From Achromobacter insolitus (GTDB taxonomy: Bacteria > Pseudomonadota > Gammaproteobacteria > Burkholderiales > Burkholderiaceae_B): a stretch of DNA of 64,000 bases. The position numbers were made by a program, and so were the translations under genes. The notes under the pieces are model-generated. The model was not told where the DNA came from and did no database searches. It saw only the letters and a program-made list of their open reading frames with translations. How positions within the stretch are numbered: the stretch's first letter is position 1; each line of letters starts with the position of its first letter. The stretch lies in contig NZ_NJIF01000009.1 in NCBI RefSeq assembly GCF_002209555.1, forward strand, positions 124,001-188,000. The letters run 5' to 3'. Shown in pieces: positions 1-64,000 of the stretch.

Positions 1-169
1 CGGGCTGGGTAGCGTGATAGGCGCGGTGGTGGGCGGCGTGGCGGTCGGCGTGATCCAGTCGCTGTCCTCGCTGGTACTGCCGATGCAACTTCAGAACCTG
101 GCGTTGTTCGCCATCTTCATCCTGGTGCTGGCCGTGCGCCCGGAAGGTCTTTTGAAAAGGGCGGGCTGA
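1..169 (+). CDS. livH: LivH-type branched-chain amino acid ABC permease, 3' end only
   Basis: The frame is open from the left edge and ends at TGA 167-169, giving about 55 residues. They form a hydrophobic glycine-rich helix, then a second helix and a short basic tail ending in RPEGLLKRAG. That is the usual C-terminus of LivH-type inner-membrane permeases, in which RPEGLF or a close variant follows the last helix. The stop overlaps the livM ATG (ATGA), so the two are translationally coupled. The family call rests on this tail and on the livM-livG-livF order that follows; the substrate cannot be read from the fragment. Confidence 0.8.
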   Translation, partial: GLGSVIGAVVGGVAVGVIQSLSSLVLPMQLQNLALFAIFILVLAVRPEGLLKRAG

Positions 170-1143
170 TGGCCAAGAACCGACAACTCCTGCTGTGGGC
201 GCTGCCGCTGGCGGCCGCCCTTATCGTGCCATGGCTGATGGAAGACCAGGGCTACGGCATCCGGGTCCTGACGCTGGTGCTGCTGTTCGCGGCCATGGGT
301 CAGTCGTGGAATATCGTGGGTGGCCTGGCCAACCAGATCTCGCTGGGGCACGCGGCCTTCTTCGGGCTGGGCGCCTATACGTCGACGCTGCTGCTGATGC
401 GCTACGGCATTTCGCCCTGGCTGGGTATCGTCGCCGCCATGGCGGTAGCCGCGGTTGCGGGCGCATTGCTCAGCCTGCCCACCATGCGCCTGCGCGGACA
501 CTATTTCGCGCTGGCCACCCTGGCCTTCGGCGAGGTGCTGCGCGCAATCGCCAACACCTGGGCCTCCGTGACGGGCGGGCCGGTAGGCGTCTCGATTCCG
601 TTCTCGGAAGGCCTGGCCCAGATGCAGTTCAAATCCAGCATCCCCTACTACTACCTGATGCTGGGGGCCGCGGTCATCACGTCGGTGGTCTTTGCGCTGA
701 TCAGCCATTCGCGCCTGGGCTACCGCCTGCGCGCGGTCAAGGCCAATCCGCAGGCGGCCGAGGTGATCGGCGTGGACACCGCCCGTACCCGCATCCTTGC
801 CGCCGTCATCTCCGCCGCGCTCATGGGCGCCTGCGGCACGCTGTACGCGCAGTTCATCTATTTCTTCGATCCGGACACGGTCTTCTCGCTGGTCGGCGTT
901 TCGGTGCGCGTGGCGCTGATCTGCATCATCGGCGGCGTGGGCACCGTGGCCGGCCCGCTGATCGGTGCGCTGGTCATCATCCCGCTGGAAGAAGTGTTCA
1001 ACGACTGGCTGTCTGGTCACACGGCGGGCGTATCGCAGCTGGCTTTCGGGCTGATCCTCATCGCCATCATCCTGATCGAGCCGCGCGGCCTGTCGGCGCT
1101 GTGGACCCGGCTGCGCAACCTGACGCGAGGCCAACATGCCTGA
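169..1143 (+). CDS. livM: LivM-type branched-chain amino acid ABC transporter permease
   Basis: This 324-residue inner-membrane permease has about ten hydrophobic segments. It carries the family signature around LGHAAFFGLGAY (residues 64-75) and ends in IEPRGLSALW, typical of LivM. With LivH it forms the membrane channel of a HAAT importer energised by LivG and LivF. The ATG overlaps the livH stop, and the 3' end overlaps livG by 8 bases, so the four genes are one operon. No periplasmic binding protein is visible; it may lie upstream of the window. HAAT systems also import amides, urea and aromatic acids, and the catabolic genes downstream fit such a substrate better than leucine, but that is inference. 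Confidence 0.88.
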   Translation: MAKNRQLLLWALPLAAALIVPWLMEDQGYGIRVLTLVLLFAAMGQSWNIVGGLANQISLGHAAFFGLGAYTSTLLLMRYGISPWLGIVAAMAVAAVAGALLSLPTMRLRGHYFALATLAFGEVLRAIANTWASVTGGPVGVSIPFSEGLAQMQFKSSIPYYYLMLGAAVITSVVFALISHSRLGYRLRAVKANPQAAEVIGVDTARTRILAAVISAALMGACGTLYAQFIYFFDPDTVFSLVGVSVRVALICIIGGVGTVAGPLIGALVIIPLEEVFNDWLSGHTAGVSQLAFGLILIAIILIEPRGLSALWTRLRNLTRGQHA

Positions 1144-1876
1144 CATCCTAAAGGTGTCCCACATCCAGCGCCGCTTCGGGGGTCTGAAAGCCGTGGACGA
1201 CGTGTCGTTCAATGTGGCCCGCGGAGACATCCTCGGCCTCATCGGCCCCAACGGGGCGGGCAAGACCACACTGTTCAACCTGCTGGTCGGGCTGTACCGC
1301 GGCAACGGCGGCCGCATCGAACTGGAGGGACGCGACATCAGCGGCCTGCGGCCCCACCAGATCGCGGCGCTGGGCATGACCAAGACCTTCCAGAACGTGG
1401 CGCTGTTCCCCGAAATGACGGTGCTGGACAACGTGCTGGTCGGCGGATTGCTGCGCTATGACGTGAGCCGCGCCCGGGCGCTTGCGCTCGACAACCTGGA
1501 CCGCGTCGGCCTGTCCAGCATCGCGCGCAAGCCGGCCGGCGAGCTTTCGTTTCCGGAACAGGCGCGCGTGGAGCTGGCGCGCGCGCTGTGCACCGACCCC
1601 AAGGTCTTCCTGCTGGACGAGGTGATGGCGGCGCTGAATGAATCCGAGATGGACGCCCTGCTGGACCTGATCCGCACCCTGCGCGACGAATCGGGCATCA
1701 CCTTCATCGTGGTGGAACACCATATGCGCGCCATCATGCGCCTGTGCAACCGGATTCTGGTGCTGTCGTTCGGCCAGAAGATCGCAGAGGGCAGCCCGGC
1801 GCAGATCGCGGCCGATCCCACGGTAATCGAGGTCTACCTGGGCAAATCGCTGGAACAGCTGGAGGTGCCGGCATGA
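1136..1876 (+). CDS. livG: LivG-type ABC transporter ATP-binding protein
   Basis: This 246-residue cytoplasmic ATPase pairs with LivF. Walker A is GPNGAGKT at residues 37-44. Walker B is FLLDEV, and the switch histidine is in VVEHH. Two motifs deviate from the common form: the signature reads LSFPEQ rather than a LSGGQ/YGQQ type, and the D-loop region reads VMAALNESE where many LivG proteins have PMAGLNP. The catalytic Glu and His are kept, so it is probably active. It overlaps livM by 8 bases and livF by 4 (ATGA). Confidence 0.9.
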   Translation: MPDILKVSHIQRRFGGLKAVDDVSFNVARGDILGLIGPNGAGKTTLFNLLVGLYRGNGGRIELEGRDISGLRPHQIAALGMTKTFQNVALFPEMTVLDNVLVGGLLRYDVSRARALALDNLDRVGLSSIARKPAGELSFPEQARVELARALCTDPKVFLLDEVMAALNESEMDALLDLIRTLRDESGITFIVVEHHMRAIMRLCNRILVLSFGQKIAEGSPAQIAADPTVIEVYLGKSLEQLEVPA

Positions 1877-2586
1877 GCCTGTTGCAGATCCAGGGGCTGA
1901 CCGCCGCCTACGACCGCAGTCCGGTGCTGCGCGACATCACGCTGGACGTGCCCGCAGGCGGCTTCATCGCCGTGGTCGGCGCCAACACGGCCGGCAAGAG
2001 CACGCTGCTGCGCTGCATCTCCGGCCTGCTGGACAAGGTCGGCGGCAGCGTCAAGTTCGACGGACAGGAGATCCTGCGCCTGCCCCCGCATCGCATCCCC
2101 GAACTGGGTATCGCCCACGTGCCGGAGGGTCGCCATGTCTTTCCGGAAATGACGGTCGAAGAGAATCTTTACCTGGGCGGTTATACCCGCCGCCGCGACA
2201 TGGCGGGGATCAAGCGCGGCTGCGACAGGATCTACGCGCTGTTCCCGCGGCTGCGCGAACGACGCCGCCAGCAGGCCGGCACGCTGTCGGGTGGCGAGCA
2301 GCAGATGGTGGCCTTTGGCCGCGCGCTGATGCTGGAACCCCGGCTGTTGCTGCTGGACGAGCCCAGCCATGGCCTGGCGCCCAAGATCGTCGAAGAAATG
2401 CACCAGGCGATGATAGACATCCATCGCAGCGGCCTGACCATATTGCTGGTGGAGCAGAACACGCGCCTGGCGCTATCGGTAGCGGAGTACGCCTACGTGC
2501 TCCAGTCGGGTTCCCTGGTGCTGTCCGGGCCCAGCGCCGAATTGCTGGAAGACAGCCGCGTGCGCGCGGCCTACCTCGGGCTGTAA
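1873..2586 (+). CDS. livF: LivF-type ABC transporter ATP-binding protein
   Basis: This 237-residue ATPase is the second nucleotide-binding subunit of the importer. I start it at ATG 1873, which overlaps the livG stop; an in-frame start at 1744 would give an N-terminus with no resemblance to the family. Walker A is GANTAGKST at residues 36-44, with Thr39 where nearly all LivF proteins have Gly; the GxxxxGK[ST] pattern still holds. The signature LSGGEQQ and Walker B LLLLDEPSHGL are canonical. It ends the transporter operon; the next gene begins 117 bases later with its own possible promoter. Confidence 0.9.
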   Translation: MSLLQIQGLTAAYDRSPVLRDITLDVPAGGFIAVVGANTAGKSTLLRCISGLLDKVGGSVKFDGQEILRLPPHRIPELGIAHVPEGRHVFPEMTVEENLYLGGYTRRRDMAGIKRGCDRIYALFPRLRERRRQQAGTLSGGEQQMVAFGRALMLEPRLLLLDEPSHGLAPKIVEEMHQAMIDIHRSGLTILLVEQNTRLALSVAEYAYVLQSGSLVLSGPSAELLEDSRVRAAYLGL

Positions 2587-2605
2587 CCATGGCCCGCCGA
2601 CGGGA

Positions 2606-2627
2606 TATATTGCGTCTTTACGTAGAC
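2606..2627 (+). promoter_or_regulatory. candidate promoter and inverted repeat upstream of the GntR gene
   Basis: The livF-gntR gap of 117 bases has a good -10 box, TATATT at 2606-2611, though no clear -35. It is followed by GTCT (2614-2617) and AGAC (2624-2627) facing each other across 6 bases. An operator just after a -10 would suit autorepression. The arms are only 4 bp, so this is a weak call. Confidence 0.3.
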
Positions 2628-2703
2628 ACGGCGGTTCGCCGCGGCGCGGCGATGAGCCGGCGCCAGCGCGCGGGCTTGCCGCCAGCATAAGCGAGAGACA
2701 GCC

Positions 2704-3447
2704 ATGGCCACCCCGACAGGCGCGGTATTCGAGAAACCCGGCACCCTGCGCACCCGCGTAGAGGAATTCCTGCGCACATCCATCATGGACGGGCGGATCA
2801 AGGGCGGGGAACGCCTGCGCGAACAGGAACTGTGCGATCAACTCAGCATCAGCCGCAGCACGCTGCGCGAGGCGCTGCGCACCCTGGAAGCCGAACGCCT
2901 GATTTCCATCGAGCCGCACCGTGGCCCCACGGTGGTGCGCATCACGGAAAAAGCCGCCCGCGACCTCTATGCGTTACGCGCCCTGCTTGAGGGCTTTGCC
3001 GCGCATGAATTCGCCAGGCTTGCGAGCGATGCCGACGTGGAGCGCCTGCGCAAGGCGGTCGACGCCCTGCACCGCCAGGCCAAGGGCAACAACAAATCGG
3101 CCCTGCTGGCCGCCAAGCGCGACTTCTACGACGTGTTGCTAAGCGGCTGTGACAACGACCTGATCAAGGACATGCTGCCGGGCTTGCTGTCGCGGATCAA
3201 TCTGCTGCGCGCCACCTCCTTCGCGCGCGCCGACCGGCTGCCGGAAAGCATGGCTGAAATCGACCTGATCTTCGAGCGCATCCGGGCTCGGGATCCGCAA
3301 GGCGCGCAAAGCGCGGCGCAAAGCCACATCGTGAACGCGGAACGCACTGCGCTCGAAGTGCTCAAGCGCCAGCAACAGGAGACATCCGACAGTGAAGGCG
3401 ATCGCCCAGAAACTAAAGGCCGGGGCAGCCCTGGCTCAGCAGGATAG
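2704..3447 (+). CDS. GntR-family (FadR/FCD subfamily) transcriptional regulator
   Basis: This 247-residue regulator has an N-terminal winged helix (about residues 12-78), with the recognition stretch SISRSTLREALRTLEAERLI. A helical FCD ligand domain follows (about 85-220), carrying the usual Asp, Arg and His residues that bind a metal and small carboxylates. It probably controls the adjacent hydrolase genes and perhaps the liv operon in response to a carboxylate. Its 3' end overlaps the next gene by 56 bases. That is unusually long and means the last 18 or so residues (rich in Ser, Gly, Glu) are encoded in DNA shared with the hydrolase start. A shorter hydrolase start is possible. Confidence 0.85.
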   Translation: MATPTGAVFEKPGTLRTRVEEFLRTSIMDGRIKGGERLREQELCDQLSISRSTLREALRTLEAERLISIEPHRGPTVVRITEKAARDLYALRALLEGFAAHEFARLASDADVERLRKAVDALHRQAKGNNKSALLAAKRDFYDVLLSGCDNDLIKDMLPGLLSRINLLRATSFARADRLPESMAEIDLIFERIRARDPQGAQSAAQSHIVNAERTALEVLKRQQQETSDSEGDRPETKGRGSPGSAG

Positions 3448-4624
3448 CGAATTCATCCTGGCCGCCCGCGGCCTGCCCTGCGCCATCTGGCTGCAGGCAG
3501 GGCCCGGGCCGGAGGAAAGAATAGCGGTCTGGGCCGGCCAACCCGCCGCCCCCTCGCAATGCATCGTCGTCAGCGCGCCGCCCGACACGTGGCAGAAGCT
3601 GCTCAACGACACCCCGCCCCCCGGCTACCACTCCTTTACCGCAGCCCGTCGCCAGGCGCAGGGCCTGCGCATCAGCGGCGATGCACTGGCCATCGCGCAG
3701 GCCCTGCATGCGCTGGAGCGGCTGTTCGAGATCCTTCGCGGCCAGCTCGCCGCGGCGCCCGAACTGCTGGACCGCAGCCCGATTTCCGGCGCCTACGCCA
3801 CGATAGACATCGGGCCTTCCCAGACCTCCCTCTACTATGAAACCAGCGGGCTCGACGCCGGGCCGCCGCTGTTGATGCTGCACACGGCCGGCGCGGACTC
3901 CCGCCAGTACCATGCACTGATGGCCGACCCCGGGTTGCGCGAGCAATGGCGCATGATCGCATTCGATATGCCTGGCCACGGACGCAGCATGCCGCTGCCC
4001 GGCCAGGCCTGGACCGAAGCCGGCCTCACCCGCGACGCCTATCTCCAGACCTGCCTGGCGGTGATCCGCCAGGTCGCGCGCGCGCCAGCGGCATTGCTGG
4101 GCTGTTCGATGGGCGCGGCGATGGCGCTGCTGGTCGCGGCGCGCAGCCCCGCCGACGTGACCGGCGTCGTCGCGCTGGAGGCGCCCTACAGGGCGGCCGG
4201 ACGCCGCACTCCCATGCTTTGCCATCCCCAGGTGAACCAGGCGGCGCACAACCCCGCCTACGTGCGCGGTCTGATGGGGCCAGCCGCCACCTTGCAGGCC
4301 CGCCGCGAAGCGGCCTGGATCTACTCGCAGGGCGGTTTCAACGTCTACGCCAACGATCTCTGGTTCTATAGCGAAGACTTCGACGCCGCCACGCACCTGG
4401 CTGGCCTGAACGCCGACGCCTTCGGCATATCGCTGCTGACCGGCGCGTACGACTATTCAGCCAGCCCCGAGGATTCCCGCCGGGTGGCCGCCCTGATTCC
4501 GGGTGCGCGCTTTCAGGCCATGCCGGACCTGGGACACTTCCCCATGGTAGAGAACCCTCGACGCCTGCTGGAGTATCTTCGGCCCGAACTGGACCACCTG
4601 CGCACAACCGGAGCCATCGCATGA
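3392..4624 (+). CDS. alpha/beta hydrolase with an SCP2-like N-terminal region
   Basis: At 410 residues this is about 130 longer than an ordinary alpha/beta hydrolase. The hydrolase fold occupies about 140-400, with nucleophile Ser239 in GCSMG, a likely acid at Asp354 and His382 in DLGHFP. Residues 40-120 (VWAGQP, then a WQKLL stretch, then LRISGDALAIAQALHALERL) have the pattern of an SCP2-type lipid or acyl-carrier binding domain; this is my reading by eye, not a search result. The start is GTG 3392, inside the 3' end of the GntR gene. Its end overlaps the next gene by 4 bases. The substrate is unknown; an ester, lactone or C-C bond is possible. Confidence 0.75.
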   Translation: MKAIAQKLKAGAALAQQDSEFILAARGLPCAIWLQAGPGPEERIAVWAGQPAAPSQCIVVSAPPDTWQKLLNDTPPPGYHSFTAARRQAQGLRISGDALAIAQALHALERLFEILRGQLAAAPELLDRSPISGAYATIDIGPSQTSLYYETSGLDAGPPLLMLHTAGADSRQYHALMADPGLREQWRMIAFDMPGHGRSMPLPGQAWTEAGLTRDAYLQTCLAVIRQVARAPAALLGCSMGAAMALLVAARSPADVTGVVALEAPYRAAGRRTPMLCHPQVNQAAHNPAYVRGLMGPAATLQARREAAWIYSQGGFNVYANDLWFYSEDFDAATHLAGLNADAFGISLLTGAYDYSASPEDSRRVAALIPGARFQAMPDLGHFPMVENPRRLLEYLRPELDHLRTTGAIA

Positions 4625-5424
4625 CGCTGCCCGATTATGAAATCTATGCCCTGCGCTACGCCACGGTGGCGCGCCGGAAAAACCAGAACTTCATCACCCC
4701 ACCGGATCCGCATGACGGCCCGATGCCGATGGACTATTTCGTCTGGGTCATACGCAACGGCACGCGCGTCTACCTCGTCGACACGGGATTCAACGAGGAC
4801 GCCGCCCGCGCGCGCGGCCGCGAGTTCCTGCGTTGCCCGATCGAGGCCCTGGCGAAACTGGGCATCTCGCCCGCCGACATCCGCGACGTCATCGTCACGC
4901 ATCTGCACTACGATCACGCCGGCAATATCCGCAAGCTGCCGCAGGCCCGGCTGCATATACAGGAAAGCGAACTGCACTATGCCTGCGGTTGCAACATGCG
5001 TTTCGACATGCTGCGCCACGCCTATGCCGTGGAGGACGTGATCGACGTGGTGCGAGGCGTCTATGACAAGCGAGTGGCCTTCTACCACGGCCATGACGAG
5101 ATCGCGCCCGGCCTGCAGCTGCTGCACATCGGCGGCCATACCCGCGGACTGCAGGCCGTGCGCGTGCACACCGCCCGCGGCTGGATGGTGCTGGCCTCGG
5201 ATGCCAGCCACTACTACGACAATATGGAACGGGACGCGCCCTTCCCCATCGTCGACAACGTGGCCGACATGCTGGCGGGCTACGAGATCTTGCTGAAATT
5301 CGCGGAATCTCCCGACCACATCGTGCCCGGACACGATCCGCTGGTCAGGATGCGATATCCCGCCCTGGCCGGCGCGGACACCGACGTGGTGGCGCTGCAC
5401 CTGGACAAGGGCGCCCGTTCCTGA
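4621..5424 (+). CDS. metallo-beta-lactamase-fold hydrolase, N-acyl-homoserine-lactonase-like
   Basis: This 267-residue cytoplasmic metalloenzyme carries the di-zinc motif HLHYDHAG (His94, His96, Asp98, His99). Further ligands are His in GGHT near residue 170, Asp in ASDASH, and His in PGHDP near the C-terminus. This set and the length match the AHL-lactonase-like branch, which opens lactones, although many members act on other esters or lactones. The start overlaps the preceding hydrolase stop (ATGA), so the two enzymes are made together and may act in sequence on one catabolite. A role in degrading signals is possible but the neighbours argue for catabolism. Confidence 0.8.
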   Translation: MTLPDYEIYALRYATVARRKNQNFITPPDPHDGPMPMDYFVWVIRNGTRVYLVDTGFNEDAARARGREFLRCPIEALAKLGISPADIRDVIVTHLHYDHAGNIRKLPQARLHIQESELHYACGCNMRFDMLRHAYAVEDVIDVVRGVYDKRVAFYHGHDEIAPGLQLLHIGGHTRGLQAVRVHTARGWMVLASDASHYYDNMERDAPFPIVDNVADMLAGYEILLKFAESPDHIVPGHDPLVRMRYPALAGADTDVVALHLDKGARS

Positions 5425-5445
5425 GAGCAGCGACGCTTTCCGGCG

Positions 5446-6444
5446 TCACATTCCCAACGGCCGGATCGCCTCGTCCACTTCCTCGGCCGACAGATCCTGC
5501 ACGATCAGGACCATGGCGCCTGCCTGCGCCGCGCCTTGCGGCACGGCGACCGGTTCGGGCGTGGCGAAGACATGCCGCACCCCGTGCACGGCGCGCAGGG
5601 TTCCATCCGTCCAGCGCAACAGGCCTTTGGCGCGCAGCAGGCGATCGCCGACCTGCCTCTGCATATGCCGGGTCCAGCGCGCGTAATCCTCCCAGCCCAC
5701 CGGACGGCCTTGCGGGTAGGCGTAGGACACGATGCCGTAGCGCAGCACGTGCGCGAGCGGACCCGCGACCGGCGGCGCGCCCACCTGCAGAATGGCCGCG
5801 TCCAGGTGTTCGGCGCGCAATCCATCGAACAGCGCCGGCGCGTCCTCGCCCACGGTATCGGGCGAAACCCGGCGGATTTCCGCGCTGGCGTTATAGCCGC
5901 GCAGCGTGGCCAGCAGCGTTTGGATGGTTGCCTCATCGGCCAGATCGACCTTGGTCAGCGCAATACGGTCGGCAATGGCGACCTGGGTGCTGGCTTCGCG
6001 GTATGCGTCCAGCGTGGAGGCGCCATGCAGCGCATCCGCCGTCGCCACCACGCCGCCGAAACGGTAATGACGGGCGATCAGCGGGTCTGCCGACAGCGTG
6101 TTGATCACCGGACAGGGGTCTGCCAAGCCGGATGTCTCCACCACGACGCGGGTGTATGGCGGAATCTCCCCTCGCTGGCGCCGGTAATAAAGCGATTCCA
6201 GCGTGTCCTGCAACGAACTGGTAGCCGCGCAACACAGGCAGCCCGAATCCAACAGCACCACGTCCGTGTCATCGGCCTTGCCCACCAGCATATGGTCAAG
6301 GCCGATCTCGCCGAACTCATTGATGACCACGGCCGTGTCGGCAAAGCGCGGGCTGCGCACCAGGCGGGACAACAGCGTGGTCTTGCCGCTGCCCAGGAAT
6401 CCCGTCAGCAGATAGACCGGCAATGGCTCGGCGGCAACCGGCAT
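5446..6444 (-). CDS. CobW/COG0523-family GTPase, putative metal chaperone
   Basis: This 332-residue protein has a P-loop GFLGSGKTT (residues 15-23), the metal-binding CLCC at 69-72, the ETSGLADP motif, and a C-terminal CobW_C-like region with a VRHVF stretch. The family uses GTP to deliver zinc, cobalt or iron to target enzymes. It is the last gene of the leftward operon, 8 bases after the cysteine hydrolase gene. The zinc-type amidohydrolase two genes upstream, or the metallo-beta-lactamase-like enzyme across the convergent gap, are natural clients. Nitrile hydratase activators and YjiA-like proteins are alternatives, but no nitrile hydratase is present. Confidence 0.85.
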   Translation of the reverse strand: MPVAAEPLPVYLLTGFLGSGKTTLLSRLVRSPRFADTAVVINEFGEIGLDHMLVGKADDTDVVLLDSGCLCCAATSSLQDTLESLYYRRQRGEIPPYTRVVVETSGLADPCPVINTLSADPLIARHYRFGGVVATADALHGASTLDAYREASTQVAIADRIALTKVDLADEATIQTLLATLRGYNASAEIRRVSPDTVGEDAPALFDGLRAEHLDAAILQVGAPPVAGPLAHVLRYGIVSYAYPQGRPVGWEDYARWTRHMQRQVGDRLLRAKGLLRWTDGTLRAVHGVRHVFATPEPVAVPQGAAQAGAMVLIVQDLSAEEVDEAIRPLGM

Positions 6445-6452
6445 GGCGTTGC

Positions 6453-7181
6453 TCAGCCCTGGTTGGCGGCGTCGGGCGCCGGCAGGTTGCGCAGGTAATC
6501 CTGCACTTCACGCGACGGAATCACGTCCGCGTACTTGCAATTAAGATCGAACAGGCTCATCGCATGGCTGGCCTGGAAGCGGTCGAACGCCGCCTCTTCG
6601 GGAATGATGACCTTGAAGTTGTACGAGTATGCGTCCACCGTCGTGGCCCGCAGGCATCCCGAGGATGTGCACCCCACCAGTATCAGCGTGTCCACATCCA
6701 GGAAGTTCAGGTGGCTCATGAAGATGGTGCCGAAGAAGCACGACGGCTTCTGCTTGGTGATGCGGATGTCCTGCGGACGCGGCGCCAGCGGCTCCACGGT
6801 CTGGGTGGCATGGGTGTTGGCCAGCACGGTCTTTTCGCCGCCACGGTGGTTCTTGCCCACCTGCACGCCGCTATCCAGCAAATCGGCGCGGCGGCCGCTT
6901 TCGGTGTAGAAAACAGGAATGTTCTTGTCGCGCGCCAGTTCCAGCAGCGGGACGATGTGCGCCACCGCGTCCCAGGCCTCGCGGCCGCAGTGGGTACGGT
7001 ACTGCTTCAGGCCTTCCAGGATGTCCTGGGGCGTATCGCCGCAGAAGTTGTATTGAACGTCGATGATGAACAGAGCCGGACGCTTGCCGAAGCCGCCGCG
7101 CTTGCCATAGCCGGCTTGCGCCAGGACCTGCTTGTCGCGCTCGGTCAGAAAGTCGTCCCAGATTCGCTTGGTTTCGCTCAT
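6453..7181 (-). CDS. isochorismatase-like cysteine hydrolase (amidase)
   Basis: At 242 residues this is a cysteine hydrolase of the isochorismatase superfamily. The triad can be placed: Asp41 in FIIDVQ, Lys in the KQKPSCF stretch, and Cys176 in GCTSSGCLRA. Relatives include N-carbamoylsarcosine amidase, maleamate amidase and ureidoacrylate amidase RutB, all of which remove ammonia or carbamate from a linear amide. Placement 33 bases after a ring-opening amidohydrolase gene suggests it cleaves that enzyme's linear amide or ureide product. The exact substrate is not determined by sequence. Confidence 0.85.
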   Translation of the reverse strand: MSETKRIWDDFLTERDKQVLAQAGYGKRGGFGKRPALFIIDVQYNFCGDTPQDILEGLKQYRTHCGREAWDAVAHIVPLLELARDKNIPVFYTESGRRADLLDSGVQVGKNHRGGEKTVLANTHATQTVEPLAPRPQDIRITKQKPSCFFGTIFMSHLNFLDVDTLILVGCTSSGCLRATTVDAYSYNFKVIIPEEAAFDRFQASHAMSLFDLNCKYADVIPSREVQDYLRNLPAPDAANQG

Positions 7182-7214
7182 GGTAATGCCTGCCAGAAAA
7201 AGAGTGGGTTCAGT

Positions 7215-8576
7215 TCAAAGACGCTTGAGGTAGCGGCCGCCAGGATTGCTGCGCGCCGCATCGGTGATGCGGCCGTCCAGTGCCACGGTGCGGCCGCGCA
7301 CCAAAGTGCGCACGGGCCAGCCCTTCAGGGTCATGCCCTCGTAGGGCGAATAATCGGAATTCGACTCCAGCGTGGCGGGATCGACAGTGCGCTCCAGGTC
7401 CGGGTCGACCAGCACCAGGTCGGCGTCCTTGCCGATCTCGATGCTGCCCTTGCCGGGCATGCGATAGATGCGCGCGGAGTTCTCGGCGGCAACCTTCATC
7501 AGGATTTCCAGCGGCACGCCGCGGCGGTGATAGCCCTCATGCAGCAGGATCGGCAACATCAGGCCGGTTCCCGGAAAGCCGTTGCTGGCGGCCCAGATGT
7601 CCGTATCCTTGGTGGCGCGCTTGCGCGGCACGTGGTCGGTACCTATGGTGGTGATGGACCCGTCCAGCACGCCTTCCCACATGGCGTCCACATCGCTTTG
7701 CCCACGCACCGGCGGGTTGACCTTGGCGTAGGTGCCGGCGGGCGACTCGTCGTTCAAAAACAGGTAGTGCGGGCAGGTCTCGACGTAGATGGGCGGTGCA
7801 TCCGCCGTACGGCGATGGCGCCGCGCCTCGTCCAGCGCTTCGCGGCTGCTCAGGTGCACGATATTGACCGCAGCGCCCGTCTTCGCCGCGAAATAGCAAA
7901 CGCGGTGCACGTTTTCGGCTTCCAGGAAGTCCGGGCTTTGTTCGTTCCAGGCCTTCAGATCGTCGCGGCCCGCCGCGCGTAGCGGATCCCTCAGCACCGG
8001 AATCACCTCGACGTTCTCGCAGTGCACCCCCATGATGGCGCCTGGAATCGCGGCGGTGGCGCGCAGCGCCGAATACAGCAGGCCGTCGTCGATATCCGTA
8101 AAGCCCTTGGACAGCCCCGCCGCGCCCTTGTACATCATGTAGAGCTTGTACGAATTCACGTTGAAGCGCCGCGAGATCTCCTCCAGCGTTTCCACGTGCA
8201 GATTGCTGGTGATGCCGAAGTGAAAGCCGAAGTCCACGCAGCTTTGCGACAAAGCGCGGTCGCGCACCTTTTCGAAGGAATCCCGGATGTCCGCCGAGCG
8301 ATGGAACGACAGTACGGTAGTGGTGCCGCCCAACGCAGCGAAGCGCGATTCCGTTTCGAAGTCCGTTTCGGGCGAGCCGAAGCCGAAATGCACGTGCGGA
8401 TCTATCAGCCCCGGCAGCACCCACAGCCCTTGGCAGTCTATGGTTTCGCGGGCCTCTAGTGGCGTGCCTGGCTCGGCAATGATCGCGATGCGGCCGTCAA
8501 TGACGCCGAGCACGCCTTCGGTCAGTCCCTGCTGCGGCAAATACAGTCTTGCATTGGTGAGTAACAGATCCAGCAT
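7215..8576 (-). CDS. hydantoinase/dihydroorotase-like amidohydrolase
   Basis: This 453-residue TIM-barrel metalloenzyme is of the dihydropyrimidinase/allantoinase/dihydroorotase group. The HxH metal motif is His61/His63 in DPHVHFG. The bridging, normally carbamylated, lysine is in NSYKLYM; further ligands are His in GVHCEN, His in VHLSS and the catalytic Asp in GTDHVP. The group hydrolyses cyclic amides and ureides. Genes on either side encode an aconitase paralogue and a cysteine amidase, a context unlike the pyrimidine, purine or allantoin pathways, so I give no symbol. Start ATG 8576 lies 30 bases after the aconitase stop. Confidence 0.85.
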   Translation of the reverse strand: MLDLLLTNARLYLPQQGLTEGVLGVIDGRIAIIAEPGTPLEARETIDCQGLWVLPGLIDPHVHFGFGSPETDFETESRFAALGGTTTVLSFHRSADIRDSFEKVRDRALSQSCVDFGFHFGITSNLHVETLEEISRRFNVNSYKLYMMYKGAAGLSKGFTDIDDGLLYSALRATAAIPGAIMGVHCENVEVIPVLRDPLRAAGRDDLKAWNEQSPDFLEAENVHRVCYFAAKTGAAVNIVHLSSREALDEARRHRRTADAPPIYVETCPHYLFLNDESPAGTYAKVNPPVRGQSDVDAMWEGVLDGSITTIGTDHVPRKRATKDTDIWAASNGFPGTGLMLPILLHEGYHRRGVPLEILMKVAAENSARIYRMPGKGSIEIGKDADLVLVDPDLERTVDPATLESNSDYSPYEGMTLKGWPVRTLVRGRTVALDGRITDAARSNPGGRYLKRL

Positions 8577-8606
8577 AATGTCTTGTTTCCTGAGTAATGC
8601 GTTTTT

Positions 8607-11297
<2,691 letters not shown>

Positions 11298-11349
11298 GGC
11301 AGCGGTAATAAGGAAAATCTCAACTGAGGCCATCTTACGGCTTACAAAA

Positions 11350-11369
11350 CAATAGTGTCAACACTATTG
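11350..11369. promoter_or_regulatory. 20-bp palindromic operator, left site
   Basis: The site has two perfect 9-bp arms (CAATAGTGT and ACACTATTG) around a 2-base centre. Read on the minus strand the centre contains TTGACA, a consensus -35 for the aconitase operon; TAAGAT at 11332-11337 (minus) is a possible -10 with a long 19-base spacer. The core GTGTTGACA recurs twice near the divergent GntR gene, so this is very likely that regulator's site and would block the promoter. Confidence 0.75.
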
Positions 11370-11549
11370 CCAGGACCGCCAGAGGCTTCATATGGCAAGA
11401 ATACAGATTACCGCCACCGCATTGAAAGTGTAGATAGATGGGTGCGCCCTATAGCGCTAGGGAATACCCCGATAACCGTCTGTAAAATAGACAAAATATC
11501 CATGCAACTGCCCGCAGGCAGGCATCCGGACCCAAACAATGTCACCTTC

Positions 11550-11567
11550 AAAAGAGTTGACACTTTT
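11550..11567. promoter_or_regulatory. operator copy 2 over the gntR -35 box
   Basis: AAAAGAGT and ACACTTTT face each other across TG, one mismatch from a perfect palindrome and sharing the GTTGACAC core of the left site. TTGACA at 11557-11562 is a consensus -35 for the rightward operon. The best -10 is weak, GATAGG at 11579-11584 with a 16-base spacer, which would start the transcript within about 5 bases of the gntR ATG. Confidence 0.65.
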
Positions 11568-11585
11568 AAGATCCCTTTGATAGGC

Positions 11586-11597
11586 TGTCAACACTAT
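11586..11597. promoter_or_regulatory. operator copy 3 overlapping the gntR start codon
   Basis: TGTCAACACTAT is identical over 12 bases to part of the palindrome at 11350-11369 and runs into the ATG at 11596. It looks like a third, one-and-a-half-arm site. Repeats at a promoter and at the start codon are typical of autoregulation. Confidence 0.55.
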
Positions 11598-12318
11598 GAA
11601 CACCGCCACGACCTCCATCGCCACCAAGGAAGACGCCTCCGGCCCCCTGGCCGACGTGGTGTTCGACCAGGTGCTGGATGCGATCTACCAAGGCCGGCTG
11701 GCCCCAGGTAGCGTCATTAATGAAGTCGCGCTGGCACAAGAATTCGGCGTCAGCCGCGGCCCGGTGCGGGAGGCCGTGCGCCGCCTGCAGGGCATCCAGC
11801 TCATCACGCGCGAGCCCTACATCAAGGCGCGCGTGGTGACCCTCTCGGCGGAATCCGCGCTGGAACTCTTCCAGATGCGCATGGCGCTGGAAGGCGTCGC
11901 CTGCAATCTGGCCACCCGCCGCATGAGCGACGAGGAAATCGCGCAGTTGCTGGTCGAGCTGGAACAGGACCGCCAGCGCCGCCTGGACGCGTCCAATGGC
12001 GGCTCGCCCGCGCCGCGTGTCTTCGACTTCCACGAACGCATCGTGCGGGCCAGCGGCAACAACCGCATCATCAACGCCCTTTGCGGCGACCTCTATCACC
12101 TGCTGCGCGTCTATCGCCGGCACTCCGGCACCGTGCTGGAGCGCAAGGACGACGCCTACGCCGAGCACTGGCAGATCCTGCGCGCCATCCGCGCGCGCGA
12201 CGCCGAGCTGGCGGAATCGCTCATGCGCTCGCACATCGAACGCGCGGCGCAACATCTTTTTGATCATCTGGCGGAAGGGGCGTCCGGCATTGCCGGACAC
12301 CCAGTCTCGGCCGCCTAA
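11596..12318 (+). CDS. GntR-family (FCD) regulator of the aconitase/lyase divergon
   Basis: This 240-residue regulator has a winged helix at about residues 20-85 (AQEFGVSRGPVREAVRRL) and an FCD effector domain at about 95-225, including DFHERIVRASGNNRI and the helix with RSHIE. FCD domains bind small di- and tricarboxylates, often with a metal, which fits the tricarboxylate-type enzymes around it. It is transcribed divergently from the aconitase operon and starts the rightward operon. Repeats of one operator word lie at both promoters and at its own start. The next gene's ATG is 22 bases after its stop. Confidence 0.88.
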   Translation: MNTATTSIATKEDASGPLADVVFDQVLDAIYQGRLAPGSVINEVALAQEFGVSRGPVREAVRRLQGIQLITREPYIKARVVTLSAESALELFQMRMALEGVACNLATRRMSDEEIAQLLVELEQDRQRRLDASNGGSPAPRVFDFHERIVRASGNNRIINALCGDLYHLLRVYRRHSGTVLERKDDAYAEHWQILRAIRARDAELAESLMRSHIERAAQHLFDHLAEGASGIAGHPVSAA

Positions 12319-12339
12319 CGCCCTTTGGAGCAGTACGAC

Positions 12340-13236
12340 ATGAACAACCCGCGCCACCAGTTCCGGCATTTGCTGAAGAACGAACCCTTCATCGTCTCGC
12401 CCGGTGTGTACGATGGATACAGCATCCGCCTGGTCGAAGCCGCGGGTTTCAAAACCGCCTGCACCAGCGGCGCGGCCGTGTCGAACGCGCTGCTGGGCAT
12501 CGCCGACATCGGCGTGATGGGCCTGTCGGAGAACGTGACCCATTGCCGCCACCTGGCGCGTTCGGTCTCCATCCCGCTCACGGCCGATGCCGACACCGGC
12601 TACGGCAATCCCGTGAACGTCTATCACACGGTACAGATGTTCGAGGAAGCCGGCGTCGCCGGCATCAACCTCGAAGACCAGGTCAGCCCCAAACGCTGCG
12701 GCCACATGCCTGGCAAGGATGTGGTGAGCGAAGCTGAAATGGTCAAGAAGATCGAGGCCGCCTGCCTGGCGCGACGCGACGATGACTTCGTCATCATTGC
12801 CCGCACGGACTCGCTGGCCATCGAAGGCATCGAAGGAGCGGTCAAGCGCGCCCGCGCATACGCCCGGGCCGGCGCCGACATGCTGTTTCCCGACGCGGTC
12901 CGCACCGAGGACGACATCAAGCGCCTGGTCGACGCCGCCGGCATTCCCGTCAGCATCAACATGGGCTTCGGCATCCGCAACCGTCCGACCACGCCGCTGA
13001 TTCCGCTGCCGCGCCTGAAGGAAATCGGCGTCAAGCGTATCAGCCTGCCGCGCATGCTTCCCGCCGCCGCCATACATGGCATGCGCGAGGCGCTGCAGGT
13101 GATGCAGGGCGTGATCGCCAGTGGCGTGCCCGCGGACCGCCCCGACCTGCTGGTGGGCATCGAAGACATCATGCAATTGATGGGCTACGAGCAGATGCGC
13201 GCCATGGAAAAACGCCTGACGACCCTGGCCGACTGA
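12340..13236 (+). CDS. isocitrate lyase/PEP mutase-family C-C lyase
   Basis: This 298-residue protein is of the ICL/PEPM superfamily. I use ATG 12340, which has GGAG 9 bases upstream, rather than the in-frame TTG at 12325. Metal ligands Asp83 and Asp85 sit in DADTGYG. The mobile catalytic loop reads KRCGHMPG (residues 118-125) with the catalytic Cys120, which marks a lyase rather than a phosphonate mutase. Relatives are methylisocitrate lyase, 2,3-dimethylmalate lyase and oxaloacetate decarboxylase. Next to an aconitase-family hydratase it could cleave the hydrated product to pyruvate or glyoxylate plus another acid, as PrpB does after the methylcitrate hydratase. The substrate is not known. 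Confidence 0.85.
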   Translation: MNNPRHQFRHLLKNEPFIVSPGVYDGYSIRLVEAAGFKTACTSGAAVSNALLGIADIGVMGLSENVTHCRHLARSVSIPLTADADTGYGNPVNVYHTVQMFEEAGVAGINLEDQVSPKRCGHMPGKDVVSEAEMVKKIEAACLARRDDDFVIIARTDSLAIEGIEGAVKRARAYARAGADMLFPDAVRTEDDIKRLVDAAGIPVSINMGFGIRNRPTTPLIPLPRLKEIGVKRISLPRMLPAAAIHGMREALQVMQGVIASGVPADRPDLLVGIEDIMQLMGYEQMRAMEKRLTTLAD

Positions 13237-13246
13237 GCGTACTGTC

Positions 13247-13966
13247 ATGACTGAGCGGAATGCGCAGGCGCATTGCGTCCTGACAGGCTCGTCCTCGGGC
13301 ATCGGACTGGCGTTGGCGGAAAGCCTGCTGGCATCTGGCTGGCAGGTGACCGGCGTGGACATCGCTCCCGCCGCCATCCACGGACACGCGCAGTATCGCC
13401 ACCTCGATTGCGACCTGGCCGATGACCGCGCCTTGCATGACCTGGGCGCCCAGCTGCAAGACTGCGCCCCAACCGCGCTGGCGCATTGCGCCGGCGTGGT
13501 CCGCACCGGCGGCGCGCTGGACACACGCCCGGAAGACGCGGACCTTCTGTGGAAGCTTCATGGAGCCGCGCCGATGGCGCTTGCGCGCGTCTTGGCTCCC
13601 CAATTGCCCGACAGGCGCGGCCGCATCGTACTGGTGTCCAGCCGCGCCGTGCTGGGGCGCGCACACCGTCTCGCCTATGCCGCGACGAAATCGGCGCAGA
13701 TCGGGCTGGCGCGCAGCCTGGCGGCCGAGCTCATCGGCCGCGGCATTACCGTCAACGTGGTCGCGCCCGGCGCAGTCGATACGCCCATGCTGCACGATCC
13801 CAAGCGCGGCGCGCCGCCACGGGTGGACCTGCCGCTGGGGCGCCTGATCGACGCTCGCGAAGTCGCGGCAACCATCGCCTTCTTCCTCGGCGAGCAGGCC
13901 GGCGCCATCACCGGGCAGACACTTTACGTCTGTGGCGGCGCTTCGCTGGGAACGGTGCCGCTATGA
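13247..13966 (+). CDS. short-chain dehydrogenase/reductase, first of pair
   Basis: This 239-residue NAD(P)-dependent Rossmann enzyme has cofactor motif TGSSSGIG (residues 13-20) and catalytic Tyr144 and Lys148 in YAATK, with Ser in LVSSRA about 14 residues earlier. The segment after the core strand reads AHCAG rather than the usual NNAG. It starts 10 bases after the lyase gene and its stop overlaps the next SDR (ATGA), so both are in the operon. It probably oxidises a hydroxy acid or alcohol intermediate; the substrate cannot be read. Confidence 0.85.
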   Translation: MTERNAQAHCVLTGSSSGIGLALAESLLASGWQVTGVDIAPAAIHGHAQYRHLDCDLADDRALHDLGAQLQDCAPTALAHCAGVVRTGGALDTRPEDADLLWKLHGAAPMALARVLAPQLPDRRGRIVLVSSRAVLGRAHRLAYAATKSAQIGLARSLAAELIGRGITVNVVAPGAVDTPMLHDPKRGAPPRVDLPLGRLIDAREVAATIAFFLGEQAGAITGQTLYVCGGASLGTVPL

Positions 13967-14733
13967 CGACGGACATCACCGCATTGCACGGCAAGACAGT
14001 AATCGTGACCGGCGCCGCCGGCGGGCTAGGCCAGGCAATCGCGGCGCACTGCCTGCGCGCCGGCGCCCGCGTGGCCCTGCTGGACCGGGACCCGGCGCTG
14101 CTCGCGCAATGCGGCCAGACATTGGATCCGACGGGCGCCCGCGTATTGACGCTGGCTTGCGACGTGAGCAACCCGGACGACGCTCGCGACGCCATCGAAA
14201 AAACAGCAGCGCATTGGGGCTCCATGCACGCGCTGGTGAACAACGCCGCCGTCGCCACGCCGGGCAACAAAGTCGCGGACCTGACCCTGGAGCAGTGGCG
14301 CCAGGCCCTGGACGTGAACCTGACCGGCGCATGGCTGATGAGCAAATACGCCATCCCCCACATGACGCGCGCAGGTGGCGGCGTGGTGCTGAACATCGCG
14401 TCACAACTGGGCAGCGTGGCCGCGCCGGGCCGCGGCGCCTATGGCGCCAGCAAGGCTGGCCTGATTGCGCTGGCGCGTGCCATCGCAGTGGACCACGCGG
14501 CCGACGGCATCCGCGCCTTGAGCCTGTCTCCCGGCGCGGTACTGACAGGCAGGCTGGTCGCGCGCTACGGCAGCGCCCAGGCCGCGGCAGCCACACTGGC
14601 GCCCAAGTATCCGGCGGGGCGCCTGGGCACCGTCGACGAAATCGCGCAGACGGCAATTTTCCTGATCAGCGATGCCGCCTCGTTCATTACGGGCACGGAC
14701 ATACGCGCGGACGGCGGATACACCGCGCTGTAA
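13963..14733 (+). CDS. short-chain dehydrogenase/reductase, second of pair
   Basis: This 256-residue SDR starts at ATG 13963, overlapping the previous stop; the longer in-frame opening from 13486 is a shadow of the first SDR. It has TGAAGGLG (16-23), NNAAVA, catalytic Tyr160 and Lys164 in YGASK, and the terminal ADGGYTAL common to FabG-like enzymes. The two SDRs are clearly different proteins, so they probably act on different steps or enantiomers, not as a recent duplication. The next gene follows after 59 bases. Confidence 0.87.
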   Translation: MTTDITALHGKTVIVTGAAGGLGQAIAAHCLRAGARVALLDRDPALLAQCGQTLDPTGARVLTLACDVSNPDDARDAIEKTAAHWGSMHALVNNAAVATPGNKVADLTLEQWRQALDVNLTGAWLMSKYAIPHMTRAGGGVVLNIASQLGSVAAPGRGAYGASKAGLIALARAIAVDHAADGIRALSLSPGAVLTGRLVARYGSAQAAAATLAPKYPAGRLGTVDEIAQTAIFLISDAASFITGTDIRADGGYTAL

Positions 14734-14792
14734 AGCAGCGGCCACCGCTACCCACTTCACGCAAGGCTTACATCACACAAGGGGCTTGAACC

Positions 14793-15821
14793 ATGAAGTA
14801 CACGACTACCTCCGCAACACACGGGCGCCCCGCGCGACCCGCCATCCGCCGCACGCTGCTGGCGCTCGTCGCCGGCGCTGTCGGCCTGGCCGCCGCGCCA
14901 GCCTTTGCGCAAGGTGTGGACAATTTCCCCAACCGCGCCGTCACCATCGTCGTGCCCTTCCCTGCGGGCGGCGCCACTGACATCACCGCGCGCCTGGTCG
15001 CGGAAGGCCTCTCCAAGAAGTGGGGACAACCGGTAGTCGTCGAGAACAAGCCCGGCGCTGGCGGCAACGTCGGTTCGGAATACGTGGCGCGCGCCGCGCC
15101 GGACGGCTACACCCTGGTGCTGGGCGTGACGGGCTCGCACGGCATCAACACCTCGCTTTACAAGAACATGCGCTATGACCCCGTCAAGGATTTCGAGGCC
15201 ATCACGCAAGCCACGCTTTATCCGAATGCCATCATCGTCAACAACGACGTGCCGGCCAACAACCTGCAGGAGCTTATCGCCCTGCTGAAGAAGCCCGACG
15301 CCCATTACTCATATGGTTCGGACGGCAACGGCACGGCGTCGCACCTGGGCATGGAACTGATCAAGAACCAAGGCAAGTTCGAGATCTCGCACATTCCTTA
15401 CCGTGGCAGCTCGCCGATGGTGACCGACCTGCTGGGCGGCCAGATCCAGGTGGGCATCACTGGCCTGCCCGCTGTCCAGGCGTATGCCAAGAGCGGCAAA
15501 CTGAAGATCGTGGCGCTGACCACGGGCGAACGCTTTGCCAGCGCGCCCGACTATCCCACGGTGGCCGAGCAGGGCTTCCCTGGCTATGCCGCGCCGCCAT
15601 GGTCGGGCTTTTTCGCCCCTAAGGGCACGCCCAAGCCGCTGGTGGAGAAAATCTCGGCTGACATGCGCGACGTCATGGCCGATCCGAAGACGAAGGAAAA
15701 GCTCGCCGCCTCCGGCAGCGAGTTCACGCCTTCCACGCCTGAACAGTTCCAGGCCTTCGTGCAGCAGGAAATCGCGAAGTGGGCGCAGGCCGTCAAGATC
15801 TCCGGCGCGCGCATCGACTAA
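14793..15821 (+). CDS. Bug-family periplasmic solute-binding protein
   Basis: This 342-residue protein has a signal peptide (basic start, hydrophobic stretch, cleavage near AFAQ around residue 40). A TctC/Bug fold follows, with the hallmark VTIVVPFPAGGATD, the ENKPGAGGNVG loop, and GLP then PTVAEQGF toward the C-terminus. Bug proteins bind carboxylates in a Venus-flytrap pocket, often for tripartite tricarboxylate transporters. No TctA/TctB membrane partners are here. As the last gene of the divergon it probably binds the pathway's carboxylate, either for uptake or sensing. Confidence 0.88.
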   Translation: MKYTTTSATHGRPARPAIRRTLLALVAGAVGLAAAPAFAQGVDNFPNRAVTIVVPFPAGGATDITARLVAEGLSKKWGQPVVVENKPGAGGNVGSEYVARAAPDGYTLVLGVTGSHGINTSLYKNMRYDPVKDFEAITQATLYPNAIIVNNDVPANNLQELIALLKKPDAHYSYGSDGNGTASHLGMELIKNQGKFEISHIPYRGSSPMVTDLLGGQIQVGITGLPAVQAYAKSGKLKIVALTTGERFASAPDYPTVAEQGFPGYAAPPWSGFFAPKGTPKPLVEKISADMRDVMADPKTKEKLAASGSEFTPSTPEQFQAFVQQEIAKWAQAVKISGARID

Positions 15822-15837
15822 GCGTCAAATGCGACAA

Positions 15838-15863
15838 GCCGGCGCCGCGGCTGCGGCGCCGGC
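15838..15863. terminator. strong GC hairpin between convergent genes
   Basis: GCCGGCGCCGC pairs perfectly with GCGGCGCCGGC (11 bp) across a 4-base loop, between the Bug gene and the convergent receptor gene. There is no U-tract on either strand, so termination may be weak or Rho-assisted. Confidence 0.5.
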
Positions 15864-15873
15864 GCGCTGTCCC

Positions 15874-18129
15874 TCAGTTGTAGCGGAACGTGGCGGTCAG
15901 CATCGCCGAACGGCCAGGCGCCACGTAGCTGAACAAGCCCACATGCGACGCCTCGTAGATGGTTTCGTCGGTCAGGTTGTTCAGGTTCAGCTGCAGGCCG
16001 AAGTTCTTGTTGAACTGATAAGCCGCCATCGCGTCGTAGCGCCAATAGGACGGCAACTGGTAGACGTTGGCATCATCCACGTAGCGCTTGCCCGTGTAGG
16101 TGGCGCCCGCTCCCACCGTCAGTTCGGGCATGAACTTGTAGGTAGTCCACAGGCTGGCGCTCTGGCGCGCGATGAATTTCATCTGCTTGCCGCTGTAGTC
16201 GGTGCCGCCGCTCTGGTAGTTGGTGACCTTCGGATCCATGTAGCTGTACCCGCCCCACACCTGCCACTTGGGCGTGATGGATCCCGCCGCGCCCAGTTCA
16301 ATGCCGCGCACCCGGTTGCTGCCTGACAACGTCACGTCGCCCGTGATGGGATCGGAGCTGCGGGCGTCGGTCTTGCGGGTTTCGAATACGGCAGCCGTCA
16401 AGGACAGGCGCTCGTCAAACACGTCCCATTTGGTGCCGACTTCGATGCTGCGGCTCTTCTCGGGCGCCAATGCCGCGGTACCCGCGGTCAGGCGGCCGCC
16501 TGCCGCGCCATCCGCTCCGCCGGACTGGCCCGCCGTTTCGCCGGAGGGATTGGACGAAGTGCCGTAGGACACATAGATGCTGCCGTTGGGTGCGGGCTTA
16601 TAGACCAGGCCCAACTGGTAGTTCCACATATTGTCGGTGCGCTCGACATTGCCGCTGGTCACACGGTAGTTGTCATAGCGCAGGCCGGCATTGGCTTCCC
16701 ATTGCTCGCTGAACTTGACCGTGTCGAACACGTAAGCAGCGCGCGTGATGGTCTTGGCAGCGTCGTAACGCGGCCCCCAACTGAGGCTTCCGGTATGCGG
16801 TTGATGCGGGTTCGGGTTGTACAGATCGTCCAGCAGGGTCTTGTCGAAACCGCCCGCAGGCACGCCGTCGCGCTTGCTGATCGTCTCGGTGCTGAACTCC
16901 AGGCCGGCCACATAGCTGTGCCGCAGGCCGCCCGCAGTGAACTCGCCGAACATGTCGGTCTGATTGATGAAGGACCGATTGGTCTGGTTCAGGCTGCGCA
17001 GGGCCTTGCTCATTCGCACGCCCTCCGCCTCGTTCGAGCATGGCGCCACGCCGTAGGCGGGGTTGGGCCGGCCGCCCACGCGCGCCGCGCAATTGTCGAA
17101 GGACGGGCGTGTCATCACATATTCGTTGGTCGATTCGCTGTAGCGCGTGCCGTTACGCAGCTTCAACTTGTCGCTGAACTTGTGCTCGACCATCAAGGTG
17201 GTCATGTCGGCCTGGTTCTTGCGGTAGTCGCGTCCGATGAGGCCGTAGTAATTGTCGCGGTCCACCTTGGGCGGGGTGACGCGGCCAGGGCGCGATTCAT
17301 TCTTGAACGGAATGCCCAGGTCCGGCGTGTCGTCATTCTGCAGGTGGTAGTAGCTGAGGGTCACCTGCGTGGGCGTGCCCAGGCCCCAGGAGAACGAGGG
17401 TGCGACGCCCCAGCGGTCGGTTTCGACGTGATCGCGGCCCGGGATGTCGCCGCCCTGCTTCATGAAATTCAGGCGGAAGGCCGAACTTTCCCCCAAGGCC
17501 CAGTTGCCGTCGCCCGTCAGCCGCCAGTTGTCGTCGGTGCCCACACCGACCGTGCCTTCCGCGAAATTCTCGAGCTTGGGGCTCTTGCTGACCAGGTTGA
17601 TGCTGCCGCCGGTCGAACCGCGGCCTGAATAGGCGGAGCTCGGCCCCTTCAGGATTTCGACCGACTCCAGGTTGAAGGTTTCGTGCGAGAAGCGGCCCAG
17701 GTCGCGCATACCGTCGACCATCATGTCGGTGCTGGCCTCGTAGCCGCGCACGAATGGCCGGTCGCCAGTGGGTGTTCCGCCTTCGCCTGCGCCGAAAGTG
17801 ATGCCCGGCGCGGTGCGCAGCACGTCCATCAGTGACGTGGCCGCGCGATCGCGCATCAGTTGTTCCGTGATCACCGTGACCGAACGCGGCGTATCCAGCA
17901 GCGGCGCCGTCATTTTCGGGGAGGAAGCGATGTTGGCTTCGTAGCCATCGCTGACTGCCTGCCCCTGCACGTGGACGGGCGACAATTCGTGCACGGCGCC
18001 GGGCGCCAGGCTTCCTTGGGCCAGCGCCAGGCCCGGCGACACCAGTGCGCCGCATACCGCCGCATAAATGGACGCCGTAGTGTTGCCACCGGCCTTGGCA
18101 TAGGCCGTCGATCGATCTGCTTTGCTCAT
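15874..18129 (-). CDS. TonB-dependent siderophore receptor
   Basis: This 751-residue outer-membrane receptor has an N-terminal signal-like segment (about residues 15-40) with a TonB-box-like stretch near 50-60. A plug domain follows (about 70-190: DTPRSVTVITEQLM, then VDGMRDLGRF), then a 22-strand barrel ending in ATFRYN. It belongs to the ferric siderophore group (FhuA/FpvA-like); the ligand is unknown. It is monocistronic, convergent with the catabolic operon. An AT-rich upstream region with a candidate Fur box supports iron repression. No siderophore synthesis or FecI/FecR genes are near. Confidence 0.9.
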   Translation of the reverse strand: MSKADRSTAYAKAGGNTTASIYAAVCGALVSPGLALAQGSLAPGAVHELSPVHVQGQAVSDGYEANIASSPKMTAPLLDTPRSVTVITEQLMRDRAATSLMDVLRTAPGITFGAGEGGTPTGDRPFVRGYEASTDMMVDGMRDLGRFSHETFNLESVEILKGPSSAYSGRGSTGGSINLVSKSPKLENFAEGTVGVGTDDNWRLTGDGNWALGESSAFRLNFMKQGGDIPGRDHVETDRWGVAPSFSWGLGTPTQVTLSYYHLQNDDTPDLGIPFKNESRPGRVTPPKVDRDNYYGLIGRDYRKNQADMTTLMVEHKFSDKLKLRNGTRYSESTNEYVMTRPSFDNCAARVGGRPNPAYGVAPCSNEAEGVRMSKALRSLNQTNRSFINQTDMFGEFTAGGLRHSYVAGLEFSTETISKRDGVPAGGFDKTLLDDLYNPNPHQPHTGSLSWGPRYDAAKTITRAAYVFDTVKFSEQWEANAGLRYDNYRVTSGNVERTDNMWNYQLGLVYKPAPNGSIYVSYGTSSNPSGETAGQSGGADGAAGGRLTAGTAALAPEKSRSIEVGTKWDVFDERLSLTAAVFETRKTDARSSDPITGDVTLSGSNRVRGIELGAAGSITPKWQVWGGYSYMDPKVTNYQSGGTDYSGKQMKFIARQSASLWTTYKFMPELTVGAGATYTGKRYVDDANVYQLPSYWRYDAMAAYQFNKNFGLQLNLNNLTDETIYEASHVGLFSYVAPGRSAMLTATFRYN

Positions 18130-18195
18130 TGGACTCTTTCAGAAACCGCCCCGCGGCGGGTGCGCTATCAGCGCGATCTTTGGTTTTTTAAGAGC

Positions 18196-18214
18196 GCCAA
18201 TGATATGTATTCTT
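18196..18214. promoter_or_regulatory. candidate Fur box of the receptor gene
   Basis: This 19-base stretch matches the Fur consensus at 12 of 19 positions, with AATGATA and ATT blocks intact. It lies 67-85 bases upstream of the receptor ATG in the most AT-rich patch of the region. It is a plausible but unproven site. Confidence 0.45.
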
Positions 18215-18377
18215 ATTTTTACATTCAACAAATAGTCAGCTTTTATTCAGAAAACTGTCAATTTTGAGGGGTCTCACAGCCCATAATGGGGAAAAATGCG
18301 GCGCAATAACAACAGCCGGACGCATCAACGTGCTCATAGCATGCGCACATCAACGCGCATCCGCCGGCTTCTAACGA

Positions 18378-18427
18378 GAAAAAGCCCCTTTTCCACCAGA
18401 GGCCGCATCCTCGGGAGAAAAGGGGCT
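18378..18427 (-). terminator. intrinsic terminator of the small exported-protein gene
   Basis: AGCCCCTTTTC (18383-18393) pairs with GAAAAGGGGCT (18417-18427), an 11-bp stem. On the minus strand it is followed by TTTTT. It lies 44 bases after the stop at 18471. The rest of the 341-base gap up to the receptor start holds only the Fur box and AT-rich promoter DNA. Confidence 0.7.
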
Positions 18428-18470
18428 GGCGGGCCCGCCATCGGTCAGCCGGCGTCAGCGCTGCACCGCC

Positions 18471-18920
18471 TTACAGCGAATACCGGTACTCGCAGTTCAG
18501 CGTGGCTTTGAGCGGCGTGGTGGCCTGCACGCCCGATACGCTCTGCGGGCGCGGAGCCGTCAGCTTGGCTTGGAACTTGCCCGCGGCATCGCCGTTCTCG
18601 CTCTTCTTTACCGCGACGCTGGACGGCAACGCATACAGCGTCAATGGCTGTGCCTGCGTTGCCACTACCAGTGTGAACACTGACTGCGGAAAATCCGTCA
18701 CCACATAGCTGGCATTCGCGTCCGAATTGAATGCCAGGCCGCCGTCGGCGTAACGCAGCTTAAGCGTCAGCTCTTCCGAAGACGGCGACGGGATCACGCC
18801 TTCCAGCGCCACCTTGCCGCTTTCCGACACGCAATTCAGTTCCGCCGGCGCCGAACCCGCATGTGCGACGCCGGCCAGCAGCAGACCAGACAAAAGCCAG
18901 ATACCCCGTACGACTGCCAT
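18471..18920 (-). CDS. small exported protein of unknown function
   Basis: I start this 149-residue protein at 18920, where AAGGAGAG sits 4 bases upstream; the longer in-frame opening lacks such a site. Residues 1-22 form a clean signal peptide ending AHAG. The mature part is predicted from composition to be beta-rich. It has just two cysteines, one near its start (LNCVSE) and one near the end (LNCEYRY), well placed for a disulphide tying the ends together. I do not recognise the family. It is divergent from the gene at 19229 and has its own terminator. Confidence 0.7.
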   Translation of the reverse strand: MAVVRGIWLLSGLLLAGVAHAGSAPAELNCVSESGKVALEGVIPSPSSEELTLKLRYADGGLAFNSDANASYVVTDFPQSVFTLVVATQAQPLTLYALPSSVAVKKSENGDAAGKFQAKLTAPRPQSVSGVQATTPLKATLNCEYRYSL

Positions 18921-19131
18921 AAGACTCTCCTTGGTAAACATCAGCCTTGCTCTTGGGCCGAGGCGCAAATCGGAGCGCGCTCCCATCCGCGTGCTCGGGC
19001 ACGCCTGCGTCCAGCGGTGCCTCGCCGGCGCTGCGACGGATTTGCCGGGCCGGATTTCGCGCCGCGAAGCATAGCGCTCATTGCCGACGCGCGCTTGCCC
19101 CGTCTGCCACGACGCCCGCGGCGCCCTCTCT

Positions 19132-19151
19132 CGCAAGGCCATGGCCTTGCG
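19132..19151. promoter_or_regulatory. perfect 20-bp palindrome in a divergent intergenic region
   Basis: CGCAAGGCC and GGCCTTGCG flank AT, with no mismatch. It lies in the 308-base gap between two divergent exported-protein genes, about 80 bases upstream of the rightward start, and is followed by a possible -10 (TAGGAT at 19162-19167). It could be an operator or a stem-loop in the leftward direction. Nothing else in the gap stands out. Confidence 0.4.
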
Positions 19152-19228
19152 CGACATAGGCTAGGATGGAGGAGTCGTCCGGACGCTGCTTGGAGCAGGG
19201 CCCGGGCTTGCGCCAGAAGGAGTCTGCC

Positions 19229-19618
19229 ATGCCCTCAATGAGACAACTCGCCCGCGCCGCGGCCCTTGCCATGCTGCTGCCCTGCGCGGCATACGCCGAA
19301 ACCGTCGTGCTGCACGTCGAGCGGGCCACCGCCGGCGTCGATCCGCACACTTCCGCCAGGATGGTGGACGTCGAACTGAAGCCGGAAAGCCGCCAGGCCC
19401 TGGCCGATTTCACTCGCGATCGCGTCGGTAAACGCATCCAGCTGCGTTCGGCTGGCGTGCTGCTGTCATCCGCCACGCTCCAAAGCCCGCTCGAAGGCGA
19501 CAGCTTCCGCATCACCGCGGGCGAACATGGCTTTGGCGGGAAATCCGCCGAGGAAATCGCCCAGGGCATCATGAAAAGCGGCGGTCTGACGGTGGACGAC
19601 GAAAACACCGCCAAGTAG
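19229..19618 (+). CDS. exported free-standing SecD P1-head-like protein
   Basis: This 129-residue protein starts at ATG 19229, preceded by AGAAGGAG. A signal peptide covers about residues 1-25 (cleavage near AYAE). The mature domain, from VDVELKPESRQALADFT through GKRIQL, the LLSSATLQSPL segment and the EEIAQGIMKSGG helix, follows the order of the periplasmic P1 head of SecD. It has no membrane segments and no SecD/SecF neighbours. A lipoprotein of the same type is at 36424-36987. The function of such orphan heads is not known to me. Its stop is 5 bases from the convergent kinase gene. Confidence 0.72.
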   Translation: MPSMRQLARAAALAMLLPCAAYAETVVLHVERATAGVDPHTSARMVDVELKPESRQALADFTRDRVGKRIQLRSAGVLLSSATLQSPLEGDSFRITAGEHGFGGKSAEEIAQGIMKSGGLTVDDENTAK

Positions 19619-19623
19619 CTGCC

Positions 19624-21492
19624 TCAAGCCAGGGCCTGACCCTGGGGCGCCCTCAGCGCCAGCGTGGCCGTCAGCACCGTCTGCCCTGGCCGCGACGCGA
19701 CATTGAGCTGGCCTCCCACCCGGGCGATACGGGTATGCATACTGCGCATGCCGACGCTGATGCCAGCCCGCAGCACCGCCGCCACATCGAAACCGGCACC
19801 GTCATCTTCGATACGCAGCTCCAGGCTATCCGGGTCGGACTGGCGCAGCGCTACCTCCACACGCCGAGCGCGGCTGTGTTTCAGCACGTTTGCCAGCGAC
19901 TCTTCCACCAGCCTGGTCAGCGCCATGCATTGCAGGGCACTGGGCGGCGCGAGCCACTGCTCGGGAACCCGCCAGTTGGCCTGCAGATCCAGCTCGTCAA
20001 ACAGCTGCATGAAGCGATGGCGCAAAGGCGCTATCCACTCACGTGGCGTGGCCGGCACCTTGATGCCTGCGCTCGATCCGCTGTCGATGGTCTGCCGCAG
20101 GTCGTCGCGCAGCAGCTTGAGCATGGAAAGGAATTGCTGGCTGTGCACCGGCGTGCTGGCCTGCTCCACCATCGCCATCATGCGCACCAGCGAGCCGCCC
20201 AGGCCGTCGTGCAGATCATGGGCGATCTGCAGCCTGTCCTGCAGCCTGGCGTTGGCCAGCGCCAGCGTGTGTTCGCGCTCCAGGGTCGTGGCCAGCTCCG
20301 TGCGCGCCTGGTCGATGCCGTCCGCCAGCTCCTGGTTGAAGCGTTCGATACGGCGCACATTGCGCGCGTGACGCAGCCCCAGCACGGCAGACATGCACAG
20401 CGTGACCACCACGCTGGTAAACGGCGTGTAGGTGCTTTCGGTATCGATGAGCTTAAGCACCCGCAGCAGGTCGTGCGCGCTGGCCGCCAGAAAGACAAGC
20501 AGACACACCGCCAGCATTCCGTGCTCCGGCTTGCGCGTACGCAGCGCGTGCAGGGGGAATTGCAGGCAATTGGCGAAGAAAATCCCTGACACGATCAACA
20601 CGATGCCCAACTGCACCCTGGCCAGCTGTCCCTGCGGCACGAACGCCTCCAGCGCCAGCAACGCGGCTGTAAGCACCCACAGCGCCTTTTCCACGCGCGG
20701 CAGGGACTGCCCGCCAAAGCGCCAGGTGAAGATGCAGAAACAGGCGACATAAAGCACCAGCACCATGATGTTGGCGCGTGCCGCCATGAGACTGTTCGGG
20801 AAAGGCCAGGGACTGGTCATCAGGACGTTGGCGATGAACAGCACCCAGAACAGGGCCATCAGCGCATACCAGCCGTAAACGCGCTGCTCTCGGCGCATGA
20901 GCCAGATGCAGAAGCACAGCCCGCCCAGGACGGCCGACACGATCAGATTCAACGTGAACAGCGTGCGATGGCGCCACCACAGGTCCTCATACAACTGCAG
21001 CACCGTCCATTGCCCGCCCAGGTGAACCGGCCCCAGGCCAGGCGACTGACCCGCCACACCGACCACCCGGATCCACAACGTATTCTCGCCAGGACCCACC
21101 AGGGCATCGGGGATGAGCCAATACCGCGGCATGTTCCAGCTGCGCGAAAGCGGCTCGGTCAGATGCGCATCGCTCCAGATCCGCTGGTCATTGATGTAGA
21201 CCTCGCCCGCCATGACGACGGATTCCAGCGCCAGCGCAACCTGCCCTGTGCCATGGCAGTCATGGCGCCAGCCTATCCGGTACCAGGCCGTGCCGCTGTA
21301 CCCCGGCCAACGGGCGCTCCAGTCATCCGGCAGCTGCACGGCCTGCCACTGGGCCGCATCCGGTCGCCGGCCGTCATCGCTACCCTTGGCAACCTGTACG
21401 GACGAGACCTGCGCCGTGCAGGCGCCCGCCGGCTCCTGCGCCCAGGCCGGCGCCAGCCATAATGCCAGCCACAGGACGGCCAGCCACTTCAA
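19624..21492 (-). CDS. 7TMR-DISM-type sensor histidine kinase, NarL/HPK7 class
   Basis: I start this 622-residue kinase at TTG 21492, whose bases overlap the response-regulator stop (TTGA). That gives a textbook signal peptide ending PAWAQ; an ATG start at 21579 would put a long polar leader before it. Residues 20-160 form a periplasmic beta-sandwich (WYRIGW, then VYINDQRIW), then about seven membrane helices (170-370), a coiled coil, the phosphoacceptor His428 in LHDGLGG, and an HATPase_c domain with LVEESLANVLKHS and DDGAGF. It should phosphorylate the co-operonic LuxR-type regulator. The stimulus, perhaps a carbohydrate-like ligand on the sandwich, is unknown. Confidence 0.82.
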   Translation of the reverse strand: MKWLAVLWLALWLAPAWAQEPAGACTAQVSSVQVAKGSDDGRRPDAAQWQAVQLPDDWSARWPGYSGTAWYRIGWRHDCHGTGQVALALESVVMAGEVYINDQRIWSDAHLTEPLSRSWNMPRYWLIPDALVGPGENTLWIRVVGVAGQSPGLGPVHLGGQWTVLQLYEDLWWRHRTLFTLNLIVSAVLGGLCFCIWLMRREQRVYGWYALMALFWVLFIANVLMTSPWPFPNSLMAARANIMVLVLYVACFCIFTWRFGGQSLPRVEKALWVLTAALLALEAFVPQGQLARVQLGIVLIVSGIFFANCLQFPLHALRTRKPEHGMLAVCLLVFLAASAHDLLRVLKLIDTESTYTPFTSVVVTLCMSAVLGLRHARNVRRIERFNQELADGIDQARTELATTLEREHTLALANARLQDRLQIAHDLHDGLGGSLVRMMAMVEQASTPVHSQQFLSMLKLLRDDLRQTIDSGSSAGIKVPATPREWIAPLRHRFMQLFDELDLQANWRVPEQWLAPPSALQCMALTRLVEESLANVLKHSRARRVEVALRQSDPDSLELRIEDDGAGFDVAAVLRAGISVGMRSMHTRIARVGGQLNVASRPGQTVLTATLALRAPQGQALA

Positions 21493-22199
21493 TCGAGCAG
21501 GCCGCGCGTGCGCGCCGCGTGTATCGCCCGAGTCCGAGAAGAAACGGCGAGCTTGCGATAAATGTGCTTCACGTGGCATTCCACGGTGTAACGCGACAAG
21601 AACAGCTCCTCGGCGATCTCGCGGTTGCCCAGTCCCTCGGACACCAGGCGCAGTATCTGGCTTTCACGCGGGCTCAGTGTTTCGCCCGGATCGGCGGAAT
21701 CGCCCGCTTCCGGGCCCCCGGCATTGGCCGGGCTCGCCGGCCTGGGGCGCAGCTCTTCGATGATGCGGCGCGCCACGAAGGGGTCGATGGGAGCGCCTCC
21801 CCGCAACACACTGCGTATCGACAGGGACACCTCCAGGTCGTCCCGCTCCTTGAGTACGTAGCCCGTCGCGCCTGCGCGCAACGCGGCAAGAATCGCGTCT
21901 TCGGTGCTCCAGGCAGAAATGACCAGGATCGCCAGGCTGGGATCTTCCGCGTGCATCTCTGCAATCAGCTCCGTGCCATTGCCGTCGGGCAGACCCAGAT
22001 CGACCAGCGCCAGCGCAAACGGCTGGCTGGCGAGCCTCTCGCGCGCTTGCGCCAGCGTAGCCGCGAACACCAGCGCTTCCGGCGCATAGCCGAGCTGCAG
22101 CAGCAAGCCTTCCAGCCGGCGGCAGATCAGGGGTTCGTCCTCCACCAGCAGCACCGGGGCAGGCAGCGTCGACTCGGAAGCAAGCATATGGGCAGTCAT
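21489..22199 (-). CDS. LuxR/NarL-family response regulator
   Basis: This 236-residue regulator has a receiver domain (residues 14-130) with acidic pocket Glu20-Asp21, phosphoacceptor Asp67 in LVDLGLPD and the conserved Lys in VLKERD. A LuxR-type helix-turn-helix follows (about 165-230): LSPRESQILRLVSEGLGNREIA, cut by a serine/glycine-rich linker from the receiver. It is the first gene of a two-gene operon with the kinase. A second ATG four codons in (Met5) is an alternative start. The target genes are not obvious. Confidence 0.88.
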   Translation of the reverse strand: MTAHMLASESTLPAPVLLVEDEPLICRRLEGLLLQLGYAPEALVFAATLAQARERLASQPFALALVDLGLPDGNGTELIAEMHAEDPSLAILVISAWSTEDAILAALRAGATGYVLKERDDLEVSLSIRSVLRGGAPIDPFVARRIIEELRPRPASPANAGGPEAGDSADPGETLSPRESQILRLVSEGLGNREIAEELFLSRYTVECHVKHIYRKLAVSSRTRAIHAARTRGLLD

Positions 22200-22305
22200 C
22201 GGATGAGAGCGGGCGGAATTGCCCAGACTGAACTATGTCTCAGGCCGGCAGCATGGCATATCCCTGGAAGTTGGTATTTTCACAGATTCGATCAATGCAA
22301 CGCGC

Positions 22306-23832
22306 TCAGGCGATGCCGGACGCCGAAACGCGGACCGGCAGTTGGTCGGCGGGCCGGCTTTCGAGCATGTCCGTCAGTTCCCGCCGCTGGGCGGCGTAGC
22401 CCGGATCATCGAAAAGATTGTCCATCTCGTCCGGATCTTCGGACAGGCAATACATCTCGCCCGCGCCGCTTCCCAGTTCCATGGTCAGTTTCCAGTCGCG
22501 CGTGCGCACCGTGCGCAACTTCAGCTCCACGCCGCAGCGCGATGCCGCCACGTCCCATTCGCTCAGCGCGAACTCACGGCCGGCATCCCGGCCTTCAAGC
22601 AGCGCACGCAGGCTGCGGCCATGTACCGGCCCCAGGGCGGACGCGCCGCCGTAGTCGTAAAAGGTCGCTGCCAGGTCCAGCGTGGACACAGGGTCTTCCA
22701 CCCGCTGCCCGGCCACGACGCCGGGCCCGCTGGCCACCATGGCCACGCGCAGCAGGCCCTCGTACGGCATGGGCCCCTTCAGCATCAGCCCATGGTCGCC
22801 CAGCCATTCACCATGGTCGGACGTAAAGATCACCAGGGTGTTCTTGTCCAGGCCATACTCGCTCAGGGCCTTCATGACCCGCCCGATCTGGTGGTCCACC
22901 AGCGAAATCATGCCGTAGTAGTTGGCGATGATTTGGCGCAGCGCCTCGTCGGACTGGGTCGGCATCCGCGAGAAATTCTGGCGCACCGCCTGCACCTCCG
23001 CGTTGCCCATGGGCTTGCTCTCCATGCTGGCCCTGTGCCACCAGGGCCGGCGGTCGTAGTCGGTGACGCGATGCCGCGGCAGATCCACTTCGTCGGGATG
23101 ATGCAGGCGCGACCAAGGTTCAGGACAATCGAAAGGGTGATGCGGATCTGGAAACGAAGCCCACAGGCAGAACGGGCTGTCTCGGTGCTCCCGCAGATAG
23201 TCGATGGTCCGGTCGCCGATCCAGGTCGAATTGTGCCAGGCCACCGGCAATGCGGAATGGAAGGTTTGCGGCGCGCCGCTGGCCGGCCCCAGATCGGTCT
23301 GGTACAGCTGGTTGCGCAACTCTCCCAGTCCGTCGCCATAGTGCCAGCGCGAATGGTTCAAGCCTCCCGGCAACGGCGTGGGCAGCCAGTAGTTATGGCC
23401 CTCGACCACCAGCTCTACGTGCTCGAATCCCATATACGGTCCCGCCCAGCCCGGGCCCATGCCTGCCTCGCTGTACTGGCACTCGGGCCGTCCCGTGGCC
23501 TGGAACGTGTGGTGGGTGGAGAAATGCGCCTTGCCGATGAAGCCCGTGTCGTAGCCCGCGGCGGCAAGGCTGCCGGCAAAGCCCGCCTCGCCGGTGCGCA
23601 AGTCCAGGTCTATGCCGTTGTCGCAGACGCCATGCGTCAGCGGCAGCAGGCCTGTCAGCATGGAGGCGCGCGAAGGCTGGCAGACGACATTGGGCGTGAT
23701 GCAGGCCGCAAAATGCGTGCCGCTGCGCGCCAGATGGTCGATATGCGGCGTCTTGACCCGCCGCCCGGCAAAGCCCAGGCAATCGCCGCGATGCTGGTCG
23801 GTCGTGATGAGCAGGATGTTGGGACGTTTCAT
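22306..23832 (-). CDS. sulfatase-family hydrolase (formylglycine type)
   Basis: At 508 residues this is an alkaline-phosphatase-superfamily sulfatase. Cys51 in CQPSR fits the CxPxR signature that becomes formylglycine. Metal ligands include Asp12 in TTDQ and the FTSDHGEWLGDHG segment near residue 340, which resembles choline-sulfatase and phosphonate-monoesterase relatives. There is no signal peptide, so it acts in the cytoplasm on an imported sulfate ester. It overlaps the upstream Bug gene by 4 bases (ATGA), and a LysR gene diverges from that operon, so uptake and desulfation of one substrate is likely. No anaerobic maturase is present nearby. Confidence 0.87.
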   Translation of the reverse strand: MKRPNILLITTDQHRGDCLGFAGRRVKTPHIDHLARSGTHFAACITPNVVCQPSRASMLTGLLPLTHGVCDNGIDLDLRTGEAGFAGSLAAAGYDTGFIGKAHFSTHHTFQATGRPECQYSEAGMGPGWAGPYMGFEHVELVVEGHNYWLPTPLPGGLNHSRWHYGDGLGELRNQLYQTDLGPASGAPQTFHSALPVAWHNSTWIGDRTIDYLREHRDSPFCLWASFPDPHHPFDCPEPWSRLHHPDEVDLPRHRVTDYDRRPWWHRASMESKPMGNAEVQAVRQNFSRMPTQSDEALRQIIANYYGMISLVDHQIGRVMKALSEYGLDKNTLVIFTSDHGEWLGDHGLMLKGPMPYEGLLRVAMVASGPGVVAGQRVEDPVSTLDLAATFYDYGGASALGPVHGRSLRALLEGRDAGREFALSEWDVAASRCGVELKLRTVRTRDWKLTMELGSGAGEMYCLSEDPDEMDNLFDDPGYAAQRRELTDMLESRPADQLPVRVSASGIA

Positions 23833-24797
23833 TGCTGCTTGCTGGTGGCGGTTTTGATGTCGGAAAGCACGGGCGCGAGAAGGCGGATGTCGTGGGCGAT
23901 ACGGTCGCGCAGGCCCTGCCCGTCCTCGTCGCCCACGATCATGCCCTGGGCTTGCATCTTGTCCCGAACCTCCGGGCTCTTAAGGACGGCTGCGATGGAG
24001 CGCTGCAGTTCGGCAAGCACCGGCTGCGGCGTCTGCGCCGGCGCGAACAGGCCGAACCAGCTGTAGAAGGTGAAGTCCTTCACCTCGTCTTTCACCATCG
24101 GCAAATCAGGCGCGCCCGCGATGGGCGCCGCGCCGGCGTTGGCAAGGCCCTGCACCTTGCCCGCCTTGATCTGCGGCACGGCCGTGCTGGCAACGATGAA
24201 CATCAGGTCGACCTGGTTGCCCATGACGCCCACGAACCCCTGGGGCGCGGCCTTGTACGGCACGTGCTTGAGAGAAATGCCGGCAGCGTGTTCGAACAGC
24301 GCCATTGCCAGGTGGTGGGTCGAACCCGGGCCGCCGCTGGCATACGTAATAACGTCGGGCCGGGCTCGCGCCTGGTCCAGCAGTTCGCGCAAGGACTTGA
24401 ACGGCGCGGCAGGCGAGGCGACCAGCACGTATTGCAGGGTCGATAGCGTGGCGATCGGCGCGAAGTCCTCGGTTCGGTACGGCACGTCCTGCATCAGATA
24501 CGGCACCGCCGTAAACGAGGCGTCCGGCCCCAGCAGCAAGGTATAGCCGTCGGGCTTGGCCCGAGCCACCGCCTGGGTGCCGATGACGCCGGCTCCTCCC
24601 GCGCGGTTTTCCACGATGACGGGAACGCCCCATTGCCGGGACATTTCCGCGGCAACCAGGCGTCCCACGTTATCGGCAGCGCCCCCGGGTACAGACGGCA
24701 CGACCAGCGTAACCGGACGGTCCGGATAGGCCGCGCAGGCCACCAAGGGCACCGCGAGGCTCAAGGCGGCCAGCGCGCCGCGCACACGTTTCAGCAT
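23829..24797 (-). CDS. Bug-family periplasmic solute-binding protein
   Basis: This 322-residue protein starts at ATG 24797, with GGAG 6 bases upstream. A signal peptide ends near ACAAYPD; the Cys makes a lipoprotein conceivable but there is no good lipobox. The fold markers are VTLVVPSVPGGAADN, ENRAGGAGVIG and DLPMVKDEVKDFTFYS. It is co-transcribed with the sulfatase and opposite a LysR gene. Inference: it binds the substrate that the sulfatase then cleaves, or its product. Confidence 0.87.
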   Translation of the reverse strand: MLKRVRGALAALSLAVPLVACAAYPDRPVTLVVPSVPGGAADNVGRLVAAEMSRQWGVPVIVENRAGGAGVIGTQAVARAKPDGYTLLLGPDASFTAVPYLMQDVPYRTEDFAPIATLSTLQYVLVASPAAPFKSLRELLDQARARPDVITYASGGPGSTHHLAMALFEHAAGISLKHVPYKAAPQGFVGVMGNQVDLMFIVASTAVPQIKAGKVQGLANAGAAPIAGAPDLPMVKDEVKDFTFYSWFGLFAPAQTPQPVLAELQRSIAAVLKSPEVRDKMQAQGMIVGDEDGQGLRDRIAHDIRLLAPVLSDIKTATSKQQ

Positions 24798-24878
24798 GAT
24801 TGTCTCCATCCTGCGGCTCGCCTCGTTCCGGGGAGCTCGCTGGCAAGGATCATCTGCCAGCCCATCATTCCAGTCCAA

Positions 24879-24904
24879 TGATATATTTTTGCCTTTCCAT
24901 ATCA
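24879..24904. promoter_or_regulatory. LysR-type operator between divergent genes
   Basis: TGATAT (24879-24884) and ATATCA (24899-24904) are perfect arms 14 bases apart, flanked further out by CCAA at 24875 and TTGG at 24908. This lies 15-41 bases before the LysR ATG, where such regulators normally bind their own promoter and that of the divergent operon. Confidence 0.5.
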
Positions 24905-24919
24905 GACTTGGTATGTAGA

Positions 24920-25894
24920 ATGAATCCTCCCAGCGCCGTGCCCACCCTGCAGCCTGGCTGGTATCTGCGCGGCCGGCTACGCCTGCGCCATCTGCAGCTC
25001 ATGCTGCTGCTGGATGAAGTCCACAACGTCGGCGCGGCGGCGCAACGCATGGCCACCACCCAGCCCGCGGTGTCGCGCATGATCGCCGAACTGGAAGACA
25101 TGCTCGGCGCGCGGCTGTTCGACCGGACGCCAAAAGGCACTTTCCCCACTCCCCACGGCGACTCCCTGATCCGGCATGCCCGCTGGGTCCTGGGCGACCT
25201 GGAACGCATGAGCGGCGAATGGTCCGGCGCGCCCGACCTGGACGTGGAGACCATTCATCTCGGCGTCAACTCCGCGGCGGCCGCCTACCTGGTGCCGCGC
25301 GCGCTGCTGCGCTTCGAACGGCAAGCCGCCAATGTCAATGTGTTGGTGCGCGAGGGTTCGCTGGAAGCCTTGGTGCCCGACCTGCACACCCGCAAGCTCG
25401 ACCTGCTGGTCGCGCGCATGGGCGCAGCCGTGCGCACGCCCGACACCATGGCGCAAGTGCTGTACGAGGAACCGATGTGCGTGTGTGCGCGCAACGGGCA
25501 TCCGCTGGCGGGCGTGGCACAGGTCTCGTGGACGCAACTGGCCGCCTACCCCTGGATCATGCCGCCCCGCGGCAGCCCCGCGCGCATCGGCCTGGACATG
25601 CTGCTGCAGCGCCATGGCCAGTACCCGCCGTCGCGCATCGAATCGGCTTCGGCGTTGAACAACATGATGCTGATGGCCAGCAGCGACCTGTTATCGCTAT
25701 TGCCCCGCTGCGTCGCCCGCCACCCGGCCAGCGGCCGTGAGCTGGCCATCCTGGACATCGAACTGCCGCCCGTGTTCGGCCCTTTGGGCATCGTGCGGCA
25801 CCATAGTCTGGATCTGTCGCCGCGCATGCTGGATTTGATCGAATGCCTGCGCGCGGAAGCGGCCGAGGCAGCGGCCGCCCCCATGACGCGTTGA
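24920..25894 (+). CDS. LysR-family transcriptional regulator
   Basis: This 324-residue regulator starts at ATG 24920; an upstream in-frame start at 24800 would run through the operator. The helix-turn-helix covers about residues 20-80 (AAAQRMATTQPAVSRMIAELEDMLGARLFDRT). The inducer domain then has two periplasmic-binding-like lobes, with MCVCARNGHPLAG and PPVFGPLGIV. It is divergent from the Bug-sulfatase operon and probably activates it in response to its substrate. The residues resemble GbpR/CbbR-like regulators only in general terms. Confidence 0.87.
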   Translation: MNPPSAVPTLQPGWYLRGRLRLRHLQLMLLLDEVHNVGAAAQRMATTQPAVSRMIAELEDMLGARLFDRTPKGTFPTPHGDSLIRHARWVLGDLERMSGEWSGAPDLDVETIHLGVNSAAAAYLVPRALLRFERQAANVNVLVREGSLEALVPDLHTRKLDLLVARMGAAVRTPDTMAQVLYEEPMCVCARNGHPLAGVAQVSWTQLAAYPWIMPPRGSPARIGLDMLLQRHGQYPPSRIESASALNNMMLMASSDLLSLLPRCVARHPASGRELAILDIELPPVFGPLGIVRHHSLDLSPRMLDLIECLRAEAAEAAAAPMTR

Positions 25895-25934
25895 GCGCAG
25901 GCGGAACACGCGCTCGCGCATTCCGCCTTGATCG

Positions 25935-28073
25935 CTATGCCGTGGCGCGGCGAGCGGTCAGCCATTGCGCCGGCTTGAGCGCCTTGTCGACTATGCGGAT
26001 CTCGCCAATGCTGCCGAAGAAGCCATCGGCGCGCTCGCCATCCCACGAACCTGCCCCGATGACCCAAGGCATGTCCGCGGCCAGCGTTGCCAGACCGGGC
26101 GCGTTGCTGACGTTGCGCAGTACCGGCGCGCCCTCGATGTAGAGGATGGTCTCGTGCGTGGCGTCGTCGTTCACCACCGCGACGTGCAGCCACTTGTCCG
26201 CGATGATTTCACCGGACCAATTCGTCTTCCCGCCGCGCTCGCCCGCCACGACCGGCACGACCTCCCACTGGATCTCGCGCAGGCTCGACAACGCGAAGAT
26301 CAGGGGCGGGGATTCCGGATCGCCGCCATTGAAGCCCGCCAGGTCGCCGCGCTTGCCGTCGCGCGTCATCACGTTCATCCAGGCATGCTTCTGGGCGCTC
26401 CAGTCCTTGTCGATCTTGAGGAAAGCCTCGACCGTATAGCCGCCAGGCACCGTGGCGCTGTTGATCGCAGCGGCGGCATCGGTGGTGAAGTAGCTCATGC
26501 GCGCCGTGTTCTTGTCTGTGTTCAGGAAGCGCACCGAACCCGGCGCGGCGGACAGATAGTGATGATCGTCCGACCAAAGCAGGTCGCCTTCCTGTGCGCC
26601 AGCCACGCCATCCACATTGAGCGCCGCGCGGCGTATCGGGTTCAGGCCTGTCACGTCCGCGACGGTTTCGCCCACTTTGACGGGCTGTCCTGCCTTGCCG
26701 CCGAAGAAGCGCCAATGCGCCAGGGTTCCGGCCACCAGCGGGTAGTCATCGGCATTGGCGGCGGGTTTCTGTTCGACGGTGGCGGGATCCGTGTAGTTGG
26801 CCAGGATCAGCGCCGTCGCCTGTTCGACCAGCGAGGTATGCGAGGGCTTCGCGGCCTTGAACGTCTTGTTGAAACCGGAGAACCGGCTGGCGAAGTCCAT
26901 CTTGATCGTGAACTGCTCGTTGGGCGCGGTCAGCACTGCCTGATCGAAGGCATTGAGCGTGTCCTTGGGCTTTTGCGGCACCCACGGCGAAAACGACAGC
27001 ACCCGGATCTCGTTGTTGCCCAGGTCGAATTCGTACAAGCGCATCAGGCCGTTTCCGCCCTGATAAGCCATTTGGTAGTCCACTACCATTTCCTCCACCG
27101 CATTGCCGTACGCGTTGGTCTTGGTCAGCCGCGTCGCGCCGTGGTAATGGCCATTGAGCGTCATGAAGATCTGATCGTTGTCGCGGATCAGCTTCTCCCA
27201 CAGCATCTTGCCGTAGGGGACTTCCAGAGGACTGATGCCGTCCTTGTCGATATTGAGCAGCTGGTGGTTGATCAGGATGGCGGGCAAGGTGGGATTGGCG
27301 CGCAGCACCTGGGTGGCCCAGGCCAGCGCGTCGTTCGACACGCGCCAAGACAGAGACAGCACCAGGAACTTCTGCCCTTCGGCCTCGAACACGTGATACT
27401 CGTGGAAGCCGCTGGCGTCGCGACCGCCGAAGGTGGCCTGCTGCCTGGCGCGGGTGGCGCTGAAATGCTGCAGATACGGTTCCTTGGCCAGATCGCGCTG
27501 CGCGTCCGTGTTGGCCGACTGGCTGCTCTCGTCCACGTAGTCGCGATCGACGATCACATCGTGATTGCCCGCCAGGATCGAGTACGGCACCTTGGCATCT
27601 TCCAGCACCTTCATCGCGGCGCTCGCCACCTTCCATTGATCAGGCTTGCCCTGCTGGTCGACCACGTCGCCCAGATGAACCAGGAAGGGAATATTGAGCG
27701 CCTGCGCGTGCTCGGCCACCCAGCGCGTCTGGGCCTGGAAGGGTTCGCTGCCGTACTTGCGCATGAACTGCTGGTTTTCGGCGTCCGTGGCGTAACGCGA
27801 ATAGAACTGAGTGTCGGGCAACACCGCCAGCGCGAAACTCGACACCAGAGCCGGCTGGGGCTTGCCGGTACCGCCATCGCCGTCCTCGGCATCGTCGTCA
27901 TCGCCACCGCTGTTGCAGCCGCTGAGCAGGAAACCGCCCATGGGCAAAAGCGTCACCCCCAGGCCGGCGCGCAGCAAGCTACGCCTCCGGTCATCCGGTA
28001 CGAGCAGCGATGTTTCCGCCACCTGCTCCACGTCTTGCGTACCGATCTGTCCGTTCTTGCCGTGCTTCGTCAT
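25935..28073 (-). CDS. Tat-exported lipoprotein metallophosphoesterase with LamG-like C-domain
   Basis: This 712-residue protein has a twin-arginine signal (DRRRSLLRAG, residues 28-37) followed by a lipobox LLSGC, so it should be Tat-exported, folded, and lipid-anchored, with an Asp/Gly-rich tether. Residues 80-400 are a calcineurin-like phosphoesterase: LPDTQF, HLGDVV, LAGNHD, LINHQL and LNGHYHG give the full metal set. About 490-710 look like a concanavalin/LamG sandwich. Such pairs occur in surface phosphodiesterases acting on phosphorylated polymers. The substrate is unknown. It ends 40 bases from the convergent LysR gene. Confidence 0.85.
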   Translation of the reverse strand: MTKHGKNGQIGTQDVEQVAETSLLVPDDRRRSLLRAGLGVTLLPMGGFLLSGCNSGGDDDDAEDGDGGTGKPQPALVSSFALAVLPDTQFYSRYATDAENQQFMRKYGSEPFQAQTRWVAEHAQALNIPFLVHLGDVVDQQGKPDQWKVASAAMKVLEDAKVPYSILAGNHDVIVDRDYVDESSQSANTDAQRDLAKEPYLQHFSATRARQQATFGGRDASGFHEYHVFEAEGQKFLVLSLSWRVSNDALAWATQVLRANPTLPAILINHQLLNIDKDGISPLEVPYGKMLWEKLIRDNDQIFMTLNGHYHGATRLTKTNAYGNAVEEMVVDYQMAYQGGNGLMRLYEFDLGNNEIRVLSFSPWVPQKPKDTLNAFDQAVLTAPNEQFTIKMDFASRFSGFNKTFKAAKPSHTSLVEQATALILANYTDPATVEQKPAANADDYPLVAGTLAHWRFFGGKAGQPVKVGETVADVTGLNPIRRAALNVDGVAGAQEGDLLWSDDHHYLSAAPGSVRFLNTDKNTARMSYFTTDAAAAINSATVPGGYTVEAFLKIDKDWSAQKHAWMNVMTRDGKRGDLAGFNGGDPESPPLIFALSSLREIQWEVVPVVAGERGGKTNWSGEIIADKWLHVAVVNDDATHETILYIEGAPVLRNVSNAPGLATLAADMPWVIGAGSWDGERADGFFGSIGEIRIVDKALKPAQWLTARRATA

Positions 28074-28243
28074 CTCTGCTGCCTGTTCAAAAAAGGCGGG
28101 AGTCTAGAGAGGCGCGATGACGAGGGGATGACCAAGTCCGACATGCGAATGCAAGAATGCCGGTACGCAAGCACGCGTTGCCACAGTCATGCAACACGGT
28201 GGTGCTACACAGCCAAGCCACATAGTCAACAATAACGACGGGC

Positions 28244-28282
28244 AACAAAAAAGACCCGATGGCCATGCGGCTAAAGGGTCTT
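28244..28282 (-). terminator. terminator of tRNA-Pro
   Basis: On the minus strand AAGACCC pairs with GGGTCTT (7 bp) with a short GCC/GGC inner stem, followed by a run of six T. It sits 25 bases after the tRNA 3' end. Confidence 0.75.
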
Positions 28283-28305
28283 CTGTCGGGTGTGACCACT
28301 AATCA

Positions 28306-28383
<78 letters not shown>

Positions 28384-28478
28384 GTTACTTCAACTTTCTT
28401 GATTTGGCTGCGCTCAGTGCAACCAGATCATCTTTCGCTTTGACGGTACCGCTACGCTTCAGGCTACTGGGTTCCCCA

Positions 28479-28504
28479 AATCGGGTTTTCCAATCGGGTT
28501 TTCC
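28479..28504. repeat. immediate tandem duplication of 13 bp
   Basis: AATCGGGTTTTCC occurs twice head to tail with no mismatch, in the gap between ispB and the tRNA. It looks like a slippage duplication. The remaining 95 bases up to the tRNA hold its promoter region, where I see no confident -35/-10 pair. Confidence 0.8.
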
Positions 28505-28525
28505 AAAAATTTTTGCCTAATTCGC

Positions 28526-29491
28526 TTAGCGATCTCTGTTCACCGCGAAAGCGCAGAATTCTAACAGAGATTTTTGAAAAGGGGAAATGGGGTAGCCAGA
28601 AAGTGCCTGACGGGCCAGGTCGGCCTCGGCGATGGCGGCCTGGCGGGCGTGTTCCAGGGCATCCGTCGCCTGGATGGCGGCGGCCACGGCCGCGAAGTCG
28701 GCGTCGCCCGTCTTGATGGCGTCACGGATCAGTTGCTGCTGTTCCGGGGTGCCCACTTCCATCACGCGGATGAGCGGCAGCGTGGGCTTGCCTTCGCGCA
28801 GGTCGTCACCCACGTTCTTGCCCAGGGCGGCGGCGTCGCCGCTGTAGTCCAGCACGTCATCAACCAGCTGGAAGGCGGTGCCCACGTGGCGGCCGTAGGC
28901 GGCTGCGGCGGCTTCCTGTTCGGGAGTGGCGCCGGCCAGCACGGCCCCCACCTGGGCGGCGGCCTCGAACAGCTTGGCGGTCTTGTAGCGCACCACCTGC
29001 AGGTAGCGTTCCTGGGAAACGTCCGGGTCGTGCACGTTCAGCAGTTGCAGCACCTCGCCCTCGGCGATCACCGTTGTGGCTTCGGACAGGATGCTCATGA
29101 CGCGCATCGAATCCGCTTCCACCATCATCTCGAACGAGCGCGAATACAGGTAGTCGCCCACCAGCACGCTGGCGGCGTTGCCAAAGACGGCGTTGGCGGT
29201 TTCGCGGCCGCGGCGCAGGTCGGATTCATCCACCACGTCGTCGTGCAGCAGCGTGGCCGTGTGGATGAACTCCACCACGGCTGCCAGCAACTGGTGATGC
29301 GTGCCTTCATAACCCAGGGCACGCGCCACCATCAGCACCATGGCCGGACGCATGCGCTTGCCGCCCGCTCCAATGATGTAGTCGCCGATCGTGCGGATCA
29401 GGACCACGTCGGAGTTCAGCCGCTCGCGGATAACCGCATCGACGGCTTTCATATCGTCTGCAATGGGGGCAACAAGCTCGGGGAGATTCAA
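28526..29491 (-). CDS. ispB: octaprenyl/polyprenyl diphosphate synthase
   Basis: This 321-residue long-chain trans-prenyltransferase extends farnesyl diphosphate with isopentenyl units to make the ubiquinone side chain. The first aspartate-rich motif is DDVVDE in LLHDDVVDESDLRRG and the second is DDVLDYSGD; GGKRMRP is the IPP-binding segment. The length matches E. coli IspB (323). It is transcribed away from rplU-rpmA-obgE, its usual divergent partner, but an FAH/IclR pair is inserted between them here. Confidence 0.93.
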   Translation of the reverse strand: MNLPELVAPIADDMKAVDAVIRERLNSDVVLIRTIGDYIIGAGGKRMRPAMVLMVARALGYEGTHHQLLAAVVEFIHTATLLHDDVVDESDLRRGRETANAVFGNAASVLVGDYLYSRSFEMMVEADSMRVMSILSEATTVIAEGEVLQLLNVHDPDVSQERYLQVVRYKTAKLFEAAAQVGAVLAGATPEQEAAAAAYGRHVGTAFQLVDDVLDYSGDAAALGKNVGDDLREGKPTLPLIRVMEVGTPEQQQLIRDAIKTGDADFAAVAAAIQATDALEHARQAAIAEADLARQALSGYPISPFQKSLLEFCAFAVNRDR

Positions 29492-29585
29492 GACGTATCC
29501 GGGAGAGTGAAACGAGCCGTGGCGCGGACGCAGACCGGCTCTTACCGCTGGGCCCGCCGGAGGCGGCGGGAGGATTCGACCAAGG

Positions 29586-29591
29586 ATTATA
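29586..29591 (-). promoter_or_regulatory. -10 box for ispB
   Basis: A perfect TATAAT on the minus strand lies about 95 bases upstream of the ispB ATG. No convincing -35 is seen 16-18 bases further up. The leader would be roughly 85 bases long. Confidence 0.4.
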
Positions 29592-29688
29592 CGGGGTGTG
29601 ACGGGCGCGGGCCGCCCCTTGGTGGAATCGCCGGGCCAGGCGGCGCCCGGCGCGCGCCCTCCCCGGCGGCTATGCCGTATTCGGTCGG

Positions 29689-30852
29689 TCAGGATCCCTG
29701 CAGACCCCGGGCGGCCAGATTGGCATACAGCGCGCGCACCCCGAAATTCCAGGGCGCGATCTCCGTGGCCAGCCGCACTTCGTTGACCAGCGCGCCCAGG
29801 CGCTCGGAGGCGATCACGACGCGGTCGCCCAGCTTATGGGTAAAGCCCGTGCCCGGCCCCATGCGGTCCTGGGTCGGCGAGAACATGGTGCCCAGGAACA
29901 GCATGAAGCCGTCCGGGTACTGGTGATGGCTGCCGCAGGCCTGCCGCACCAGGTCCAGCGGATCGCGGCTGATCTCGCGCATGTGGCTCACGCCGTCCAG
30001 CACGAAGCCGTCCAGGCCCTCGATGCGCAGGGACACATCGGCCTGGCGGATGCTGTCCATCGTGAAGCCGCCGTCGAACAAACGGATGAACGGCCCGATG
30101 GCGCACGAACCGTTGTTGTCCTTGGCCTTGGTCAGCAGCAAGGCGCTGCGGCCTTCGATGTCGCGCAGGTTGACGTCGTTGCCCAAGGTGGCGCCGACGA
30201 CTTCGCCGCGGCTGTCCACCGCCAGCACGATCTCGGGTTCGGGATTGTTCCAGCGGGATTCGGGCAGCACGCCGATCTGCGCGCCGGTCCCCACCGACGC
30301 CATGGGCGGCGCCTTGGAGAAGATCTCGGCGTCCGGACCGATGCCCACCTCCAGGTATTGCGACCACTGGCCGCGTTCGATCAGCTCGGCCTTCAGCTTG
30401 AGCGCTTCCGGCGACCCCGGACGCAGCCGGGACAGGTCGGAACCGATCAGCGCCTGCATGCGGACGCGGATTTCCTCGGCGCGGCTGGCATCCCCGCCCG
30501 CCTCTTCCTCGATCATCCGTTCCAGCAGGCTGATGGCAAAGGTGACACCCGCCGCCTTGACGGGTTGCAGGTCGCAGGGCGCCAACAGGCGCAACCCGTT
30601 CTGCCCCTCCGTGCTGGCGGCCACCAGGGCCTGCGCATCGCCCAGCGACTCGCCCGCCGCGCTGGCCGCCAGGGCCACGCGGTCGGGACGGTCCAGGAGG
30701 TCGGCCATGGTGGGCACGGTGGCGGTGATGTCGATGACTTCGCCCCGGCGCACCGCCACCACGCTGGGGCCATTCACGGCCCCCGGCCGCCACACCCGCC
30801 CCACTAGCAGTGCCTGCCCCAGATCGACAGGCAGCATCCTTGCTTGGTCCAT
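29689..30852 (-). CDS. fumarylacetoacetate hydrolase-family enzyme
   Basis: This 387-residue protein is a large member of the FAH superfamily. The metal-binding pattern appears as NPEPEIVLAVD followed by the GNDVNLRDIEGRSALLLTKAKD core and PFIRLFD. The long N-terminal region (DITATVPTMADLLD, about residues 35-60) is typical of the branch that includes sugar-acid dehydratases such as L-arabonate-pathway AraD1 and related keto-deoxy-acid hydrolases. It is divergent from an IclR regulator, which probably controls it. No transporter or sugar dehydrogenase is adjacent, so the pathway is open. Confidence 0.8.
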   Translation of the reverse strand: MDQARMLPVDLGQALLVGRVWRPGAVNGPSVVAVRRGEVIDITATVPTMADLLDRPDRVALAASAAGESLGDAQALVAASTEGQNGLRLLAPCDLQPVKAAGVTFAISLLERMIEEEAGGDASRAEEIRVRMQALIGSDLSRLRPGSPEALKLKAELIERGQWSQYLEVGIGPDAEIFSKAPPMASVGTGAQIGVLPESRWNNPEPEIVLAVDSRGEVVGATLGNDVNLRDIEGRSALLLTKAKDNNGSCAIGPFIRLFDGGFTMDSIRQADVSLRIEGLDGFVLDGVSHMREISRDPLDLVRQACGSHHQYPDGFMLFLGTMFSPTQDRMGPGTGFTHKLGDRVVIASERLGALVNEVRLATEIAPWNFGVRALYANLAARGLQGS

Positions 30853-30906
30853 GTATCGCCTCGGTTGGAATGGTTTGCGAGGCAGTCTAGGAGACTTCCA
30901 TTATCA

Positions 30907-30944
30907 TGTCCAACATCATGAATTTATGTCCAATATATTGGACA
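30907..30944. promoter_or_regulatory. IclR-type operator: perfect palindrome plus upstream half site
   Basis: Bases 30927-30944 form an 18-bp perfect palindrome with arms TGTCCAATA and TATTGGACA. A second TGTCCAA stands at 30907-30913, exactly 20 bp (two helical turns) upstream on the same strand. The sites lie in the 100-base gap between the divergent FAH and IclR genes. Confidence 0.75.
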
Positions 30945-30952
30945 ACCTGACT

Positions 30953-31711
30953 ATGGCCTCGGAATATGACGTCCCCGCCATTCGGCGCACGCACGACATC
31001 CTGCGGGTGCTTGCCAGCCACCGCAGGCCCGTCAAAGCCTCGGAATTGGCCGAAGCCTGCAAGCTCGCCCGCAGCACCCTGTACCTGCTGCTGGATTGCC
31101 TGGAACAGCGGCGCTGGATCGAACGGCGCGATGGCGGCTACGTCGTGGGCATCGAACTGATGGCGCTGGGCTCCGCCTACCTGCGCCAGGATGGGTTGCA
31201 GACCGCTTTCCAGGCGGCCGCGGGCGCCTTCGTGGCGCGGCACAACGAAGTGGTGCAGCTCGCGACGCTGGACGGCTTCGACGTGGTCTATCTGGCCCGC
31301 GAAGACGCGCGCCGCCCGGTACGCCTGGTGTCGGACCTGGGCCTGCGGCTGCCCGCAAGCGCCTGCGCGCTCGGCAAGGCGCTGCTGGCCAGCCTGTCGC
31401 CCGAAGACCTGGCCGCCCGCGTGCCGGATACGCTGCCGCGCGTCACCGAGCGCAGTCTCGCCACCCGCGCCGCGCTCGACCAGGAATTGGCGCAGGTGCG
31501 CAACACCGGGCTGGCGCAGGATCTCGAAGAAGTGGCGACAGGGCTGGTCTGCTTCGCCGCTTACGTAGGCGTGACGCCCCTGGGCAAGCGGATAGCCGTC
31601 AGCACATCCATCCCCACCGATCGTCTGGACGAAGCCCATCGCCGCGACGCCATGGAAGGCATCCGGCTCGTGGCACGGGACATCGCCTTGCGCGTGATCC
31701 CCGGCGCTTGA
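30953..31711 (+). CDS. IclR-family transcriptional regulator
   Basis: This 252-residue regulator has a winged helix at about residues 8-70 (ASELAEACKLARSTLYLLLDCL) and an IclR effector domain at about 85-245, containing the RLVSDLGLRLPASACALGKALLA pattern and the GLVCFAAYV segment. ATG 30953 is preferred: the in-frame ATG at 30926 overlaps the palindromic operator. It probably represses or activates the divergent FAH-family gene and itself. Confidence 0.87.
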   Translation: MASEYDVPAIRRTHDILRVLASHRRPVKASELAEACKLARSTLYLLLDCLEQRRWIERRDGGYVVGIELMALGSAYLRQDGLQTAFQAAAGAFVARHNEVVQLATLDGFDVVYLAREDARRPVRLVSDLGLRLPASACALGKALLASLSPEDLAARVPDTLPRVTERSLATRAALDQELAQVRNTGLAQDLEEVATGLVCFAAYVGVTPLGKRIAVSTSIPTDRLDEAHRRDAMEGIRLVARDIALRVIPGA

Positions 31712-31753
31712 AGCGTGCACGCGACACCTAAGCCCTTAACCTGCAACAGCTTT

Positions 31754-31782
31754 TTGACTTTCTGAAAGTCCCAGGCTAATAT
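31754..31782 (+). promoter_or_regulatory. strong sigma-70 promoter of rplU-rpmA
   Basis: TTGACT (31754-31759) and TAATAT (31777-31782) are separated by exactly 17 bases, one or two changes each from consensus. Expected start is near 31789, giving a leader of about 230 bases before rplU. Confidence 0.8.
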
Positions 31783-31789
31783 CGCAGAT

Positions 31790-32020
31790 TCGGTCAGCAA
31801 TGCCCGAATTACGTCGGTTGCATTTGCGCCACCCCTCTGGGTGCAAGAGCAGGCTTCAGCCCCGGCTTTAAACCCCGGTTTTGAACCTTCCTAGCATCAA
31901 GACCTTTTCTCTCTTGCCAGGCTCTGGCGCCAAGAGACAAAAGCGTCCTGCCGGAGCGGCAACCCGCCCAGCAGGGCGGACAGCGCGGATGAACCCATTT
32001 ACCTATTTAAGGAATACCCC
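31790..32020 (+). promoter_or_regulatory. long leader of the L21-L27 operon
   Basis: This untranslated stretch contains a stem-loop at 31824-31846 (TTGC and ACCC paired with GGGT and GCAA, 3-base bulge, CTCT loop). It also has an imperfect tandem 13-mer, CCCCGGCTTTAAA at 31860 and CCCCGGTTTTGAA at 31873. No ORF or known riboswitch is recognised. A ribosomal-protein operon leader is a natural place for autoregulation, but no specific element is identified. Confidence 0.4.
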
Positions 32021-32332
32021 ATGTACGCGGTCGTAAAAACCGGTGGCAAGCAGTATCGCGTTGCCGCTGGCGAAAAACTCAAGATAGAACAGATACCGGC
32101 TGACATTGGGCAAGAAATCACCCTGGACCAAGTGCTGTCCGTGGGCGAAGGCGACCAACTGAAAGTTGGCACGCCCCTCGTCTCCGGCGCCGTGGTCAAG
32201 GCAACGGTTCTTGCGCAAGGCCGCCACGACAAGGTCAAGATCTTCAAGATGCGCCGTCGCAAGCACTACCAGAAGCGTCAGGGCCACCGTCAGAACTACA
32301 CCGAAATCCGCATCGAAGCCATCACGGCTTAA
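32021..32332 (+). CDS. rplU: 50S ribosomal protein L21
   Basis: The 103-residue product begins [14 protein letters not shown], the invariant L21 start, and ends with the basic [14 protein letters not shown] region that contacts 23S rRNA, then KIEAITA-like residues. The length equals that of E. coli L21. It is first in rplU-rpmA, with a consensus promoter 240 bases upstream and a structured leader. Confidence 0.98.
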
Positions 32333-32366
32333 GAAGCGACTCGGTACCACTTAGCAGGAGCTAAAC

Positions 32367-32627
32367 ATGGCACAGAAAAAGGGCGGCGGCTCTACGCGGA
32401 ACGGACGCGACTCAGAATCGAAGCGTCTGGGCGTCAAGGCATTTGGCGGTGAATTGATTCCCGCTGGTTCGATCATCGTGCGTCAGCGCGGTACGCGCTT
32501 CCACGCTGGCGTGAACGTCGGCATGGGCAAGGACCACACCCTGTTCGCGCTGGTCGACGGCAAGGTTCAATTCGGCTTCAAGGGCGCATTGAACAAGCAG
32601 ACCGTTTCGATCGTCGCTGCCGAGTAA
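32367..32627 (+). CDS. rpmA: 50S ribosomal protein L27
   Basis: The 86-residue product has the conserved start [16 protein letters not shown], whose tail reaches the peptidyl-transferase centre, then [10 protein letters not shown] and [14 protein letters not shown] ribosome binding site AGGAG precedes ATG 32367. It lies 34 bases after rplU and before a Rho-independent terminator, so obgE downstream may have a separate promoter or depend on read-through. Confidence 0.98.
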
Positions 32628-32674
32628 TCGGACAAGCACGGTCAGTAACGCGGCTTGCCGCGTTCCAGAACGGC

Positions 32675-32707
32675 AAAAGCCCTGTCGCATGCGGCAGGGC
32701 TTTTTTG
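32675..32707 (+). terminator. intrinsic terminator after rpmA
   Basis: AGCCCTG (32678-32684) pairs with CAGGGCT (32695-32701), with inner CGC/GCG pairs, followed by a run of six T. A second T-rich stretch follows within 15 bases. Confidence 0.85.
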
Positions 32708-32778
32708 TTTTAAGCTTTTTTTGTTTTAGGGCAGCTGCCGGAAGGTTCCGGCCCCTGCCTCCTGGCCTTGCCCGATGA

Positions 32779-33954
<1,176 letters not shown>

Positions 33955-34011
33955 GCCATAATCGCAGTCCTTACGATTACGTCCTTATTCTCGCCGCAGC
34001 CGGCTTCCATC

Positions 34012-35148
34012 ATGTCAGCTGAAACAACCGCCGTTTCCGTCGTCACCAACGCCCAGCGCCTCGTCGCCAAAGTCGGCTCGTCGCTGGTCACCAACGAAGG
34101 CCGAGGCCTGGACCGCGCCGCCGTGGCGCATTGGGCCGCGCAGATCGCCGCCCTGCACAAGCAAGGCAAGCAGATCGTGCTGGTCTCCAGCGGCGCCATC
34201 GCCGAAGGCATGGCCCGCCTTGGCTGGCGCAAGCGCCCTTCGGTCATGCACGAATTGCAGGCCGCAGCAGCAGTGGGCCAGATGGGTCTTTGCCAGGCCT
34301 ATGAGGCGGCCTTTGCCGAGTACGGCCTGCGCACCGCCCAGATCCTGCTGACGCACGAAGACCTGGCCGACCGCCACCGCTACCTGAACGCGCGCAGCAC
34401 GCTGTTCGCGCTGCTGCGCCTGGGTGTGGTGCCGATCGTGAACGAAAATGACACGGTGGTCACCGACGAAATCCGGCTGGGCGACAACGACACGCTGGGC
34501 GCACTCGTCACCAACCTGATCGAAGCCGACACCCTGATCATCCTGACGGATCAACGCGGCCTGTACGACTCCGACCCGCGCAAGAATCCCGACGCCAAGT
34601 TCATGTCGCACGCACAGGCCGGCGACCCCGCCCTGGAAGCCATGGCCGGCGGCGCCGGCAGCGGCATCGGCACCGGCGGCATGCTGACCAAGGTGCTCGC
34701 GGCCAAGCGCGCCGCGCACAGCGGCGCCCATACCGTGATCGCATCCGGCCGCGAACGCAACGTGCTCACGCGCCTGGCCCAAGGCGAATGCATAGGCAGC
34801 GAATTGCGCGCCGTGCTGCCGGTGTGGTCTGCACGCAAGCAATGGCTGGCCGACCACCTGCGACTGCGTGGCCGCGTGGTGCTGGACGACGGCGCCGTGC
34901 AGGCCCTGCTGCGCGAAGGCAAGAGCCTGCTGCCCATCGGCGTGACCGAAGTGGACGGCGAGTTCGGCCGCGGCGACGTGGTCGCTTGCGTCGACAGCCA
35001 AGGGCGCGAATGCGCTCGGGGCTTGATCAACTATTCATCGGCCGACACCCGCCGCATTCTGCGCCAACCTTCGTCGCAGATCGCGCGCATCCTGGGCAGC
35101 ATGACTGAGCCCGAGCTCATGCATCGAGACAACCTGGTCGTGCTCTGA
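34012..35148 (+). CDS. proB: glutamate 5-kinase
   Basis: This 378-residue kinase catalyses the first step of proline synthesis, phosphorylating glutamate. The amino-acid-kinase domain (about 15-255) has [16 protein letters not shown], and NENDTVV; the PUA domain (about 280-370) includes [20 protein letters not shown]. The product is under proline feedback in relatives. The length fits the PUA-bearing type. proA is not adjacent. Its last 32 bases overlap the convergent regulator gene. Confidence 0.97.
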
Positions 35149-35821
35149 GGCCGCTTGCCCGGCCTTCCGGTAGCAGGATGTAGCCCCATCCGCGCACGGC
35201 CAGTACGGGCAATTCGATATTGAGGCTGCGCGCCTTGCTGCGCAGCCGCGACAACAACACATCCACCCGCCGCGCCCCGTCCTGGGAGGCGCGCGCGCCG
35301 ACCGGCATGAAGCATTCCCGGCGCAAACAGTAGCCGGGTGCGTTCAACAAGCGGACAAAAAAGGCACGCTCCGCCGCCGTTAACGGCAGTCTCTCTCCGG
35401 CAGGTCCGGACAGCGCGCTCGCGCTGGAATCGACCCGCCAAGGCAAGGCGGCAGGCGACGAGCGACGGTACAGGTTACGCAGCATGGCGTCCCATTCCAA
35501 AGGATCCATGCCGGCCGACACGCACACGTCCGCGCCGGCATCCAGTGCGGCAATACGTTCGGACGTATTGGCGGCCACCGCCCGCCAGACTAGCGCCACG
35601 GACGGTGCTGCGCCACGCAGCATCGAGATGGTATCCGACACGCCCTGCGCGGCCCCGTCCAGCACCAGCACGTCGGCGCCGTGGGCACGCAGATCGTCAA
35701 GCAAGACCGCGCAAGAATCGAAGACGCGGACCTGCCAACACAATAGGCGCAACGCCTTGGCGAGATCCTCGGTCGCCGTGTCGTCAAACCGCAGGACGAG
35801 CACGCTGCCCCGTTTCTCCAT
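35117..35821 (-). CDS. degenerate OmpR-type response regulator
   Basis: This 234-residue protein has a receiver-like domain (1-120) and an OmpR winged helix (about 140-222: [41 protein letters not shown]). Asp55 stands at the phosphoacceptor position in VLVLDG and acidic residues 13-14 are kept. The conserved Lys is missing: the segment that normally reads VTKPF is VSAGM. Switching by phosphorylation is therefore doubtful. No kinase is adjacent. It is divergent from an XRE-type regulator across an AT-rich operator-like repeat, and its 3' end overlaps proB. Confidence 0.75.
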
Positions 35822-35835
35822 GCTCCTACTCCCCC

Positions 35836-35861
35836 ATAAATATCACTTATGTAATATTTAT
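35836..35861. promoter_or_regulatory. inverted repeat between divergent regulator genes
   Basis: ATAAATAT (35836-35843) and ATATTTAT (35854-35861) are perfect 8-bp arms separated by 10 bases, in the 79-base gap between two divergent regulator genes. It is probably an operator for one or both and overlaps the likely -10 regions. Confidence 0.5.
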
Positions 35862-35900
35862 AACCACCAAAGAATGTAACCAGCAAGCTTCAATCGCCCT

Positions 35901-36353
35901 GTGAAAACATTCTCAGACCGGCTGAAGCATGCCCGCTTGCTGCGTGGCCACACGCAAAAGGCTCTCGCGCGTCTGGCGCGCATCTCGCAAAGCGCTATCG
36001 GCAGCTACGAAAGCGGGCTGCGGCATTCAAGCCGCTCGGCCCGCAAGCTGGCGCAAGTCCTGAAAGTCGAGGCCGAATGGCTGGAAACCGGCAAGGGCCC
36101 CATGGAACTGCCCGTGGAAGGCTACGACCTCAGCAATACGCTTCCCTCACCGGGCCTGGCGGAACCCCAGCCACGTCCCGGCATGCGACCGCGCCCCATG
36201 GCGCCCTGGCCCTTCCCGAACATTTCGCCCTCGCAGTTCGAGTCGCTTACGCCTGAAGACCGCCTGGTGCTCGAATCCATTACGCAGGCCTTCATCGAAA
36301 AGACGATACTGGTCCGCCGCGGCGCGAAGACGCGCGGGCGCAAGCTGGGCTGA
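35901..36353 (+). CDS. XRE-family helix-turn-helix regulator
   Basis: This 150-residue protein, starting at GTG 35901, has a Cro/CI-type helix-turn-helix at residues 5-62 (LKHARLLRGHTQKALARLARISQSAIGSYESG). It ends the DNA-binding part with LKVEAEWLETGKGPM, common in phage-repressor-like and cytoplasmic XRE proteins. The rest is a Pro-rich linker and a short helical C-terminus (LTPEDRLVLESITQAFIEK), with no peptidase domain. It is divergent from the degenerate response regulator and ends just before a strong terminator. Its role is unknown. Confidence 0.82.
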   Translation: MKTFSDRLKHARLLRGHTQKALARLARISQSAIGSYESGLRHSSRSARKLAQVLKVEAEWLETGKGPMELPVEGYDLSNTLPSPGLAEPQPRPGMRPRPMAPWPFPNISPSQFESLTPEDRLVLESITQAFIEKTILVRRGAKTRGRKLG

Positions 36354-36383
36354 TCGCGGTCTGCCCCATAGTGCAGACGAAAA

Positions 36384-36405
36384 AAAGCCCGGCATGCCGG
36401 GCTTT
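36384..36405. terminator. bidirectional terminator
   Basis: A perfect 22-bp palindrome with arms AAAGCCCGGC and GCCGGGCTTT, with A-rich DNA on the left and T-rich DNA on the right. It serves both the XRE gene (plus) and the convergent lipoprotein gene (minus). Confidence 0.85.
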
Positions 36406-36423
36406 CTTTATCACTGTACCAAC

Positions 36424-36987
36424 TCAGGGCTTGGCAGCGGGGGCCGGAGCAGCTCCGCCCGCTGGCGGCACGGCTGCGTCGCCACGGATCTTGGCGGCAA
36501 TTTCCGAAGCGGCTTGGGCCGACTGCACGCCAAAGGCCAGCACGCCGCGGTTCAACGGCTCACCGATGAGCGGAGCGGCGACCAGTTCCTGGTCGATGAC
36601 GAGCGCCAGCATGTTGCCGACGTTCTTGGAGCTGACGTCATTGAGCTTGCGAGCGCCGGCTTCCGAGAAGCGCAGGCCGACGAAGTTCTGGCCCTGACGG
36701 TCCACCAGCGCGGCGGCGTCGGTCAGGTCGGCACGCGTCAGGACGGGCACGGTCTGCATATACAGCTTGCCATCGGGCAAGGCAATTTCGCGCAGGCCCG
36801 CGGCGGGTTGCTTCTGCGCCAGATAGAAGTCCACCGATGCCGCGGTAACGGCAGGCTTGGTGGCCTCTTGGCCAGCTTGCGGCGTGGCCGTGTCGCCGGA
36901 CGTCTTAGTCGGGGCGGTCTTGCAACCCGCTAGCGCCAACGTCACGACTACAAGGGCGGGCGCCAATTTGCGTAGGTTCAGTTGCAT
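36424..36987 (-). CDS. SecD P1-head-like lipoprotein
   Basis: This 187-residue protein starts at ATG 36987, with AAGGA upstream. Residues 1-22 are a lipoprotein signal with lipobox LALAGC; the residue after Cys is Lys, so outer-membrane sorting is likely. A Thr/Ala-rich linker follows, then (about 60-165) a domain running from VDFYLAQK through LYMQTVPVL, VGLRFSEAGARKL, NVGNMLALVIDQELVAAP and the AASEIAAKIRG helix. This is the order of the periplasmic P1 head of SecD. No Sec membrane segment is present. A related exported protein is at 19229-19618. The function is unknown. Confidence 0.75.
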   Translation of the reverse strand: MQLNLRKLAPALVVVTLALAGCKTAPTKTSGDTATPQAGQEATKPAVTAASVDFYLAQKQPAAGLREIALPDGKLYMQTVPVLTRADLTDAAALVDRQGQNFVGLRFSEAGARKLNDVSSKNVGNMLALVIDQELVAAPLIGEPLNRGVLAFGVQSAQAASEIAAKIRGDAAVPPAGGAAPAPAAKP

Positions 36988-37180
36988 GCTCGATTCCTTC
37001 TTAAGTGGACTAAGACCAGGCGATGCGACTTCATCCCCGGTACTGGGAAAAGTGTACAGAACCTGAATGACAGTGTCGCCCCAGTCTGAATCCAATTGTA
37101 AAGCTGTAATACCAGCTCCCGCCTGCACTGGCTGACGCGGCGCAGCAGCCGGGCGATTCGTCGGAACGCGCGCCAGCCTC

Positions 37181-37186
37181 TATACT
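37181..37186 (+). promoter_or_regulatory. thiC: -10 box for the thiC riboswitch transcript
   Basis: TATACT at 37181-37186 lies 6-7 bases before the riboswitch. The -35 is weak (TTCGTC at 37157-37162, 18-base spacer). Confidence 0.5.
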
Positions 37187-37192
37187 TCGCTT

Positions 37193-39273
<2,081 letters not shown>

Positions 39274-39310
39274 TGTTGTTCTTGTGACGGGTGTTGGTTC
39301 TTAAGACGCC

Positions 39311-39468
39311 CGTCACGTCGAGGGCCTGCCATGCGCGGGGCAACGATTGCGGTCCGGAGCCTTCGCTCCGGACTGCCCCATCGTCATCCTCGTCCTCGCC
39401 TTCGGCGACTCCTACGGATTCCCTCGGGCTTATCGACGCCCCGCGCATGGCAGGCCCCCGACGCGACA
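39311..39468. repeat. structured repeat element A
   Basis: The outer stem is perfect for 19 bp (39322-39340 with 39439-39457) and extends imperfectly outward to about 30 bp. Inside are two hairpins. The first is 12 bp with one G-T pair: 39349-39360 with 39365-39376, core GTCCGGAGC, loop CTTC. The second pairs TCGCC with GGCGA around TTC (39396-39408). The 88-base core 39343-39430 matches element B, inverted, at about 77 of 88 positions. Confidence 0.8.
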
Positions 39469-39561
39469 GGCTCTGCTATTGAATCTTCACGGACGCTGGG
39501 GCGAACGGTGTGCTTGGCGTTCTCGCCACCGGGGGGGGTGGGCGAGGATCTTGCGGGGCCC

Positions 39562-39596
39562 GCCCCCGGCCGGCCGCCCGGGCGGCCTTTGGGGGC
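39562..39596. repeat. hairpin C
   Basis: GCCCCC and GGGGGC flank the 16-bp palindrome at 39572-39587 (arms GGCCGCCC and GGGCGGCC). Just upstream TCTTGCGGGGCCCGC (39549-39563), preceded by GGCGAG, is repeated inverted at 39973-39987 next to hairpin C'. Confidence 0.7.
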
Positions 39597-39940
39597 TTAC
39601 GCGGTGTCTCGCGTCGGATGATGACGCTGCGCGCTGGTGGAGAGTGCGTGGAGGTGGACAGGAAGGGGGGAGCGTGTAAGGGTCCGGCCGTGGGCTACGT
39701 GTGCTGGACGCTGGGGTTCTTACTTGGAGCTTCACCCATCCCACGGAAACGTCATGAGGCGCCAAACGTTCGTCATTTCAACTCCACCACCCGATGGGCG
39801 GCGCGCGAGAGGACTGCGTGCGCAAGCTTCCGTCCAACGCGCGCCACCCATCACCGCCCCCAAAAAACGGCGACAACCCCTAGCAAACCGCTCGTCGCAT
39901 TCGCGCCAGCGCATCCATCACGACGCACACGAGCGCGCAT

Positions 39941-39974
39941 GCTCATTACGGCCGCCCGGGCGGCCGCAATGAGC
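39941..39974. repeat. hairpin C', inverted partner of C
   Basis: GCTCATT and AATGAGC arms enclose the same 16-bp palindrome (39950-39965); the whole 34 bases are self-complementary except for one pair. The outer arms differ from those of hairpin C but again pair with each other. Confidence 0.7.
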
Positions 39975-40037
39975 GGGCCCCGCAAGACTCGCCATTGAAC
40001 ACGGCTCTGGCGACGCAACAAGCCAAGACGCAGATAG

Positions 40038-40199
40038 CACGGCGGTGCGGGCGGCATGGCGGCGAGCAACCTCGATGCGCCCGAGGGAATATGAAGGAAC
40101 CGCCGAAGGCGGTGACGAAGATGACGACGGGGCAGTCCGGAGCGAACGCTCCGGACCGCAATCGTGGGCGCTCGCCGCCATGCCGCCCGCGCCGCCGTG
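40038..40199. repeat. structured repeat element B, inverted partner of A
   Basis: The outer stem is 21 bp perfect (40047-40067 with 40170-40190) and 30 bp with one mismatch. The core 40078-40165 carries the same two hairpins as element A: ACCGCC with GGCGGT around GAA (40099-40113), and a 12-bp hairpin (40132-40143 with 40148-40159). The stem sequence is unlike A's, yet is fully paired. Confidence 0.8.
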
Positions 40200-40286
40200 C
40201 GGCCTAAGAAGCTTCGCTTATGCACACCGACAAACAACCTACGAAGCTCCGCGCGGTCACTATGACTGACACGCCCAACAAGCCAA

Positions 40287-41699
40287 CTACAGCAATTTCC
40301 CAGGATTCATAATCCCCGCAGGATCCAACACAGCCTTGATTTCCCGCATCAACCGCAGCTCCAGCGCATCCTTGCTGTGCAGGAAATGGTCCCGTTTCAA
40401 CTGCCCGATCCCGTGCTCGGCAGAAATACTCCCGCCGTAACGATTTACCTCATCCAACACCGCGTCCGTGATCGCCTCCCCATGCACAGCGACCCAATCT
40501 CGGTCCGCGCCGGCCGGGCGCGACAGGTTGTAGTGCAGGTTGCCGTCGCCGAAATGGCCGAAGATGAAGGGGCGGATGTCCGGGTACAGCGCGCGCACGC
40601 GCGCTTCGGCGGACTCCATGAAGTCGGGGATGCGCTCGATCGGCAACGATACGTCGTGCTTCAGGTGGGGACCATCGGCGCGCTGCGCCTCCGAGATTTC
40701 CTCACGCAGCTTCCACAGCGCCTGCAACTGGGCCAGCGATGCGGAGACGGCCGCGTCCAGGCACAGACCGCGCTCCAGCGCCGTGCCGATGACGTTCTCC
40801 ACCAGGCCGTTCAGCGCCGCTTCGTCCGCAGTGTCCGCCAACTCCACCAGCACATAGGCGGGGTAGCGCTGCCCGAACGGTTCCTGCACCCCTGCGGCGT
40901 GCGCCAGCACCAGATCCAGGCAATCCCCCGAGAAATACTCGAATGCCTGCAGGCGCGCACCGCATTGTTCGAACAGGATTTCGAACAATTGCAGCGCCTG
41001 CGCCGGCGACTCGACGGCCGCCAGTACCACCGAGCGCACGTCAGTGCGCGGGAACAGACGCAGGGCGACTGCGGTAATGACGCCCAGCGTGCCTTCGGAG
41101 CCGATCAGCAATTGCTTGAGGTCGTAGCCGGTGTTGTCTTTGCGCAGGGTGCGCAGGCCGTGAAAAATCTCGCCCGTGGGCAATACGGCCTCCAGGCCCA
41201 ACACCAGCTCACGCGCCATGCCATAGCGGACCACGTTCACGCCGCCCGCGTTCGTGGCCACGTTACCGCCGATCTGGCTGGAGTCTTCCGCCGCAAGGCT
41301 CAGCGGCAGCAGGCGGCCGGCGTCTTGCGCGGCGCGGCGCAGGTTGCCCAGGATGGCGCCGGCTTCGGCCACCATGGTGTTGGCGATGGTATCGATGGAA
41401 CGCACCGCGTTCATGCGGTCCAGGCTCAGCACCACATTGGCTACGCCGCCATCCGGCGTGGCGCCGCCGCACAGGCCGGTGTTGCCGCCGCGCGGGACCA
41501 CCGGCACGCCGGCCTCCTGGCAGAGCGCCAGGCAGGTGGCGACCTCGGCGGTCGTGCGCGGACGCACCACCGCCTGGGCATTGCCCTTGTACAGACCGCG
41601 CCAATCGGACAGCCAGGGCGCGATGTCCGCTTCGGCGGTAATGACGGTGTCGGGACCCAGGGCCTGGACCAGGCGTTGCGTAAAGTCGGATGCGCTCAT
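40287..41699 (-). CDS. FAD-binding oxidase, GlcD/D-lactate dehydrogenase type
   Basis: This 470-residue flavoprotein has an FAD_binding_4 domain (about 35-215) with VPRGGNTGLCGG and NVATNAGGVNVVRYG, and a C-terminal FAD-oxidase domain with GHFGDGNLHYN and the terminal AEHGIGQLKRDHF. The family oxidises 2-hydroxy acids such as D-lactate, D-2-hydroxyglutarate or glycolate; single-subunit and length favour the D-2-hydroxyglutarate/D-lactate branch. Its start overlaps the GntR stop by 4 bases, so regulator and enzyme are one operon, and the effector is probably the hydroxy acid. Confidence 0.88.
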   Translation of the reverse strand: MSASDFTQRLVQALGPDTVITAEADIAPWLSDWRGLYKGNAQAVVRPRTTAEVATCLALCQEAGVPVVPRGGNTGLCGGATPDGGVANVVLSLDRMNAVRSIDTIANTMVAEAGAILGNLRRAAQDAGRLLPLSLAAEDSSQIGGNVATNAGGVNVVRYGMARELVLGLEAVLPTGEIFHGLRTLRKDNTGYDLKQLLIGSEGTLGVITAVALRLFPRTDVRSVVLAAVESPAQALQLFEILFEQCGARLQAFEYFSGDCLDLVLAHAAGVQEPFGQRYPAYVLVELADTADEAALNGLVENVIGTALERGLCLDAAVSASLAQLQALWKLREEISEAQRADGPHLKHDVSLPIERIPDFMESAEARVRALYPDIRPFIFGHFGDGNLHYNLSRPAGADRDWVAVHGEAITDAVLDEVNRYGGSISAEHGIGQLKRDHFLHSKDALELRLMREIKAVLDPAGIMNPGKLL

Positions 41700-42415
41700 G
41701 ATGTCTGCCTTGCGGCGGGAGAGAGTAGATCGAGTTGCAGGCGGCTGGCCGCCTGCTGTAAGTGGCGGGCAGCGGCATGCCGCGCCCGTTCGGGATCGCG
41801 CGCGCGAATGGCCTCGAAGACGGCCACGTGTTCCTGGTGCACGGCAGCCGTCAGGCCCGCCTGCAGGCGGCTATTGCTGCGCGCGGTACTGACGGCCAGG
41901 CGGAGTTGCAGGTTCAGGTACTGCAACAAGTCTTGGTAGCAGCTGTTGTGGGTGGCGGCGGCGATGGCGCGGTGAAAGGCGATGTCGTGTTCCACGCCCC
42001 GCTCCGGATCTTCCAGGTGCGACTCCAGGTCCGCCAAGGCGCGCGCCATGGCAGTCAGGTCCGCGTCGTCGCGCCGTTGCGCCGCCAGCGCGGCCGCGCC
42101 GCCTTCCAGTTCCATGCGCAATTCGTACACGCCGGCCAGTTGCTTGCGGTCCACGGCGATGCCTGCGGACAGCTGGAAGCCCTGCGCGCCCGTGCGCGAC
42201 AGCACGGTGCTGCCAGATCCCTGCCGGCTCTGGATCAAACCCTGGGCGCGCAAGCGCTCGGTAGCCTCGCGGATGACCGCGGCACTGACGCCGTATTGCT
42301 CGGCCAGGACGCGCCCCGCAGGCAGCTTGGCGCCGACGGGATAGGCGCCGCCAGCGATATCGGCGGCTATCTGGCGGGCGACCTGTTCGGTCAGCGTGAG
42401 GCTCTTGGTCAACAT
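41696..42415 (-). CDS. GntR-family (FadR/FCD) regulator, leaderless candidate
   Basis: This 239-residue regulator has a winged helix at about residues 8-75 (LAEQYGVSAAVIREATERLRAQGLI) and an FCD domain at about 90-225. It resembles lactate and glycolate regulators (LldR/GlcC) in layout, which fits the co-transcribed hydroxy-acid oxidase. A perfect TATAAT ends 6 bases before the ATG, so transcription probably begins at or next to the start codon. A 13-bp palindrome overlaps the -35 position. Confidence 0.87.
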   Translation of the reverse strand: MLTKSLTLTEQVARQIAADIAGGAYPVGAKLPAGRVLAEQYGVSAAVIREATERLRAQGLIQSRQGSGSTVLSRTGAQGFQLSAGIAVDRKQLAGVYELRMELEGGAAALAAQRRDDADLTAMARALADLESHLEDPERGVEHDIAFHRAIAAATHNSCYQDLLQYLNLQLRLAVSTARSNSRLQAGLTAAVHQEHVAVFEAIRARDPERARHAAARHLQQAASRLQLDLLSPAARQTS

Positions 42416-42421
42416 TGGCGC

Positions 42422-42454
42422 ATTATAGACATACTTTTCAGGTTATCTGATAAC
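42422..42454 (-). promoter_or_regulatory. promoter and operator of the GntR-oxidase operon
   Basis: TATAAT (minus strand, 42422-42427) is followed by six bases and then the ATG. GTTATC and GATAAC around a single base (42442-42454) form an operator typical of FCD-type GntR proteins, placed over the -35 region. This indicates autorepression and a leaderless mRNA. Confidence 0.65.
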
Positions 42455-42521
42455 TTTTTGGCTGCGAATTACATTGCTTTCGAGTGGAACAAGAAGGCTG
42501 CGCGGTCCCGCTGGGGGTTGC

Positions 42522-43709
42522 TCAGGCCACGGCGGGTTCGCCGCCGGGCACGATCTTCTCGACCTCTTCGACCCCGGCCACGGCGCAGCAGCGCCCGCCC
42601 TGCGCCTTGGCGCGATAGAGCGCGGCATCGGCGGAATGCAGCGCCGCCTCGGGACTGCGATTGGCACCCGAAACGATGGAAATACCGATGGACAGCCCCA
42701 CGTTGACCCGCGTGCCGTCCATCAGCGTGATCGGCTGCGAGACATCGTGCAGCAGATGTTCGCCCAAACGCAGGGCGGCCGTGGCGTCGATGCCGGTCAC
42801 CAGCACGATGAATTCGTCGCCGCCGATCCGCGCCGCCACGTCGTCCACCCGGAGCATGGACCGCATGCGTTGGGCGATGGTCGTCAGCACCTGGTCGCCG
42901 GCGGCATGGCCATAGGTGTCGTTGATGAGCTTGAAGTCATCCATGTCCATATAGAGCAGGGCCGCAGAGCTGTCCTGGCCGCGCGCGCTGGTGCAGACGC
43001 GCTCCAGCGCGGCCTGCAGGCCGGCACGGTTGGCCAGGCCGGTCAGCGCGTCCTGGCTGGCGCGGCGTTCGCTGTCGCGTTCGGCCAGCATGGTGGACAC
43101 CAGGATGCGATTGAGCCGGTGCGAAGCAATGCTCATGCTGACCAGATAGAACGGAATCTGGATGAAGACGATGGCGGTGACGTATTCGCCCGTGAAAGCC
43201 GCGCCCAGGCACATGGGCCCCAGGCTCAGGAAGATCATGGCGCCGACCAGCCGCGGCGCGCCATAGTTGCGAAAGCAGATGCCGCCCGCCATGGCGCCGC
43301 AGGACACGCCGGCCAGTGTGGCAGCCAGCCAGTCGCCATTGATGAATGTGACGAAGACCCCATAGCCCACGCTGAACGCCCACAGCAATGCCAGCAGGAT
43401 ATAGATATCGGTATGGGTGTTCCCGCCCCTGGGCGCGGCGCGCAGGGCGGACCGCAGGATCAGAACGCGCACCACCGCCAACAGCACCTCCATCGCCAGC
43501 CATGACAGGTAGAGCGGTTCGGGACGGCGCCAGGCGACCACGCCGGCGATCATGAGGGTATTGATGACGCCGCCGGCAAAAATAGGCAGCGTGCCGAACA
43601 AGCTGGCGATCAGCGCCGAGCGGATGTCCGCAGGGGTATCGTGCCCGGAATGCGTCAGCCAACGCGTCAGGCGCCATTTGGGCAAACTGAACTTCAGTGC
43701 TGTATCCAC
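42522..43709 (-). CDS. membrane diguanylate cyclase (GGDEF)
   Basis: This 395-residue protein has about six hydrophobic segments in residues 30-205, then a GGDEF domain (about 220-390). The active site is intact, GGDEF at 296-300, and the inhibitory I-site RVDD at 287-290 is present five residues upstream. It should make cyclic di-GMP with product feedback. There is no EAL domain. The membrane part is unlike a PAS or CACHE sensor and resembles a MASE-type module; the signal is unknown. It stands alone. Confidence 0.9.
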   Translation of the reverse strand: MDTALKFSLPKWRLTRWLTHSGHDTPADIRSALIASLFGTLPIFAGGVINTLMIAGVVAWRRPEPLYLSWLAMEVLLAVVRVLILRSALRAAPRGGNTHTDIYILLALLWAFSVGYGVFVTFINGDWLAATLAGVSCGAMAGGICFRNYGAPRLVGAMIFLSLGPMCLGAAFTGEYVTAIVFIQIPFYLVSMSIASHRLNRILVSTMLAERDSERRASQDALTGLANRAGLQAALERVCTSARGQDSSAALLYMDMDDFKLINDTYGHAAGDQVLTTIAQRMRSMLRVDDVAARIGGDEFIVLVTGIDATAALRLGEHLLHDVSQPITLMDGTRVNVGLSIGISIVSGANRSPEAALHSADAALYRAKAQGGRCCAVAGVEEVEKIVPGGEPAVA

Positions 43710-43816
43710 GCGGTCACGTCCCTGGCCATCTACCCGCTTTCGGGTAGGCTGGCTGGCGTTATAGCAGGTATTTCAAGCCTTTAATATTGTCCGCGGGGCC
43801 AATCCCGGACGCTGGA

Positions 43817-44572
43817 TCAGTGTCCGCGATGGCCGCAGACCGCGCATTCGGGATCGCGCTGGACGTTGACGCTGCGCCATTGCATGGTGCGCACGTCCAG
43901 CCAAAGCAGGCGGCCCGACAGGCTTTCGCCCACGCCGGACAGCAGCTTGAGGGCCTCGGCGGCCTGCATGCTGCCGATGATGCCGACGACCGGAGCGAAG
44001 ACGCCCATCGTCGCGCAATTGGCTTGCTCGACGTCGTCGCCTTCCGGAAACAGGCAGTGGTAACAGGGCGCGTTATCGTCACGCAGGTCATAGACGCTGA
44101 CCTGGCCGTCGAAGCGGATCGCGGCGCCGGAAACCAGCGGCTTGCGGTGCTGCACGCAGGCGCGGTTGATGGCGTGACGGGTGGCGAAGTTATCGGTGCA
44201 GTCCAGCACCAGGTCCGCCTGCGCGACGGCGTCGGACAGCGCCTGGCCTTCAAGCCGTTCAACCCGGGCATGGACCCGCGTTTGTGGATTGAAGGCCGCC
44301 AACATATCGCGTCCGGATTCCGCCTTGTGACGGCCGACGCTGGCGCTAGTGTGCAGGATCTGGCGTTGGAGGTTGCTCAGCTCGACGACGTCGTCGTCGG
44401 CCAGGGTGATGTCGCCCACGCCGGCGGTGGCCAGGTAGAGCGCGGCGGGAGAACCCAGTCCACCCGCCCCCACGATGAGCACACGCGCCGCCAGCAGTTT
44501 TTCCTGCCCTTCGATTCCCAGCTCGTCGAGCAGGATGTGGCGGGCGTAGCGCAGCAGTTGCTCGTCGTTCAT
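43817..44572 (-). CDS. moeB: MoeB/ThiF-type adenylyltransferase
   Basis: This 251-residue E1-like enzyme adenylates the C-terminus of a ubiquitin-fold sulphur carrier (MoaD or ThiS). It has GAGGLGSPAALYLATAGVG (about 36-54), the DxxxxxNLQRQ element, a DCTDNFATR strand and two zinc pairs, CYHC and CAVC. Length matches E. coli MoeB (249). It is last in gpmA-envC-ctpA-moeB, overlapping ctpA by 4 bases. ThiF remains possible, but thiS is not present. Confidence 0.88.
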   Translation of the reverse strand: MNDEQLLRYARHILLDELGIEGQEKLLAARVLIVGAGGLGSPAALYLATAGVGDITLADDDVVELSNLQRQILHTSASVGRHKAESGRDMLAAFNPQTRVHARVERLEGQALSDAVAQADLVLDCTDNFATRHAINRACVQHRKPLVSGAAIRFDGQVSVYDLRDDNAPCYHCLFPEGDDVEQANCATMGVFAPVVGIIGSMQAAEALKLLSGVGESLSGRLLWLDVRTMQWRSVNVQRDPECAVCGHRGH

Positions 44573-46014
44573 TTGTCCTTGTTGGGCTCGACTCCGGTCG
44601 GCGTGATCTTCATGCGCTGGGGCACACCGCCGCCGGCCTTGGCATCCGCCTTGGCCTGGGCGCGGGCCGAACCCTTCTGCACCGGCTTGCCAGCCAGCAC
44701 GTTCAAGGCCTGTTGCAGCTGGAAGTCATCCTTGCCGCCGAATTCAAACACCTTGGCCGGCACGTCGACGTTGTCTTCGCCAGCGCTGGACTTCACTTCG
44801 TTGGCCGTCTGCTGGTTGGACAGGTGGCGCTGCAGGTCGGCTTCGCGCGGCAGGCGGAACAGATCGCCTTCGGCCGTGTCGGCCACGACGTAGTCAGGCT
44901 CGATGCCGGTGGCCTGGATGGAGCGGCCGCTGGGTGTGAAGTAGCGCGAGGTCGTGAGCTTGACCGCGGTGGTTTCGGACAAGGGCAGGATCACCTGCAC
45001 CGAGCCCTTGCCGAAAGTGCGGTTGCCCAGGACCTTGGCACGTTTGTGGTCCTGCAAGGCGCCGGCCACGATCTCGGAGGCCGAGGCAGAGCCCACGTTC
45101 ACCAGCACCACCATCGGCACCGTCTTGGTCCAGGCCGGCAGGCCGGCAAGGTAGTTGCTTTCGCCGCGTGCGTACTCCGACGGCGTGGCCAGGTACTTGT
45201 GGCGGGCGTCCGGGGTACGGCCGTCGGTGGTCACCACCACCGAGTCGGGCGGCAGGAACGCGCCGGACACGCCGATGGCGCTGGTCAGCAGGCCGCCCGG
45301 GTCGTTGCGCAGGTCCAGCACCAGGCCCTTGGGAGCTTCCTTGGCGCCCAGGTCCTTCAATTGCTTGGCCAGGTCGGAGCCCGTCTTTTCCTGGAACTGG
45401 GCGACGCGGACGTAGCCGATGCCGTTATCCAGCATCTTGCTGCGCACGCTGCGCACCTTGATGATGTCGCGCACGATCTTCAGCACGATGGGCTGGGGAC
45501 GGTCGGCGCGCATGATGGTCAACGTGATCGGCGACTTGGGCGCGCCACGCATGAGCTTGACCGCGTCGTTGAGCGTCATGCCCTTGGTGGGCGTGTCGTC
45601 GATCTTGATGATGAGGTCGCCGGCCATGACGCCCGCGCGGGCGGCAGGCGTGTCTTCGATGGGCGAGATCACCTTCACGAAGCCGTCTTCCGCGCCGACC
45701 TCGATACCCAGGCCGCCGAACTCGCCTTGAGTGGCCGTCTGCATTTCGCGGAACGCGTCGGCATCCAGGTAGGCGGAGTGCGGATCCAGGTTCGACACCA
45801 TGCCGGAAATGGCGTTGTCGATCAGGGTCTTGTCGTCGACTGCCTCGACGTAGTTGTTCTTGATGGCGGCGAACACGTTGCTCAGCTGCCTGAGCTCGTC
45901 CAGGGGCAAGGGGCTGCCGCGCTGGGCGACGGCCGTCACCCCTACGCTGAGCAAAACACCAGCCACCGCACCGATGGCAATCAGACCGAAACCGCGAAAC
46001 TTACGAGTGCCCAT
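44569..46014 (-). CDS. ctpA: C-terminal processing peptidase, S41 family
   Basis: This 481-residue periplasmic protease starts at ATG 46014, which is better spaced from GGGAA than the GTG at 46020. An N-terminal signal anchor (about 6-28) is followed by a PDZ domain (about 95-175, GIEVGAEDG and AGVMAGDLI). The peptidase domain has catalytic Ser in GSASASEI and Lys in RTFGKGSVQ. In relatives it trims cell-wall and secreted proteins. It lies 59 bases after envC, whose product it may process or regulate, as in other proteobacteria. Confidence 0.92.
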   Translation of the reverse strand: MGTRKFRGFGLIAIGAVAGVLLSVGVTAVAQRGSPLPLDELRQLSNVFAAIKNNYVEAVDDKTLIDNAISGMVSNLDPHSAYLDADAFREMQTATQGEFGGLGIEVGAEDGFVKVISPIEDTPAARAGVMAGDLIIKIDDTPTKGMTLNDAVKLMRGAPKSPITLTIMRADRPQPIVLKIVRDIIKVRSVRSKMLDNGIGYVRVAQFQEKTGSDLAKQLKDLGAKEAPKGLVLDLRNDPGGLLTSAIGVSGAFLPPDSVVVTTDGRTPDARHKYLATPSEYARGESNYLAGLPAWTKTVPMVVLVNVGSASASEIVAGALQDHKRAKVLGNRTFGKGSVQVILPLSETTAVKLTTSRYFTPSGRSIQATGIEPDYVVADTAEGDLFRLPREADLQRHLSNQQTANEVKSSAGEDNVDVPAKVFEFGGKDDFQLQQALNVLAGKPVQKGSARAQAKADAKAGGGVPQRMKITPTGVEPNKDK

Positions 46015-46073
46015 GCACACTTCCCGAATTTTGTTTTCGCCGATGGGGTTTGGTAATTACCAACGACATCAAT

Positions 46074-47672
46074 CTACTGCGCCAGCCATTGTGCCGGATC
46101 CACAGGAGCGCCACGATGGCGAATTTCAAAGTATAGGCCGGATTCCACTTGGCCGCCGGTTGCTCCTACCGTAGCAATAGTATCGCCACCCGTCACCGAA
46201 TCTCCCACCCGTTTGAGCAGACTTTGGTTGTAAGCATAGACGGTCAGGTACTGCTGCCCATGATCCACAATGATGAGGTTGCCAAAACCACGCAGCCAAT
46301 CGGCGTAGACCACCGTGCCCGGGGCCACCACCTTGACCGGCGTGCCCTCGGGCGCGCGCAGCACCACGCCGCGCCATACGCCGCCATCCGGACGATCGAC
46401 CCCGAAACGCCCCTGTATCTGTCCGCGCACCGGCATGGAAAGTCCGTGGCGCAAGCCGTTGCCGCCGCCCACCGCCGGCGCGGCGCGCGCGCTCTGGGTC
46501 TGCTGGGCAGGCTCGATACGGGTTGGAGCGGGATTCTCCTGGACAGGTTCCGCCTTTTTGGGCGGTTCCGCGGGTTTGGCCGCAGGCGGCGGTTCGGGCG
46601 TGGTCACCCGGGACTGCTTCTGCTCGGCCGGACGCAGTCCGGCGGCATCCGGGTCGGCCACCGCGACCGGGCCGCGGTTCTGGCGGCTGGCGGCCTCGAC
46701 CTGCTCACGCGCCTGGGCGGCATCGCGGGCCTCACGGACATCCCGCTCGCGCTTGGCGTTGTCGGCGGCAAGCTTGCGGTCGGCCTCGGCCTTCTTGCGG
46801 GCATCCTCGGCGGCGCGGCGCTCGGCGTCGGCGCGCTTTTTGGCTTCTTCGGCGGCGCGGCGCGCCTCTTCCGCCCGGCGGACTTCCTCGGCCCGCTTGC
46901 GGGCTTCCTCGAGGCGGCGGGCCTCCTCGATCTGCTTGGCGATGGCCGCGTCCAGATCGGTGATGAGCCGCGACAGACGCTGGTCGTCGCGTCCCAGCTT
47001 GTTGGCTTCTGCGCGCTGGGCGGCAATCTGCCCTTCCAACTGCGCCAGCAGCGTGGCCCGCTCCTTCTGCTGACCGACGAGCGCGGTCTTTTGCTCGGAG
47101 GTTTCCGCCACGACCTTTTCGATCTCGGCCCGGCGGGCGTCGGCGCGCTCCTGCAGGGCAGCCAAGCGCTCGATATCGGCGCGCAAGGCCTGCACGGCGC
47201 TGGCGCGGGCCTGAGACACGTAATCCAGATAGCCCAGGTTGCGCCCCAACACCTGGGGATCGTCACCGGACAGCAGGGCCGTCCAGGGCGACAAGCCGCT
47301 GGTGTATTGGGTGCGCAGTTGCTCGGCCAGTTCCGTGCGGCGCTTGGCCAGCACGACCTGTTGCGCGCCGATCTGCTTTTCCAGGCTGGTCAGGTCGGCC
47401 TGCGCCTGGCGGTTGGCCTCGGCCAGTTCCCGCAGGCGCAGATTGATCTTGGAAATGGCCGATTCGGACTGCTTGAGCGCGTCGGCCGCTTCCTTGCGGG
47501 CAGCCTCGCGGTCGTCGATATCCTTTTGCAGGTTCTCGATGCGATCGCGCAAGGCGGCCTGCTGCTTTTCCGCGTCCGACTGGCGGCCGGCGAGGTCGTT
47601 GGGCGCGGCGCGAGCCGACAGCGCCCCACCGGTCAGCATGACCGCCAACAACAACCCTGCCGCGCGACGCAT
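46074..47672 (-). CDS. envC: EnvC-type murein hydrolase activator
   Basis: This 532-residue protein starts at ATG 47672; upstream in-frame starts lie inside gpmA. It has a signal peptide (1-23), long coiled coils (about 25-235 and 260-350, the latter an Ala/Glu/Arg-rich tract), a Pro-rich linker and a LytM domain at the C-terminus. As in E. coli EnvC the LytM zinc ligands are degenerate (EIRHRG replaces the HxH), so it activates amidases at the septum rather than cutting itself. It follows gpmA by 7 bases. Confidence 0.88.
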   Translation of the reverse strand: MRRAAGLLLAVMLTGGALSARAAPNDLAGRQSDAEKQQAALRDRIENLQKDIDDREAARKEAADALKQSESAISKINLRLRELAEANRQAQADLTSLEKQIGAQQVVLAKRRTELAEQLRTQYTSGLSPWTALLSGDDPQVLGRNLGYLDYVSQARASAVQALRADIERLAALQERADARRAEIEKVVAETSEQKTALVGQQKERATLLAQLEGQIAAQRAEANKLGRDDQRLSRLITDLDAAIAKQIEEARRLEEARKRAEEVRRAEEARRAAEEAKKRADAERRAAEDARKKAEADRKLAADNAKRERDVREARDAAQAREQVEAASRQNRGPVAVADPDAAGLRPAEQKQSRVTTPEPPPAAKPAEPPKKAEPVQENPAPTRIEPAQQTQSARAAPAVGGGNGLRHGLSMPVRGQIQGRFGVDRPDGGVWRGVVLRAPEGTPVKVVAPGTVVYADWLRGFGNLIIVDHGQQYLTVYAYNQSLLKRVGDSVTGGDTIATVGATGGQVESGLYFEIRHRGAPVDPAQWLAQ

Positions 47673-47679
47673 AGGAATA

Positions 47680-48432
47680 TCAGTCCTTCTTAGCCTTACC
47701 CTGGGCCGCCACGGCGGCCATGGCCGCCTCGATCTCGGCGGCATCGCCCAGATAATAGTGGCGGATCGGGCGCAGGTCATCATCCAATTCATAGACCAGC
47801 GGCTGGCCCGTGGGGATGTTCAGATTGACGATGTCGTCGTCCGAGACGTTGTCCAGGTGCTTGATCAGGGCGCGCAGGCTGTTGCCGTGGGCGGCGATCA
47901 GGACGTTGCGGCCGGCGCGGATGGCCGGGGCAATCGATTCGTTCCAGAACGGCAGCACGCGGGCCACGGTGTCCTTCAGGCATTCGGTGGCGGGCAGCTG
48001 GTCTGCGGGCACCTTGGCGTAGCGCTTGTCGAAACGCGGGTGGCGTTCATCGTCCAGCGCCAGCGGCTCCGGGGCGATGGCATAGGCGCGGCGCCAGATC
48101 AGCACTTGCTCGTCGCCGTACTTGGCCGCCGTTTCAGCCTTGTTCAAGCCTTGCAGCGCGCCGTAGTGGCGTTCGTTCAGGCGCCAGGTCACGCCGACCG
48201 GGGTGTACATGGCATCCATGGCGTCCAGGGCGATCCACAGGGTGCGGATGGCGCGCTTGAGCAGCGAGGAGTAAGCCAGGTCGAAGGTGTAGCCTTCTTT
48301 CTTGAGCAGTTCGCCGGCCTTGCGGGCCTGTTCGCGGCCGGTCTCGGTCAGGTCGACGTCGGTCCAACCGGTGAAGCGGTTTTCCAGATTCCACTGGCTT
48401 TCGCCGTGGCGCATCAGAACGAGTTTGTGCAT
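47680..48432 (-). CDS. gpmA: 2,3-bisphosphoglycerate-dependent phosphoglycerate mutase
   Basis: The 250-residue glycolytic enzyme interconverts 3- and 2-phosphoglycerate. The phospho-accepting His9 is in [10 protein letters not shown]; the partner His is in [13 protein letters not shown]. Length matches E. coli GpmA (250). First gene of a leftward operon with envC, ctpA and moeB, divergent from the rhodanese gene across 160 bases. Confidence 0.97.
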
Positions 48433-48594
48433 GATTTGGGACGCTTGTAACGCGGGTTAAAGTGAAGGAATGCGCTCATTTTATAATTGAGCGATTTTGC
48501 CCTTGATTTTGCCCCGGCGCACCCGCCCATTTCCGCGGCGCGGCGCATCAGGGTTCGCCTATACCAGGCTAGTCGCCGCACTTCAGGATGCCCC

Positions 48595-49017
48595 GTGGAC
48601 CTTTTGCAATTCTTGCTCGATAAAAACAACATCTTCATTGTCGCCGTTGCCGTGATCTCCGGCATCATGCTGGCCATCCCGGCCCTGCGCAAAGGCCGCA
48701 CCGGGTCGGCAGTGAGCACGACCGAGGCCATCCAGATGGTCAACCAGCGCCAGGCGGTCTGGGTCGACGTGCGCCCCGCCGAACAGTTCCAGGCCGGCCA
48801 CATCGCCCAGGCACGCAACGTGCCGGCAGCCGACCTGGAGCAAAAGGCCGCTTCGCTGCCCAAGAACAAGCCGCTGGTCGTGGTTTGCGACAATGGCCGC
48901 GACTCGGCCCGCGCCGCCGCCAAGCTGCGCGCCCAGGGATTCGCCGACGTGGTGCCGCTGGAAGGCGGCATGCGCGCCTGGTCGGCCGCCAGCCTGCCGG
49001 TGACCCAGAAGGGTTGA
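48595..49017 (+). CDS. membrane-anchored rhodanese-like protein
   Basis: This 140-residue protein starts at GTG 48595, with AGGA 7 bases upstream; the ATG at 48487 lies too far up. One N-terminal helix (about 9-30) anchors a single rhodanese domain. Cys98 in CDNGRDS is the sulphur-carrying residue (loop C-D-N-G-R-D-S, six residues, so a true rhodanese loop). The gene heads rhodanese-grxC-secB-gpsA, a common order in beta- and gammaproteobacteria. It may supply sulphane sulphur or reduce thiols near the envelope. Confidence 0.88.
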
Positions 49018-49068
49018 AGCCAGGGGCCGCGCCCCCATCTACCTATTCTTGTACCCACAGGAGCGCCT

Positions 49069-49326
49069 ATGAACAAAGTCGTCATGTACAGCAAGGACTA
49101 TTGTCCCTATTGCGCCCGCGCCAAGGCCTTGCTGGAGCAGCGCGGCGTGACGGACCTGGAAATCATCCAGATCGATCGGGATCCGTCCCAGCGCGAGGTC
49201 ATGATCGAACGCACCGGCCGGCGCACCGTCCCGCAGATCTTCATCGGCGATACCCATGTCGGCGGTTGCGACGACTTGATGGCCCTGGACCGCTCGGGCG
49301 GCCTGGCCCCCATGCTCAACGGCTGA
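49069..49326 (+). CDS. grxC: glutaredoxin 3
   Basis: This 85-residue dithiol glutaredoxin has the active site Cys12-Pro-Tyr-Cys15 and the cis-Pro segment TVPQIFIG, followed by GGCDDLMAL. It uses glutathione to reduce disulphides and mixed disulphides in the cytoplasm. It lies 51 bases after the rhodanese gene and 50 before secB. Confidence 0.96.
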
Positions 49327-49376
49327 CACACAGGCTGTACCTCCCCTTTTTGCCCCTCCCACCAACGGAAATACTC

Positions 49377-49910
49377 ATGGCTGATCAAGACCAAAACTCC
49401 CAGCAAGAAGGCGGCAACGACGCGCCCTCGTTCAATCTGCAGCGCGTCTACCTGAAAGACCTTTCGCTGGAAATGCCGAATGCCCCCCACGTCTTCCTGG
49501 AGCAAGAAGCGCCCCAGGTCGAGGTGAGCATCACCGTGGGCGGTCAGCGCCTGGCCGAAACCGTGTTCGAAACCACGGTCACCGTCACGGTCACCACCCG
49601 CGTCAATGAAAAGGTCGTGTACCTGGTCGAAGGCACGCAAGCGGGCATCTTCGAGGCCGCCAACATCCCCGCGGAACAGCTCGATCCGCTGCTGGGCATC
49701 GTCTGCCCGACCATGCTGTACCCCTACCTGCGCGCCAATATCGCCGATGCGATCACCCGCACCTCGATGCCGCCGCTGCACCTGACCGAAGTGAATTTCC
49801 AGGCCCTGTACGAACAGCGCCTGGCCGAGCTGCAACAACAACAAGGCGCCGCCAACGGCAACGGTAGCGACTCGGGCATCATCCTGCCTCCCGGCGCGAC
49901 CCGCCAGTAA
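49377..49910 (+). CDS. secB: protein-export chaperone SecB
   Basis: This 177-residue chaperone holds preproteins unfolded and passes them to SecA. It starts at ATG 49377. Conserved segments are [19 protein letters not shown], the [12 protein letters not shown] strand, and [19 protein letters not shown]. The C-terminus is an extended Gln/Asn-rich tail. It is within the rhodanese-grxC-secB-gpsA run, and a hairpin separates it from gpsA. Confidence 0.97.
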
Positions 49911-49927
49911 GCAGGCCGCGGCGTCCC

Positions 49928-49987
49928 ATGAAAAGAGCCCCCACGCTGCGCCTTCGGCTTGCTGCCCCCCGTGGGGGCGCTTTTCAT
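49928..49987. terminator. terminator-like repeat after secB
   Basis: ATGAAAAG and GCCCCCAC (49928-49944) pair with GTGGGGGC and CTTTTCAT (49971-49987), 16 of 17 pairs. The inner part, ACGCTGCGCCTTCGGCTTGC then TGCCCCCC, has the look of an abundant Burkholderiales intergenic repeat; copy number elsewhere cannot be seen here. Confidence 0.65.
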
Positions 49988-50004
49988 CTTGAGGCGGCTC
50001 GGCG

Positions 50005-51090
50005 ATGAAAAATCCCGATCCGCCACGCCTGCGCGTCGCCGTCCTGGGTGCGGGAAGTTGGGGCACCGCGCTGGCGGCGGCAGCTAGCCGCCGCCACGCC
50101 ACCGTACTCTGGGCGCGCGACGCCGCGCAGGCGGCCGGCATGGCCGCCACGCACGAGAACGCGCGCTACCTGCCTGGCATTTCCCTGCCCCAGGCACTGA
50201 ATGTTTCCTCAGACCTCGACGCCACGTTGCGCAGCCTCCAGGAACCCGGGGCGCGCCGCCTGATCGTGCTCGGCGTACCGGTGGCGGGGCTGACCGCCAT
50301 CTGTGACGAGCTTTCCCGCCGGCTGCCCGCGCTGGGATTGCAGGACACCCCCATCGTCTGGACGTGCAAGGGCTTCGAAGCCGACACGGCCAGGCTGCCC
50401 CACGAAATCATGCGCGAGGCACTGCCCGGCGCCGTGGGTGGCGCACTGTCGGGCCCCTCGTTCGCGCGTGAAGTCGCCCAGGGCCTGCCCGTGGCGCTGA
50501 CCGTGGCCAGCGATAGCCCCGCCTTGCGCGAAGCCACGACCGCCGCCTTTCATGGCGCGGCCCTGCGCGTGTACGCCAGCACCGACCTGGTCGGCGTGGA
50601 AGTCGGCGGCGCGCTGAAGAATGTCATCGCCGTCGCCTGCGGCATCTGTGACGGCCTGGCCCTGGGCACGAACGCCCGCGCGGCGCTGATCACGCGCGGC
50701 TTGGCCGAGATGACCCGCTTCGGGGTGGCGCTGGGCGCGCAAGCCGAGACCTTCGCCGGGCTGACCGGCCTGGGCGACCTGGTGCTTACCGCGACTGGCG
50801 AGCTGTCGCGCAACCGCCGCGTCGGCCTGGAAATCGGCGCCGGTCGCAAACTGGCCGACATCCTGGCCAGCGGCATCACGGCCGAAGGCGTGCGCTGCGC
50901 CCGCGCCGCGCTGGAGCGCGCCCGCGCCATCGGCGTCGAATTGCCAATCACTGAAGCCGTCTGCGCCGTGCTGTTCGACGGCGTGGCTCCCATGACGGCC
51001 GTGTCCGCCTTGCTGGCGCGCGATGCCCGCTACGAAAGCGGCGCGACTGACGGCCAACCGGGCGCAGCGACGGCCCCCGGGCCCCACTGA
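50005..51090 (+). CDS. gpsA: glycerol-3-phosphate dehydrogenase [NAD(P)+]
   Basis: This 361-residue enzyme makes sn-glycerol-3-phosphate for phospholipids from dihydroxyacetone phosphate. It has the Rossmann motif [12 protein letters not shown] (about 13-24), the catalytic Lys in VWTCKGFE, and [17 protein letters not shown] in the substrate domain. It is about 25 residues longer than E. coli GpsA, mostly a Gly/Ala-rich tail. It follows secB after a hairpin. Confidence 0.96.
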
Positions 51091-51139
51091 CCCGCCCAAA
51101 AAAACAAACACCCCGCACAACCCCGAGGAGACATCCTTC

Positions 51140-52132
51140 ATGACGCAAACCCGCAAGTTCCGGGTCGGCCCGCTGCTACGCGGCCTGTGCCTCAGCCTGG
51201 CCGCCATCCTGCCGGCCGCCGCCCACGCCGACTGGCCCGACCGTCCGATCCACATGGTCGTCCCCTTCCCGCCCGGCTCGTCGCCGGACATCCTGGCGCG
51301 CACGATTTCGGAACCGCTGTCCCAGGCGCTGGGCCAGCCCATCGTGATCGACAACAAGCCGGGCGCCGGCGGCAACATCGGCACCCGCATCGTGTCCCAG
51401 GCCAAACCGGACGGTTACACCCTGCTCTACACGATCAACGGTCCTCTGGTCACGGCGCCCACGCTGTACAAGAAGACGCTGGGCTACGATCCGCTGCGCG
51501 ACCTGCAACCGGTCTCGCTGGTGGGCACCAGCCCCAATGTGCTGGTGGTGCCCAGCAGCTTGAAGGTCGATAACGTCAAGGACTTCGTCACGCTGGTGAA
51601 GGGCCGCGGTAATTCGCTGAACTACGGTTCCGTCGGCCCGGGCAGCTCGGCTCACCTGGCGATGGAAATGTTCAAGGAAAGCGCCGGCGTGGACCTGGCC
51701 CATATTCCGTATTCCGGTTTTCCGCAGGTCATCTCGGCCATCATCGGTGGCGACGTTCAGGCCGGTTTCATGGTGCCTGCCATCGCCGTGCCCCAGGCGC
51801 GTGACGGCAAGGTGAAGCTGCTGGCAGTGACCAGCCTGCAGCCCAGCGAAGCACTGCCGGGCGTGCCTACGATGGCATCCCAGGGCTATCCCGATTTCGA
51901 AGCCATTTCCTGGAACGCCGTACTGGTTCCGGCCGGCACGCCCACGCCTATCGTCGAACGGCTCAACAGCGAACTGGCGCGCATCATCGACAGCGAAGCG
52001 GTGCGCAAACAGCTGGCACTGCAGTACTTCACGCCCGCGCCGTCCACGCCCGAAGCCCTCACCGCGCGTATCAAGAACGAAAAGGCGCGCTGGGACCAGG
52101 TGATCGAAAAGCTGAATCTGTCGCTGGATTGA
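51140..52132 (+). CDS. Bug-family periplasmic solute-binding protein
   Basis: This 330-residue protein starts at ATG 51140. Residues 1-28 are a signal peptide ending AAHAD. The Bug fold shows MVVPFPPGSSPD, DNKPGAGGNIG, YGSVGPGSSAHLAMEMF and PTMASQGY. It is an orphan: no transporter, regulator or enzyme for a matching substrate is adjacent, since gpsA precedes it and trmL is convergent. This matches the large Bug expansions of Alcaligenaceae. Confidence 0.88.
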   Translation: MTQTRKFRVGPLLRGLCLSLAAILPAAAHADWPDRPIHMVVPFPPGSSPDILARTISEPLSQALGQPIVIDNKPGAGGNIGTRIVSQAKPDGYTLLYTINGPLVTAPTLYKKTLGYDPLRDLQPVSLVGTSPNVLVVPSSLKVDNVKDFVTLVKGRGNSLNYGSVGPGSSAHLAMEMFKESAGVDLAHIPYSGFPQVISAIIGGDVQAGFMVPAIAVPQARDGKVKLLAVTSLQPSEALPGVPTMASQGYPDFEAISWNAVLVPAGTPTPIVERLNSELARIIDSEAVRKQLALQYFTPAPSTPEALTARIKNEKARWDQVIEKLNLSLD

Positions 52133-52147
52133 TTCCGGCGCCACGTT

Positions 52148-52184
52148 GATGGGTCACGCGCGTTGGATGCAACGCGCCCCCATC
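52148..52184. terminator. hairpin between convergent genes
   Basis: GCGCGTT (52158-52164) pairs with AACGCGC (52171-52177), and GATGGG with CCCATC outside it across a small internal loop. It separates the Bug gene from trmL; there is no long T-run. Confidence 0.5.
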
Positions 52185-52653
52185 ACACTCCCCCTTCATA
52201 CCCCTGCTGGCGCCAGGCCTCGAACACCGTCACCGCGACGGCATTGGACAGGTTCAGGCTGCGCTGGCCGGCACGCATCGGCAGCCGCAGGCGCTGCTGG
52301 GGCGGAAACATCGCCTGATGTTCTTCCGACAAGCCCGCCGTTTCCCGCCCAAACACGAACACATCGCCCGGCTTGAAGCCGATATCCGCCACGCTGCGCT
52401 GCGCATGCGTGGTCAGTGCGTAGATGCTGGATGGCGCGGCGCCCGTGTCGGCCAAGGCCTCCTGCAGCGAGTCATGCACGCGGACAGGCTGCCATTCGTG
52501 GTAGTCCAGCCCCGCGCGGCGCATGCGAGCATCGTCGAGCTCAAACCCCAAGGGGCGCACCAGGTGCAGCTGCGCGCCCGTATTTGCGCACAAGCGGATG
52601 GCGTTGCCGGTATTGGGGGGAATTTCGGGACAGACGAGGATGACGTGGAACAT
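52183..52653 (-). CDS. trmL: tRNA (cytidine/uridine-34 2'-O)-methyltransferase
   Basis: This 156-residue SPOUT-class enzyme methylates the wobble ribose of tRNA-Leu. Conserved segments are [29 protein letters not shown] and the knot [22 protein letters not shown]. Length matches E. coli TrmL (157). It is downstream of comF in the same direction, with 78 bases between. Confidence 0.95.
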
Positions 52654-52731
52654 GGCGCTAGGAACTCAAGACGGCTTGCGGCTGGAGACGCCGCACACCC
52701 GGAATTGTCGCCGATTTACCCGGGGACGGAC

Positions 52732-53472
52732 TCAGGGGGTGCGCGCGGCCACCAGCATCGTGACGCTCGCCGCTCCGGCGGCCAGTAGCGCCGAAGCCGC
52801 ATCATTGGCCGTGCTGCCCGTGGTCATGACGTCGTCCACGACAAGCACGTGCCGTCCGCGGACGTCGCCCACGCAATAAAACACGTTTTGCGCCCCAAGC
52901 CGGCGGGCGCGGCGGCCCTGTCCGGTCTGCCGGGGGGCTTCGCGCCGGCGCCGCAATAGCCCGCGCGCCACCTGCAGGTTGAGCTCGGCCGCGAGGCTGC
53001 GGGCGATTTCGGCGGCCGGATTCATGCCGCGTTGGCGCAGCGACGCGCGGCTGGCCGGTATGGCCGCCAGCAAGGCGCCGTCCAGCAAGGGAGCGTCGCG
53101 AGCCGCCGCCGCAGCGATCAGCCGGGCAAGCACGGGCGCCATGCTGAGCCGTAGCCGGGTCTTGAGCATCAGGATCAGCGTATCGGCGGGCGGCGCATAG
53201 TCAAAGGCCGCAACCGTGCGCGAAAACGCCCAGGGCGTGCCCAGGCAGGCGGCACAATGCGGTGTGTCCGGCCGCTGCGCCAAGGCACAACGAGGGCAAC
53301 GCGGCGGCGGGCCCCCGCGGATATCCGCCTCGCACCCCTCGCAGAGGCGCGCGCCGGCCACGCGGGCGCCGCACAACGGGCAATCACAGCCTACCCGCGA
53401 CAACAGCCACCGCCCCATTGCCCGTAGGGGCAATCGGAAGCCGCGGCCGGGATGCGCAATAATGGATGCCAT
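52732..53472 (-). CDS. ComF-family phosphoribosyltransferase-like protein
   Basis: This 246-residue protein has an N-terminal double-zinc module (CPLCG with CEGC, then CPRC with CAAC, about residues 32-75) and a type-I phosphoribosyltransferase domain with the PRPP motif VLVVDDVMTTGST near residue 205. It matches ComF/GntX. In naturally competent bacteria ComF is needed for DNA uptake; elsewhere the role is unclear. It is divergent from the methyltransferase gene, whose start is about 50 bases away. Confidence 0.92.
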   Translation of the reverse strand: MASIIAHPGRGFRLPLRAMGRWLLSRVGCDCPLCGARVAGARLCEGCEADIRGGPPPRCPRCALAQRPDTPHCAACLGTPWAFSRTVAAFDYAPPADTLILMLKTRLRLSMAPVLARLIAAAAARDAPLLDGALLAAIPASRASLRQRGMNPAAEIARSLAAELNLQVARGLLRRRREAPRQTGQGRRARRLGAQNVFYCVGDVRGRHVLVVDDVMTTGSTANDAASALLAAGAASVTMLVAARTP

Positions 53473-53522
53473 CCCTCATGAAACCATGATCCGCCCGCGA
53501 CGAAGACGCGGACGCGACCGAA

Positions 53523-54455
53523 ATGTCCCTGCCAGAATCCGCAACGCTCCCCACCCTGCCCATCGTCAGCGCCGACGTCCCCAGGCAGTTCGCCCGCCGC
53601 GGCGACCTGTCCGACGCCCAGTTTCTCTATGGGGAAGTCGCCCGCCGCATGCTGGGGCGCCTGCAATACATTCGTGTCCAGCCCCAGGCGATGCTGGACG
53701 CAGGCTGCGGCGCGGGCGACAACCTGCCGCTGCTGCGCGAACGCTATCCCGACGCCGCCTATACCGGCCTGGACAACTGTGAACCGCTGCTGGAGCAGGC
53801 GCGCAAGCGCCATGCGCCGGCCGGTCTGTCGGCCTGGATCGGCAAGCTGGCGCGGCGCGGTCCGGCCGCTCCGGCCTTCGTCAACGCCGATCTGGCGGGC
53901 ACGGGCCTGGCGCCCGAATCGCTGGAACTGGTCTGGTCCAACCTGGCCATGCACTGGCACCGCGCCCCCCACGCCGTGCTGGCGGAATGGCGGCGCATCC
54001 TGAAAGTGGGCGGATTGGCCATGTTTTCCTGTCTGGGACCGGCCACGCTGCGCGAGCTGCGGCAGGCCCTGGACGACGCCGGCCTGCGCACAGCCACGCC
54101 ATCCTTCGTGGACATGCATGACTTCGGCGACTTGCTGGTGGAAAACGGCTTCGCGGACCCGGTCATGGACCAGGAGATCCTGACCCTGACCTACCGCAGC
54201 CCCGAAAAGCTGCTGCAGGACGTGCGCGCGCTGGGCGGCAACCCTGCCGAAGGCCGGCGCGGCGGATTGGTGGGCCGGGACTGGCGCGACCGTCTTTGCG
54301 GCGCATTGGAAGCGCAGCGCCGGCCGGACGGCCTGATCGTCCTGAGCATCGAGGTCGCTTACGGTCATGCCTGGCGCGCGGCCGCGCATCGCACCACGGC
54401 CGGCGAAACCCGGCTGTCGGTCAGCGCCATCGGCGGCCGGCACCGGGCTCCCTGA
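53523..54455 (+). CDS. SAM-dependent class I methyltransferase, BioC-like
   Basis: This 310-residue protein has a class I Rossmann methyltransferase domain: motif I LDAGCGAGDN (about 58-67), the acidic loop YTGLDNCEPLL, and LVWSNLAMHWHRAPHAVLAEWRRILKVGG, which resembles BioC and UbiE-type post-motif segments. The N-terminal R-Q-F-A-R-R-G region and the C-terminal half (FVDMHDFGDLLVENGF) also resemble BioC, which methylates malonyl-ACP in biotin synthesis. No bio genes are adjacent, so I leave the symbol blank. Confidence 0.75.
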   Translation: MSLPESATLPTLPIVSADVPRQFARRGDLSDAQFLYGEVARRMLGRLQYIRVQPQAMLDAGCGAGDNLPLLRERYPDAAYTGLDNCEPLLEQARKRHAPAGLSAWIGKLARRGPAAPAFVNADLAGTGLAPESLELVWSNLAMHWHRAPHAVLAEWRRILKVGGLAMFSCLGPATLRELRQALDDAGLRTATPSFVDMHDFGDLLVENGFADPVMDQEILTLTYRSPEKLLQDVRALGGNPAEGRRGGLVGRDWRDRLCGALEAQRRPDGLIVLSIEVAYGHAWRAAAHRTTAGETRLSVSAIGGRHRAP

Positions 54456-54483
54456 ACCCGGCCCAGCCGCGCTCAGCGGGCAT

Positions 54484-54509
54484 GGCCGGCACGCTTTCGC
54501 CTGCCGGCC
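54484..54509. terminator. hairpin between convergent genes
   Basis: GGCCGGCA (54484-54491) pairs perfectly with TGCCGGCC (54502-54509) between the methyltransferase gene and ybdK. There is no T-tract. Confidence 0.4.
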
Positions 54510-54515
54510 GCCTTG

Positions 54516-55760
54516 TCAGTGCAGACGTTCCGGAATGGGCACGCTGACCCCCGGCTCGGAAGCCGGCAGGGACGACATGGGCTCGGAGGTCGCGCGGATG
54601 CGCCTTCTCAGGACTGCCGTGGGCTCGGCCGGTCCTACCCCGGGCGAAGCAATGCCCCGCCATGCACTGGACATGGCTTCCACCACCAGCGGCAGATCGC
54701 GCAAGCGATGGAACTGACTGCGCAGCCAGCGGGAATCGTTGCCGCTGCGCATGGATTCATCGCGCAAGGCGGCGATCATGTCGCCCGTGCCCAGTTCCTC
54801 GGCCACCGGCATCAGACGCTGGAACAGGTTGCGCAGGTGGTCCATCAGCCGCAGGCGCTGGCCGTCAGGCGTCACGTAACTGCCTTGCAGGCCAAAGCGG
54901 CAGGCCTGGAAGTGGTTGCTGCGATAGGACAGCCAGGCGCCGTCGCCGGGATCGCCCTCGCGCATCAGCAGCACTGCCAGGGCTTGGGCAAAGGCCGCGA
55001 TCTGGCAGGCGCGCTCGACTGTCAGCGGCGTATCGCAAACGCGGATCTCGACGGTGCCGAATTCCGGCTTCGGACGGATGTCCCAGTACAGGTCCTTGAT
55101 GCTTTCCGCCAGGCCGTAGGCTCGCAGCTGCGCCAGATGCGCCTCGAACTGGTACCAATCCTTCACTTCGGGCGGCATGTGCCCGGCCAGCGGGAAGCTG
55201 TTGACCGCGTTCAGGCGCGAGCACGAGAACAGCGTATCCACGCCCTCGCAATACGGCGACGAGGCCGACAGCGCGATGAAATGCGGCACATAGGGCGACA
55301 GGCGGCGCAACAGTTTGATGGAATCGTCGCCACTTTTGACGCCCAGGTGGATGTGCTGGCCGAAAACCGTAAATTGACGCGCCAGGTAACCGTACATTTC
55401 GGCCAGGTACTGGAAGCGCGGGGTGTCCGAAATAGAGCGCTCTTGCCAGCGCATGAAAGGATGTGCGCCGCCGCCGGCAACCGACACGCCCACGGCGTCC
55501 GCCGCTTCGATCAGCGCATCGCGCATTTCGCGCATCTCGGCCAAGAGGCCCATGGGGTGCTCATGCACCGAGGAGTTCAGTTCGATCATGGACCGCGTGA
55601 TTTCCGGTTTAACGCGGTCGGCGATGGGATGGTTGGCCATTTGGGCCAGCAGCTCGTCCGAGGCTGCGGTCAGGTCAAAACTGCGGGGGTCTATCAGTTG
55701 CAGCTCGAGCTCGATGCCCAGGGTGTTGGGGGCCGACGAAATGAACGGGATCTGTTCCAT
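54516..55760 (-). CDS. ybdK: YbdK-family carboxylate-amine ligase (GCS2)
   Basis: This 414-residue protein is of the glutamate-cysteine ligase 2 family. Markers are [11 protein letters not shown] near the start, [32 protein letters not shown] and [10 protein letters not shown]. coli YbdK has weak gamma-glutamylcysteine synthetase activity; the physiological substrate is unsettled. Here it has about 40 extra C-terminal residues rich in Ser, Glu and Pro. It is monocistronic with a 370-base upstream region. Confidence 0.88.
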
Positions 55761-56131
55761 CTCGGACTCCTTTCTGAATGTTTGATGAGGGTATGCGCCG
55801 TTCGACCTTGAAGCCCGGAAACTTCCCGGGGGGCACTAGACGGCAGCTTGTGCACGCATGATAGCCGCTGTTTTATGGCAAAAAGATGGAAAATCGTGAC
55901 ATTTATGTGCAACATCACGAAGCAATCGGTTTTTCCCTGTGAAGGAAAGTGAGCGAGTGCTCACGGCGTAGAAATGGCGCGGCCTCCCGGCCCGCGATGC
56001 CCGCATAGGTAGCCAGGACGGGGCTTTCGGGAGGGGGCGGGAAAACCCTTTTTAGGGTTATTACCTAGGAAATCCGCGGCTTCGTCGGGCAGCAAGCACG
56101 CGCAGCGTGCGCTGCGTGGGCCCCCCCCACT
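55761..56131. other. gene-free region between ybdK and trkH
   Basis: There is no gene here. TCGTGA (55894-55899) and TCACGA (55915-55920) are perfect arms 15 bases apart in an AT-rich patch, about 135 bases upstream of the ybdK start, so a regulator site for ybdK is possible. AACCCT and AGGGTT (56044-56059) form a small hairpin downstream of trkH. The rest is unremarkable. Confidence 0.45.
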
Positions 56132-57601
56132 CTATTTCCGCCAGAAGATCGGGGTGAAGAGCACCAGCACCGTCAGCAGCTCCAGGCGCCCGATCAGCAT
56201 CGCGAAGGTGCAGACCCAGATCTGGAAATCGGAGAGCACGGCGAAATTGCCCATGGGGCCTACCGGGCCGAGCCCGGGACCGGTGTTGTTGACGCTGGCG
56301 AAAACGGCCGAGAAAGCCGTGATCGGGTCCAGGCCGGAGAGCAGCAGCAGGCTCGTGAAAACCGCAATGGAAAGGCCGTAGAACAGCATGAACGCCAGTA
56401 CGGAGGACATGGTGCGGGTCTCGACCGCCCGGCCATTGATGCGCACCGGACTCACGGCGTGCGGATGCAACATTGTTACCAGCTCGTTGCGGGCCTGTTT
56501 GACCAGGAGGATCGCCCGGATCATCTTGATGCCGCCCCCGGTAGACCCCGCCGAGGTGGCAAAACCCGACAGCAGCAACATGGTCAACGGGGCGAACAGC
56601 GGCCACTGCGCGAAGTCGGTATTGGCGTAGCCCGTGGTGGTAGCCATGGAAATCGTGTTGAACATGCCGTAGCGCAGCGCCTGCAGCGGATCGGTATAGA
56701 CCCCTTTCAGAAACAGGAACACGGAGATGACGAGGCCCACCCCCAGCACCACGACCAGGTAGGGAATCGCCTCCGGACACCGCAGATAGGCACGCCCGCT
56801 GCGCTGGCGGAAGGCGTTGAAGTGGGTGGCGAAGTTGATGCCGGCAATCAGCATGAACACCATTGCCACCATTTCCACCGCCACGGAATCGAAATGGGCG
56901 AAACCGTCGTCCCAAGTGGAAAAGCCTCCCAGACCCATGGTGGTGGCCATGTGACACCAGGCTTCAAACCACGATAACCCCACCGCCCGATAGGCCAGGA
57001 AGCACAGGATGGAAAAGACAAAATAGACCGCGTACAACGCCTTGGCGGTGCTGGCGATGCGAGGCGTGAGCCGTTCGTCCTTCATCGGGCCGGGCGTTTC
57101 CGCCCGCACCACCTGATGCCCGCCCACTCCGAGCAGGGGCAGGATGGCCACGGCCAGCACCAGGATGCCCATGCCGCCGATCCAGATCAGCGTGGCGCGC
57201 CACAGGTTGATCGAGGCGGGCAGCGTGTCCAGGTTGGTCAGGACCGTGGCGCCGGTAGTGGTCAGGCCCGACATGGCCTCGAAGTAGGCGCCGGTGAACG
57301 ACAGCGGCAAGCCGGCGCCGTGGAAGTAAAGCAGCAGCGGAATGGCAGCCAGCAGGGGCAGGCCCGCCCACACGGCCGACACCAGCACGAAACCGTCCCG
57401 CGCCCGCAGCTCGCAACGGGCGCGACGCGTCACGGCCGCCAGCCCCCCGCCAATGCCCACCGAGATCAGGAAGCCGTCCAGGAACGCCTCGCGCGCCGCA
57501 TCGCCCCCGACATAGGCGACGGTCAAGGGGATCAGCATGGTGAGGGCGAACATCACCATCGTCAGACCCAGGATATAGAGGGTGCCCAGGACGCGCTTCA
57601 T
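56132..57601 (-). CDS. trkH: TrkH-family potassium uptake channel subunit
   Basis: This 489-residue inner-membrane protein has ten or more helices in four M1-P-M2 repeats. Selectivity-type turns appear as SGLTTTGATVL, TTMGLGGFS, TTTGYANTD and NNTGPGLGP. SAGSTGGGIKMIR is a conserved cytoplasmic segment. Length is close to E. coli TrkH (483). With TrkA it takes up K+. It follows trkA by 51 bases. Confidence 0.95.
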   Translation of the reverse strand: MKRVLGTLYILGLTMVMFALTMLIPLTVAYVGGDAAREAFLDGFLISVGIGGGLAAVTRRARCELRARDGFVLVSAVWAGLPLLAAIPLLLYFHGAGLPLSFTGAYFEAMSGLTTTGATVLTNLDTLPASINLWRATLIWIGGMGILVLAVAILPLLGVGGHQVVRAETPGPMKDERLTPRIASTAKALYAVYFVFSILCFLAYRAVGLSWFEAWCHMATTMGLGGFSTWDDGFAHFDSVAVEMVAMVFMLIAGINFATHFNAFRQRSGRAYLRCPEAIPYLVVVLGVGLVISVFLFLKGVYTDPLQALRYGMFNTISMATTTGYANTDFAQWPLFAPLTMLLLSGFATSAGSTGGGIKMIRAILLVKQARNELVTMLHPHAVSPVRINGRAVETRTMSSVLAFMLFYGLSIAVFTSLLLLSGLDPITAFSAVFASVNNTGPGLGPVGPMGNFAVLSDFQIWVCTFAMLIGRLELLTVLVLFTPIFWRK

Positions 57602-57652
57602 GGAGCTATCCGGCCGCGCGCGGCTCGCGCAGAAGGAAGGAAGCGGCGCGCA

Positions 57653-59032
57653 TCAGAAGAAGGACGCCGAAACTTGGAACAGCTTTTCCACGCGCGGCAT
57701 CTGCCGGCGCGAGGGCACGAAGACAATGACGTGGTCGTCGGATTCGATGACGGTATCGGCGTCCGGCAGGATGATCTCGTCCTCGCGCACCAGCGCGCCG
57801 ATGCTGGCACCCTTGGGCAGGCTGATCTGGCCGACCGCGCGCCCGACCACCTTGGAAGTGGAGCGGTCGCCATGGGCGATGGCCTCCAGCGCTTCCGCCA
57901 CGCCCTGGCGCAGCCGGTGCACGGCGGCCACGTCGCCGCGGCGCACGTGGCGCAGGAGTTCGCTCATGGTGGCCTGGGACGGCGACACCGCGATATCGAT
58001 ATGGCTGCCCTGCATCAATTCGCCGTAGGCCTGGCGGTTGATCAGCGCGATCACCTTGCGCGCACCCAGCCGCTTGGCAAGCAGGGAGGACATGATGTTG
58101 TCTTCGTCGTCGCTGGTCAGTGCCAGCCACGTGTCCATGTCTTCTATGTTCTCGCGTTCCAGCAGCGCTTCGTCCGTGCCGCTGCCGTGCAGGACCAGCA
58201 CACTGTCGGGCAGCTGGGTTGCCAGGTACTCGCAGCGCTTCTGGTCGCGTTCGATGATGCGGACGCTGTATTTTTCCTCGGCCAGTTGGCGCGCCAGGCG
58301 CAGGCCGATATTGCCCCCGCCCGCGATCATCACGCGGCGCACGGCGCGCTCGGCTTCACGCAGCTGCCGCACCGCGCGGCGCGCATCGCGCGAATCCACC
58401 ACCAGCACCACTTCGTCGCCCGGGGCGATCACCGTGCCACTGCCAGCCCTCAGCGGCCGGCCACCGCGCAGCACATCGATCACGCGCGCTTTGACGTCGG
58501 GCCAGACATCGCGCAGCTTGTCGACGGGGGAATGGGCCATGGGGCTGCCCGCCCCGACCCGCACCGTCACGACGCTGACCCGGCCTTCGGCGAACTCCAC
58601 CACCTGCAGCGCCTCTGGAAACTCGATCAGGCTGTGCAGATACGTGGTGACGCTGCGCTCGGGGCTGATCAGCGCATCGATGCAAAAGCCCTCTTCGCTC
58701 ATGAGTTCCGGGTGTTCGGCGAACTCGACCGAGCGGATGCGGGCAATGCGGCGGGGAATATTGAACAACTGGCGCGCGATCTTGCAGGCCACCATGTTGG
58801 CCGAATCGGACGCGGCACAGGCGATCAGCAGGTCGGTGTCGGCGGCGCCGGCGGCTTCCAGCACCGATACCTGCGAGCCGTCGCCGTGGACGACCCGCAG
58901 GTCAAAGTGTTCTTGCAGGTATTGCAGTTGGACGGGATCCGAATCGATCACCGTGATGTCGTTCTCTTCGGACACCAGGTTCTCGGCCACGCTGGTGCCT
59001 ACGCGACCAGCGCCCATGATCAGGATCTTCAT
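57653..59032 (-). CDS. trkA: TrkA potassium-channel gating protein
   Basis: This 459-residue cytoplasmic ring subunit has two RCK units, each with an NAD(H)-binding fold (MGAGRVGTSVAENL at 6-19 and AGGGNIGLRLARQL near 238) and a TrkA_C domain. It senses nucleotides and gates TrkH. Length matches E. coli TrkA (458). It overlaps ntrX by 4 bases (ATGA), so the two-component genes and the K+ system are one transcription unit. Confidence 0.96.
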   Translation of the reverse strand: MKILIMGAGRVGTSVAENLVSEENDITVIDSDPVQLQYLQEHFDLRVVHGDGSQVSVLEAAGAADTDLLIACAASDSANMVACKIARQLFNIPRRIARIRSVEFAEHPELMSEEGFCIDALISPERSVTTYLHSLIEFPEALQVVEFAEGRVSVVTVRVGAGSPMAHSPVDKLRDVWPDVKARVIDVLRGGRPLRAGSGTVIAPGDEVVLVVDSRDARRAVRQLREAERAVRRVMIAGGGNIGLRLARQLAEEKYSVRIIERDQKRCEYLATQLPDSVLVLHGSGTDEALLERENIEDMDTWLALTSDDEDNIMSSLLAKRLGARKVIALINRQAYGELMQGSHIDIAVSPSQATMSELLRHVRRGDVAAVHRLRQGVAEALEAIAHGDRSTSKVVGRAVGQISLPKGASIGALVREDEIILPDADTVIESDDHVIVFVPSRRQMPRVEKLFQVSASFF

Positions 59033-59721
59033 GAGCTCCGCTTGCGGGCGGACTCGATGCCCAATTGCTTGAGCTTGCGGTACAGATGGGTACGTTCCAG
59101 CCCGGTGCGTTCCGACACCCGGGTCATGCTGTGGCTTTCGCGAACCAGGTGGTATTCGAAATAGATGCGCTCGAATTCATCGCGCGCTTCGCGCAGCGGC
59201 TGGTCCAGCGAGATGCTGCCCAGTTGGCCATTGGAGGTGACCGGAACTTCGTTGGCGGGAGCGGCGGCCAGGACCGGAGGATCCAGTTCGTCTTCCAGCG
59301 CGACGGCGGCGCTGGCGACTGCCGGATGCGCAGCGGCGGGCGCCGGGTGCGGCGCGCGGCCGCGCGCCAAGCCGGCGGCGACGGTTTTCAACAGGCGCTG
59401 CAGCGTGATCGGCTTTTCGAGGAAATCCATGGCGCCGATGCGCGTGGCTTCGACTGCCGTATCGATGGTGGCGTGACCGCTCATCATGATCACGGGCATG
59501 TCGAGCAGGCCTTGTGAGCCCCACTCCTTGAGCAGGCTGACGCCGTCCGTGTCGGGCATCCAGATGTCCAGCAACACCAGGTCTGGACGCATGCGCAAGC
59601 GTGCGGCGCGCGCTTGCGCCGCGTTTTCAGCCAGCTCGACCGTGTGTCCTTCGTCGTATAGGATTTCCGACAAAAGCTCGCGTATACCGACTTCGTCGTC
59701 AACCACCAGAATTCTGGCCAT
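59029..59721 (-). CDS. NtrX-like response regulator without AAA+ domain
   Basis: This 230-residue regulator has a receiver (1-120, phosphoacceptor Asp52 in LLDIWMPD, Lys in EKPITL), an Ala/Pro-rich linker (125-180) and a Fis-type helix-turn-helix at the end (about 190-228: ESHSMTRVSERTGLERTHLYRKLKQLGI). Canonical NtrX has a sigma-54 AAA+ domain between these parts; here about 60 linker residues replace it. It therefore cannot remodel sigma-54 polymerase and should work like RegA/PrrA. It overlaps trkA and is 11 bases from the kinase gene. Confidence 0.87.
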   Translation of the reverse strand: MARILVVDDEVGIRELLSEILYDEGHTVELAENAAQARAARLRMRPDLVLLDIWMPDTDGVSLLKEWGSQGLLDMPVIMMSGHATIDTAVEATRIGAMDFLEKPITLQRLLKTVAAGLARGRAPHPAPAAAHPAVASAAVALEDELDPPVLAAAPANEVPVTSNGQLGSISLDQPLREARDEFERIYFEYHLVRESHSMTRVSERTGLERTHLYRKLKQLGIESARKRSS

Positions 59722-59732
59722 AAAGCATCCAC

Positions 59733-62051
59733 CTATTGCGTAGCCGCATTATCCTTTTCTTGCGCGGTCGCGTCCATAGTATCGGCCTCGGACGCCAGCC
59801 GGGTCAACAATATGGAGATCCGCGCGCCCCCCTCCTTGCGGTTGGCAAGGTCTATACGGCCGCCGTGTTCTTCCACGATCTTGCGTACGATAGCCAATCC
59901 TAACCCAGTCCCGTGGGACTTGGTGGTGACGTAGGGCTCGAACGCGCGCTGCATGACCTGGGGCGGAAAGCCCGGTCCCGTGTCGGCGACGGTGAACCTG
60001 AGCGCCTGATGGGCCGCCCGGTCGGGCTGTTCGCTGCGCATGAGCTGCGTGGTCACGCTGACCCGGCCTTGCCCGCCCTGCTCGGCGATCGCGTCGCGGG
60101 CGTTGGACATCAGATTGTGGATCACCTGACGCAACTGGGTGGGATCGCCCTCGATGGGCGGGAGGTCCGGCGCCAGCGTCACGTCCAGGTTCAGGGCCTT
60201 CTCGGCAGCCAGGCGCGGCGAACCGCCTTCGGGGTCCCATCCATACAGCGACAGCACGTCGGCCACCAGGGCGTTGAAATCGATCCGCTGCATCACGGCG
60301 GGCGGCGTGCGGGCGTATTCGCGGAAGTCGTCCACCATCTGCTTGAGCGACGCCACCTGATTGACGATGGTATTGGTGGAACGCTCGACAATCTGGGCCT
60401 CGGCGGGGGGCAGCTTGCCCTCCAGCTTCATGGCCAGGCGTTCAGCCGACAGCTGGATCGGCGTCAGCGGGTTCTTGATCTCGTGCGCCAGGCGGCGGGC
60501 GACCTCGCCCCAGGCCACGGTCCGGTTGGCCGAGATCACTTCGGTGATATCGTCGAACACCACCAGATAGCCGTTGCCGCGCCCATCCACGCGCAGGTGC
60601 GTGCCGCGCGCAAGCAGGGTCAGGGGTTGGGCCGCGGCGGGCGCGTCGCCCTGGCCCGGGGCGATTTCAAATTGCTGCTGCCAATGTTGGCGTTCGGAGC
60701 CCACCGCGGCATGGGCGGAAAATGCCTGCCGCACGATGTTGGCGAACTCCAGCATGCCGCTCACCGTCTCCAGCGGACGGCCGATCACCGAGCGCAAGTC
60801 CGCGCCCAATATGGTCTGGGCACCCTGGTTGACGGTGGTGACGCGGAAAGATTCGTCAAACACCAGCACCCCGGAGGACAGGTTCGACAGCACGCTTTCC
60901 AGATAGACATTGGAACGCTCCAGCTGCTGGCGGTTGCTCTCGACCATGCGGCGGGCCTCGTCGAGCTGGCGCGTCATGGCATTGAAGGACCGCGTGAGCT
61001 GGCCGACTTCGTCGCGTTCCGGAGGTTCGGGCAGCGGCCGGTAGTCGCCCACCCCTACGGCCTGCGTGCCGCCGGCCAGGCTGAGCAGCGGCCGCACCAA
61101 CCGCTTGGACAACGACAACGCCACAGCGATGGCGCCAAACGCCGCCAGCAACAGAGCCAGGGTCAGGGTGATGCCATAGAGTTTGCGCAGGCCCAGCCGC
61201 GACAGCGCCAGCTCCTGGTAGTCGCGAAAGCCTTGCTGCACCAGGTTGGCGTTATGGGCGATCTGCTCGGGCACCGGCTGCAGCAGCTGCAGCCAGCGAG
61301 GTTCGGAGGCCGGTCCCAGCAGGTTGTCGTAGCGGTCCGGACCGGTAAGCGGAATCACCACGCGCAAATGCAGGCCGCCTTCGGCGCCAGGCGCCACGGG
61401 GTCGTCGGCTTCAGCGGCCGAGTAGCCGCGCGCCAGCCGCAGCTGGTTCATGACGGTGGATGGCGGCGTGGCCGGCAGCAACTGGCCGTACTGGCTGGTC
61501 GAGAACGCGATCATGCGCCCGCTGCCCGTGAACACCATGGCTTCCTGCACGCCATTGGCCTCGCGCAAGCGCGTCAAGGCCAGCGTTACGCCGCTGTCGG
61601 AGCTGCGGTTCAATTCCATGGCCATGGAGCGCGCGCGGGCGTCCAGATCCGCCAGCAGCGAATCCAGCGCGGCGCGGCCCAGGTTCAGGCCGGCTTCCAG
61701 GGCCGTGTCCACGCGCACGTTGAACCAGGATTCGATCGAGCGCGACATGAACTGCACCGACACGGTGTAGATCAGCGCGCCGGGCACCACGCCGATCAAC
61801 GCGAACGCCAGCGAAAAACGGGCCGTCAAGCGAGCGCCGAACTGCCGCCTGCGAATCTGCCGGGCCAACCGCACGGTCAGCGCGACCACCCAGATGAAGA
61901 GTGCCAGCGCAAAAATGCCGTTCAGCACCAGCAGCGTGTCGTAATAGCGCGCAAAGCGCGAGGCGTTTCCGGTGGACCACGCCAGCAACCCCAGCAGCGC
62001 CAGGCCGCTTACCGCGCCTACCATCAGGGCCAGCCGAAGCAAAAGCCTCAT
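59733..62051 (-). CDS. NtrY-like sensor histidine kinase
   Basis: This 772-residue membrane kinase has two helices near the N-terminus (about 5-60), one at about 80-105, an extracytoplasmic region, a helix near 290-320, then HAMP (about 320-375). A PAS domain (about 390-500) and HisKA with phosphoacceptor His in RRLAHEIKNPLTPIQL follow, and an HATPase domain with VIHNLMSNARDAI, DTGPGFPPQV and GTGLGLAIV. It matches NtrY and should phosphorylate the adjacent NtrX-like protein. Relatives respond to nitrogen or redox conditions. Confidence 0.92.
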   Translation of the reverse strand: MRLLLRLALMVGAVSGLALLGLLAWSTGNASRFARYYDTLLVLNGIFALALFIWVVALTVRLARQIRRRQFGARLTARFSLAFALIGVVPGALIYTVSVQFMSRSIESWFNVRVDTALEAGLNLGRAALDSLLADLDARARSMAMELNRSSDSGVTLALTRLREANGVQEAMVFTGSGRMIAFSTSQYGQLLPATPPSTVMNQLRLARGYSAAEADDPVAPGAEGGLHLRVVIPLTGPDRYDNLLGPASEPRWLQLLQPVPEQIAHNANLVQQGFRDYQELALSRLGLRKLYGITLTLALLLAAFGAIAVALSLSKRLVRPLLSLAGGTQAVGVGDYRPLPEPPERDEVGQLTRSFNAMTRQLDEARRMVESNRQQLERSNVYLESVLSNLSSGVLVFDESFRVTTVNQGAQTILGADLRSVIGRPLETVSGMLEFANIVRQAFSAHAAVGSERQHWQQQFEIAPGQGDAPAAAQPLTLLARGTHLRVDGRGNGYLVVFDDITEVISANRTVAWGEVARRLAHEIKNPLTPIQLSAERLAMKLEGKLPPAEAQIVERSTNTIVNQVASLKQMVDDFREYARTPPAVMQRIDFNALVADVLSLYGWDPEGGSPRLAAEKALNLDVTLAPDLPPIEGDPTQLRQVIHNLMSNARDAIAEQGGQGRVSVTTQLMRSEQPDRAAHQALRFTVADTGPGFPPQVMQRAFEPYVTTKSHGTGLGLAIVRKIVEEHGGRIDLANRKEGGARISILLTRLASEADTMDATAQEKDNAATQ

Positions 62052-62638
62052 GATGGGTCTTTCTCCTTGTCGCTGAGCACGAACGTGAAGTCCATCCAGG
62101 GAGTGGCCTGCACCCAGGAACTGCTGTTCAGGGCGTTGACCTGGAAGGGCCGCGGCAGCAGCGAGGTATCCAGGCGCAGGCGCAGTTGGCCGCCGTACAG
62201 GACGTCGGCGTCGAAGTCGCCGGCGTCCGCCACCGGCCAGTTGCGGATGTGGCGGATGACGCCCATGGCGTCATCCAGCGAGGCGACCGGGAAGGTCAAC
62301 TCGCCCACGCCTACGCGCCATTGCCGGGTCAGGGCGTTGTAGATGATGCGCCACGTACGGGAAGTGTCAACCAGGGACTTGTCGAACCACCACCAGCGTT
62401 CACGCGTGATGGTGAGATCGGCGGTGAGATACAGCGGCACCCCACGCTGGGCCGCTTCCCGCAACTGGGAGTTCAATTCGAACTCGATGTCCGCGTCGAT
62501 TTCGAGCTTGCCGTCGCGCACCGCCGGGCGAACCTCGGTGACCTTGGGTTCGGCCCCATGCGCCTCGCCGCCCGGCACAAAGGAAAGCAAGGCAGATACG
62601 AGCAACAACCCGAGAAATAAGCGCGGAATAATGGACAT
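62048..62638 (-). CDS. DUF4390 exported protein
   Basis: This 196-residue protein has a signal peptide (about 1-28). The mature part, VRDGKLEIDADIEFELNSQL then GVPLYLTADLTI, the WWFDKSLV segment and RTWRIIYNALTRQWRV, is the DUF4390 family, found just upstream of ntrY in many betaproteobacteria. Its function is not known; genomic position suggests a link to the NtrYX sensor. It overlaps ntrY by 4 bases. Confidence 0.85.
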   Translation of the reverse strand: MSIIPRLFLGLLLVSALLSFVPGGEAHGAEPKVTEVRPAVRDGKLEIDADIEFELNSQLREAAQRGVPLYLTADLTITRERWWWFDKSLVDTSRTWRIIYNALTRQWRVGVGELTFPVASLDDAMGVIRHIRNWPVADAGDFDADVLYGGQLRLRLDTSLLPRPFQVNALNSSSWVQATPWMDFTFVLSDKEKDPS

Positions 62639-62677
62639 ACGGCACCGGAACTACGTCATGCCCCTATTCTTGGCGAT

Positions 62678-64000
62678 TCAGGACTGCTTGGCAAACAAGG
62701 CATAGAAAAACCCGTCATGCTGGGCCGCGGGTGTTGCATCGACAGCAACGGGGAGCAACTGGCCGGGCGCATCCAGCCGCAGCGCCTCGGGGTGCCGCTG
62801 CATGAACTCCAGTGCCTGGCGGGTTCCCTCGATAGGGAAGATCGAGCAGGTCACGTAGAGTAGCCGCCCCCCGGGCGCCACGGTGCGCCAGAGCGCATCC
62901 AGGATCCTGGCCTGCAGGGTGGCCGTGCGACGCACGTCGTTCTCGCGCCGCAGCCAGCGGATGTCCGGATGGCGCCGCACGATGCCCGACGCCGTGCAGG
63001 GCACATCCGCCAACACGGCATCAAACGGCTTGCCGTCCCACCAGGCGTCCAGATCGGCGGCATCAGCCGCTTTCAACTGGACACGGTTGCTTGCCAGGCC
63101 CAGCCGGTCCAGGTTCTGCCCGACGCGGTCCAGCCGGCTGGCGTCGGCGTCCAGGGCCAGCAGGTCGATATCGGCCAGCTCCAGCAGATGTGCGGTCTTG
63201 CCGCCCGGCGCCGAGCAGGCATCCAGCACGCGCATGCCATCCGCGGGCGCCAGCAATTCGGCCGCCAGCTGCGCGCCGGCGTCCTGCACCGACCACCAGC
63301 CTTCGGCGAAACCGGGCAATTGCGTCACCGGCTTGGGGGTGGCCAGCACCAGGCCGGCCTGTCCGACGGCTTCGGCGGCAAGGCCGGCAGCCTGGAAGGC
63401 CGCCAGTACCTGCTCGCGGCTGGCGCGGCGCCGGTTGACGCGCAAGGTCAGCGGAGCGGGCAGATTGGCCGCAGCCAGGATCTCGCGCCATTGCTGCGGG
63501 TAGGCCACGCTGAGCTGCTTGACCCACCAGCCAGGGTGATTCCATTGGGCCTCAGGGCTGTCGGCAACGGCGGCCCCCAGGGCCGCGCGCTCCCGCAGGA
63601 AACGGCGCAGGCAGGCGTTGAGCATGCCTTTATAGGAAGCCAGGGCACGGGTGCGGGACGCGGCGGTCACCGCCTGATCCACCACCGTGTGCGCAGCGTA
63701 GACCGGCATGCCCGGCAGGGCCGAGGCGGCCTCGCCCTCTTCCTTCAACAGGGTCAGCGATACCAGCAGCAAGGATTCGAACAGCACGCTGGGATAGCGC
63801 TGCACCATCTCGCGGCCTACGGCGTCGGCCCAGCCCAGGTAGCGCATGGCATGGAACGACAAGGCCTGCGTGGCGGGCCGCAGGGACGACTCCACGTCGG
63901 CCAGCGCGTCCGTCAGCGAACGGCCGTCCAGCACGCCTTCGACCACCTCCGCGCTGGAAAGCAGGACGGAAGACAGCGGAGGGGCCAGATTGGGGGAGTC
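62678..64000 (-). CDS. rsmB: 16S rRNA (cytosine-967 C5)-methyltransferase, 5' end cut by the window edge
   Basis: The reading frame stays open through 64000, so the true start lies outside the window; about 440 residues are seen. An N-terminal NusB-like RNA-binding domain (VVEGVLDGRSL, FHAMRYLGWADAVG, KGMLNACLRRFLRE) precedes the class I methyltransferase domain. The two cysteines are in ADVPCTASGIVRRHPDIRW (catalytic pair motif) and YVTCSIFPIEG. SAM motif I is LDACSAPGGKTAHLLE. The enzyme methylates C967 of 16S rRNA. It lies 39 bases upstream of the DUF4390 gene. Confidence 0.95.
   Translation of the reverse strand, partial: DSPNLAPPLSSVLLSSAEVVEGVLDGRSLTDALADVESSLRPATQALSFHAMRYLGWADAVGREMVQRYPSVLFESLLLVSLTLLKEEGEAASALPGMPVYAAHTVVDQAVTAASRTRALASYKGMLNACLRRFLRERAALGAAVADSPEAQWNHPGWWVKQLSVAYPQQWREILAAANLPAPLTLRVNRRRASREQVLAAFQAAGLAAEAVGQAGLVLATPKPVTQLPGFAEGWWSVQDAGAQLAAELLAPADGMRVLDACSAPGGKTAHLLELADIDLLALDADASRLDRVGQNLDRLGLASNRVQLKAADAADLDAWWDGKPFDAVLADVPCTASGIVRRHPDIRWLRRENDVRRTATLQARILDALWRTVAPGGRLLYVTCSIFPIEGTRQALEFMQRHPEALRLDAPGQLLPVAVDATPAAQHDGFFYALFAKQS

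Follow-up and report, generated by a model that had tools for sequence, protein, structure and literature searches.

A divergent GntR-associated gene cluster of Achromobacter insolitus and a candidate route for the breakdown of carboxylated cyclic imides

In the catabolism of cyclic imides, the ring is opened by a hydrolase, ammonia is then released by an amidase and the carboxylic acid is metabolised further; in Blastobacter, the first two activities are reportedly those of an imidase and a half-amidase. In the 2-methylcitrate cycle, an aconitase-family enzyme (AcnD/AcnB) is followed by a PrpB-family lyase that yields a 2-oxo acid and a dicarboxylate. Anaerobic nicotinate fermentation relies on enamidase chemistry, and it also employs a two-subunit dimethylmaleate hydratase and then dimethylmalate lyase, so that a substituted maleate is hydrated and cleaved. 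Fungal nicotinate breakdown involves a cyclic imidase plus an amidase (HxnM/HxnN), the imide being made first by a polyol-dehydrogenase-type enzyme; HxnM is reported to be a relative of PgdA/PuuE-type proteins (PMC9304392). A cyclic-imide-hydrolysing activity of D-hydantoinase is cited in the reference list of PMC9863593.

Here we describe a locus that may follow the same logic, found in a window of 64,000 nucleotides (the whole stretch of A. insolitus DNA that was analysed). It associates a cyclic amidohydrolase (HYD), an isochorismatase-family amidase (ISC), an aconitase paralogue (ACN) and an isocitrate-lyase-family lyase (ICL) with a GntR regulator. It differs from the fungal route in that the available part of PMC9304392 mentions neither an aconitase-like hydratase nor an ICL-family lyase and, as far as that part goes, assigns HxnM to another family than HYD. 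No described pathway with the present gene set was found in the open-licence literature, among the matches listed. On balance, and with moderate confidence, we read the locus as a catabolic regulon under GntR control whose substrate would be a substituted maleimide, a five-membered cyclic imide that bears a carboxylate, or else a hydroxylactam converted to that imide by short-chain dehydrogenases. The five-gene set most likely degrades a nitrogen-containing ring with carboxyl groups to ordinary acids; the ring may be that of a pyrrole or of a haem fragment. This would assign a single common and testable function, in some fifty species, to genes usually named aconitate hydratase, isocitrate/methylisocitrate lyase, dihydroorotase/dihydropyrimidinase, isochorismatase and CobW.

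Layout and operator of the divergent cluster

Gene calls and family assignments place the divergent regulon at 5446-15821, with ACN-HYD-ISC-CobW running leftward and GntR-ICL-SDR1-SDR2-Bug rightward (Table 1). They agree with an earlier note, which had proposed a divergent set of these families around shared operator sites. The CobW gene, separated from ISC by 8 bp, belongs to the leftward run, falls just beyond the boundary at 6453 given in that note and probably encodes a metal chaperone for HYD; the ligand of the Bug/TctC receptor is probably a carboxylate. The genes at 2704-5424 (GntR0, an alpha/beta hydrolase and an MBL-fold hydrolase) and the TonB receptor at 15874-18129 were rejected as members, as they adjoin the cluster in some Achromobacter loci only.

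Table 1. Genes and predicted operator sites of the cluster (window coordinates)
Feature	Position	Strand	Support
CobW-family GTPase	5446..6444	-	Pfam cobW 7.1e-38 + CobW_C
ISC, isochorismatase-family cysteine amidase	6453..7181	-	Pfam 5.5e-26
HYD, cyclic amidohydrolase, hydantoinase/allantoinase group	7215..8576	-	Pfam Amidohydro_1
ACN, AcnA-type hydratase paralogue	8607..11333	-	NCBIfam TIGR01341, 1056.3 bits vs cut-off 945
Operator site 1 (predicted), before ACN, overlaps -35-like hexamer	11352..11367	.	ATAGTGTCAACACTAT; 23.3 bits
Operator site 2 (predicted), before gntR	11551..11566	.	AAAGAGTTGACACTTT; 17.5 bits
Operator site 3 (predicted), overlaps gntR start	11582..11597	.	AGGCTGTCAACACTAT; 13.6 bits
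GntR/FCD regulator	11596..12318	+	Pfam GntR and FCD
ICL, PrpB/PEP-mutase/ICL-family lyase	12325 or 12340 (ATG) to 13236	+	
SDR1, short-chain dehydrogenase	13247..13966	+	Pfam
SDR2, short-chain dehydrogenase	13963..14733	+	Pfam adh_short_C2 1.2e-61
Bug/TctC periplasmic receptor	14793..15821	+	Pfam TctC 5e-73

The 262-bp gap between the two arms holds three copies of one palindrome, WAASTGTYRACASTTW, which locates the shared sites that had been claimed. A perfect match to the pattern occurs at a single place in the genome, inside site 1; when one mismatch is allowed, four places are found, two of them in the gap, versus six for the reversed control, which leaves the one perfect match as the only informative result. 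Among the relatives described below, the motif precedes ACN in 50 of the 53 testable loci, whereas random stretches drawn from these loci, with the true sites among them, contain it in 192 of 4000 cases. The first count is partly circular, 46 of the loci having served to train the motif. The 53 loci are what remains of 57 after removal of two in which no ACN was scored and two that lie at contig edges; a site of 13 bits was absent before ACN in L064, L065 and L086. The sites were also spotted independently by eye in an alignment-free listing. Further copies precede FAD/SDR1 genes in L079, L081 and L084 (before SDR1 in the first two), Bug in L045, L053 and L085, an LLM-SDR1 pair in L119, an FMN-reductase-like gene in L060 and L067 and, in L126, ICL-ISC at the start of a divergent cluster. 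The names FMN reductase, TctA and IclR (except in L124) were given by eye from sequence.

One operator set thus stands at the start of both arms and is conserved across two classes, which argues, at the level of sequence, for the joint control proposed earlier. We infer that the GntR protein controls the regulon through the palindrome, with repression as the presumed mode; the operator lets the regulon be read in new genomes. Within site 1, TTGACA doubles as the first hexamer of a predicted promoter directed towards ACN, a match that is weak alone (one found versus a mean of 0.5 in shuffles). Since this match overlaps the ATG at 11333, the real start of ACN is probably the next Met, at 11297.

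Co-occurrence of the genes in other genomes

Relatives of HYD were collected in one scan of genome contigs, and the best 80 of 156 were kept, corresponding to 78 loci. HYD, ISC, ACN, ICL and GntR are all present in 45 of the 55 loci with the closest HYD relatives; identity thresholds for gene content were chosen by eye after a first look at the loci, and loci at contig edges were kept in every count out of 55. L085 was scored as lacking HYD only because its identity is just under 50%. By contrast, among the 23 loci where HYD is only 30-35% identical, ISC-like and ICL-like genes occur together in one (L101) and ACN in none, which shows that the association exceeds chance. The five-gene core is found in Alcaligenaceae, in a Comamonadaceae MAG and in Alphaproteobacteria including Bosea, Roseovarius and Gluconacetobacter, from sea and soil. 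The neighbours thus form a set well outside this strain, the contrary of which would have refuted the earlier note, and the presence of GntR in 51 of the 55 loci, together with the shared sites, is consistent with one gene set under one regulator.

The other members are less constant. CobW reaches at least 40% identity in 35/55 loci; it is missing from 19 alphaproteobacterial loci and from L064, a Burkholderiales contig that stops within ISC, which makes 20 in all. Bug reaches at least 50% identity in 28/55 loci, SDR1 occurs in 30 and SDR2 in 18, none of which is among the 22 loci having an FAD flavoprotein. Wide genome sampling shows that the cluster is rare: among 398 sampled genomes of the phylum, an ISC relative at 1e-45 is present only in A. 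insolitus itself, and a close HYD occurs in two of 300 sampled genomes of the order (its own included), with 40-42% relatives in two more.

Catalytic and clade-specific residues

In HYD, the metal ligands H61, H63, K144, H185 and H241 are found in 58/58 sequences and D314 in 57/58. HYD scores below the NCBIfam cut-off in all of the best 25 of 59 families matched (at best 269.7 of 647, 266.9 of 357.85 and 262.1 of 393.25), which leaves it outside the named dihydropyrimidinase/allantoinase/hydantoinase group; we propose that it is an imidase. ISC has D41, K143 and C176 in 57/57 sequences, aligned with the Asp, Lys and Cys of 26st, 4l07 and 1nba; we take these residues to be the Asp-Lys-Cys catalytic triad of isochorismatase-family amidases. 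Its nearest solved relative is 26st, an N-carbamoylsarcosine amidohydrolase (117.4 bits by single sequence, 134.6 by profile). The second nearest is 4l07, presumably a maleamate amidase, by single sequence (85.2 bits, versus 101.1 by profile) and 1nba by profile. ISC thus shares fold family and triad with the N-carbamoylsarcosine and maleamate amidases but differs from them in that no single-sequence match to a solved member exceeds 117.4 bits and no equivalog cut-off is reached; we propose that it is a half-amidase. Its predicted structure was unusable because of a pLDDT of 51.3.

ACN is 48.5% identical to E. coli AcnA and 44.9% to the AcnA of its own genome. The cluster cysteines C438, C504 and C507 and the catalytic S784 and R785 are present in all ungapped sequences of 57. 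At positions identical in human IRP1, E. coli AcnA and the genome's own AcnA, however, the clade carries Q86P, F88S and T89S (53/53), N509K (54/54) and P544K/R (52/54); Gln86 of aconitase is, we assume, in contact with the substrate. ICL has the PEP-mutase/ICL fold and the KRCGH catalytic Cys in common with PrpB, 2,3-dimethylmalate lyase and petal death protein, but differs from three PrpBs by Y43 to C/A (51/52), R126M (52/52), T212G (51/52) and an inserted Arg-x-Arg that adds R213 and R215 (51/52). These clade-specific residues were placed by alignment. Being clade-wide, near active-site motifs and including gained basic residues, the changes indicate that ACN and ICL are not housekeeping enzymes. 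A plain duplicate of the TCA-cycle aconitase was rejected for ACN on account of these changes and of the several other aconitase-family genes in the genome. On the other side, ACN passes the AcnA cut-off and may therefore act on plain aconitate, which counts against the imide reading.

Proposed pathway and a possible tetrapyrrole origin

We infer the reactions and the substrate class as follows. The substrate would be taken up with the assistance of Bug, and SDR1 and SDR2 would set its oxidation state. HYD, perhaps metallated with the help of CobW, would hydrolyse the imide to a half-amide, from which ISC would free ammonia to leave a substituted maleate, an analogue of cis-aconitate. ACN would hydrate the latter to a substituted malate analogous to (methyl)isocitrate, and ICL would split this into a 2-oxo acid and a carboxylic acid, both of which would enter central metabolism.

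This order, which the earlier note had already put forward as ring opening, deamidation, hydration and cleavage, is supported by the neighbouring genes and by apparent enzyme swaps. In L068, LeuC/LeuD-type subunits occupy the place of ACN. The Haloferax locus L125 reads LLM, ISC, HYD, CoA-transferase, HMG-CoA-lyase family, LeuC, LeuD, and L126 of M. nodulans reads ICL, ISC, PrpD (apparent), FAD, PrpD, HYD, with no aconitase found within the 20.7 kb seen. Alternative hydratases (LeuCD, apparently PrpD) and an alternative lyase (CoA-transferase plus HMG-CoA-lyase family) support a sequence in which the imide gives a half-amide, then a substituted maleate and a substituted malate, and finally a 2-oxo acid and an acid. 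As to the substrate, the earlier note had left a choice between cyclic imide, lactam and ureide. The ACN and ICL changes and a core devoid of aminotransferase or deaminase make an imide from which a polycarboxylic substituted maleate arises more likely than a ureide or simple lactam.

If the substrate were a ureide, HYD would open a substituted hydantoin or dihydropyrimidine and ISC would remove the carbamoyl group to give an amino acid, while ACN and ICL would handle a later, separately made acid. The HYD group, the rank of 26st ahead of 4l07 and an Asp/Glu/hydantoin-racemase-like gene (named by eye) in one paralogous cluster, L116, are in keeping with this. We nevertheless consider it rather unlikely: the core lacks aminotransferase, amino-acid oxidase and ammonia-lyase, ACN and ICL accompany HYD and ISC in the 45 loci, and another hydratase replaces ACN in L068, L125 and apparently L126. 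It is also unlikely that one regulator governs two jobs, with HYD, ISC and CobW scavenging imide nitrogen and an unrelated tricarboxylate, for instance an analogue of methylcitrate, being removed by ACN and ICL. Sharing one run does not oblige reactions to be linked, and paralogous CobW-HYD-ISC clusters without ACN exist; against this, the ACN-HYD-ISC-CobW run is tight, and the ACN-less clusters L068, L112-L116 and L123-L126 carry PrpD-like, LeuCD-like or ICL-like genes (none was found in L117). Nor does any of the collected loci contain a methylcitrate synthase gene: an E. coli PrpC query (E 1e-12) matches only itself, on which ground the methylcitrate cycle was rejected. ACN also scores far below the AcnD cut-off (721.8 of 1419.85) and ICL below that of the PrpB equivalog (239.4 of 354.4).

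A six-membered imide, citrazinate (a tautomer of 2,6-dihydroxyisonicotinate), would directly explain an aconitase next to an isocitrate-lyase relative. Citrazinate is converted via cis-aconitamide to cis-aconitate, which would here yield isocitrate and then glyoxylate and succinate. Our literature search did not find citrazinic acid together with cis-aconitamide, nor citrazinic acid among the matches listed. We judge this substrate improbable, given that the Sulfitobacter xanthine-dehydrogenase-type subunits (one enzyme) match nothing in the 55 loci except for a 2Fe-2S-like match in L046, that ACN and ICL are altered where the compared aconitases and PrpBs keep their residues, and that the genome already has other aconitase-family genes. 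A route of the nicotinate-fermentation type, from enamidase ring opening to a formyl acid and ending in dimethylmaleate hydration and cleavage, is highly improbable. The likeness to it drawn in the earlier note holds for the last two reaction types, but an AcnA-type enzyme stands in place of the two-subunit hydratase, a proposed imidase plus amidase in place of the enamidase, and other genes of that route were not recognised here.

Returning to the substituted maleimide, its origin may, with low confidence, be sought in porphobilinogen or another tetrapyrrole pyrrole; the regulon would then form the lower part of a route by which building blocks or fragments of tetrapyrroles are degraded. This is proposed because hemC and hemL-like genes adjoin the cluster in several genomes, a suggestive and partly contradicted association. 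In the fullest gene sets, the hemL-like enzyme would transaminate an aminomethyl-pyrrole such as porphobilinogen, and an aldehyde dehydrogenase and an HspB-like FAD monooxygenase (with a further oxygenase) would oxidise the product to 3-carboxymethyl-4-carboxyethyl-maleimide, which HYD, ISC, ACN and ICL would convert to 2-oxoglutarate and succinate; the basic residues gained in ACN and ICL could hold an extra carboxylate. No close hemL-like aminotransferase was found in Achromobacter, which would start from an imide or hydroxylactam, e.g. hematinic acid from weathered haem or chlorophyll. If true, this would constitute a bacterial route from pyrrole or haem fragments to central metabolites. 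Bacterial breakdown of porphobilinogen was not found in the open-licence literature, among the matches listed and in the parts of them available.

A hemL-like aminotransferase lies at most 15 kb from HYD in 8/28 genomes, and also in a Shinella run. hemC does so in 7/27 genomes, five of which are one Bosea-type lineage, making three lineages, and is also present on the Shinella plasmid. No operator copy was found in the upper-operon stretches L139, L141 and L156-L158. For the Bosea-type genomes G863, G869 and G870, as for Chachezhania G884, no hemC other than the one next to the cluster was found, so that this one may be the housekeeping copy; the Shinella hemC is similar to copies on Rhodobacterales plasmids, one of them (L174) lying within a photosynthesis gene cluster. 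We take the catalytic and cofactor residues of E. coli HemC to be Asp84 and Cys242. Their human counterparts in porphobilinogen deaminase are Asp99 and Cys261, according to the available part of PMC7907807. Among the HemC neighbours, Asp and Cys occupy these positions in 14 of 15 aligned copies, while SJ757_2 carries Asn and Val.

Composition and conservation of the regulon

The divergent regulon is a real, conserved and co-regulated unit. As assigned with Pfam and NCBIfam, its leftward arm comprises an AcnA-type aconitase paralogue (ACN), a cyclic amidohydrolase of the hydantoinase type (HYD), an isochorismatase-family hydrolase (ISC) and CobW, and its rightward arm a GntR/FCD regulator, a PEP-mutase/ICL-family lyase (ICL), two short-chain dehydrogenases (SDR1 and SDR2) and the periplasmic receptor Bug. 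The genes of the left run are separated by 30, 33 and 8 bp, and those of SDR1 and SDR2 overlap. As the annotated start of ACN overlaps a promoter match of this gene, translation probably begins at Met13 instead. The genes at the left end of the window form a separate unit; only some Achromobacter loci have them next to the cluster.

The relatives come from a single HYD scan of genome contigs: it returned 156 relatives, the best 80 of which correspond to 78 distinct loci, with HYD identities of about 50% or more in 55 and of 30–35% in 23. Among these best 80, the closest named loci are those of Achromobacter xylosoxidans and A. anxifer (98% identity for HYD). The earlier note had read the genes as one pathway, and genome neighbourhoods bear out their co-occurrence beyond this strain: all five core genes are found together in 45 of the 55 closest loci. 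Taken singly, HYD (at least 50% identity) and ISC (at least 60%) are each present in 54/55, ACN (at least 50%) and GntR (at least 44%) each in 51/55, and ICL (at least 45%) in 49/55. These loci span Alcaligenaceae, a Comamonadaceae MAG, Azospirillum, Bosea, Methylobacterium-type MAGs, Gluconacetobacter, Roseovarius, Maritimibacter and Nitratireductor, and the gene set is also plasmid-borne in Shinella and Antarctobacter.

In an independent sample of the family, HYD (at least 69% identity) occurs in 28/200 genomes; ACN adjoins it in 27, the remaining one being interrupted by a contig edge. Outside the family the cluster is rare: a close HYD was found in 2/300 genomes of the order (with relatives of 40–42% identity in two more), and at 1e-45 ISC was detected in 1/398 genomes of the phylum, namely the one carrying the window. 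Among the genomes listed for the genus, four (this one included) have the cluster and the other seven lack it. No description of the regulon was found in the open-licence literature searched; its proposed substrate class, a cyclic imide, is probable.

Coordinates of the features in the window and in related loci
Locus	Position	Feature
Window	169-5424	Liv-type ABC importer (by eye), second GntR, alpha/beta hydrolase, MBL-fold hydrolase
Window	8607-11333	ACN as annotated
Window	11297	Met13 of ACN
Window	11334-11595	Gap between the arms (262 bp), with three palindromic sites
Window	22306-24878	Sulfatase-family gene adjoining a Bug-like receptor (receptor by eye); further candidate for a small catabolic unit
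L068 (MAG)	7158-9978	Core locus with LeuC/LeuD-type subunits
L125 (Haloferax lucentense plasmid)	1-16266	Archaeal counterpart of the unit: two PrpD, Liv-type importer, FAD protein, NTF2-like protein, LLM monooxygenase, then ISC, HYD, CoA-transferase, HMG-CoA-lyase family, LeuC, LeuD
L139	12198-13118	Divergent HemC paralogue beside catabolic genes, without catalytic Asp and cofactor Cys
L060	3823-4752	Divergent HemC paralogue beside catabolic genes
L141	8426-9526	Divergent HemC paralogue beside catabolic genes
L156	14736-15278	Protein of ~180 residues close to upper genes
L157	5682-6275	Protein of ~180 residues close to upper genes
L118	near 9316	Protein of ~180 residues close to upper genes
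L173 (Haematobacter plasmid)	3688-8927	Methylamine-dehydrogenase-like gene run ending in hemC
L176 (Sulfitobacter plasmid)	7968-16810	hemE and hemC beside CobW, amidohydrolase, M81 peptidase, TRAP importer and FAD oxidoreductase

Catalytic residues, enzyme exchanges and proposed order of reactions

The catalytic residues are kept in all four enzymes: the six metal ligands of HYD, the Asp-Lys-Cys triad of ISC, the KRCGH motif of ICL and the cluster cysteines of ACN. With respect to residues common to human IRP1, E. coli AcnA and the AcnA of the same genome, ACN carries Q86P, F88S and T89S in 53/53 sequences, N509K in 54/54 and P544K/R in 52/54. Compared to three methylisocitrate lyases (PrpB), ICL has lost Tyr43 to Cys or Ala in 51/52 sequences and displays R126M in 52/52, E188D and T212G in 51/52, and an Arg-x-Arg insert (R213, R215) in 51/52. 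Judged from the alignment, the additional positive charges and the loss of the tyrosine may accommodate a substrate that is larger and more acidic than methylisocitrate. The only ICL devoid of the insert, and the exception among the ICLs, is that of L068, which is also the sole core locus where LeuC/LeuD-type subunits replace ACN; lyase and hydratase deviate jointly there.

The hydratase is ACN in most loci and LeuC/LeuD in L068 and the Haloferax locus; MmgE/PrpD seems to take its place in M. nodulans (L126), as well as in paralogous CobW-HYD-ISC clusters found in Alcaligenaceae and Variovorax. The lyase is ICL in most loci; Haloferax has a CaiB-type CoA-transferase and an HMG-CoA-lyase-family enzyme (281.5 bits, cut-off 246), a pair that would achieve the same cleavage in CoA-dependent form. 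The redox component is SDR2 in 18/55 loci and a TcuA/flavocytochrome-c-like FAD protein in 22/55, the two never occurring together (0/55). HYD and ISC remain constant across these exchanges, a pattern that fits the order imide, half-amide, substituted maleate, substituted malate, cleavage.

The paralogous clusters (L112-L117 and L124; HYD 43–47%, ISC 40–42% identity) probably represent a sister imide pathway. Most contain MmgE/PrpD and an FAD protein along with Liv-type or Bug transport, and the annotation of L124 includes an IclR regulator.

Operator sites

The operator motif, WAASTGTYRACASTTW, was derived from 46 sites (28 distinct) upstream of ACN. It scores at least 13 bits before ACN in 50/53 loci (all except L064, L065 and L086), a count that is partly circular since the motif was trained on these same loci; 192/4000 random stretches from them, true sites included, score as high. 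A raw listing, which involves no model, nevertheless displays the core TGTTGACA or TGTCAACA before ACN in most loci, and shuffled sequences, at a 10-bit threshold, yield 0.13 sites per 20 kb. In relatives, the motif also lies upstream of an FAD flavoprotein and SDR1, of Bug, of an LLM monooxygenase paired with SDR1, of an FMN-reductase-like gene, of a TctA-like gene and an OYE-type reductase (L066), and of ICL-ISC in the divergent M. nodulans cluster. No 10-bit site was found in L068, L113, L120, L124, L125, L139-L142 or L156-L158. The genome carrying the window has a single perfect match of the strict pattern, in this regulon. The TTGACA core is also a -35-like hexamer facing ACN, which makes simple repression the likely mode of control.

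Upper-pathway genes and a possible tetrapyrrole link

Genes for steps proposed to precede HYD are found in part of the 55 loci: an aldehyde dehydrogenase in 10, an FAD monooxygenase, nearest to PnpA 6ain and HspB 7da9, in 11, and an arylmalonate-decarboxylase-like protein in 10, often accompanied by an ABC importer. In Shinella the upper genes continue the run after ISC and end with a hemL-like class III aminotransferase (323.4 bits for hemL, below the cut-off of 527.3), next to which hemC lies on the opposite strand; in Chachezhania these two genes are 4.6 kb apart, on a separate contig, amid the same upper genes. Within 15 kb of HYD, hemC is present in 7/27 genomes and the aminotransferase in 8/28. 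These neighbours suggest porphobilinogen as a possible source, against which there is also evidence. Hematinic acid, a carboxylated maleimide, is described as a product of haem, bilirubin and chlorophyll oxidation, with urine and senescent leaves cited as sources (PMC10343206).

Several HemC paralogues are divergent (Table), and the Bosea copies lack the GGKGLF motif. The ~180-residue protein lies close to upper genes in three loci (Table); its L156 copy has no Pfam match, nor an NCBIfam match at the 1e-20 limit.
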